Shown: positions 1 through 36,755 of the stretch, piece by piece | Position numbering within the stretch: the stretch's first letter is position 1 | How the letters are laid out: each line of letters starts with the position of its first letter | DNA from: a virus | DNA: 36,755 nt | IMG/VR virus record: IMGVR_UViG_3300023239_000019 | Location: 1 to 36,755 of that record | Reading direction: 5' to 3' (one strand) | Translations under genes and position numbers: made by a program | Notes under the pieces: model-generated | The model's database searches: none | What the model was told of the DNA's origin: nothing | What the model saw: the letters and a program-made list of their open reading frames with translations, nothing else

Positions 1-90
1 TTGGTATTTTTCTGCTAACAATCTTTTTTGATTATTGAGTGTTAGCATGTAATTAGAAAAGTCTAGTGCTTTTTCTAAACGTTCGTCCAT
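1..90 (-). CDS. Conserved phage protein of the MDERL type, copy A (partial, runs off left edge)
   Basis: Reading leftwards from an ATG at 90, thirty codons stay open to the window edge. The visible N-terminus begins MDERLEKALDFSNYM and contains NNQKR. It closely matches the N-terminus of the complete gene at 2696..3043 (MDERLAKALEFSNFL, NNQKR), so the two are paralogues in the same operon region. An AGGAG ribosome-binding site lies 8 bases before the ATG, and a near-perfect sigma-70 promoter sits just upstream at 117..145. Proteins with this start are, from memory, common conserved hypotheticals in marine T4-like phages. The function is unknown. Only the 5' end is visible, so it cannot be said whether this copy is intact. 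Confidence 0.75.
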   Translation of the reverse strand, partial: MDERLEKALDFSNYMLTLNNQKRLLAEKYQ

Positions 91-92
91 AG

Positions 93-494
93 TTATACTC
101 CTAGTTTATTGCTACTAGTATATATTGGATTTAATGATTTGTCAAGTGGAGATTGGTTAGGAACATATTCTTTTGGCCAGCATTTGAGGCCACCGTTGCC
201 ATACATCAATCCGTTAATTTCGTTTTTGCCGCACCAACTAATAACACTTTTTTCTAAATCACTGCCTGCAGGAATAATTAACTCTTGCTGTAAAAATCCA
301 GGACGTATAATATTATCACTATCAACAGTAATAAATCGATCAGTTTCACTTAGTGCTGCACAGGCTTTGTGTGCAGCATCACTTCCTTCTACACGCTTTG
401 CCCATGGTGCTTTAGTAAGTAAATCTGCATAATTTTTTTCTGCATTAGGTTCGTCATATGACAGATAGATAATATCGTAATCAATAATTCTCAT
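93..494 (-). CDS. Short glycosyltransferase-like protein, probably C-terminally truncated
   Basis: This 133-residue protein has features of the N-terminal part of a nucleotide-sugar transferase. A beta-strand start (YDIIYLSYDEPN) is followed by a hydrophobic strand ending in an acidic DSD motif (residues 58-60, FITVDSDN), typical of the metal-binding DxD of GT-A folds. It then has an NGLMYGNGGLKCWPK segment and stops about 25 residues later with a low-complexity tail. From memory, marine T4-like phages carry longer proteins (about 300 residues) with this N-terminus, so this copy seems to lack the acceptor-side half. The ATG at 494 has AGGAG 7 bases upstream. The stop lies 2 bases before the next ATG (position 90), and the 3' end overlaps the promoter of that next gene. 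Catalytic activity is doubtful. Function is inferred only. Confidence 0.7.
   Translation of the reverse strand: MRIIDYDIIYLSYDEPNAEKNYADLLTKAPWAKRVEGSDAAHKACAALSETDRFITVDSDNIIRPGFLQQELIIPAGSDLEKSVISWCGKNEINGLMYGNGGLKCWPKEYVPNQSPLDKSLNPIYTSSNKLGV
117..145 (-). promoter_or_regulatory. Near-consensus sigma-70 (early) promoter for MDERL copy A
   Basis: On the minus strand, TTGACA (145..140) is separated by exactly 17 bases from TATACT (122..117). The ATG of the gene starting at 90 lies 26 bases beyond the -10 box, leaving room for its AGGAG site. The promoter lies inside the 3' end of the 93..494 coding sequence. The same arrangement precedes the paralogue at 3043. Confidence 0.8.
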
Positions 495-497
495 TTA

Positions 498-1052
498 TTA
501 CTCCTGTACATTATGTATGTGTTTTACATAATATGCGCTACACAAAAGGCTTACCCGCTGTTTACATACTTCTGTATTATAATTTTCTAATGTAACAGTA
601 TCGCATAATGCAAGTGTTTTCAAATTAACTTGCAATGTATCTAATAATATAAATTGATTGCTAGGATCAACTACATAGTACTCTTTAATATAATTTTCTC
701 CTTGTGCAAACATTGTACATACTATATCATCCATTGTACTTGTAACTGTCCAAGTACCGTTAAACAAGTTTTGATTTAAAATAATTGCATTATGTTCTAT
801 TGCTTGTTTAACAACAATACATCTAGACTGTGCTTGGTCTTCTGCCTTGTCAATGTCTTTGAGTACAATGTGTATCTTACCTTTTATTTTTGCATTTTCA
901 ATTACAATGTAATCTAATATTTGCTTGATGCCGTTTGAAAAGTCAGTATATGTTTGTAAATCAACTTCAATATAATATTCGCCAAAAGAATCGTCTGTTA
1001 TATTAGCAACTGCTGTAATTGCGCCAGCATTGTTATAATAGATATAATACAT
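498..1052 (-). CDS. Hypothetical protein of glycosyltransferase operon (184 aa)
   Basis: No family was recognised. The reading frame can be extended to a GTG at 1061, but the ATG at 1052 is preferred. It overlaps the stop of the upstream gene as TAATG and has a GAGGAG ribosome-binding site 8 bases upstream, whereas the GTG would directly abut that site. The product is 184 residues and begins MYYIYYNNAGAITAV. It is rich in beta-branched and aromatic residues, has no signal peptide or membrane segment, and contains several cysteines in the C-terminal third. It is translationally coupled between a complete glycosyltransferase (1052..1858) and a shortened one (93..494). A role in the same sugar-related process is likely but not shown. 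Confidence 0.75.
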   Translation of the reverse strand: MYYIYYNNAGAITAVANITDDSFGEYYIEVDLQTYTDFSNGIKQILDYIVIENAKIKGKIHIVLKDIDKAEDQAQSRCIVVKQAIEHNAIILNQNLFNGTWTVTSTMDDIVCTMFAQGENYIKEYYVVDPSNQFILLDTLQVNLKTLALCDTVTLENYNTEVCKQRVSLLCSAYYVKHIHNVQE

Positions 1053-1858
1053 TATACACACTCCTCAAGCCATTTTAACATATCTGCTGTTAAAAATTCA
1101 TCTTCAACATAATGCAAAATGCCTGATTGTTTGTATCCACCAATATAAAGTTTATTATTACCAAAGTCTACAGGCAGCACATCAGTCCATTTACTCGGTA
1201 CATGACTCCAATTTTGTACTTGAGGTTTCATATGAGTAAATGTTAGATCATTATTAATTTTAAAGTCTAAAATCTTTAGTGCAACTGCGGCACTAAGATC
1301 TACACTATTCCAATTTTGCATATTTTTAGGAGCATATTGTTGATAAAATACTTTCCAGTTTTGCATTATTACATCTAATAATTTAAAAAAAGTATCAGCT
1401 TCGTCGCATTTTGAAAATTTATACATACCGGTGTATATATTAGGTAAATTGTTTGAATCAAATGTTTTTCTATAGTATCTATTAGTTACTAATTCGTTTC
1501 TATATGTAGTTACTGTGTTTGTAAAAATAATAGGATCAATGTTTTCCCATATTAGAGTAATATTATCTAATATCAACATATCAGCATCAAATACTAGTGT
1601 ATTTTTGTAAGGAGTTACATGGTAGATTTTCCAACGATTATCTATTTTCCAATCAGATTCTTTTGCTAAATCCCCCCAAGGTATAGAAATAACTTGATCA
1701 AACACATCTTTATATGCAGTTGGAATTTCATCATCAGTTATAATACTAATATTTGTGTTAGGTGCAGTTGCAAGAATACTTAATGCTAGAGCATATGCTT
1801 GTTGTACATAATCTGTTTTATTATTATTTTGTGCAAGTACACATACACCATTACTCAT
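1052..1858 (-). CDS. Putative GT-A/GT8-like glycosyltransferase (268 aa)
   Basis: The protein starts MSNGVCVLAQNNNKTDYVQQ and shows a Rossmann-like nucleotide-sugar-binding start, an SIITDDEIP turn, and a clear DAD motif at residues 91-93 (TLVFDADMLILDNI). That motif is the expected metal and sugar-nucleotide site of GT-A enzymes, closest in style to the GT8/glycogenin type. A C-terminal ILHYVEDEF segment supplies a histidine where GT8 enzymes often carry a metal ligand. The frame extends to a TTG at 1876, but ATG 1858 is preceded by AAGGAG at good spacing and is chosen. It overlaps the upstream gene by 8 bases. It resembles the neighbour at 1851..2699 in overall plan, so the two are probably a tandem duplicate pair. 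The substrate is unknown: virion fibres, host surface glycan or phage DNA are all possible. Confidence 0.8.
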   Translation of the reverse strand: MSNGVCVLAQNNNKTDYVQQAYALALSILATAPNTNISIITDDEIPTAYKDVFDQVISIPWGDLAKESDWKIDNRWKIYHVTPYKNTLVFDADMLILDNITLIWENIDPIIFTNTVTTYRNELVTNRYYRKTFDSNNLPNIYTGMYKFSKCDEADTFFKLLDVIMQNWKVFYQQYAPKNMQNWNSVDLSAAVALKILDFKINNDLTFTHMKPQVQNWSHVPSKWTDVLPVDFGNNKLYIGGYKQSGILHYVEDEFLTADMLKWLEECV

Positions 1859-2699
1859 TTGCAAACTCCTTATCAATGAAAGAATTTAAACTAAACTTAT
1901 TCATAACGTGAACTGTTGCATCTGTAAGTTTTACTGGAAGATAATCATATGACTTGTGTGCAAGCAATTTAATAACGTTGCTATTAACATCTATTAAAAT
2001 ATCTTTATCCGTTGATACCCACATATCACTAGGTAATTGTTTTGGCCAGTTGCTACTATTTTCAAATCCACGCATTATATGCACTGCAATACTAAATGCA
2101 AAGTCGTTTCTAAATTTAGACTCTGTGATATCGTATACTGTTCTGTAGTAATTATAATTTTCTTTAATGTGACTTACTAAATCAAAAACAGTTTTTGCAG
2201 TATTGCTTTTTGTAAAATACAATATAGTAGCCCAATACATTGGAATAGTTTTATCGCTTACTCTATCAAAACTAGGTTCTGTGCCTTGATTAACTAGGTT
2301 ATAATGATTAGCAATCATAAAATCTTCGGTAGTATTAAAACATGCTAATAACTTATCATTTGATACTAATAAATCACTATCAATTACAATTGTTTTATCA
2401 AATACGCTTAACTCGTATGCACTATTACGTGCAGAGTTTTTCCACTCTAATTTTTTACTGGAATATATTCCGTCGTTAAATGTTTTAATAGAATTGTTAC
2501 TAGGAGCAGCAGTATAAGTTACAAGATTAATATAACGTTTATAAAACGGATACGTAGATTCAATATAATCAACAGTGTCAGTTATTAACTGAACCGGAAG
2601 ATTGAGATATTGCTTTACTCGCTTTGCACAATATATAGCCTGTTTTACATAGTCAATATCACTATTATTAAATGCAAAGAGTACTATGCCTTGCTTCAT
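1851..2699 (-). CDS. Putative GT-A-like glycosyltransferase (282 aa)
   Basis: The protein begins MKQGIVLFAFNNSDIDYVKQ, the same N-terminal pattern (G-V-x-x-A-x-NN, DYVxQA) as the next gene at 1052..1858. It has the strand plus acidic motif TIVIDSDLL, with DSD at residues 107-109, expected for metal-dependent sugar-nucleotide binding. The C-terminal VHVMNKFSLN aligns with ILHYVEDEF of its neighbour and again offers a histidine. There are no membrane segments, so it should be cytosolic. Its ATG overlaps the stop of the preceding gene (ATGA), indicating translational coupling in the operon that starts at the 3065..3093 promoter. Donor and acceptor cannot be read from sequence. Proximity to the fibre genes makes fibre or receptor-glycan modification a reasonable guess. 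Confidence 0.75.
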   Translation of the reverse strand: MKQGIVLFAFNNSDIDYVKQAIYCAKRVKQYLNLPVQLITDTVDYIESTYPFYKRYINLVTYTAAPSNNSIKTFNDGIYSSKKLEWKNSARNSAYELSVFDKTIVIDSDLLVSNDKLLACFNTTEDFMIANHYNLVNQGTEPSFDRVSDKTIPMYWATILYFTKSNTAKTVFDLVSHIKENYNYYRTVYDITESKFRNDFAFSIAVHIMRGFENSSNWPKQLPSDMWVSTDKDILIDVNSNVIKLLAHKSYDYLPVKLTDATVHVMNKFSLNSFIDKEFANE

Positions 2700-3043
2700 A
2701 GATCGACTAGTCCTTGCACTGATCTATTTTGTTTAATTGTTTCATAATCGACAGCATATTTGCGAGATGCAAACACATACACACCTATTAGTTCTTTGGT
2801 AAATTCATCAATGTCTGTAATAGTAAAAGGAATATTATTATCGTCTAATATTACTGCATGAATTGGATACATACAAGATAGCGTATGGCAGAAATTAATT
2901 AGTTCTTGTGTTACTGTAAATTTATGTCCATGGGTATAATGTATAAGATTTTCCTTATACTGTGCAAGAAAAATACGCTTTTGATTGTTTTGTGTTTCTA
3001 AAAAGTTAGAAAACTCTAATGCTTTAGCTAAACGCTCGTCCAT
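2696..3043 (-). CDS. Conserved phage protein of the MDERL type, copy B (115 aa)
   Basis: This is the first gene of the glycosyltransferase operon. It is a small soluble protein beginning MDERLAKALEFSNFL. The N-terminal 30 residues look helical and charged, a central hydrophobic strand (HAVILDDNNIPFTI) follows, and the C-terminus is an acidic, then basic helix ending in QGLVDL. The length and pattern match, from memory, a hypothetical protein found in many marine T4-like phages. The biochemical role is unknown. ATG 3043 has AGGAG 5 bases upstream and follows a perfect sigma-70 promoter (3065..3093) with a leader of only about 15 bases. The stop overlaps the next ATG. A second copy starts at position 90. 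Confidence 0.8.
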   Translation of the reverse strand: MDERLAKALEFSNFLETQNNQKRIFLAQYKENLIHYTHGHKFTVTQELINFCHTLSCMYPIHAVILDDNNIPFTITDIDEFTKELIGVYVFASRKYAVDYETIKQNRSVQGLVDL

Positions 3044-3064
3044 GACAACTCCTAATATAATACT

Positions 3065-3093
3065 ATTATATACTATAATTTGGAGCCTGTCAA
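3065..3093 (-). promoter_or_regulatory. Perfect-consensus sigma-70 (early) promoter for the glycosyltransferase operon
   Basis: On the minus strand, TTGACA (3093..3088), a 17-base spacer and TATAAT (3070..3065) match the bacterial sigma-70 consensus exactly. It lies in the 56-base gap between the 301-aa virion gene and the MDERL copy B gene. Initiation would fall near 3058, about 15 bases before the ATG at 3043. It should drive the overlapping genes from 3043 down to at least 93. Confidence 0.88.
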
Positions 3094-3099
3094 GTAAAA

Positions 3100-4005
3100 T
3101 TAGAAAGTATTTGTTGCGCCAGTTGCAATAATAGGAGCATCTACTTGTACATTTGAGCCAGTTGGACGAATGTAGCTCATTGCACTAGTTAATGTACCTT
3201 GTACGTTTTCGTCAACTGCTGCGCCGATACCAGTTTGGTCACCGACGTCATTGTCTTGGTATTGCATACGAATTCTAACACCGTTAGTGATTGCACTTGC
3301 AAAGATTTTATAACGGTTTTCCGAGTATGGATTTGCACCGTTACGATTCATGATTTCTACTTCCCCAGCTAAATCATAATATCCGCTGCTATTAGTAATC
3401 GTGCCGCCGGCTCCTGATTTGGTCACATCAACATAATTCACTGTAATAGTACCCGGGTCCATCATTGTTTGCCAGTCTAATGTTTTCGCTTCGCCGCCTG
3501 TGTAAGATAACGTTGACGTAAGTGTAAGTTTGCCGCCTGCATTAAAAAATGCGTTTGCTGCTGTTGAACTAGTCCAGGTATACGTAACATCGTGTGTCTG
3601 TGTTCCGTTCCAGTTAGTTTTTGTTGCACTTCTAGCAGAAACTGTTGTAAACTGTCCTGCACCTAGTGTAAATCTATTACCATCAAGTTTAATAAAATTA
3701 ACTACTGCTTCAATTCCATCATGTATTACTTTTGTAATACTGCTATCTGTATTTACAGTAGCAAGTACAGGATTTGGTGCTGCACCAACTTGGTGCGTAT
3801 ATGCTTTATCTGCATCTGTTTTAAGTGCGTTCCATGCTGCGGCTGTAACTTTATCTCCTGGGTTAACTGCCGGAGCAGTTAGTGCTTGATTATACCCAGC
3901 AGCACCTGTGCCAGTTCCAGTAGGAGTTCCCATAACAAGATTAATACCAGATTTTAATGTTGTATATTCTGCTTCGCCAATTAATTGACCTACTGTTACT
4001 GCCAT
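3100..4005 (-). CDS. Putative virion structural / tail-fibre-associated protein (301 aa)
   Basis: The sequence is Gly-, Thr- and Ser-rich with a low-complexity N-terminal third, as in phage fibre and decoration proteins. The N-terminal 80 residues (VGQLIGEAEYTTLKSGIN, then TAAAWNALKTDADKAY) look helical and could be an attachment module. Residues from about 115 onwards form a beta-rich region with an AFFNAGGKLTL segment. That type of segment recurs, from memory, in fibre-like virion proteins of marine phages. It is the last gene of the late cluster and has its own late promoter (4032..4039) and an AGAGGAA ribosome-binding site 7 bases before ATG 4005. No enzymatic motif is visible. The assignment to virion structure comes from composition and context. 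Confidence 0.7.
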   Translation of the reverse strand: MAVTVGQLIGEAEYTTLKSGINLVMGTPTGTGTGAAGYNQALTAPAVNPGDKVTAAAWNALKTDADKAYTHQVGAAPNPVLATVNTDSSITKVIHDGIEAVVNFIKLDGNRFTLGAGQFTTVSARSATKTNWNGTQTHDVTYTWTSSTAANAFFNAGGKLTLTSTLSYTGGEAKTLDWQTMMDPGTITVNYVDVTKSGAGGTITNSSGYYDLAGEVEIMNRNGANPYSENRYKIFASAITNGVRIRMQYQDNDVGDQTGIGAAVDENVQGTLTSAMSYIRPTGSNVQVDAPIIATGATNTF

Positions 4006-4031
4006 GTTTATTCCTCTTTAACTATGTATTT

Positions 4032-4039
4032 TATTTATA
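4032..4039 (-). promoter_or_regulatory. T4-type late promoter -10 element (TATAAATA)
   Basis: The minus strand reads TATAAATA at 4039..4032, the exact T4 late promoter consensus, 26 bases before the ATG at 4005. The TAA inside it (4037..4035) is also the stop codon of the upstream fibre gene. No -35 element is expected for gp55-type promoters. Confidence 0.75.
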
Positions 4040-5546
4040 CTTTTAAAACGCACTCGACTAGTTTCTCCAATTCGTCTGCGTTTGATTCTAGAGCAATACC
4101 CACTAATGCAGTTGTTGCAAGTGTTGTACATACGCCGTCTGCCATTGCATAAACTGCTTGACCTTTTTTAACAGCACCTTTAACACGCACAGGAAGACGA
4201 CCTTTAAGACCAATATATTGTCCTTCACTATCACTGTTCATCATGTACGCCGGAGCTGTTGATACTACACCAATACAATGATCACTTGCTTTTGCAGGTT
4301 CTACATCGTGGTCCTCGCAAGCACATACTGCTACTGCGGTACCTGGTGCTAGTTCTTCTGCTGTTGAATATTTTTCTGCTAAGTCAGCATATCGAGCACT
4401 TGTTGCTGTACCTTGGAACAGTACTGCATTTAAGTTACCTGAGCCATCACGCACTGCAACACTGCTACTAGTACCTGTACCAATTGTGTCAACTGCGCCA
4501 ACTCGTGCAGTGCCCCCAACTATAAGCGCACTTGCTTTTTCTGAAGTTCCGTATATATTAGTTGCGTATACTGCTGCAAACTGATTACTAATATCGCCTA
4601 GCGTAACTGATTCAGCTGCGGTTCCGGCAGCATTAAGGCCAGGTTTAACTACACCTGGTGTAAATACAATAATATTTTTAGATAGGCCGCCGCTTTGTTT
4701 AGTTCTAAAACGAATTTCGTCACCTTGCGCATTTTGTATAACACCCTGGTTGTCGTTTTCAATAAAGATTTTTAAATCTAGTCCTGCGCCGATAGCAATA
4801 CCTGCATCGGTTTGGAAGTTAGTGATCTCAGTAAATACACTCGGTTGTCCAGGTGATGCAGTAACATAATTAGCAGCTGATATGCCGTTTAGTTTGTCAG
4901 CGTTAGTAGCTGTACCGTGGAATCGTTGTGTTCCGCTAGTAATACCAGCTGTTGCGTTGAGTGTATTTTTAAGGGTTACTCCTGCACGTACTACATCAAA
5001 TCCAGAAATAGCATTTTCAGCATCGGCACTATCAATTGTAAATTCTACAGGACTAATAATAAACATTACTTCGTCGTTAATTGTTGCTGCAATAATACTC
5101 TTACTAACTGCAAGATCATCACGAACTGATCTACTCTGCATTTGCGTAATACCAGAGCCAGCATCCTGCGGTCCAATCAGTACAAAATCTGTGCCGTTAT
5201 ATGAATATAGCTGTTCGTTAACAGTGTCCCACCAAAAATCGCCAGTTGCTAACCCTGCAGGGGCCGTAGCACTGATTTCGGCACCTCCTGTCGTGCGCCA
5301 TTTAGTACTATCATAGAACTTTAGTTTGCTGTTTGCAGTATCAAACCAAAGTTGCCCTGTAACTGCTCTCGGTGGTTGATTGGCCCCAGCAAAGTTTTCT
5401 AGCAAAAATACAAAGTTTTCGTTTTGTATTTCACCGTAACCTGCATAGTTTTTACCAACTAGCTTGATATCAGTTGTTTGATCCAACGTACCATCTTGTA
5501 CGATGGTTAACTGATTTGTGTTGTATTTGTTAATTGTATACGCCAT
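4035..5546 (-). CDS. Tail fibre protein with peptidase-G2-like C-terminal domain (503 aa)
   Basis: This is one of three tandem fibre paralogues. The N-terminal ~135 residues carry the shared module: MAYTINKYN, a KNYAGYGE stretch, two short repeats of type GQLWFDT...LKFYD and GDFWWDT...LYSYNG, ending LIGPQ. That module is a probable virion-attachment domain. A Gly/Ala/Thr-rich shaft follows. The last ~125 residues (SARYADLAEKYS, GTAVAVCACEDHDV, IGVVSTAPAYMMN, LKGRLPVRVKG) resemble the peptidase G2 / intramolecular chaperone-type domain at the end of many phage fibres and neck appendages, where it assists trimerisation and may be autoproteolysed. Whether it cleaves here is unknown. It probably contributes to host-surface recognition. 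Its own late promoter is at 5571..5578. Confidence 0.82.
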   Translation of the reverse strand: MAYTINKYNTNQLTIVQDGTLDQTTDIKLVGKNYAGYGEIQNENFVFLLENFAGANQPPRAVTGQLWFDTANSKLKFYDSTKWRTTGGAEISATAPAGLATGDFWWDTVNEQLYSYNGTDFVLIGPQDAGSGITQMQSRSVRDDLAVSKSIIAATINDEVMFIISPVEFTIDSADAENAISGFDVVRAGVTLKNTLNATAGITSGTQRFHGTATNADKLNGISAANYVTASPGQPSVFTEITNFQTDAGIAIGAGLDLKIFIENDNQGVIQNAQGDEIRFRTKQSGGLSKNIIVFTPGVVKPGLNAAGTAAESVTLGDISNQFAAVYATNIYGTSEKASALIVGGTARVGAVDTIGTGTSSSVAVRDGSGNLNAVLFQGTATSARYADLAEKYSTAEELAPGTAVAVCACEDHDVEPAKASDHCIGVVSTAPAYMMNSDSEGQYIGLKGRLPVRVKGAVKKGQAVYAMADGVCTTLATTALVGIALESNADELEKLVECVLKV

Positions 5547-5570
5547 ATTTAAATAACCCCTTGCTGTTAG

Positions 5571-5578
5571 TATTTATC
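5571..5578 (-). promoter_or_regulatory. Late promoter -10 element (GATAAATA)
   Basis: The minus strand reads GCGATAAATAC around 5580..5570, in the 37-base gap between two fibre genes and 24 bases before ATG 5546. The same GCGATAAATAC string recurs at 10221..10228 before another late gene. It differs from the T4 consensus only in the first base. Confidence 0.65.
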
Positions 5579-5583
5579 GCAAG

Positions 5584-7476
5584 TTAAGGATAAACGCCTG
5601 TGCTGGTAAATGTCCAGGTAGCGCCCGTAACTGTAAATATCATTGTGTGGCGTGACGGAGTTAAAACTACCGTACCCGATGCCGGATTTGCTGCTGTAAT
5701 ATCTTGTATTACTGATTCGTTTTGAGTGCCGGCACTGTCAACTGCAATTGTAGATTTTTGTAATACCCCAGTGCCATTAGTGGTCACAGTTATGTTAATA
5801 CCAGTAACTGTGGCACCAGCGTAGCTAGTACAATGAATAGTAGCAACTGTGCCTTCTCTCGCACTATTTGCAGGGCTAATACTTTCTAATATACTTCTAA
5901 CATCTACAATCGGGCCGTTGCCTGTTCCTGCGGGATTAGGACTAGTTAGTCCTGTAATGTCTAAAGCAAATGCAATTGGAATTGTAGCGACTGATGTATC
6001 AACATATGCTTTATTTGTTACATCTGTTGCAGTAGTAGGCGTAGCTACTCCTGTAATTTTTTGACTGTTAAGTGTAATTGTGCCGCCAGTTGTGATGCTT
6101 AATGCGCCTGGCGTCGATATACTACCTAATGTAACATTGCCAGTGACACTTAAACTTCCTAATGTACCTACTGTAGTTAGTCCGGCGGCAATTGTAACCG
6201 TGTCACCAAGTCGTGTTTTAGAAAGTACTTGTGTATTTTCAATTCTATATTCTTTGCCAGCAATTAAATCTATGTTTTGATTAAATGTCCAGTTTCCTGT
6301 TGACTGAACCCAATTAATAGTTTTATCGGTTGCGCCTTTTAGTGTGATGCCACCTTGATTTGCGGTTGTGTCTGTAGGAGTGTCTACTTTTCCTAATTCA
6401 ATGTTAGGATCTTCCACTGTCATTGTTGCAGTGTTAACAGTAACAGTGTCGCCTTCGATTATTAGGTCACCTCCAACTGTAAGATTTCCAGTAAAGTTGC
6501 CGGCTCCAGTAACATCAAGTGCAACTGTCGGAGTATCTTGGTAGATACCTATACGACCTGTACTTGTGTCAAGAGTGAATGCTTCAATAAAGTCATTGCC
6601 TAGAGGCACTCTAATTGAAAAATCATAATTTAATTGTTTAAGTTCTATAGATGTTGTAGTTCCACTATCAACTGTTTTAAACGATGCATATTGTGTATCG
6701 CCATATCCTACAGTAACACCAGTATCGCCCTTAACAAACAATGCGCCTTCCATTTGTTGATCGACTACTGCATTTGAATTATCACGTTCGTTAGTTCGTA
6801 TAAAATCAGTAGCAGAAAACGTATTTCCTTGAGCATCAATTAACAATTCTGCAGATAATGCAGTACCTTGATGTTTAAAATCTGAAACTACCGTTGGATT
6901 AAATCCAACTTTGATTGATCTGCCTGGTGTATAAGGAAGTATATTATAATCTACTCCTGGCGTAAATTCAAATCTACTATATATTCCAGCAAGTACGCCG
7001 CCTATATACATCGCTAACACAGTTTTAATCTGATTACTAGTATCTACCATAGTAACTGCTTCAAGACCTGTTTTGCCCTGAGTTGCGTTATATTGTGGTC
7101 CAACTAATACTAAATCACTTCCGTCCCAAAAATATAATTTATTTTCAGCGTTATCGATCCACAAATCTCCTGATACAAGGTTAGTAGGTTGGCTACTACT
7201 TACCGTCGGCGAACCTGCTGTTCTAAAACTAATACCATCATAAATTTTTAATCTATTTTCGCTGTTATCATACCAAAGTTGGCCCTTTAGTGGATTACTA
7301 GGAGCACTAGTTGATGCAAAATTTTCAACTATTTTAACAAAATTTTCATTAAATGCTTCGCCAAAACCTTTGTAATTACGTCCAACTAAAGTTATGTCTG
7401 TAGATGCAGTATCAATTATGCCATCAGTAAGTTCTACTAACAGATCACCATTGGTCTTGTTTATTTTATAGCTCAT
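5584..7476 (-). CDS. Tail fibre protein (630 aa)
   Basis: The middle member of the three fibre paralogues. Residues 1 to about 130 are the shared attachment-type module: MSYKINKTNG, VGRNYKGFGE, GQLWYDN...LKIYDG, GDLWIDN...LYFWDG, ending LVLVGPQ. The shaft contains repeated beta-turn motifs of fibre type: GNFTGNLTVGGDLIIEG, then a run of short Gly/Thr/Ser-Val repeats, then KITGVATPTTATDVTNKAYV. The last of these is a linker commonly seen before fibre tips. The C-terminal ~130 residues are a beta-rich, Thr/Val-rich domain ending in STGVYP that I do not recognise and that differs from both paralogues. The ATG at 7476 overlaps the stop of the preceding gene (ATGA) with AGGAG 7 bases upstream, so it is coupled to the collar-domain fibre. 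No catalytic motif is seen. Confidence 0.82.
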   Translation of the reverse strand: MSYKINKTNGDLLVELTDGIIDTASTDITLVGRNYKGFGEAFNENFVKIVENFASTSAPSNPLKGQLWYDNSENRLKIYDGISFRTAGSPTVSSSQPTNLVSGDLWIDNAENKLYFWDGSDLVLVGPQYNATQGKTGLEAVTMVDTSNQIKTVLAMYIGGVLAGIYSRFEFTPGVDYNILPYTPGRSIKVGFNPTVVSDFKHQGTALSAELLIDAQGNTFSATDFIRTNERDNSNAVVDQQMEGALFVKGDTGVTVGYGDTQYASFKTVDSGTTTSIELKQLNYDFSIRVPLGNDFIEAFTLDTSTGRIGIYQDTPTVALDVTGAGNFTGNLTVGGDLIIEGDTVTVNTATMTVEDPNIELGKVDTPTDTTANQGGITLKGATDKTINWVQSTGNWTFNQNIDLIAGKEYRIENTQVLSKTRLGDTVTIAAGLTTVGTLGSLSVTGNVTLGSISTPGALSITTGGTITLNSQKITGVATPTTATDVTNKAYVDTSVATIPIAFALDITGLTSPNPAGTGNGPIVDVRSILESISPANSAREGTVATIHCTSYAGATVTGINITVTTNGTGVLQKSTIAVDSAGTQNESVIQDITAANPASGTVVLTPSRHTMIFTVTGATWTFTSTGVYP

Positions 7477-9578
7477 GCAGTAACTCCTGTGTAGATAATA
7501 TAATTAATAGTTTGGAATGGATTCATAATATCAATTGCTGCACCCACATTACTAAACCCACTGCCAGCAGGTACAAGTACATCACCACTATTTGGCAGTC
7601 GTTGAGATAAATCTTCTGCGCCGGTTTGTAAACTAGATCCTTCTGAACCTGTCGGCAAGTTGCTTCGGCCGTCAACTTCTCTATGTACATAAAATTGTTG
7701 TCCGCCGGACGACTTTAAATTATGTTGGTGTTCTGGTAGATTTTCTAATCCTATAGTAGTTGTATCTGTTCCGTCTACTGCTCCTACTACACTTGCATTT
7801 GATCCTCTATTTCTAATGTCTGGATCGTCAACAGATGGACTTGTACCTCCCATTGATAAGTTACCTAGTGGGAACCTACCTCTTAGATCAGGTATATTAA
7901 AATATCCCGAACTTGGAGTTGGTCCATAATTATTTCCAACTAGCTGAAATAATTGATTATATACACCAGTTGCTAGTTCTTGGCCGTTGCAAAATTTCCA
8001 TCCTGATGGTTCAGCAAGTCCTGCATACGGCATAATACTTCCGATAGGAGTTAACCCTGTAATACTATTAAATAATGTTGACCTAGTTATACGTTTCAAT
8101 CCTGTGGCTACGCCGCTTATTCTATCAATTAAAAATTCATCGCTTGATAAACTGTTAGATACTTGTTCTTTAGCACTAATAACAGTATTTTTTAATGTTA
8201 GTGCAAATGTTTTTACGCCGCCGCCGGTTTGTCCGTCAAATACATTTTCAACAGTTTCAACATCGCCGGTCATTCTAAAAGTTGTTGAACTTGTTAGTTT
8301 ATCAGCACTACCTGATTTACCACTTACGTTGCCACTTACCTGTCCTTCTAAATTTCCCAAGAAGGTAGTTGCATATATTTTTTTCCAGCGCAAAGTTGCA
8401 CTACCGATGTTTCTAGCGTTGTTAAGATCTGGTAGTACTAGATCACTTGCTGCGGTATCAACTACTAGATCGTTATTGCCTAATGTTATACCCTTTTGTA
8501 CCATTATTGAATCACCAACATTTAATGCTTTAGCAACGCCAGCGCCACCTTTAACAATTAATGCACCATTACTAATAGTAGTACTTTGGACAGTGTTAGT
8601 TGTTGTAATAATTCCATTAGTTTTAATATTGCCAGTAACATCTAATGCTTCATCCGGAGCTTCGTTGTTAATACCAACTCGTAAACTTGAATCTATTCTT
8701 AAAACAGTATTACTATCTCCGGAATTTCTAACTCTAAAGTCAATATTTGAGCCTTCAATATTATGTTGAATAATTCCTGCACTGCCTTCAATACCGATAT
8801 TAAGCTCTGCATTGATACCGTATGCAATGCCGCTATTGTTTTGAACATTTAACGGAAATAATGTTGTCGATTCTATATCGCCTCTTAGAAAGTTAGCCGC
8901 AGGAATTGCTAAATTACTAACAATTAGACTTTCTGCTTTTTCAGCAGTACCATAAAACTTAACATCGTTAATGCCATCGGCATTTGTGTCTCGGTTTGCT
9001 AGGTTAATACCTGGACGAATTTGTACACCACTAAATCCGTTAATTGTTGCTTTAGGAGTAAATGTATTAAATGCAATAATGGCAACAATATTGGCATTAA
9101 CTTGAATTTCAATAACTGTATATTCTGCGTTATCTTGACCAATAATAGTATTAGGTGTTGCTCCAGTTGTTAGGCCCTGACTAAAATTTGGACCAACTAA
9201 AATCCAATTAGATCCTGTAAACAAATATAATTGTTGGTTATCAGTATCGGCCCATAAATCGCCAGTAAGTGCTTGGGTAGTGTCTGGCTCTGTGGAACTC
9301 TTTTTAAGTCCACTTGCAGATAGCCAAACAGTACCGTCATAAATTAATAATTGTCCGCTGTTATTATTATACCACAACTGGCCTTCGATAGCATTATTAG
9401 GTTCAGTAGGACTTGCAAAGTTTTCTAATAAATGTAGCAAGTCTTCAGCAATAGCAGCGCCATAACCGGTACTATTCCTACCTGGTAATTTTATACTTGT
9501 AGTTGTGTTGATTGTTTGATCTTCAATTACTATTGGATCTTTATCAGCACTATCAGTAAATTGTATTGTATATGCCAT
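7473..9578 (-). CDS. Short-tail-fibre-like protein with phage collar domain (701 aa, gp12-like C-terminus)
   Basis: The first and longest of three fibre paralogues. Residues 1 to ~130 are the shared N-terminal module (MAYTIQFTD, GRNSTGYGA, GQLWYNN, GDLWADT, WILVGP). A long Gly/Asn-rich beta shaft follows. From about residue 508 it has a recognisable phage tail-collar domain: PIGSIMPYAG, GWKFCNGQ, YNQLFQLVGNNYG, FNIPDLRGRFPLG. Near residue 616 is PEHQHN, matching the HxH motif by which T4 gp12 binds a metal ion at the fibre tip. The protein ends NPFQTINYIIYTG, as collar proteins commonly do. It probably binds the host surface at the baseplate. It lies 5 bases after the 204-aa gene and overlaps the next fibre gene. 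Confidence 0.88.
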   Translation of the reverse strand: MAYTIQFTDSADKDPIVIEDQTINTTTSIKLPGRNSTGYGAAIAEDLLHLLENFASPTEPNNAIEGQLWYNNNSGQLLIYDGTVWLSASGLKKSSTEPDTTQALTGDLWADTDNQQLYLFTGSNWILVGPNFSQGLTTGATPNTIIGQDNAEYTVIEIQVNANIVAIIAFNTFTPKATINGFSGVQIRPGINLANRDTNADGINDVKFYGTAEKAESLIVSNLAIPAANFLRGDIESTTLFPLNVQNNSGIAYGINAELNIGIEGSAGIIQHNIEGSNIDFRVRNSGDSNTVLRIDSSLRVGINNEAPDEALDVTGNIKTNGIITTTNTVQSTTISNGALIVKGGAGVAKALNVGDSIMVQKGITLGNNDLVVDTAASDLVLPDLNNARNIGSATLRWKKIYATTFLGNLEGQVSGNVSGKSGSADKLTSSTTFRMTGDVETVENVFDGQTGGGVKTFALTLKNTVISAKEQVSNSLSSDEFLIDRISGVATGLKRITRSTLFNSITGLTPIGSIMPYAGLAEPSGWKFCNGQELATGVYNQLFQLVGNNYGPTPSSGYFNIPDLRGRFPLGNLSMGGTSPSVDDPDIRNRGSNASVVGAVDGTDTTTIGLENLPEHQHNLKSSGGQQFYVHREVDGRSNLPTGSEGSSLQTGAEDLSQRLPNSGDVLVPAGSGFSNVGAAIDIMNPFQTINYIIYTGVTA

Positions 9579-9583
9579 TTAAA

Positions 9584-10198
9584 TTATCCCTCGTTAAAGC
9601 CAGATAAACTTTGTACTCTAACTGTATAATCAATTTGAATTAGTCTATTAAGTGATTTTTGTACAGGATGAAAAATAACATGTGTTAAAAGTCTACCATT
9701 GCCGCCTGCACTGTATGCTCTTAGTCCTAGTTCGTCAAATACATAAAGACTATCCGGACTTGTTGCAGTGTCAAATGCATCTTGGCCGTTTGGCTCGCCA
9801 TAATCTAACAAACAAGTTACTAAAATATCAGTATAATTTGTACCACTCACATGGCGTGTTTCAATCTTGTTACGAGCAGGATCAAGATTGTTTACACTTC
9901 TATCATCTACTACTTTAGTAAATGTTTCGTTGTATAAACTAGCATTTGTGCCTGTGCTGTTTGGCGTCAAGTATGTAATAATACCTGTAGGGTCAACACT
10001 AGTGCCACCGTTGCCAAATCCCATTTGATAAATCCAGCCTGTGCCTGCATTGCCTAAACTTTCTGCAAGACTAATACTCATATTTTCATAATGAATAGCG
10101 TTGCGTTTGTCTACAATAACCTCTCCAGTCTCTGGATTGTGTATTTTAATGTGTCCTTGAAGTAACACACCACTTTGTTCATTTAATTTATCTGTCAT
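9584..10198 (-). CDS. Virion structural protein in the gp8 position (204 aa)
   Basis: The frame opens at a GTG at 10285, but ATG 10198 is preferred: a late promoter element lies at 10221..10228 and an AGGA site lies 10 bases before this ATG, while the longer form would begin inside the giant gene. The 204-residue product starts MTDKLNEQSGVLLQG. It contains IHNPETGEVIVDKRNAIHYE, a Gly-rich MGFGNGGTSVDP stretch, NYTDILVTCLLDYGEP, and ends with a beta-rich HPVQKSLNRLIQIDYTVR segment. From memory this is a conserved virion protein of marine T4-like phages. Its place after the giant gp7-position gene corresponds to T4 gene 8 (baseplate wedge), but I cannot confirm gp8 homology. It is co-transcribed with the collar-domain fibre. 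Confidence 0.75.
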   Translation of the reverse strand: MTDKLNEQSGVLLQGHIKIHNPETGEVIVDKRNAIHYENMSISLAESLGNAGTGWIYQMGFGNGGTSVDPTGIITYLTPNSTGTNASLYNETFTKVVDDRSVNNLDPARNKIETRHVSGTNYTDILVTCLLDYGEPNGQDAFDTATSPDSLYVFDELGLRAYSAGGNGRLLTHVIFHPVQKSLNRLIQIDYTVRVQSLSGFNEG

Positions 10199-10220
10199 TT
10201 GTTTTATATCCTGCTTATTG

Positions 10221-10228
10221 TATTTATC
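10221..10228 (-). promoter_or_regulatory. Late promoter -10 element (GATAAATA)
   Basis: The minus strand reads GCGATAAATAC here, 22 bases before the ATG at 10198. The TAA inside the element (10226..10224) is the stop codon of the giant gene. It supports the ATG at 10198 as the start of the downstream gene. Confidence 0.68.
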
Positions 10229-13200
10229 GCGGCAAGTCAACTGTTGCTGCACGTAAGAATCTACTAATGTCTGTATCTGATTCACCTAGAGGTGTCCCAA
10301 GTGCATTCCATACTATTCCGGTGTGTCTGACAATTGTTACTTTAACGTTTTCAATTGGTGTTTCCAATAATGTTAGTGCAGAACCGCTTATACTAAATTC
10401 TGCCGGCAAAGTTACATCGCCCTCTGGACTATCTTGTGCTGTCGGATTTGGCATTACATAAGAACTAATTGTATTTTTACGTAAACGTCTGCCTCCTACA
10501 AATACTTCAAATTCATTAACACTATTTGGAACAAAGTCTAACGGATATGTTGCCGTAGTGCCATCCGCTAAAAATTGCGAAGTTAGAGTTTCGTCTTTGT
10601 ATGGCATAGTTGCAGTTGGTCCTTGGTTATAAACATTTTCTCCTTCGAGATAAACTGTCTTAACACCAGTACCTAATGTACCTCTGCGTAGTTGACTTAG
10701 TACGTTACCATTTCTTACAAAGTATTCAATGCGTTCACCGTCTATAAACAATATTCCAGGAACACTGCTTGTTGGTGATGGTTCAGGTAAGGAAGATCCG
10801 TCTGTTACTGTAATACTCTGATCGTACCATTTTAGATCAGCGGCTAACATTACACCGTTTCTATCGTCAAGACGTTTGTAATGCGTTCTGTTGAGCATAT
10901 CTTTAAATTGGCTCCATCCATATTTGTTAACTAATACAGGATCTGCAAAATGTAGTAATTCAACTACATCATTTGCAGTGATTTCTACATTAATTTTAAC
11001 ATAACGCTTATTATTAGTTACATAATAATGTACACTAGGAATTAGCAAATCACCGTTAAGAGTTACCCAAACATATTGTGCATCTAATGCACGTCTTGAT
11101 AATTCAATTAATCCAGCAGTTAAGTGATTGTACTGATACCAATCAGCTGTTCCTACAGTTAACGAAATTCTATCTACAATATCATATTGCTGTCTATCAA
11201 ACCCTTGCGAATCATGGTTACTAAATTGATATACTGTAATAACATCGCCTTCGTTATATGCACTGTCAATATACAATGTACTCGGAGTTGAGACAAATTC
11301 ATTGCTCGAATCAAAATATCCATATCTATATTGACCATCACTAGTAATATAAACATTTAGTATATCACCGTCTTGTTGTTTAACTCGTGTTTTTAATCTA
11401 ACAATACTTCCGTTACCAGTGTAAGTCCAATCGAGATTATATGCTAATTCTACATTATTTAAGAACACTTTCATCTCTTTGTTGCTAATAGCCCCCAACG
11501 GAACTTGGAATTCTTCTAGTCGGTATTCACGGCTTGCGGCTGTTGTAATAAAGCGGCGTGTATATCCTGCATTTAGAATTTTATTATTAACCTTTACAAT
11601 ACTAAACCAAGCACTTGGCTCATTATTAAACGGAGTCTGATTTAACTCAAATGCTACTGTACTTCCGTCTGCTGTAAATGTATCAATAGACACTTCACTA
11701 AAGTTTTGTGTTGCACCACTAAAGAAAGCATAACTTATAACGCTTCCTGCTGCTGGTGGCGTAGCAAACGATATAACAACGTTGTTTGGATACTCGTAGG
11801 TGTTATCACTTTCTTGGATTACGTTAGATAATGTTTCGCCATTTAGTGTAACAAAGTACTGAAGATTTTCTACAAATCTTACATTAGTTAAGAATTTACT
11901 TGTAATTCCATCTGCAACAAAATTATCAATGTCTAATATATCTGTACCACTTACTCCTAGTACTGCTAAATGTATTTTAGCATTTAGTGCAGGTGCAGTA
12001 TTAAACGTCACTAACTTGTTAGCATAGTTAATAGTGTAATCTTCTGCTAATACAATATTATATTCTACTTTTACAAATAAGCTGTTTGCTTGCAACGGTG
12101 CTATATCTAGACTGAACGTCGTAGTTACTCCATCGCCTGTATAATTTCTTGAAGTAATTTGACTACTGCCGTTTTTTGGTCTTTCATATACTTTAATATC
12201 AACTGTATCAAGCAATTGTCCTGGAACTAATTCTTCTGGACCGCTGCTTGTAGTAGCAGTTACAAATCCGTCACCGTCAATAGTAATATCTTCTGCTCTT
12301 AACCCAGTGGCAGTCGAATAATTAAGATTTCCACCAGTAAGTATAGTGTCATAACTATTAGGCTCTGGAAGGTATGTGCCGTCACTAGTTGTTTTTCTAA
12401 TAATGATAATATCGCCTGCTTGGTTAGCAAGATCAAGTCCATCATTATCAAGGAATACAACAGTAGTAGTTCCGTCTCCTGTAATACTTTGACATATTGC
12501 ATTTGGATTAGTTACTGGGGTTGCAGTGCCGTAGTTGACGTCATCAACTCTTACACCGTTTTTATAAATGTTATAAACAACACCGCTTGCTAATGGTGCA
12601 GCAAGATCAAGACTTATAGTCGAACCATCAAGTTCAAAAATTTCATCTTCAAATGTAGTGTCATAACTATCCCACGTGTCTTCGTACCATCCATCTGCAT
12701 CCCATCCACGGCCGGGGCCGAAGCCAAAGCTCTTAACTTCAACACCGCCGTAATCTAACCCAGTCATAAGTTGATTTAGATCCTTGCCTGTCATTCCAAC
12801 TGTTGGAGTATAATAATTATTAATTCTGTCTTGTGCTTGCATTAAGCTAACAGTTTTTTTATACTCAACTCTTATTGATTTGCCGTTAGCCTGAGCTTCA
12901 GTAAACGAGATTTGTCCGTAATATCGATCATACCCTTTAGTAGTATCAAGTAAATTACTATAGGTATATTCACTGTTTAATGCTTCTTGATTATTAACGT
13001 ATACATTTATAGTCGACCTTGATAAGTCCATTGGCCATACTAAGTTAAACTCATACTTGTTGCCACTTGCTGTAAATGTTTCTGTTTGACTTATTATTGT
13101 ATAAACATATGTTCCTGTAGTTCTATCAAACTTAACAGTAGAATGTATTCCTCTAACTAGTCCATTGCCTATTTGTACACTATATGTTGCTTCTTCTCCG

Positions 13201-16200
13201 CCATCGACGATATTGTTTAGTGCTGACACTGTAGGAGCACTGTAGTATCCGCTACCTGCATTAACTACATCAACTTTAGTTACTTTGCCGTTGGTTCCGA
13301 TGTGTGCTTTTAACACGGCGCCTCCGCTGCCGCTTAATGTTAATTCAGGCGAACTTCTATATCCGCTACCCTGGTTTACTACTTTAACACTTGTAATTTT
13401 GTAACCGTTGTTATCTAACCAATTTTTATTTGGATAAGTTTCAACGTCAGCGTTGACACCAATTAATACACCATCTTGCACTTTAATGGACTGCGGAACA
13501 ATGTTACCTTCAACTACATTGTATGACGGTGGCAAGTCAAAGTCAGTAACAACTGTACTTGTATTATCAAGACCTTCGTATGCACTTAGATATTCTCTAA
13601 TTTTAGTACCGAACGGTTTAACTTCTTTAATATAGGCTTCATAACTTGGAAGGTTATCGTTATTAAAAGTAATATCTTCTCTTAACATTCCAACATTATG
13701 TTTTGCTTTAATAAAGCTAGTTTTGAATGCCCAATCGATATATGTTTGTTCACTAAATGCATATCTTAGACCTGCAAAGAATAATGCATTAAAACTAACT
13801 AATAGTTCGTCAATAAACAAATCATCTTTAATTGATGTTAATATAGTTCTAAGTTCAATTACCGGTTCACTATCATAAATTTTAGTATCAAAACTTATAG
13901 TATCAAAACCTGTAGAAGATTCAACAGTATCATATAGTGTAGATTTAAACTGTATTGTACCGTCTTGTCTACCAACAGTGTTGTAATTAACAGTGTAATC
14001 GCTAGTATTTTGATCATCTACTTTTTCTAATAATAACCAACCCCCTGTACCAACTGTTGATATCTTTACAACATCGCCAATGGTATCGTCTAATGCAGTC
14101 AATTCATAGCTATTGTCAATTAGATAATCAATCTCAGTTAATGCACTGTAACTAGTTGCATACCAATCTGCATAATCCCAATACAGTCTTACATTATAAC
14201 TTTGACTTTGAATTCTATTCCAAGTTCTAGTTTCACTAATTCTTTCGTATAGTGCCCATTTACCTTGTATAGCACTATCGCTATTAACTAAAACTGTAAA
14301 TCTTCTTACAGTTAGTGTAGGATTAGTATTATAGTATTCACCTGGTTCTACAACCGTAACTTCAGTAATTCTACCTAGGGCATCAATTGTAGTCTGGAAC
14401 TCTGCTCCTGTACCGGCGCCTGCAACTGTTACAGTTGGAGGCACTCTATAACCCCTACCCGGATTTACAATATCTACTCTTACAATCTTACCGTCTACAA
14501 CTACAGGAGACACTATAGCTTGTGTTGCTTTTGCAACACCTATAAATGCTAAATCATCTATTGTATCTACAGTTGCATCCCATATGTTAGTTACTTTTCC
14601 TGGTGCTGGATCCGCATTAAACAATGTAGTAAAGATCTTATCATCTACAATTAAGTTTTCTTTAAGGATAAGATTAGTGCGTTCAATGAATTGTTTTAAA
14701 GCTTCATAACGATTTGCAAACCAACTCTGTCTTGGTCTATTTAAAGAACCGTATTTTTGTTTTAGGCTTAACGTCGGATCAGGGACTACACGATTTTGTT
14801 CATCGTATCCAACTAAGCTGTCGTACCATTTTCTAATAATATCTCTGTTAGGTTGACTTGTTTCAAGGCCTTCAGATATAATTTGATATTGTGTATGAAC
14901 ATTTTGATCTTGATTTTGAATTGTCCAGAATTGCGTACTTAATGCTACGTCAGTACCTTTGATATATCCTTCTACATTATAGAGTACAAAACTGCTTGGA
15001 CTAATTAATCCAGCAAATGTATATCCTTTAGCAACAGGGTCAGCAATGTAATCTGCTACATCGCTAATGTTAATTTTTCTAAATTCTACATCGGGTGTAA
15101 TCTTTTTGTTAGCTACCCAGAAATAATAAGTTGTTTTAAACGTACCTGCTATACTGTCGTATTTGCGCTTAGTGCTGTATGCACTGTCACTGTGTAGACT
15201 AGTTCCGCTATAGCCTTTTGCAAATCCGTTTTCAGTATCTGCTGCTGCATCCCACACACTAGGTAATACATCAGACTCTACCCATTCGTATACATCAATA
15301 GTGCTACCTTGAAATACTTTAGTCCAATTTTGTGTGCTATAAATCACATTACCTTGATACGGATTATAGAATTTAGCATTAGTTAAATTCCACCATACTT
15401 CGCCAATATGGTCACTACCCCAGCTATTAGTTACATCAACAGTAGTTCCTCCAATTAGCGAAGTATCATATAATGCAGGATCATAATAAGTTTTAAATGT
15501 CAACTCTTGTTCAGCAACACCTGCTACTTTTCCTTGAATTGGATCAATATAATCGATATATGTTAATAATTCATTTTCCTTTGTATTGTAAAGGAACATC
15601 TTTTTAATCTTGTTAATATCAACTGTAGGTTTGGCAGCTCTATGAGTTGTCCACATAGTTGATAACTTGCTATTAGAAAAGTCTATTACTTGGCCAGTAT
15701 AAATGCCAGAAACTTTGGTTGGTAACCCAACATACAAGTGATTGTTTTTAGCAAGAATATTTCTACCAAAGTAGTTTACATCACTATCTGGTATTTGTAT
15801 TGTTTGTGCAAATAATAATTCCGACTCTATCTTTTCGTAAACGTATACAACTCCCACATCTTTATTAACTGTTTTAAAATCTGTAAAGCCGCTATCAAAC
15901 ACAGTAGTAAATGCGTCAAAGTACGTTTTAGTTTTTGAATCTGCACTTCTAGATGAAACGTGTAATTTTTCTCCGTCAAATTCTACTTTCCAACCAAACA
16001 TTTCAGCTCTCTCATTATTAGGACTGCTTAATGTTTGTGATTGAACAAATACTCCGTCAACTTGTTTATAGATATAGACAATGCCCTGATCTGCTTTGTA
16101 GTCGTCATTTAAAGGAGCGCTAATTGCAATTAACATTCCGTCAGTTGAGATTGACACTGAATACCCAAATGCCGATGTTTTATCAGGTGCATCTATTTCT

Positions 16201-19200
16201 TGCGATTTTTCAAAATGTCCTTTATTAGATCTATAAACTACTATTTGATTAGGCGACGTAACATCATATAATGCATTAACAACTAATACTTCTCCAGAAG
16301 TTGCAATATCAAATTGCGAACCAAATTCCTCAAGGCCAGTTTGATTTAATATAGTAAGTGTACTGTCGTCGCCTACACTAAGTCCAGTTGAGTTAGGAAT
16401 AAATCCAACGTAATCAACTAAATCGCTTGTCAAATTCCAATCGTTAAAATTAAATGCTCCAGCGGCAATATTAGTTTTTGCAACATATAGATCATTACTT
16501 AGATAAACAATGTCATTAGTAAAATAATTAAGACCTTGGCTAAATGTACCTTTAAAGTTTTTATTCTTTGCATAGTCCCAATTATAAGTTAGACTATTTT
16601 CTTCACCCTTTTTAATGAAATACAATCTACCCGGTAAGCTAGATGTTTTAGATCCTTCAGCGTGAACAAATCCTCTGTAAAGATTTCCGTTTTTAGTAAT
16701 TTTTATAGAACTACCAAGTTTAAAGTTTGCCTGTTTTTCAGGAACTGTGTAACTAGCTATACGATCGTATCTACCCGGTGCAGCTTTAGAATATATAGTA
16801 TAAAGACCTTCATTAGCTAGTCCGCTTGAAGTTCCCGTTGTTTCAGCTGGAATCTGATATACTTGTGTCCATTCGTTGTTAACTGCACTTGGAGAATTTG
16901 CAAGTCGAGGTATCCCTGACACAGTTGCAGTTGTATAAAACCAATATTCTATATCTAATAAACTAGATGATAGTGTTAGTGGTATAGTTGTTGGAGCTTC
17001 AAACACTAAAAGTTTGCCAATACCTTCGCTAGGTAAACCTAAGCTAACATATTGTATCTGTCCCATTGTTCTGTTGGCTTGATAAGTTGGACTAGGATCT
17101 CCAGGAATTAGGTTAAATCTAATTTCAGCATTTTGTCCATACACATCGCCTTCAGACCAAGTGCCTGTTAAACTCTTAATGAATACAGTTACATTAAGGC
17201 CTTTTCGTTGGTAGAATGCAACTACGCCAGTAGCGCCGGTTGTTAAGTCTGCTACAGTCTGTCCTACTTTAGGTTCAAATGGATTGCCAGCAGCATCAAA
17301 CTTTGTGTAGTTGAAGTTTATATAACCGTCCCATACATCATAAATTATCTGAGTAGCATTAGTAGTTGATGTTGATAATCCAATAGCTGTCAGGTCTCTA
17401 ATAATACTAGTACCGTATTGAGGTAGTTGATTAACATATAACTCAATATTGTATCCTTGAACAAATGCATCACTGATTGCTTTAGGAGCTCTAACTACAT
17501 ACAAGTTACTTAAGAACGGCGAGGTAGAACCATATGCACCTGGTAAACCTTGATAACTTAATTTTTGTATATAAGCATTATATGTATTTTGACTGCTAGT
17601 TGTAGCAGTGTTATAATCTAATGAATTATAGAATACTGTAGAAGCGTGTGCTATATCTGTAATAACATCGTAAAATACTAAACCTCTACCTTGATCTGTA
17701 TTTTCAGTAATAGCCGTTGGTGTATAACTAGGAGTATCAATATACCAGAAGCCGCCCAGTTGTGTGCTAGTATCAATACTATCACTCGGACCTTGTAAAA
17801 TATACTCACCAATAAAGTCACCGTCGTTACGGAATAAACTATCAGTACTGCTAAATGTACCATTAACGCCTGTTAAGTACATTACTACTTCCGCACCTAC
17901 ATTAAAAATATAATCAACTGTTCCAAGAGCAGTTTGAGTTTGCAGTATGTCGCCTAATTCTGGTTGAACAGTTGACGATCTAACATATAACACTACATCA
18001 ATTTTCTTTTGAATTGTGTGAGTTTGTTCTATAAATGCTGCATCAATCACTGCAAACGATCCGTTAAACGGTGAACGAGATGCAAGTGCTGCTAATCCTT
18101 GATTAGAGTATGTTGTTTGATTCCAGGCAAGTTTAATTTGATTGCCTACTCCGCTACCGTCATACTGCGCTAAGGGTGCTCTAATTAATAGATGTGTTAC
18201 TGGCTGGTTTAAAAATGCTAAGGATGCTTCATTAGGATCTATTGCATAATTTCCAACAAGTAATGTTGGTATAGATTCTGTACTAGTATTTTCTATATTT
18301 AATACATCAACAATATATGTTATAGAATTAAAACTATTAAACTGAATACTTGCTTCTTCACCTTCTATATCAACTAATGATTTCCATAATTGTTGATCTT
18401 TAGCAACAATTGAACCTTTGCCGTAATCACTGCCAGGAACAAACGTACCGGCATATTTTGTTTTAACATTTGACGCATTTGGTGATCCAACAATTACATA
18501 TGCTCCGTCTGGACTAACTGCAACTGCCGCGCCAAATTGTTCTAAATCATTACCAAACTTAAAGGGTTCGATAACTTGTGTTTGTACAAAGTTTATTGAA
18601 TCAGTGGCACGAGAATAAACATAAACTTTTCCGTCGCCCTGGTCTGGGGCTCCGACAATCAGTGTGGTATTTCTATCATCAACACTCATCGCAGTACCAA
18701 ATGATACATCTGACGATGTTGATGGTTTTGTTAATCTTAATTGCTCTGTAAATAAGTTTTCATTCTTAAGTACTGACCATTTACCTAGACCACTAACATT
18801 ATCAATCCATAGATAATCATTGGTGTCAAGATTTTGTTGTAATATAGTATTTGCTGAGGAAATATTAGCAGCACGCACTTTTAAGAAACGTGTAATAGAA
18901 CCTACACATTTAGTAATTTCTGTTTGTACAGTGGGTGTGAGCAAAGTAATAACATTTTTATCTACAGCAGATACAACATAGAAGCCATCTAAATCAAATT
19001 TTTCTGTAGTTGATGCTGCTATAGAATCCTCAGCAATATATTCTACATAGTTACTAAAACTATGTAATCCAATTACATCATCAACTTCAATGTCAGTAAC
19101 GTTAGTTGTAAGCGTTAGAGTAAACGAAGTAGTTCCAGCTGAAACTGCTTCAACTTCATAATCAGTGTCAACATGTTTATATACACCCCAATCAAGATTA

Positions 19201-22200
19201 TCATTTCCAACCCAGATATAATCAGTTATTTTAACATCTACAAAATTAAAATCAGCAATATTAGCATAACTTGTTGCAATACCACGAACATCTTCAGGAT
19301 TTACATATCCTGCATTTTTTACATAACTTGTATCTACATACTTTTCAGGGAAAGGTTTATGGTTGTAGTTAGGAGTTTTTTGGTAAACTTCATAAGGGAG
19401 TATTCTGTAGACTAGATCAGTTTCTGTTCCGGTTGTACTTGTTACTAAGTCAATTGGCTGAGGAGTTAATCTAAATTTACTTTCATCAAGTAATAATTCA
19501 TATTCTTCAAACCCATCACTTGCGCCGTATTGGCCGTCACGGATTGCCCATTCTTCGTAAAACTCTAAACTATCTTTATCAGCACTACTCAATACATCAA
19601 ATAGTTTTGTTAATGCATTTTTAGTACCTTTGTCCTGTATCATACCTTGATAAAATTTATACTGACTCACATCATCATTAATAATATTTTCAAGGTATTG
19701 ACGTTTCTGATAACCGATTAAGTGTTGCGCCATGCGCTGTTGCTCAGTATCAAAATTGTCTGAATCTAAGTCATAAAAATCTGCAAACTGATTAGTTTTG
19801 TATTCAAAGTTTGCATATAGTCCTGCTTCGGGTTTTTCGTTTAAGCGATTCCAGTCATTTGCATCAAAAGATTCTGCCCCAGATAATTTAGTAGATGCAC
19901 TGTAGTAAAACTCTTTATATTTTACAATACTACCAATTGCATAATCCGTCCAAGACTCCCAAGTTGTTGCCTTAGCATCATCATATATAAATCCGGGAAT
20001 ATTTAAACTGCCGTCCCATTCTTGAGTAACATATCCAAGAACTTTAATTCTTTCCTGTCTGTAACCCGGTTGTGTATCATAAATGATATCACCAAATACA
20101 GTCTTATTATCAATCAATAACACATGCTCTTTTTGTACAAGAGGAAGTTTAACAGCAAACACACCGTCGGCGGTATTTCTTGGACGAATAATAAACTCGT
20201 TAGGCGAACGTCCTAATGTTGAAAATTCCTGTACTAATTTTGTACCGTCTGATTGAAGCAAACTGTATCCGTAGAAACTATCAAAGATATTATCTACCAT
20301 TGAATACTCTGATACAAATTTTAATTGTGTAGCTGCTGGGCTTAATGTAATAACACTGCCTTCGCCCCAGTTTTGTGTAGTCCAGAATAAGAATTCATTT
20401 ACACTGTGGCGCCAGTTTAATACAACCTTTGCATCGCCTTCGTAGTAATCAAATACAAATCCTTGGTCCATTAAGTACTCACCGTAGCCTAATAGAAAGT
20501 CGACTACGTCTTGGATAGTAACAAATAATTGTCCGTAATCTGCTTCAAGAACAATATTTTTATTAAACTTTCTTCTTACAAATGCAGTTCTGCCGCCAAT
20601 TAACGGTAGCGCAGGTAGTTTAACAAGATTAGTTGTATCAAAATCTGTACTGCTTATAAAGTTAGATTTTACTCTATAATATGCACCCTGGTATTCAATA
20701 TTTTGTCCGGCAACATATTGTTTGCCGCTATCCCATATTAAGTAACTTTCACTAATTCCGCCAATGTTAATACTAGGATCTGATTGTGTAGATATTGCTG
20801 CATAATAATTAAAAGATGCAATTTCAGTATCATACCCTTTAATCACGTAGCCGTCACTTCTGCGCTCTACAATGACACCACTGTAAGAAACAGTTTTAAT
20901 AGGAGTACTTGTGTTTAAGAATATTTTATAGTTTTCATCTGGAACAAATACATTGCCCTCATTTAACGGTGTGCGACTATCTAATATTAATCTAAACTTG
21001 TCCTTATCAGTAAATCCTGCTAGCTTGTATCCTAACTGATTTTTAATAGTTCTAATGTTTGATTTGTAGGCAGTGTACGATGTTGTTATATCAGCTGCCA
21101 TATAATTTGCAATATAGTTTACAACACCACTAGTATAAACTTGAACTGTGTCTTCATATGTATTTGGAAATACAATATCAGATAATTTTATTCTAGTATT
21201 TGTTTTAGCATATATTAAATCGCCTGAAATGTTTCTTACTTGATTAATTCTATCAAACCCAGTAGCAAATAGCATATGTGGTTTGTTAATTGCAAATGCG
21301 GTAATAACACTAAACGGATATTGGCTACTTGCTCTCCAAGCACTTTCAATAGGGGCGCCATCGCCGAATACAAAACTTTCATCTAACAATTGGTTATCAA
21401 AATAATTGATATAGCCTGACTCAATAGGAGATAATAAATTACCTTCACTATTAACCGGCAAGTGGTTAGTTAACCCTGGGCGTTTATAATTATTAAGTAT
21501 TTTATATTTTACGCCAGGTTGTCTTACAATACCTGCTTCGATATCTTGCCATAAAAGCAAGTTCTCTTTGGTGTAGGGAGCAGGGCCGTACTGTGTTTCC
21601 CACCACGTAGGCATAACTGTAAACCCAAGCATTTCCCAAGGGTGTGTATGCGGGCGATCAGTATCGTAGGCTTGCTGGTAAATCTGTCTCCAGAAGCCCG
21701 GTAATACCGCACCAGTAGGACCAGTACTACCTGCGTAGTTAAATGTAAACGAGTTAGCTCTATCAAAGAAATTATGTAATGTGTAATCTTGGTCAATTAG
21801 TTTTGTCCACTGCAAAAAGTCAGCTAGTATTACTCTATCAATTTGACGTTTACTAACTGCTGTATTTCTGTAGTCACCGCCGATAAGACTATGTATGTTT
21901 AAGAAATTAGTATCGTATCCTACTTTAATGTTATTAAAAATTCTTTTTTCAAGTTCTAGTAATAAGTCATCTCTATAATCATCAAACGCTGCAATCTTAC
22001 TACCGTCGTGTCCTTGAATAATATATCTCGGAGTTTGATAGGTATCGTCTAAGTATTTTGCAGGCTCGTATGAAGGATACAGGCCTAGCTTGCTTGGCGT
22101 AGGTGGAACGTAACTGCCGTTAGTAGTTTCATATTCATATATATCAACTATATCATCAGGCTGTTTAGCCGCTGTAATTAAAACATAACCTTCAGTGTTA

Positions 22201-25058
22201 AACGTATAATCTCTACCTTGAACTAATTGTACTTCATTTAAGTATACTTGCACTGCTATTCTTGAAGGTGTACTTAATGAAAATGCTGTTGACAACGGGT
22301 AATACAATTCGTCGGCATCAATTACGGCAGTAGTTAGTTTCTTAGTTGCACCGGTAGGAATCATGTCACTAAAGAAAAACGGTTGTGTAGAAGTTTTATC
22401 TTTATTAATTTCTGTTAGAATTGCATCTACATGTGATTTAATAGTACCGCTAAAACTTATATCTTCTGCTGTCTGTAAGAATAATCTTTTAAAAGTTGAG
22501 TATTGCAGCATTGCAAACTTTAAACTTTTTACAACATTTGCATCGTTATCTAACATATGATACATTGCAAGATTCATTGGTGAACTATGTTGTACAAATC
22601 TACGACCTAGTTCTGTTACATTTCCAATATCTCTTAAATTACTTGTACCCGGATATGTTCCTACAAATTCATCATTTTGTTCTACAATAGTAGCAACGTG
22701 ATCATTTACTTCGCCAAGCGTAAATTCTGTAATATTTTCATTTCCAGGATTTCTTTCTAAGGAAGCTGGAATTTCATAATACCCGTTTGCATTTTTTGTA
22801 GCTGCACTACGTGCCTTAATAAGAACTACGTCATTTAAAGTTAATGAATTTATAAATGTTACTATTGCATTATTATTAACATTAGTAGTAATAGTATAAT
22901 CTGTACCTTCAAATTGTAATTTATTGTTTAAATATACTCTTGTCCAAAGATCAGTTAATAGGCCACTATTGTCATACATGTCAATAATAAACCCAACACT
23001 AGTATTGTCAAATATATATTGTCTAATTACTAGTTGTTCGCTAAGTACATTAATTTTTTTCCAACCTGATAAGGTAATATATGTATCTAATGCAGAATAT
23101 TTTCTTAAAAATCCAATATCAGTATTTTTAGTAAAAGCGTTATTTACAGATGTGTAGGTAAACGAATCAAATAATAAATTAAAATCAAAAACAATGTCAC
23201 CGACATTATTAATACTTCTATAAGAAAGTGGAAACTTTAACTCGTCATCAGGTGTGCCATTTCCTACTCGATAACTAAACAGTTTGTTCCCTGCAAATGT
23301 TGAAGACGGGTATACAGTTGTGTCTGCATAAGATTTACCGTTAATATCAAAAATATCAAATAACGGAGGCTGATTAGCTTGTGTTTTATCTTGTGTAAGT
23401 TTCCACTCTATACCAGTATAATACAACATCTTACCTTTGTAAGTTGTGCCATTTAATACTAACACAACTTCATTAGTTTGTGGAACTGAATCAGTTTCTG
23501 GAATTAATGTGATTTGCCTGTTAGTTGCGGCACCACTTGCAAAGTTAATAAATTGAACTTTAAAAATTCGACCAGATACTAATATATCAGTGTCTGCTGT
23601 AAACATAATACGCATGCCGTCGGCAAGATCAATGCCATCAACGTTGTATCCTGGCGATCCTTCAATAGTTGAAAATGCATCTATCGTAAAATCATCAACT
23701 AAATTAACATCTGTTTTAGCAACAGTACCAAATTGATTTAATTTTAGATCTGCTTCAAATTCAATAATAGGACGTTTAGCACGTTGTAACTGATCTACAT
23801 CAACAATTTGTCCATTTGCTGTTGCTGCTGTTTCAATAACACTTTTATGAAACCAACGGTTATAACGACTCCACAAGTTGCCGTCGATACTTGCACGATT
23901 GATTACGATGTAATCTTTATCTTCTGGATAGCCAATTGCTACGCTGTAAGGAAGTCTATCAAATCCTTGTGCATCAAATTCTACATCAATATTAGCAGTA
24001 AATGCTGTTGGAACATTTAAACTTGTTTCTGCAATAAGATTAATACGACTACCAACACCTTCAACATAAAATGTAACGTTTGCATAAGCAGCGGGTTCTA
24101 CTTCGCCGGTAAACTCAATTTTCATTCCGTTTGATAGTTCTATACCATTACTACTTTTATAGAAACGCTTACCGACTACTTCTTTTTCAACATCAATAAA
24201 AGTTGCTTCGCTAATGTCTTTAACAATAATAGTACCACTTGCTTCTAGGTCGTTTGCTGCTACATAGTATAATACTTCAGGGGTATCTGTACCTAATTGT
24301 AATGTACTAATACCTTTTTCTAGTCCCTGTACACTAACACCTTCAAGCACTAGAATACTTGAACTATCTAACTCAAATCCGTCTTCAAGTGTTCTCTTTG
24401 TCTTAATTGTAAATGGTAAGTTTGGAGTATCAATATCAAACTTGTAGGTAATTCCTCTATAAAGAGTAATTGTAGGGTTTTGTGTTAATCCGTCTGGACT
24501 GAATACATAAGTGTTATTATCAACATTATCACCGATGCGAACAGTGTAAGTACTTTCAACATCAACTGTATTCCCTGCAATTCCAATTGTCTGCGGACCT
24601 AAAGGTAACCAGTAGTATTCACGAAAGTTACTAAACTTATCCCAATCAATACTAGGATTCCATGCATATTGTTCTTGCTGGTTGAACACACTATGATTGT
24701 CGTTAGATTTATTAAAATTGTTTAACTGATTAACAAAGTCGTTATAGTCTTTGTAAAAAGTAACATTATCTAAATTGTCTTTGATAACTGCCGCTGGTTC
24801 TAATTGATAGTTAAACCTATCAGCTGATACATCACCGATATAATTGTCACTCGCAGTAAATGCTCTAGCAGTTTCTCTACCAATATATCCGTTGAGTTTT
24901 TGAACTACGCCTGGCTGTATTAATTGGTCTAATGTACTATTTAAAAACTTCTTGTTTGGAATTGTTCTAAAAAATCTTGGAAGGAAAGATTCACTGCTGC
25001 GTTTGTTAGTGCCGTCTGCTGGCAACGCTGATTCATTTTGGTCGTTATCGTAAGACAT
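10224..25058 (-). CDS. Giant virion protein, probable baseplate/fibre component in the gp7 position (4944 aa)
   Basis: An uninterrupted 14.8-kb frame encodes about 540 kDa. It follows gp6 by 2 bases (GGAGG 12 bases before ATG 25058) and occupies the place of T4 gene 7, a 1032-residue wedge protein, so it is probably baseplate-attached. No short motif proves gp7 homology. Architecture seen: an N-terminal ~170 residues (SESFLPRFFRTIPNKKFLN, YIGRETARAF, EYYWLPLGP) that could be the docking region; long beta-rich repeats; aromatic Y-x-x-G-x-x-V modules near residues 1446, 1703, 2209 and 2846; seven FG-GAP-like blades between ~2110 and 3110; paired GxGY repeats near 3530 and 3920; and a C-terminal array of DG-T-x-x-F beta repeats from ~3990. 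No signal peptide, membrane helix or protease motif was noticed. It may be a large adhesive arm. Confidence 0.85.
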   Translation of the reverse strand: MSYDNDQNESALPADGTNKRSSESFLPRFFRTIPNKKFLNSTLDQLIQPGVVQKLNGYIGRETARAFTASDNYIGDVSADRFNYQLEPAAVIKDNLDNVTFYKDYNDFVNQLNNFNKSNDNHSVFNQQEQYAWNPSIDWDKFSNFREYYWLPLGPQTIGIAGNTVDVESTYTVRIGDNVDNNTYVFSPDGLTQNPTITLYRGITYKFDIDTPNLPFTIKTKRTLEDGFELDSSSILVLEGVSVQGLEKGISTLQLGTDTPEVLYYVAANDLEASGTIIVKDISEATFIDVEKEVVGKRFYKSSNGIELSNGMKIEFTGEVEPAAYANVTFYVEGVGSRINLIAETSLNVPTAFTANIDVEFDAQGFDRLPYSVAIGYPEDKDYIVINRASIDGNLWSRYNRWFHKSVIETAATANGQIVDVDQLQRAKRPIIEFEADLKLNQFGTVAKTDVNLVDDFTIDAFSTIEGSPGYNVDGIDLADGMRIMFTADTDILVSGRIFKVQFINFASGAATNRQITLIPETDSVPQTNEVVLVLNGTTYKGKMLYYTGIEWKLTQDKTQANQPPLFDIFDINGKSYADTTVYPSSTFAGNKLFSYRVGNGTPDDELKFPLSYRSINNVGDIVFDFNLLFDSFTYTSVNNAFTKNTDIGFLRKYSALDTYITLSGWKKINVLSEQLVIRQYIFDNTSVGFIIDMYDNSGLLTDLWTRVYLNNKLQFEGTDYTITTNVNNNAIVTFINSLTLNDVVLIKARSAATKNANGYYEIPASLERNPGNENITEFTLGEVNDHVATIVEQNDEFVGTYPGTSNLRDIGNVTELGRRFVQHSSPMNLAMYHMLDNDANVVKSLKFAMLQYSTFKRLFLQTAEDISFSGTIKSHVDAILTEINKDKTSTQPFFFSDMIPTGATKKLTTAVIDADELYYPLSTAFSLSTPSRIAVQVYLNEVQLVQGRDYTFNTEGYVLITAAKQPDDIVDIYEYETTNGSYVPPTPSKLGLYPSYEPAKYLDDTYQTPRYIIQGHDGSKIAAFDDYRDDLLLELEKRIFNNIKVGYDTNFLNIHSLIGGDYRNTAVSKRQIDRVILADFLQWTKLIDQDYTLHNFFDRANSFTFNYAGSTGPTGAVLPGFWRQIYQQAYDTDRPHTHPWEMLGFTVMPTWWETQYGPAPYTKENLLLWQDIEAGIVRQPGVKYKILNNYKRPGLTNHLPVNSEGNLLSPIESGYINYFDNQLLDESFVFGDGAPIESAWRASSQYPFSVITAFAINKPHMLFATGFDRINQVRNISGDLIYAKTNTRIKLSDIVFPNTYEDTVQVYTSGVVNYIANYMAADITTSYTAYKSNIRTIKNQLGYKLAGFTDKDKFRLILDSRTPLNEGNVFVPDENYKIFLNTSTPIKTVSYSGVIVERRSDGYVIKGYDTEIASFNYYAAISTQSDPSINIGGISESYLIWDSGKQYVAGQNIEYQGAYYRVKSNFISSTDFDTTNLVKLPALPLIGGRTAFVRRKFNKNIVLEADYGQLFVTIQDVVDFLLGYGEYLMDQGFVFDYYEGDAKVVLNWRHSVNEFLFWTTQNWGEGSVITLSPAATQLKFVSEYSMVDNIFDSFYGYSLLQSDGTKLVQEFSTLGRSPNEFIIRPRNTADGVFAVKLPLVQKEHVLLIDNKTVFGDIIYDTQPGYRQERIKVLGYVTQEWDGSLNIPGFIYDDAKATTWESWTDYAIGSIVKYKEFYYSASTKLSGAESFDANDWNRLNEKPEAGLYANFEYKTNQFADFYDLDSDNFDTEQQRMAQHLIGYQKRQYLENIINDDVSQYKFYQGMIQDKGTKNALTKLFDVLSSADKDSLEFYEEWAIRDGQYGASDGFEEYELLLDESKFRLTPQPIDLVTSTTGTETDLVYRILPYEVYQKTPNYNHKPFPEKYVDTSYVKNAGYVNPEDVRGIATSYANIADFNFVDVKITDYIWVGNDNLDWGVYKHVDTDYEVEAVSAGTTSFTLTLTTNVTDIEVDDVIGLHSFSNYVEYIAEDSIAASTTEKFDLDGFYVVSAVDKNVITLLTPTVQTEITKCVGSITRFLKVRAANISSANTILQQNLDTNDYLWIDNVSGLGKWSVLKNENLFTEQLRLTKPSTSSDVSFGTAMSVDDRNTTLIVGAPDQGDGKVYVYSRATDSINFVQTQVIEPFKFGNDLEQFGAAVAVSPDGAYVIVGSPNASNVKTKYAGTFVPGSDYGKGSIVAKDQQLWKSLVDIEGEEASIQFNSFNSITYIVDVLNIENTSTESIPTLLVGNYAIDPNEASLAFLNQPVTHLLIRAPLAQYDGSGVGNQIKLAWNQTTYSNQGLAALASRSPFNGSFAVIDAAFIEQTHTIQKKIDVVLYVRSSTVQPELGDILQTQTALGTVDYIFNVGAEVVMYLTGVNGTFSSTDSLFRNDGDFIGEYILQGPSDSIDTSTQLGGFWYIDTPSYTPTAITENTDQGRGLVFYDVITDIAHASTVFYNSLDYNTATTSSQNTYNAYIQKLSYQGLPGAYGSTSPFLSNLYVVRAPKAISDAFVQGYNIELYVNQLPQYGTSIIRDLTAIGLSTSTTNATQIIYDVWDGYINFNYTKFDAAGNPFEPKVGQTVADLTTGATGVVAFYQRKGLNVTVFIKSLTGTWSEGDVYGQNAEIRFNLIPGDPSPTYQANRTMGQIQYVSLGLPSEGIGKLLVFEAPTTIPLTLSSSLLDIEYWFYTTATVSGIPRLANSPSAVNNEWTQVYQIPAETTGTSSGLANEGLYTIYSKAAPGRYDRIASYTVPEKQANFKLGSSIKITKNGNLYRGFVHAEGSKTSSLPGRLYFIKKGEENSLTYNWDYAKNKNFKGTFSQGLNYFTNDIVYLSNDLYVAKTNIAAGAFNFNDWNLTSDLVDYVGFIPNSTGLSVGDDSTLTILNQTGLEEFGSQFDIATSGEVLVVNALYDVTSPNQIVVYRSNKGHFEKSQEIDAPDKTSAFGYSVSISTDGMLIAISAPLNDDYKADQGIVYIYKQVDGVFVQSQTLSSPNNERAEMFGWKVEFDGEKLHVSSRSADSKTKTYFDAFTTVFDSGFTDFKTVNKDVGVVYVYEKIESELLFAQTIQIPDSDVNYFGRNILAKNNHLYVGLPTKVSGIYTGQVIDFSNSKLSTMWTTHRAAKPTVDINKIKKMFLYNTKENELLTYIDYIDPIQGKVAGVAEQELTFKTYYDPALYDTSLIGGTTVDVTNSWGSDHIGEVWWNLTNAKFYNPYQGNVIYSTQNWTKVFQGSTIDVYEWVESDVLPSVWDAAADTENGFAKGYSGTSLHSDSAYSTKRKYDSIAGTFKTTYYFWVANKKITPDVEFRKINISDVADYIADPVAKGYTFAGLISPSSFVLYNVEGYIKGTDVALSTQFWTIQNQDQNVHTQYQIISEGLETSQPNRDIIRKWYDSLVGYDEQNRVVPDPTLSLKQKYGSLNRPRQSWFANRYEALKQFIERTNLILKENLIVDDKIFTTLFNADPAPGKVTNIWDATVDTIDDLAFIGVAKATQAIVSPVVVDGKIVRVDIVNPGRGYRVPPTVTVAGAGTGAEFQTTIDALGRITEVTVVEPGEYYNTNPTLTVRRFTVLVNSDSAIQGKWALYERISETRTWNRIQSQSYNVRLYWDYADWYATSYSALTEIDYLIDNSYELTALDDTIGDVVKISTVGTGGWLLLEKVDDQNTSDYTVNYNTVGRQDGTIQFKSTLYDTVESSTGFDTISFDTKIYDSEPVIELRTILTSIKDDLFIDELLVSFNALFFAGLRYAFSEQTYIDWAFKTSFIKAKHNVGMLREDITFNNDNLPSYEAYIKEVKPFGTKIREYLSAYEGLDNTSTVVTDFDLPPSYNVVEGNIVPQSIKVQDGVLIGVNADVETYPNKNWLDNNGYKITSVKVVNQGSGYRSSPELTLSGSGGAVLKAHIGTNGKVTKVDVVNAGSGYYSAPTVSALNNIVDGGEEATYSVQIGNGLVRGIHSTVKFDRTTGTYVYTIISQTETFTASGNKYEFNLVWPMDLSRSTINVYVNNQEALNSEYTYSNLLDTTKGYDRYYGQISFTEAQANGKSIRVEYKKTVSLMQAQDRINNYYTPTVGMTGKDLNQLMTGLDYGGVEVKSFGFGPGRGWDADGWYEDTWDSYDTTFEDEIFELDGSTISLDLAAPLASGVVYNIYKNGVRVDDVNYGTATPVTNPNAICQSITGDGTTTVVFLDNDGLDLANQAGDIIIIRKTTSDGTYLPEPNSYDTILTGGNLNYSTATGLRAEDITIDGDGFVTATTSSGPEELVPGQLLDTVDIKVYERPKNGSSQITSRNYTGDGVTTTFSLDIAPLQANSLFVKVEYNIVLAEDYTINYANKLVTFNTAPALNAKIHLAVLGVSGTDILDIDNFVADGITSKFLTNVRFVENLQYFVTLNGETLSNVIQESDNTYEYPNNVVISFATPPAAGSVISYAFFSGATQNFSEVSIDTFTADGSTVAFELNQTPFNNEPSAWFSIVKVNNKILNAGYTRRFITTAASREYRLEEFQVPLGAISNKEMKVFLNNVELAYNLDWTYTGNGSIVRLKTRVKQQDGDILNVYITSDGQYRYGYFDSSNEFVSTPSTLYIDSAYNEGDVITVYQFSNHDSQGFDRQQYDIVDRISLTVGTADWYQYNHLTAGLIELSRRALDAQYVWVTLNGDLLIPSVHYYVTNNKRYVKINVEITANDVVELLHFADPVLVNKYGWSQFKDMLNRTHYKRLDDRNGVMLAADLKWYDQSITVTDGSSLPEPSPTSSVPGILFIDGERIEYFVRNGNVLSQLRRGTLGTGVKTVYLEGENVYNQGPTATMPYKDETLTSQFLADGTTATYPLDFVPNSVNEFEVFVGGRRLRKNTISSYVMPNPTAQDSPEGDVTLPAEFSISGSALTLLETPIENVKVTIVRHTGIVWNALGTPLGESDTDISRFLRAATVDLPR
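10270..13090 (-). repeat. C-terminal beta-repeat array of the giant protein
   Basis: Roughly residues 3990-4930 of the giant protein contain at least six related units with the pattern (T/V)-G/A-DG-x-T-x-x-F-x-L, then V-x-x-N/Y-x-x-x-L, then a DYT-like strand. Examples are NYTGDGVTTTFSLD, NFVADGITSKFLTN, TFTADGSTVAFELN and QFLADGTTATYPLD. The repeat is divergent at the DNA level. Such units are typical of stacked beta-sandwich domains in phage fibres. Confidence 0.6.
13210..13410 (-). repeat. Second GxGY repeat pair in the giant protein
   Basis: Two consecutive units of the form V-x-V-V-N-x-G-S-G-Y-x-S-x-P are seen (VKVVNQGSGYRSSPELTL and VDVVNAGSGYYSAPTVSA), around residues 3890-3950. Confidence 0.65.
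14300..14510 (-). repeat. First GxGY repeat pair in the giant protein
   Basis: Two units of the same family as the pair at 13210..13410 are seen around residues 3517-3585: VDIVNPGRGYRVPPTVTV and a degenerate VTVVEPGEYYNTNPTLTV. The second has lost the final GY spacing glycine. Confidence 0.6.
15720..18740 (-). other. Probable seven-bladed FG-GAP beta-propeller with a long insertion, inside the giant protein
   Basis: Seven short segments match the FG-GAP blade pattern (FG-x-x-x-x-x-(S/T/D)-x-(D/N)G-x-x-x-(V/I)-x-x-P). They are SFGTAMSVDD near residue 2119, QFGAAVAVSPDG near 2165, FKLGSSIKITKNG near 2781, EFGSQFDIATSG near 2916, AFGYSVSISTDG near 2966, MFGWKVEFDG near 3022 and YFGRNILAKNN near 3099. 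The count fits a closed seven-bladed propeller as in integrin alpha chains. Between blades 2 and 3 lie about 600 residues of other beta-rich sequence. Confidence 0.6.
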
Positions 25059-25060
25059 TA

Positions 25061-28000
25061 TTAATAAGGCCCTCCAGTTATAGATAATCCACTGCTTGTT
25101 AAACCTGTGTTAACTGTTGTTGCATTTGTAGTAATAGCACCACTTGAACGAAGCCTTGTAGCAGTTACAGCGTCAATTAGTTCAATGTCAGCAACAGTTG
25201 CTGCGCTTATAAAAATTTCATCAGACTCTGATTTTATTTCAAATAAACTACCAAACGTTTGTGCTGCTTGGTTTGGAACTATTACAAATGTTACTAAGTT
25301 AGGTGTTAATTGTTGCATAACGTATGTGCTCAACTCTGTAAAATAGAACGGTTCTCCAAACTCCCAATTTTCTAGAGCAAAAAATTCATTGATTGCTGCA
25401 ATTACTCTAGTTTTAATGTCATTATCGTTAATCACAATATCAGGATTCTTTACAATTTTAAATTTTGCTTGTAGTGTTGCATCGGCTATTTCTCCAAACA
25501 GTATCTTATACTTAACTGGATGATAAATAATTTCGTCACTAATTGACTTAATTTTGTTAAGTGATTGTCCGTAATTTAAATACAATTGATCACTACTCGG
25601 TGAAAGAGGTTTTGTACTTACTGTGCCGTCAATATAAAGCCTAAAGTTATTATCATATGACTTTGTTAATAGATACACATCTACAATATTACTTACACTT
25701 GGGTCAATTCTGCTACTTGCATCTGCTGCATGTACATAATGAAATTTAAGTTTATCGCGACCAATTTTAGCAAGATAGCTTTGTGTCGTAGTAAGAACGC
25801 CTGTTGTTTTATTTAAAATCTGAAATAAATCTTCTGCTATAAAATAAAATATTTGATTATTATCAGCCATTGTTGTATTAGATAAAGAAATCTTAGTATC
25901 AATTACTTGTATACTGCCTGTACCATCTGAGAATACATATTTTCCAAGGTCCGTTGAAACGGCTGTTGAAATATAATTATATTCTTCTACACCATCAATA
26001 GTAGTTGTCTTTAATTGAAATACATACTTGGTTAACGGATTAACAGTTTCATTTACTATTTCATCAAATATTTGAGGATCATCAACTACACCGTCGTCGT
26101 CACCGTCAAAAAAGCTAACTTGAATTTTGCTACTGTCTACATAACCTTCGGCGTCTCTATATTCTTCAACGATTTCCCAATCAAAATCAACAGCAAACGG
26201 CGAAGTTAAATCAGGAGACTTATTAATGTTTAAAACTGAAATTTTATCTTTAATAATTTTACCAGTTCTATTGTTGTAAATTTTATCCGAGCTATCAAAA
26301 TAGAATCTAATTTCTTCAGCACTTTCAAATACATATCTACTAGCACGATATGTAATTGTATATGTTTCACCGTTTGTTTCAAACAGTAATAACCAACTTG
26401 CATCTAATTGTTGATTAGTTGTATCACCAGTTTTACCAATACTAAAGAGACTGTCAATGTTTAAGTTGTTAGTTGTAACTATTCGCCATTCGCCTATATT
26501 AACGTCAAATCTTAAACCAAAGCTATTGTATGCAAATACTTGATCAATCAATTGTAGAGAAACAGCTGGTTGTAATTCTGTTGCTAGTCTAGGTATTATT
26601 TGTGTAAGCCTTGCACGATTTGCTACGTCCAGTAAATCACCTGGAATATTATCATTAAGCATTACTGGTCCGGTGCCGTCTGCATTTGTTGCTGTTCCGT
26701 CGCCTACTACACTGATAATTTTAGTCCATTTGTATAACGTGCCGCCTGACGGTATACCCGAACTAAGTATATTACCTAATTTATTATCATTTTCACTTTG
26801 AAAATACTTTCCTACCGGTGGTTCAAATTTAACAAGTGTTCCTGGTTTTAATAATTTCAATGTACTTGCAGTAAATGCACTTAGCTGAGAACGTGTGCCA
26901 ACGGTGTTAGTAAAATATCCTGTATTTTGATTTGTATCGACTGTTTGACTATTCCAAGTTATTCCTAAGTCGCCTACTAGAGTTTTAGGAAAACTATTAT
27001 AGTAATAGTTTTTAATTTTTTTATCAGTGAGTATAGGTTCTATAATATTTGCAATTGCACCTTCAATATCAGTTTTAGAAATAAAACTAAATTTTAATTT
27101 AGGTATTAAAAACTCTTTTGTTATAATACCATCGATGCCAAACAAGTTAGTTTTAGAGTATTTTCCAGTTGCATCTACTAGATCTAGATAACGACTAATT
27201 CCGCTTGCAGTTCTGTTAACACTTTTTACTTTAATAATTTCTTGACTAATACTTAACGGAGCAATTTGATAATCTTCAGCAGTTATCATTCTGTTCTGTG
27301 TGTAGTAAGTTGCAGGTGCATTGCGTTTAATACTTGCACTTGATTCGCTTGAACTTGCATTATCAACAGTATACTTTAATTGAAATACCATTGTAACCTG
27401 TTCTGTTTTACCAGTTTTACTGATGTACGGAACTTTAATACTAACACCGCGCATATCTGCCGGCTCAATTACGATACGCTGATTTTTACTTGTTCTGTAA
27501 TATACTCTAAAATTACCTTGTGGCAAGTTACCAAATGTACCATCAGAGAATATTAAACTGATTCTATCATTTGCTCTTGTAAGTACACTGTAGATGTTTC
27601 TAATACTTTTGCTTAAACTATTGTAGATTACGTTGTTGCCTTCAACAGCATCAACCTTTGACCATAGTTCTTCTTCAAGACCAAAGTTGTCAACTTTATA
27701 CAACCATACATCAGAGTTATTAATATTAGTTGCATCAATTGCAACAACTTGATTAGTACTCGGACTGTCAACTGTAAATGTACCTTGGTCCATTGCACCT
27801 TGTCTAAAGTGACAGAAGTAACCAGTATTAGAACTTGCAGGACCTTTGCCGTCGTTTCTGTAAAGGAATGCAAAGTTGTTTCCTGGAAACGGTGCTTCTT
27901 CTTTAATTTCGCCGTTGTCTACATCAGTTGAGACAATTTCAAATCTACTAGTTGATCCGCTAATTGTTTTATTAAATCCGTATACTGGCAATTCAGTATT

Positions 28001-28576
28001 AGCACTACTTAATCTATACTGCTCTGTAGGTACACCTGCAACTGTATCTTTTTTTGCAGGGCGTCCAATACTAGAATTAACAGGCAGCGCTGCATTTAAA
28101 ATTTTAGTAAATTGTTCTTGCCAATTAGGGTTGCTTGGATCGTTCCAGATAACTGTTTGGTTTGCTAAGTTTATGTTATTTGAATCTCTAACAACTTCTG
28201 TTGTGTTAACACTTTCAATTTTAAGCAACCCGTTTGCTGCTTGATTACGTTTAGGATTGTAGGAAAGCAAACGTGCAAGACGGAGAACTGATTCTCTACG
28301 TTCTGCAAGCTCTAAAAAGTTTTCACGTGCATTTAAGTCAGTACGGAAAGCAATGTTTTGACCTAGGAAAGCAATTAGATCAATAAGTGCAAGGTACTCT
28401 GAACTTTCAATGTAATCGTTAAAATCTTCTGGATAATTTTGACGAATGTAATTGATCATTGTTCGACGTAAATTGTCAAAGTCGTATGATTTGAAGTCGG
28501 CGTTTCTATAACTCTGATAGATACGCTTCCAATCTTCTGCTACTAATAAACGGTTTTGTCTGTCTGTACTTGACAT
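25061..28576 (-). CDS. 6: Baseplate wedge protein gp6 (1171 aa, enlarged)
   Basis: The N-terminus (LVAEDWKRIYQSYRNADFKSY, then RQNYPEDFNDYIESSEYLAL, then IAFLGQNIAFRTDLNARENF) is the hallmark start of T4-like gp6, the baseplate wedge protein that forms the inner ring joining the six wedges around the hub. A baseplate-J-like part lies around residues 430-490 (YYTQNRMITAEDYQIAP, VKSVNRTASGI). The C-terminal end (FGEPFYFTELSTYVMQQL, then FVIVPNQ) also fits this superfamily. At 1171 residues it is much longer than T4 gp6 (660). The extra length lies in the central and later beta-rich part. ATG 28576 follows AGAGGAAA by 9 bases and a late promoter-like element at 28605..28611. The giant gene begins 2 bases after its stop, so the two form one transcript. 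Confidence 0.92.
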   Translation of the reverse strand: MSSTDRQNRLLVAEDWKRIYQSYRNADFKSYDFDNLRRTMINYIRQNYPEDFNDYIESSEYLALIDLIAFLGQNIAFRTDLNARENFLELAERRESVLRLARLLSYNPKRNQAANGLLKIESVNTTEVVRDSNNINLANQTVIWNDPSNPNWQEQFTKILNAALPVNSSIGRPAKKDTVAGVPTEQYRLSSANTELPVYGFNKTISGSTSRFEIVSTDVDNGEIKEEAPFPGNNFAFLYRNDGKGPASSNTGYFCHFRQGAMDQGTFTVDSPSTNQVVAIDATNINNSDVWLYKVDNFGLEEELWSKVDAVEGNNVIYNSLSKSIRNIYSVLTRANDRISLIFSDGTFGNLPQGNFRVYYRTSKNQRIVIEPADMRGVSIKVPYISKTGKTEQVTMVFQLKYTVDNASSSESSASIKRNAPATYYTQNRMITAEDYQIAPLSISQEIIKVKSVNRTASGISRYLDLVDATGKYSKTNLFGIDGIITKEFLIPKLKFSFISKTDIEGAIANIIEPILTDKKIKNYYYNSFPKTLVGDLGITWNSQTVDTNQNTGYFTNTVGTRSQLSAFTASTLKLLKPGTLVKFEPPVGKYFQSENDNKLGNILSSGIPSGGTLYKWTKIISVVGDGTATNADGTGPVMLNDNIPGDLLDVANRARLTQIIPRLATELQPAVSLQLIDQVFAYNSFGLRFDVNIGEWRIVTTNNLNIDSLFSIGKTGDTTNQQLDASWLLLFETNGETYTITYRASRYVFESAEEIRFYFDSSDKIYNNRTGKIIKDKISVLNINKSPDLTSPFAVDFDWEIVEEYRDAEGYVDSSKIQVSFFDGDDDGVVDDPQIFDEIVNETVNPLTKYVFQLKTTTIDGVEEYNYISTAVSTDLGKYVFSDGTGSIQVIDTKISLSNTTMADNNQIFYFIAEDLFQILNKTTGVLTTTQSYLAKIGRDKLKFHYVHAADASSRIDPSVSNIVDVYLLTKSYDNNFRLYIDGTVSTKPLSPSSDQLYLNYGQSLNKIKSISDEIIYHPVKYKILFGEIADATLQAKFKIVKNPDIVINDNDIKTRVIAAINEFFALENWEFGEPFYFTELSTYVMQQLTPNLVTFVIVPNQAAQTFGSLFEIKSESDEIFISAATVADIELIDAVTATRLRSSGAITTNATTVNTGLTSSGLSITGGPY

Positions 28577-28604
28577 GGATTTGCTTTCCTCTTAACTTAT
28601 AGTG

Positions 28605-28611
28605 TATTTAT
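28605..28611 (-). promoter_or_regulatory. Late promoter -10 element (ATAAATA)
   Basis: The minus strand reads AATAAATAC in the 60-base gap between gp25 and gp6, 28 bases before ATG 28576. It matches seven of eight T4 late consensus bases and shares the ATAAATAC core with the elements at 5571 and 10221. Confidence 0.6.
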
Positions 28612-28636
28612 TAATTTGAATAAACCACGTATATAA

Positions 28637-29086
28637 TTAATTGGCTAAAAATCCGTTATTTTGGTCAAATATTAATTGCATATTTTCTACAATATTGTAG
28701 GGTAAAAATATCAATGTTGCTTCTATTTGTAAGCCACTTTCGTACTGATCAACTACTATGTTAGTAACACTTACTCTAGGATCGTAGTTAATAATAGTAG
28801 TTACATTTTCAGCAATAATCTGTTTGATATTTTCAGTTAATGGTTCATATAGAATGTCCCAAATAATTGTACCAAAATTAGGATTGCTTAAAAGTTCGCC
28901 TTGACGAATATGAAAGTGATTAATAATATCTTGTTTTACAATTTGTAAATCATACAGTTGAAATCCAACATTGTTTGGATTAACTGTAGAAAATCCCCTA
29001 TAGGTTTTTTCACCTATACCATAGTCAGGACGAGTAGTACCTTTTACAGTAATTTGTTTATAAAGATTTTTCTCTAGTGTGCTCAT
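28637..29086 (-). CDS. 25: Baseplate wedge protein gp25 (149 aa)
   Basis: This is a gp25/GPW-type baseplate protein, conserved from phages to type VI secretion (TssE). It joins wedges near the sheath and, with gp6 and gp53, forms the wedge core that starts sheath polymerisation. Diagnostic features are a central helix-turn segment (YDLQIVKQDIINHFHIRQGE), then LSNPNFGTIIWDILYEPL, a variant of the family's RxFGxxLxxxLFEP motif, then an ITNIVV-type strand (SVTNIVVDQYESG) and a hydrophobic strand (EATLIFLPYNIVENMQL). The length is close to the T4 protein (132). ATG 29086 lies 12 bases after the gp5 stop with an AAGG site 10 bases upstream, so it is co-transcribed with gp5. Confidence 0.92.
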   Translation of the reverse strand: MSTLEKNLYKQITVKGTTRPDYGIGEKTYRGFSTVNPNNVGFQLYDLQIVKQDIINHFHIRQGELLSNPNFGTIIWDILYEPLTENIKQIIAENVTTIINYDPRVSVTNIVVDQYESGLQIEATLIFLPYNIVENMQLIFDQNNGFLAN

Positions 29087-29098
29087 ACTGTATTTACC

Positions 29099-30673
29099 TT
29101 AATCTTGTCGGCCTGTTCTAGACACAGTACTAGTAACTGTTGCTGCTCCGGCTCTTGCTTGCCTTAAAATAGCATCATCATAAGGCGGTGTAGTAACTGC
29201 TCCTGCTCTTGCTTCTGCTTCTCCTGCTGCTCCTTCGGAACTTGCACCTGATGCATTTCTCGAAGGTGTGCTTGTAACAGTTGTATTACTTATTGCTGCT
29301 CGTTCTGCTGATGTTAATCCCGATGCTGCAACTGTACCCGGAGCACATTTTTCATACGTATCTCCTAAAGGCACTGTAGCACCGTCTTTTACAGCAACCG
29401 GAGTTCCAGATGCACTTCCTGATCCGCTAGGTATTACCGATGGCGGAGACGGGGCCGCAGCAACTGCTGCCGCCGGCCCGTTCATATGTATAACCGATGC
29501 AGTTTCGTAATGGCCTGCACTAGCAATATTACTAGTTCCTGCGCAAGTTAATCTACCGTCAGCGCCCACTAATAAATCCCAGTTTGCACCAGTTTGTGTT
29601 GCCATCTGATTTGCTGCAACTATATTAACATCTGCTCCAGCTTTTAAATTAATATTTTTTGCAGCAGTAAAATTTATATCATTATCTGATTTAAAACTAA
29701 TATTGTTTTTTGAATAAACTTCTATTGCTCCGCCGGCTGTCATTTCAATCCAACTTTGACCACTTCCGTGTGCAATATACACTAAGTCTTCTGTATTGTG
29801 GAAAAGTATCTGATGTCCTGTACGTGTTCTAATTCTTACTAATTCGTTCATAGGCAGTGTTGGATCACCGCCTTGATCTAATGTTGCATATTCACTAGGA
29901 GTTGTTGCAGCTGGGCCTTTTCTATACAAACTAGGATCGCCATCATCCATTACAAAAGTTGAACCAGTTAGTCTCGATGATGGAATTTCTGTTTGTGCAT
30001 TTTCAGCACCTACTTTTACTTTAGGCTTTCCTGGTCTACGGTCTAGCGGGCCGGGTGTACTCATTCCAAATACCATACTAGGTACTTCTCGTCTAGCACT
30101 GGAACTAGTAGTGCCTCTAATTGGATCACTAAGTAAGCCGGCTTTAGTAAGTTGTGCTATTGCATCCGTGTTAACAGGTTTTAAAAACTGCGTAGGGTCG
30201 TTACCAACGCCTGGTTCATTTCTTTTGTTGTATTCTCCAACAGGAGAAATTGCAGTTTGATTTTCTTTGTTGTATTTTGTACTTGCATTTCCAGGTACCA
30301 TAAAGTTCATAAACTTTTCTTGTACACAGCCGATCCAAAATCCTCGACTTTTATTTCCTTCTGCAAATATAACTAGTACTTGTGTCCCGACGTCCGGTGG
30401 CACTGCCCACATTCCGTAACTTTTTTGAGTATAATCAAATCCGTTGTTGTCGCTTGTTCCGTCGTAAGGTGTAATTCCGTAAAACGGACTTAGATAACTT
30501 ACTATTGCCATTTCGCCAGTAACGTCTGTGGTGTTTCCTTCAGTTGATGATTTTAACAATTCAACTTCTAGTGAACCCATGTACTCAGTGTCTAAGTGAT
30601 TGCGCACCACAGCCAAAAAGGGACCAGGGCCTTCAAATATATTATCACCTGGGGTTCTTGCTTCTGTTGCCAT
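29099..30673 (-). CDS. 5: Baseplate hub spike protein gp5 without an evident lysozyme domain (524 aa)
   Basis: The N-terminal ~115 residues fit the gp5 OB-fold domain (FLAVVRNHLDTEYMGSLEVELL, YGMWAVPPDVGTQVLVIFAEG, RGFWIGCVQE) that binds the hub. Residues ~290-390 form the spike: a WIEMTAGGAIEVYSKNNI start, then alternating repeats (SFKSDNDINFTAAKNINLKAG), typical of the triple-stranded beta-helix. The region between (about 120-260) is a Pro/Gly/charged linker containing RREVPSMVFGMSTPGP and no recognisable T4-lysozyme domain. The family member therefore probably pierces without enzymatic wall digestion, as I recall for marine T4-like phages. The C-terminal ~130 residues are Ala/Gly/Ser/Pro-rich and end with a motif (478-511) shared with the neighbouring hub protein. 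ATG 30673 has AAGGA 7 bases upstream. Confidence 0.9.
   Translation of the reverse strand: MATEARTPGDNIFEGPGPFLAVVRNHLDTEYMGSLEVELLKSSTEGNTTDVTGEMAIVSYLSPFYGITPYDGTSDNNGFDYTQKSYGMWAVPPDVGTQVLVIFAEGNKSRGFWIGCVQEKFMNFMVPGNASTKYNKENQTAISPVGEYNKRNEPGVGNDPTQFLKPVNTDAIAQLTKAGLLSDPIRGTTSSSARREVPSMVFGMSTPGPLDRRPGKPKVKVGAENAQTEIPSSRLTGSTFVMDDGDPSLYRKGPAATTPSEYATLDQGGDPTLPMNELVRIRTRTGHQILFHNTEDLVYIAHGSGQSWIEMTAGGAIEVYSKNNISFKSDNDINFTAAKNINLKAGADVNIVAANQMATQTGANWDLLVGADGRLTCAGTSNIASAGHYETASVIHMNGPAAAVAAAPSPPSVIPSGSGSASGTPVAVKDGATVPLGDTYEKCAPGTVAASGLTSAERAAISNTTVTSTPSRNASGASSEGAAGEAEARAGAVTTPPYDDAILRQARAGAATVTSTVSRTGRQD
29141..29242 (-). repeat. C-terminal SSEGAAGEA / YDDA motif in gp5
   Basis: Residues 478-489 of gp5 (SSEGAAGEAEAR) and 498-511 (YDDAILRQARAGAA) match the C-terminal motifs of the adjacent 915-aa protein (see 30720..30911). 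The order is the same: one Ser-Glu-Gly-x-Ala-Gly-Glu-Ala unit, a short linker, then YDDA-x-L-R. Confidence 0.75.
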
Positions 30674-30683
30674 TGTTTATTCC

Positions 30684-33431
30684 TTAGAACGATCCTGATT
30701 GTTGTTGTGCAGAAATATTAGCTGCTTGTTTTGCTCTCAACGCTCTTAACGGTGCATCATCATACGTACTTCCAGCAGCCGGATTTGGCTTACTAGCTAG
30801 TCGTTGTGCAGCAGCTTCGCCGGCGGTGCCTTCTGATTGTGTACCAGCTCCTGAGTTAGATGCTCCGTTTACATTTCTTCTTGCAGCAGCTTCGCCTGCT
30901 GTGCCTTCTGAACTTGCACCAACAGCTGGGTTAGCCGGAGTAGTAGTTATTTGTCCTCCTGCATTATCTGTATTAACTAGCGTGCTAGTAGCTGGTGCAA
31001 GATTATCGTCATCCTGCCTTGGTCTACGTATAGTTTGTAAAGTTTGTGTAAATTGTCCGTTACTAAATTTATTAGCACAAAATATTACTTTATATAATCC
31101 ACTAAATTCTCCTACAGGAGTAGTGCCGCCGCCTGGAAATTCCATATAACCATTTGGACCGTAGTCTAATGGAGTTCTAAAGTTAAGTGCAATATCAACT
31201 TCCCCATTTTCATAATTCATTGTGCCGTCGGCTGTAATGTTTAGTACTCCTGGAACTTGCAATGCATTATAGTTGCCCATCCCGCTATCACAAATATAAT
31301 ATGGATCGCCTAGTATTTCTAAATCAACCATAACTAAATCAACACTACTATTAACTAATGCATCATTAAACATTCTAGCAACTTGCGATTCAGGATGGGC
31401 ACCATCTAACGTAGTCTTATTTTTTTGAGTAACTACTCTATCTAGAGTTTTGCCAAGATTTCCTGCTGACGCATTTCCTTTAGAAGTACTAGGTGTTGCT
31501 CTTTGACCACTCGAAGTAGTTTCATTTTTAATAGCAGTTTTACTATCTGCACCTGCTTGACCAAGGTCGCCGGCAATACTTGAAAAGAATGCAGTATTAA
31601 ATCTAATATCAAAATTAATAATATCTTTATTTTTTCCTGTATAGATATAATTGTATTCTTTAGCTACTTGGGTTTTTAATTGAGGAATGCCAGGGCTTTT
31701 TGCACTAGCAGATTGAAATATACTTATATGTACAAGATACGGCACAACTCTATAAACAAATATTCTTGACGGGGTTCCAGTTTGTGAAACTACTTCGGGA
31801 CTAGAGTCACTATTATAAACTTGCGTTTGAATTCTAAACCAAGGAACCATTCCATATTTGTCTGGCGTCTTAGATGCAATTGCTCTGCCGTAATCACTAG
31901 CAATAATAACTTCTTCAATTATAGTTTGTATTTTTTGCCCTGCTGCAAATGTACCAGTGCGTACATCGCCCGATATTTGTATTTTGCATCTATCTACTTT
32001 GCCTTTGATTGTTTCACTTTCTGAATTAGTAGGTGTTGCAAGTGGTCGTTTGCTACTGTCAAAATTAGATTTAGTAATCTTAGCTTTGCCAATGTCGTTC
32101 ATGTTTTGTGTTTTTTCGGCATACTCGCGAATATTTTCTCCAATACTAGATCGTTTAATTGTTATTCCGGCAGCATTTTTTATTTCATTTCTATAATCAA
32201 CTGGAACTTTTCCATTTATGTCTCCTGTTTGCGATATATAAAATTTTCTTATTTCTTCGTCAGTAAATTCTCGAGTAGTTGCAGTATCGTCTGCTGTCTC
32301 TTCCGGTTGTCCCATCATAAACTGTTGCGATTCTTCATTTGAAGATGAAGTGTTTGGAAACATTATAATATATTGATCAGCTTTTTTTGTTTTGCCGGCT
32401 TTTTCGCCTGCAAGTTGTCTATCGTTTATAATACGGGTTAAACTATTAGCTCCTGTTTGTAACATTTCAGCAACAGATGCTCCTGTAAAGGTTGTGTCAG
32501 TATGTGTTGTTTGTGTTTCGTCAGTTAATGCAGTTTCTTGATAAGGAATTGCAGTTACGGAATATACACTGCCTGATTCTGTTACATCAAATTCAATGTT
32601 TACCAGTTTTAAAGGAAACATTCTGCGTAAGTTACTTGCATGAATAAATTGTCCAGCATCATTGTAGCCTTTAAATTCTACAGTAAGAAGATACGGAGCA
32701 TCAATGTAAGTAGGATAACCTGCTCGTATTGCTGATACTTGTAATGCTTGTAAAAATAACCCCATACTGTAAGGTTCGGTTACTTTAAAACTAATACTTG
32801 TTGCATTTGTAGACCGAGTACCGTCATTGCCGGCGACAATAGTTGCAATTTCAACATCATCAATAAAGTATTCAATTTTTCCTTTTGCTTCATACAACGT
32901 TGCACTGCCGGGTGTTGGGCCGCCGCCGCTTCTAAGTATTACAATACTGGGATCCCTACGACGGTATGTGACATCTGGAAATGATAGTTCTTGTGCTGTT
33001 AGGCATCCCAACGTAAAGACATAATTGAAGCTGGTAAATTGTTCTAGCGGATTAGGAAGTGCACTGCCGCTCATTCCGTTTGGTGATCCAAAGCCGCCAC
33101 CGAACGATGCTCCTAAAAATCCGCCTAGGCCGCCTTTAATTCTATCCATTATGCCGACGCCTAACCCACTAGCAATGTTACCAACTAAACTTTGTCCTAT
33201 TCCTGGGCCAGTTAACCCATTTAAACTATTTGCAAGATTAACTGTTGCACCTTTTAAGTCTTGTACAGATCCCGATACAGAATCTAAAACTCCGTCAACT
33301 GAAATATTACCGCTTTGCGCAAACTTTTTAGCCGATGAAATTAGTTGCGGGGTAGCTGCATCAATAGTATCAGAAAAACTTTTTCCTGCTGCTTTTAATC
33401 TCGACGCTACATTTTGCGGAACTACTGCCAT
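30684..33431 (-). CDS. Putative baseplate hub structural protein, gp27-like position (915 aa)
   Basis: This protein sits between gp53 and gp5, where the gp27-type hub partner of gp5 would be expected, and no other candidate is visible in the window. The identification is by position, not motif. The first ~125 residues are Gly/Ser/Ala-rich with short hydrophobic helices. From ~130 a folded region begins (NPLEQFTSFNYVFTLG, LTAQELSFPDVTYRRRD). The middle (~590-730) contains RVVPYLVHISIFQS, a YNYIYTGKNKDIINFDIRFN segment and LGDPYYICDSGMGNY, which I recall from structural proteins of marine T4-like phages. The C-terminal ~80 residues are low-complexity with two SEGTAGEAAA repeats and a YDDA box like those of gp5. 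ATG 33431 has AGGAA 7 bases upstream. Other possibilities are a fused hub or tape-measure-associated protein. Confidence 0.72.
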   Translation of the reverse strand: MAVVPQNVASRLKAAGKSFSDTIDAATPQLISSAKKFAQSGNISVDGVLDSVSGSVQDLKGATVNLANSLNGLTGPGIGQSLVGNIASGLGVGIMDRIKGGLGGFLGASFGGGFGSPNGMSGSALPNPLEQFTSFNYVFTLGCLTAQELSFPDVTYRRRDPSIVILRSGGGPTPGSATLYEAKGKIEYFIDDVEIATIVAGNDGTRSTNATSISFKVTEPYSMGLFLQALQVSAIRAGYPTYIDAPYLLTVEFKGYNDAGQFIHASNLRRMFPLKLVNIEFDVTESGSVYSVTAIPYQETALTDETQTTHTDTTFTGASVAEMLQTGANSLTRIINDRQLAGEKAGKTKKADQYIIMFPNTSSSNEESQQFMMGQPEETADDTATTREFTDEEIRKFYISQTGDINGKVPVDYRNEIKNAAGITIKRSSIGENIREYAEKTQNMNDIGKAKITKSNFDSSKRPLATPTNSESETIKGKVDRCKIQISGDVRTGTFAAGQKIQTIIEEVIIASDYGRAIASKTPDKYGMVPWFRIQTQVYNSDSSPEVVSQTGTPSRIFVYRVVPYLVHISIFQSASAKSPGIPQLKTQVAKEYNYIYTGKNKDIINFDIRFNTAFFSSIAGDLGQAGADSKTAIKNETTSSGQRATPSTSKGNASAGNLGKTLDRVVTQKNKTTLDGAHPESQVARMFNDALVNSSVDLVMVDLEILGDPYYICDSGMGNYNALQVPGVLNITADGTMNYENGEVDIALNFRTPLDYGPNGYMEFPGGGTTPVGEFSGLYKVIFCANKFSNGQFTQTLQTIRRPRQDDDNLAPATSTLVNTDNAGGQITTTPANPAVGASSEGTAGEAAARRNVNGASNSGAGTQSEGTAGEAAAQRLASKPNPAAGSTYDDAPLRALRAKQAANISAQQQSGSF
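30720..30911 (-). repeat. Two SEGTAGEAAA repeats plus YDDA box at the C-terminus of the 915-aa protein
   Basis: Residues 841-852 (SEGTAGEAAARR) and 866-877 (SEGTAGEAAAQR) are near-identical repeats, followed by YDDAPLRALRAKQAA at 890-904. The same module, with one repeat, ends the neighbouring gp5. Confidence 0.8.
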
Positions 33432-33432
33432 A

Positions 33433-33735
33433 TTATATTCCTAATACTTTTGATAATGCGGCGCCTTTGGGTACATAAATTTGTATTCCTGCTATTAAAT
33501 CAAATACAGGATCTTTAAGTATTTCCATATTGCGTTGGGCAAAAACCCACCATAAGTCTTTATCGCCATATAAGTCAAATGCTAACAGATCAGGGCGATG
33601 TGTATACTGAGGCTGTATTGTAACTAATACATCGTCTGATTCTGCAGGGATAGGTCGTATTTTTAAAATGTCAAGATACTGACCTTCTTGTGTAGGTGTG
33701 TTAAACCAAGGACTAGTTCCAATATAATTTGCCAT
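33433..33735 (-). CDS. 53: Baseplate wedge protein gp53 (100 aa)
   Basis: A compact gp53-type wedge protein. After an N-terminal SPWFNTPTQEGQYLDIL comes the characteristic core THRPDLLAFDLYGDKDLWWVFAQRN split across residues ~46-70, then FDLIAGIQIYVPKGA, a LysM-like ending. T4 gp53 is 196 residues, so this is the short form that, from memory, marine T4-like phages carry. It helps bind wedges together around the hub during baseplate assembly. Its ATG overlaps the stop of the gp48 gene (TAATG), and its own stop lies 1 base before the next ATG, so all three genes should be translated from one late transcript starting near 34635. Confidence 0.9.
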   Translation of the reverse strand: MANYIGTSPWFNTPTQEGQYLDILKIRPIPAESDDVLVTIQPQYTHRPDLLAFDLYGDKDLWWVFAQRNMEILKDPVFDLIAGIQIYVPKGAALSKVLGI

Positions 33736-34619
33736 TAGATAAATCCTTGTCCGTTGCCTTTGGCATATCCGCCACTGACAAACTTGTCTAGGCTAAATTG
33801 TTGTACAGCTCGTCTGCTGTATGTCGGCATCAATACTACTGCTACGTTGCATCTAGTTGGTGCCCAGGTATCTAGTGAGGGTATGTAGATATAATCTACA
33901 TCTGGCGGCAGTTCGCAAGTAAATTGTTGAACTACAACTGGAACATTTTTAAAAACATAATCGCCGTAGCCGTTAAGTTGTACTACTGGTGGCGGACTAC
34001 CTTGATTGCTTGAATTACCGTAGGACATTTTCGTAACACTTCTCAAGTAGTGTACCATTGCTACCCAATATACTCCTTCTGATTCATTTTCAATAATAAA
34101 ATCTCCACTGATCTGAATGTTATCAGGTTGACTACTTTGATAAACAGGAAAAGGATAGTTACTGTGTGTAGGTTTAACTTGGCTGTAAGTAGCACTATGC
34201 GACATAATAATACTAGGCGTATACGGAAAAATCATTCCGTTTGTTTCTGCTAATGCTGCCGAAAGTGTTGGTTCTAAACCCATACCTGGTGGTAAAGAAA
34301 GTCGGACACGCCAGTCATCGTTATCAGCTCCTTGCCAGCTAACTTCTGAAAATCCAACAGCTCCTGGCATACCAAACTTAGGAAGGCCGCCGCCACGCAA
34401 TAAACTCATAAAGTTTTTAGCACTAAATATATCCTCAGCAATGCCTTTTACTGCGTTACCAGCTTGTCCAATTAATCCTTGACCAAAACTAGCAGCACTA
34501 CCTAATAGGTTGTTTACTGCTGCTGATGCTTGTGGAGACACTGAATTGCGAGCCTGCGATGCTGCTGACGAAAGTGCTGCTGATGCCTGTTGTTTTAGGC
34601 CGCCGAAATTAATTGCCAT
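33735..34619 (-). CDS. 48: Baseplate tail-tube cap protein gp48 (294 aa)
   Basis: The tail-tube cap at the baseplate-tube junction, from which tube polymerisation starts. The N-terminal ~75 residues are Ala/Ser/Gly-rich and flexible. The conserved part starts near 90 (GFSEVSWQGADNDDWRVRLSL split) and includes MIFPYTPSIIMSHSATY, KPTHSNYPFPVYQSSQPD, FIIENESEGVYWVAMVHYLR and DTWAPTRCNVAVVLMPTYSR. I recognise these from gp48 of marine T4-like phages, and they show the tube-protein-like fold shared with gp54 and gp19. It could also be called gp54-like, since the two are homologous in T4. It is the first gene of the late cluster, with a CTAAATA element at 34641..34647 and AGGAG 10 bases before ATG 34619. 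Confidence 0.87.
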   Translation of the reverse strand: MAINFGGLKQQASAALSSAASQARNSVSPQASAAVNNLLGSAASFGQGLIGQAGNAVKGIAEDIFSAKNFMSLLRGGGLPKFGMPGAVGFSEVSWQGADNDDWRVRLSLPPGMGLEPTLSAALAETNGMIFPYTPSIIMSHSATYSQVKPTHSNYPFPVYQSSQPDNIQISGDFIIENESEGVYWVAMVHYLRSVTKMSYGNSSNQGSPPPVVQLNGYGDYVFKNVPVVVQQFTCELPPDVDYIYIPSLDTWAPTRCNVAVVLMPTYSRRAVQQFSLDKFVSGGYAKGNGQGFI

Positions 34620-34640
34620 TATTTGTTGTCTCCTATATGT

Positions 34641-34647
34641 TATTTAG
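34641..34647 (-). promoter_or_regulatory. Late promoter -10 element (CTAAATA) for the structural cluster
   Basis: The minus strand reads CTAAATA at 34647..34641, 21 bases before ATG 34619. This is the form of the late element reported for T4-like cyanophages. It directly touches the -35 hexamer (34648..34653) of the divergent gp55 promoter. Confidence 0.65.
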
Positions 34648-34676
34648 TTGACAAAATTAAGTATGTATATTATAAT
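34648..34676 (+). promoter_or_regulatory. Perfect-consensus sigma-70 (early) promoter for gp55
   Basis: TTGACA at 34648-34653, a 17-base spacer and TATAAT at 34671-34676 match the sigma-70 consensus exactly. Initiation would be near 34683, leaving a leader of about 17 bases with a GGAGAG site before the gp55 ATG at 34700. Confidence 0.9.
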
Positions 34677-34699
34677 GTATTATAACTATTGGAGAGTTC

Positions 34700-35527
34700 A
34701 TGAGAAAAGTTAACTATTTAAATAACAAAGATATACTTAAAGAAATACACAAATCAAAGAGTACATTTTGTAGCTTTGTATCAAATACTGATCATCAGTT
34801 TGATCTTATTTTGCCTAATATTGACAAAATCAATATTAGAACTATTGCAGAAGCTAAAAGAGTACAAGCTAAACGCTTACAACACGAAGCATTTGAAGCT
34901 CGTAAACTAGCAGGAGAAAAAATTAAACTTGCTGAGTGCGAAATTGATTACAGAAAAATTAAAAAAACTTCATTAGTATTTCGCATTATGACATTTGAGC
35001 ATGTTCCAGACGAGCCGGGGCGCAAGAAGACACCAAAGACAGTTGCCGATCACAAAGTAAAACTTAACTTTCCACCTTTCCAACATTTTAAGTTTGATGA
35101 AGAAGATAATCTAAAGTGTGTGGGCAAAAGTCATTGGTCAAGCGGAATGGAAAACGGACATTTTAATCTAGGCGGCGGTATGGCTACAAATAAACTTGCT
35201 CTTATGTGGATGAAACTATGTGATCGATATGCTACTCGTGGTAATGTACGTGGATACACTTATAACGATGAAATGCGCGGGCAAGCTATCCTACAGTTAG
35301 CACAAATCGGGTTGCAGTTTGACGAATCAAAGTCAGATAATCCGTTTGCATACTATACAGCCGCAGTTACTAACAGTTTTGTGCGTGTTATTAACATTGA
35401 AAAGCGTAATCAAAACATTCGTGATGATATTTTAGAAATGAACAACATGAATCCTAGCTTTACACGACAAAATCAAGGCGAGTGGGAAGCACAACAACGT
35501 AGAGAAAAAGAACTAGGTAACAAATAA
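34700..35527 (+). CDS. 55: Late-transcription sigma factor gp55 (275 aa)
   Basis: This sigma-like protein redirects host RNA polymerase to the short TATAAATA-type late promoters, five of which are visible on the other strand. The recognisable part is the C-terminal ~115 residues: MATNKLALMWMKLCDRYATR (161-180), GYTYNDEMRGQAILQLAQIG (185-204), then FAYYTAAVTNSFVRVINIEK (216-235), corresponding to sigma region 2. The N-terminal ~90 residues add a charged, probably helical stretch (EAKRVQAKRLQHEAFEARKL) absent from T4 gp55 (185 residues). The extreme C-terminus (AQQRREKELGNK) lacks an obvious hydrophobic sliding-clamp-binding tail of the kind known in T4 gp55. The ATG has GGAG 5 to 6 bases upstream. 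Expression should be early from the 34648..34676 promoter. Confidence 0.9.
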   Translation: MRKVNYLNNKDILKEIHKSKSTFCSFVSNTDHQFDLILPNIDKINIRTIAEAKRVQAKRLQHEAFEARKLAGEKIKLAECEIDYRKIKKTSLVFRIMTFEHVPDEPGRKKTPKTVADHKVKLNFPPFQHFKFDEEDNLKCVGKSHWSSGMENGHFNLGGGMATNKLALMWMKLCDRYATRGNVRGYTYNDEMRGQAILQLAQIGLQFDESKSDNPFAYYTAAVTNSFVRVINIEKRNQNIRDDILEMNNMNPSFTRQNQGEWEAQQRREKELGNK

Positions 35528-35531
35528 TCTC

Positions 35532-35560
35532 TTGACACTATTAACATTAACCTGTATACT
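35532..35560 (+). promoter_or_regulatory. Near-consensus sigma-70 (early) promoter for gp47-gp46
   Basis: TTGACA at 35532-35537, a 17-base spacer and TATACT at 35555-35560, starting 5 bases after the gp55 stop codon. Initiation would be near 35567, and a GGAG site (35581-35584) precedes the gp47 start at 35594. It gives gp47 and gp46 their own early transcript. Confidence 0.83.
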
Positions 35561-35593
35561 ATAAAGATATACAAATTTATGGAGCAATAACTT

Positions 35594-36604
35594 TTGTTTA
35601 AAAAAGCAGCAGTCTTTACAGACATACACTTTGGATTAAAGGGTAATTCAAAGATTCACAATCAAGATTGTGAAGATTTTGTTGATTGGTTCATCAAAAC
35701 TGCAAAAGCCAACGGTTGTGAAACTGGTATCTTTTGCGGCGACTGGCATCACAATCGAAATTCATTAAATCTTACTACTATGGATGCAACTATCCGTAGT
35801 ATGGAGAAGCTAGGTGCTGCTTTTGAGCAGTTTTTCTTCTTTGATGGTAATCATGACCTGTATTACAAAGACAAGCGCACTGTTAATTCAACTGCGTTTG
35901 CTAAACACATTCCAGGTATTACATTTGTTGACGAAATTACCACCATAGACGATGTAACTATTGTTCCTTGGCTAGTAGGCGACGAGTGGAAAAAGCTAAA
36001 ACATCTAAAAAGCAAGTATATATTTGGTCACTTTGAACTTCCTACGTTTTTTATGAACGCAATGGTACAAATGCCCGATCATGGTGAGCTACGTGCAGAA
36101 GATTTTGTTAATCAAAAGTATGTTTTTAGCGGACACTTCCACAAACGTCAACAACAAGGTGCAGTGCATTACATTGGTAATGCATTTCCGCACAACTATG
36201 CTGATACATGGGACGATGACCGTGGTATGATGGTACTCGATCGTGAAAACGATAAGGAACCACAGTACATTAACTGGCCAGAGTGTCCAAAGTATCGTAC
36301 AGTTAAACTTAGCAAACTTATTGACGAGCAAACTACGTTTATTAAGCCCAATATGTACTTGCGTGTCAACTTGGACTTGCCTATCAGCTATGAAGAAGCA
36401 AGTTTCATTAAGGAAACATTCATTACTCAATACAACTGTCGTGAAATTAGTTTGATTCCACAAAAGTCACTAGAAGATATTAGTACTCAATTAGACATTG
36501 CACAGTTTGAAAGTGTAGATCAAATTGTTGCTGGCGAAATCGCTGCAATTGACTCAGATAACTTCAACAAAAAAACACTTATGGACATTTATAGCGAATT
36601 ATGA
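35594..36604 (+). CDS. 47: Recombination nuclease subunit gp47 (Mre11/SbcD-like, 336 aa)
   Basis: The nuclease half of the gp46-gp47 complex, which resects DNA ends for phage recombination-dependent replication and host DNA breakdown. Calcineurin-type metallophosphoesterase motifs are all visible: DIHFG (D10, H12), GDWHHNR (D50), GNHD (N86, H87), GHFE (H146) and SGHFHKR (H181, H183). These are the expected two-metal ligands. The length equals T4 gp47 (339). The start is a TTG at 35594: no in-frame ATG precedes the first motif, GGAG lies 9 bases upstream, and the sequence enters the conserved KAAVFTDIHFG strand at once. Its TGA stop overlaps the gp46 ATG (ATGA), so the two subunits are translationally coupled. 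Confidence 0.93.
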   Translation: MFKKAAVFTDIHFGLKGNSKIHNQDCEDFVDWFIKTAKANGCETGIFCGDWHHNRNSLNLTTMDATIRSMEKLGAAFEQFFFFDGNHDLYYKDKRTVNSTAFAKHIPGITFVDEITTIDDVTIVPWLVGDEWKKLKHLKSKYIFGHFELPTFFMNAMVQMPDHGELRAEDFVNQKYVFSGHFHKRQQQGAVHYIGNAFPHNYADTWDDDRGMMVLDRENDKEPQYINWPECPKYRTVKLSKLIDEQTTFIKPNMYLRVNLDLPISYEEASFIKETFITQYNCREISLIPQKSLEDISTQLDIAQFESVDQIVAGEIAAIDSDNFNKKTLMDIYSEL

Positions 36605-36755
36605 TAAAAATTAAGGATTTGACTGTGAAGAATTTTATGAGCGTGGGCAATCAGACCCAAGCTGTAAACTTTAATCGCGAGCAATTAACACTTGTGCTAG
36701 GTGAAAACTTAGATCAAGGCGGAGATGATAGTGGAAGTCGTAATGGTACAGGTAA
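36601..36755 (+). CDS. 46: Recombination ATPase subunit gp46 (Rad50/SbcC-like), partial 5' end
   Basis: Only the first 51 codons are in the window. They show the Rad50-type N-terminus: MIKIKDLTVKNFMSVGNQTQ, a strand leading into VLGENLD, then DSGSRNGTG, the Walker A P-loop cut at the window edge. Many T4-like gp46 proteins have this split P-loop region with a serine/glycine/asparagine-rich stretch before the GTGK. It pairs with gp47, whose stop codon overlaps this ATG. The gene runs off the right edge and the rest cannot be assessed. Confidence 0.92.
   Translation, partial: MIKIKDLTVKNFMSVGNQTQAVNFNREQLTLVLGENLDQGGDDSGSRNGTG

Follow-up and report, generated by a model that had tools for sequence, protein, structure and literature searches.

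In contractile tails, two copies of gp6 and one of gp7 (BW2 and BW3) make the core bundle of the baseplate wedge (PMC10457771), and BW3 proteins, which lie at the baseplate periphery, are the usual platform for receptor-binding proteins (PMC10811340). Kyanoviridae carry a true giant gp7 (phrog_2885): the "baseplate wedge initiator" of P-TIM68 has 4307 aa, is encoded behind gp25 and gp6, and matches T4 gp7 on a segment with FYS.KG...A...LFK.LY (hhalign probability 95-96.5%). PHROG 10938, a giant "virion structural protein" of jumbo myoviruses, is an already known, widespread, and structurally unsolved family, with the members RaK2 gp465/ORF070, 121Q gp582, CBB_236, phAPEC6 gp245, PA5oct gp355, Atu_ph07 gp180, and AP-J-162 gp58. 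Orthologue lengths are 3326 aa in RaK2, 3323-3333 in 121Q, 3340-3344 in CBB, 3771 in the Vibrio phage, 3807 in SCTP-2, 3857 in PA5oct, 4449 in Atu_ph07, and 4555 in Phosso. The giant gene lies behind the gp25 and gp6 genes in PA5oct, Atu_ph07, and Phosso, and behind gp6 in RaK2, 121Q, CBB, and others. PHROGs places the family under "head and packaging", whereas gene position indicates the baseplate. The find reported below is not new in itself; what is new is the connection between PHROG 10938 and an aquatic lineage, an anatomy of chassis and insert, and a weak gp7-core signal.

The stretch of DNA analyzed here (the window), probably a fragment, spans the 36,755 bases of an IMG/VR virus record. 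Its minus-strand ORF at 10224-25058 runs from an ATG for 4944 codons without an internal stop, and the predicted product has 552 kDa, a pI of 4.6, and two cysteines. GGAGGG stands 12 nt upstream of the ATG, which itself lies 2 nt past the end of the gp6-like gene. The whole ORF recurs gap-free in IMG/VR contig 3300037332_000116 (>99.9% DNA identity), and the 87-kb contig 3300007522_000367 likewise has a 4944-aa ORF; with these gap-free copies in two other contigs, assembly error is ruled out. A single frame (4922-5330 aa) is kept in 18 of the 20 related contigs examined. Compared with five relatives (72.8-85% amino-acid identity), each 500-codon block gave a dN/dS of 0.06-0.27, and purifying selection acts along the full length of the gene. 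The ORF is one real protein-coding gene, and the single unbroken 14.8-kb frame described in an earlier note on this DNA stands.

In L075/L122 the giant gene is in two frames with a 194-nt gap; a natural split into two genes was considered and ruled out, the gap being absent from the sister contigs L073/L074. The gene is also in two frames in the relative L114. The giant proteins of L110 and L111 have 5330 and 5155 aa, respectively, with the extra sequence in the insert and/or the C-terminal region.

The giant protein belongs to PHROG 10938 (profile search: E = 0, 1064 bits). In tblastn, ~90 annotated phages were matched, all at <60% identity and typically at 25-30%, mainly RaK2/121Q-type enterobacterial jumbo phages, PA5oct-type Pseudomonas phages, Atu_ph07, Phosso, SCTP-2, and Vibrio 2.275.O. 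Scanning IMG/VR with the profile returned >580 matching stretches, some on contigs >450 kb. The window protein is homologous to and collinear with the PHROG 10938 members along the chassis (24-30% identity) and has the same place after gp6; as in the relatives with the full 25-6-7 order, its gene follows those of gp25 and gp6, and the gp6-like partner keeps its conserved N-terminal domain. It differs in length (4944 vs. 3326-4555 aa), mainly through a 1119-aa insert with an FG-GAP propeller. Coordinates are collected in Table 1.

Orthologues have been found in virions. CBB_236, the product of the CBB giant gene, was detected by mass spectrometry with 21 unique peptides (PMC5259590). In phAPEC6, gp245 (381.88 kDa, 17 peptides) comes immediately after wedge gp244 (PMC7247149), and its size and place point to the giant-protein orthologue. 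PA5oct gp355 is annotated with ESI-MS/MS, and PMC11242549 lists AP-J-162 gp58 (4455 aa), encoded behind wedge genes, among structural proteins. By analogy with these orthologues, the window protein, whose phage is known from metagenome alone, would be a virion protein, in agreement with the earlier proposal of a virion protein in the gp7 position. The giant protein ranks among the largest virion proteins of phages.

Table 1 Features of the giant gene and its neighbors in the window
Feature	Coordinates	Strand	Basis or remark
Giant virion structural protein, gp7 position	10224..25058	-	4944 aa; phrog_10938 E=0
Residues 1-200, conserved N-terminal chassis segment	24459..25058	-	Covered by jumbo orthologues
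Residues 171-224, module common to cyanophage tail proteins	24387..24548	-	phrog_677 E=2e-6
Residues 381-1965, conserved chassis 1	19164..23918	-	~1490-1824 aa long in every member compared
Residues 1442-1464, CBM_5_12 (chitin-binding type 3)-like module	20667..20735	-	Sub-threshold
Residues 1697-1740, second CBM_5_12-like module	19839..19970	-	Predicted structure
Residues 1769-1844, candidate gp7/BW3 core motif (..FY.G.I..KGT.NA..KLF..)	19527..19754	-	Predicted helices
Residues 1966-3084, variable insert	15807..19163	-	Alignment
Residues 2116-3130, FG-GAP blades, beta-propeller	15669..18713	-	PF14312 E=1.5e-16
Residues 3085-3870, conserved chassis 2	13449..15806	-	Confident predicted fold, without solved relative
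Residues 3508-3581, G-x-GY beta module	14316..14537	-	Common to cyanophage gp7 (phrog_2885) and other tail proteins
Residues 4725-4797, small beta module	10668..10886	-	Also in cyanophage gp7 N-terminus; hhalign probability 88%
Small protein, phrog_11259, ~200 aa	9584..10285	-	After giant gene in most relatives
gp6-like baseplate wedge protein (BW2), 1171 aa	25061..28576	-	phrog_10646 5e-295; phrog_219 1e-24
gp25-like wedge protein	28637..29086	-	Profile match
gp5-like hub protein	29099..30673	-	Profile match
gp53-like wedge protein	33433..33735	-	

We aligned the window protein with eight jumbo-phage and 15 metagenomic relatives. Residues 1-200, 381-1965, and 3085-3870 are found in all aligned members, at near-constant length in most, and these ~2500 residues are a conserved chassis. 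Between its two large segments lies the insert, of 83 aa in RaK2, 143 in the Vibrio phage, 227 in PA5oct, 363 in SCTP-2, 1119 in the window, ~1290 in Atu_ph07 and Phosso, and 1311 in one IMG relative; the inserts of Atu_ph07 and Phosso are similar in length to that of the window, but FG-GAP was not detected in them. By inspection, the FG-GAP region of the window protein has ~7 blade-like units, of which blades 2 and 3 are separated by ~570 residues. FG-GAP_2 is present in only three of 10 members tested, presumably the window protein and two metagenomic relatives of that set. CBM_5_12 was matched at E ≤ 0.01 in seven of 10 members and weakly in the window protein. The second module of this kind (residues 1697-1740) is absent from all eight aligned jumbo-phage orthologues; its model resembles ChiC chitinase binding domains, AvsCIS 7b5h_AE, and Milano 8fqc_P1/Q1 (Foldseek E of 0.03-0.16 only), the AvsCIS and phage Milano matches being baseplate or receptor proteins. 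The module at residues 171-224, which may be cupredoxin-like, is absent from RaK2/121Q. Repeat modules are confined mainly to the insert and the C-terminus, and the bulk is not the mosaic of adhesion-type repeats pictured earlier. The FG-GAP and CBM_5_12-like modules are putative sites of surface or glycan contact.

A modular layout is also what one would expect of a polyprotein, that is, one chain cleaved into several virion proteins as the particle assembles, and the low mass-spectrometric coverage of the orthologues (7.6-7.7% in CBB and phAPEC6) is compatible with cleavage. The two chassis halves nevertheless stay in one frame across the family, and we regard a polyprotein as very improbable.

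The AlphaFold2 model of residues 1470-1965 was middling (pLDDT 68, pTM 0.38), with helices at 1751-1762, 1771-1781, 1796-1809, and 1813-1823; Foldseek returned no gp7 among its top matches, model confidence being low in the helical part. Residues 3085-3900 were modeled better (pLDDT 76, pTM 0.58), and this model, covering chassis 2, matched nothing in the PDB with Foldseek, and the Atu_ph07 structural protein and uncultured-phage relatives in a viral library. A PDB sequence search with the whole giant protein also returned nothing.

We then have to ask whether the protein is a gp7. Direct comparison of the giant protein with the T4 gp7 profile (phrog_964) and T4 gp7 alignment gave no significant match (probability <1%). 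Residues 1-400, which the earlier note had singled out for comparison with gp7, gave no signal (hhalign probability ≤1%) and were dropped as a gp7 candidate. Matches of cyanophage N-termini in tblastn were dropped as evidence of gp7 homology as well; they fall on residues ~154-330, a mobile module also present in tail-fibre proteins. When the whole protein was scanned against the cyanophage gp7 core, the sole standout was 1769-1844, carrying FYQGMIQDKGTKNALTKLF. With a deeper alignment its probability was 19-27%, which is below usual significance; the maximum over 60 column shuffles was 1.1%, and a comparison believed to be true, the gp6 family against T4 gp6, scored 17.8% on the same yardstick. 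The 88% match at residues 4725-4797 is a small beta module apart from the gp7 core.

The window protein and the giant gp7 of Kyanoviridae share the gp25-gp6-gp7 place, the G-x-GY and other beta modules, and possibly a KGT core motif. The cyanophage core is, however, N-terminal and clearly gp7-like, whereas the candidate core of the window protein lies at about residue 1800 and is barely detectable, and the window chassis and the cyanophage protein are unrelated by sequence. With T4 gp7 and other BW3 proteins (XM1 gp17, pyocin PA0619, P2 gpI), the window protein shares gene position; like them, it would be expected to partner two gp6 copies and to serve as a platform for receptor-binding proteins. 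It differs in size (1032 aa in T4 and 242 in XM1 vs. 4944) and has no significant direct sequence or fold match to them.

A search with phrog_964 for a separate gp7 in seven complete jumbo genomes found none; the same search recovers T4 and P-TIM68, although a diverged small gp7 could escape a profile search. By this result, the giant protein is the only gp7 candidate found in the seven genomes, and the conserved baseplate gene block holds no other. Gene position, the lack of a separate gp7, and the short motif at 1769-1844 make a gp7 role likely; with its gp7 link consisting of motif and position, we do not assign the protein to the gp7 family. The giant protein could instead be a peripheral platform decorating the baseplate, with the wedge core supplied by a small, diverged gp7/gpI encoded elsewhere in the genome. 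This would agree with a gp7 similarity that is a short weak motif, with the absent fold match, and with residues 1-400 being unrelated to gp7, but it sits poorly with the gene block, with the phrog_964 result, and with the succession of gp6 and giant gene in the relatives inspected; we consider it rather unlikely.

We therefore read the window protein as an aquatic version of the RaK2/PA5oct/Atu_ph07-type giant baseplate protein, filling the gp7/BW3 wedge slot, forming the periphery, and bearing mounted modules (probability roughly 0.62). The protein would occupy the gp7/BW3 slot of each baseplate wedge, and its conserved chassis would bind two gp6-like subunits and form the baseplate periphery. 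Lineage-specific modules on the chassis (the FG-GAP propeller insert and the chitin-binding-like domains) would hold fibre proteins or touch host-surface glycans. Six copies per tail would add ~3.3 MDa, and the protein may signal to sheath contraction.

The earlier note had suggested a giant arm or whisker, extending to the host and taking the place of the T4 long tail fibres. The protein has adhesion-type modules, as such fibres do, its chain is very long, and Atu_ph07 is without T4-like tail fibre proteins. No similarity to T4 gp34-37 was found, however, and RaK2, whose long tail fibres consist of nine proteins from a cluster of their own (PMC10253068), also encodes the 3326-aa orthologue, so the replacement of fibres is unsupported. 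The same coexistence is seen in other relatives: 121Q encodes an annotated long-tail-fibre subunit (gp571), CBB_226 is a long-tail-fibre subunit detected by mass spectrometry (PMC5259590), and MIJ3 has long fibres by TEM. Close relatives carry fibre-type S74 domains elsewhere on their contigs. Since the window is only a fragment of 36.7 kb, fibre genes missing from it carry no weight. Nor does the gene follow tail hairs, which CBB and phAPEC6 have and which are unreported for GAP32, another carrier of the giant gene. With the chassis conserved across very different hosts, an arm or whisker seems improbable.

Several observations concern neighboring genes. In Salicola phage SCTP-2 (L004 5624-14914), the gene upstream of the giant gene is unannotated and encodes 3096 aa, far above the gp6 size in other relatives, so that giant wedge proteins may be encoded by two adjacent genes in this phage. 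The ORF at 9584-10285 is listed with 233 aa and begins at a GTG inside the giant gene; since relatives have ~198-201 aa, translation probably begins at the ATG that comes right behind the giant stop codon. Its product was considered as gp8, gp9, or gp11 and dropped, with no match to any of the three. The three consecutive collar/fibre-type proteins at 4035-9578 (701, 630, and 503 aa) have the same N-terminal domain, which suggests a duplicated attachment domain with different tips. At 93-494, the ORF has 133 aa, against 303 aa in a sister contig (L307 9047-9958); the window has either a deletion here or an error at its contig end. Clusters of radical-SAM-like and glycosyltransferase-like genes adjoin the tail genes (L307, which is G001 contig 40001-58000, and L306), and annotated radical SAM genes are likewise near tail genes in Atu_ph07 and Phosso (L002, L005); their products might act as modifiers of glycans or of virion proteins.

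Jumbo phages and cyanophages alike have giant proteins in the gp7 place, and such proteins are frequent in metagenomes from water; PHROG 10938 is annotated as "virion structural protein" only, with no solved relative of the chassis in the structure searches made here. It is possible, if doubtful, that the ~2500-residue chassis is a distinct wedge architecture uniting gp7 and perhaps other T4 peripheral wedge roles in one chain, and that the slot at residues 1965-3085 swaps receptor-contact modules while assembly interfaces stay untouched. With its fixed chassis and its variable internal insert, the family offers a testable model of baseplate construction and of variation in host contact among very large phages.
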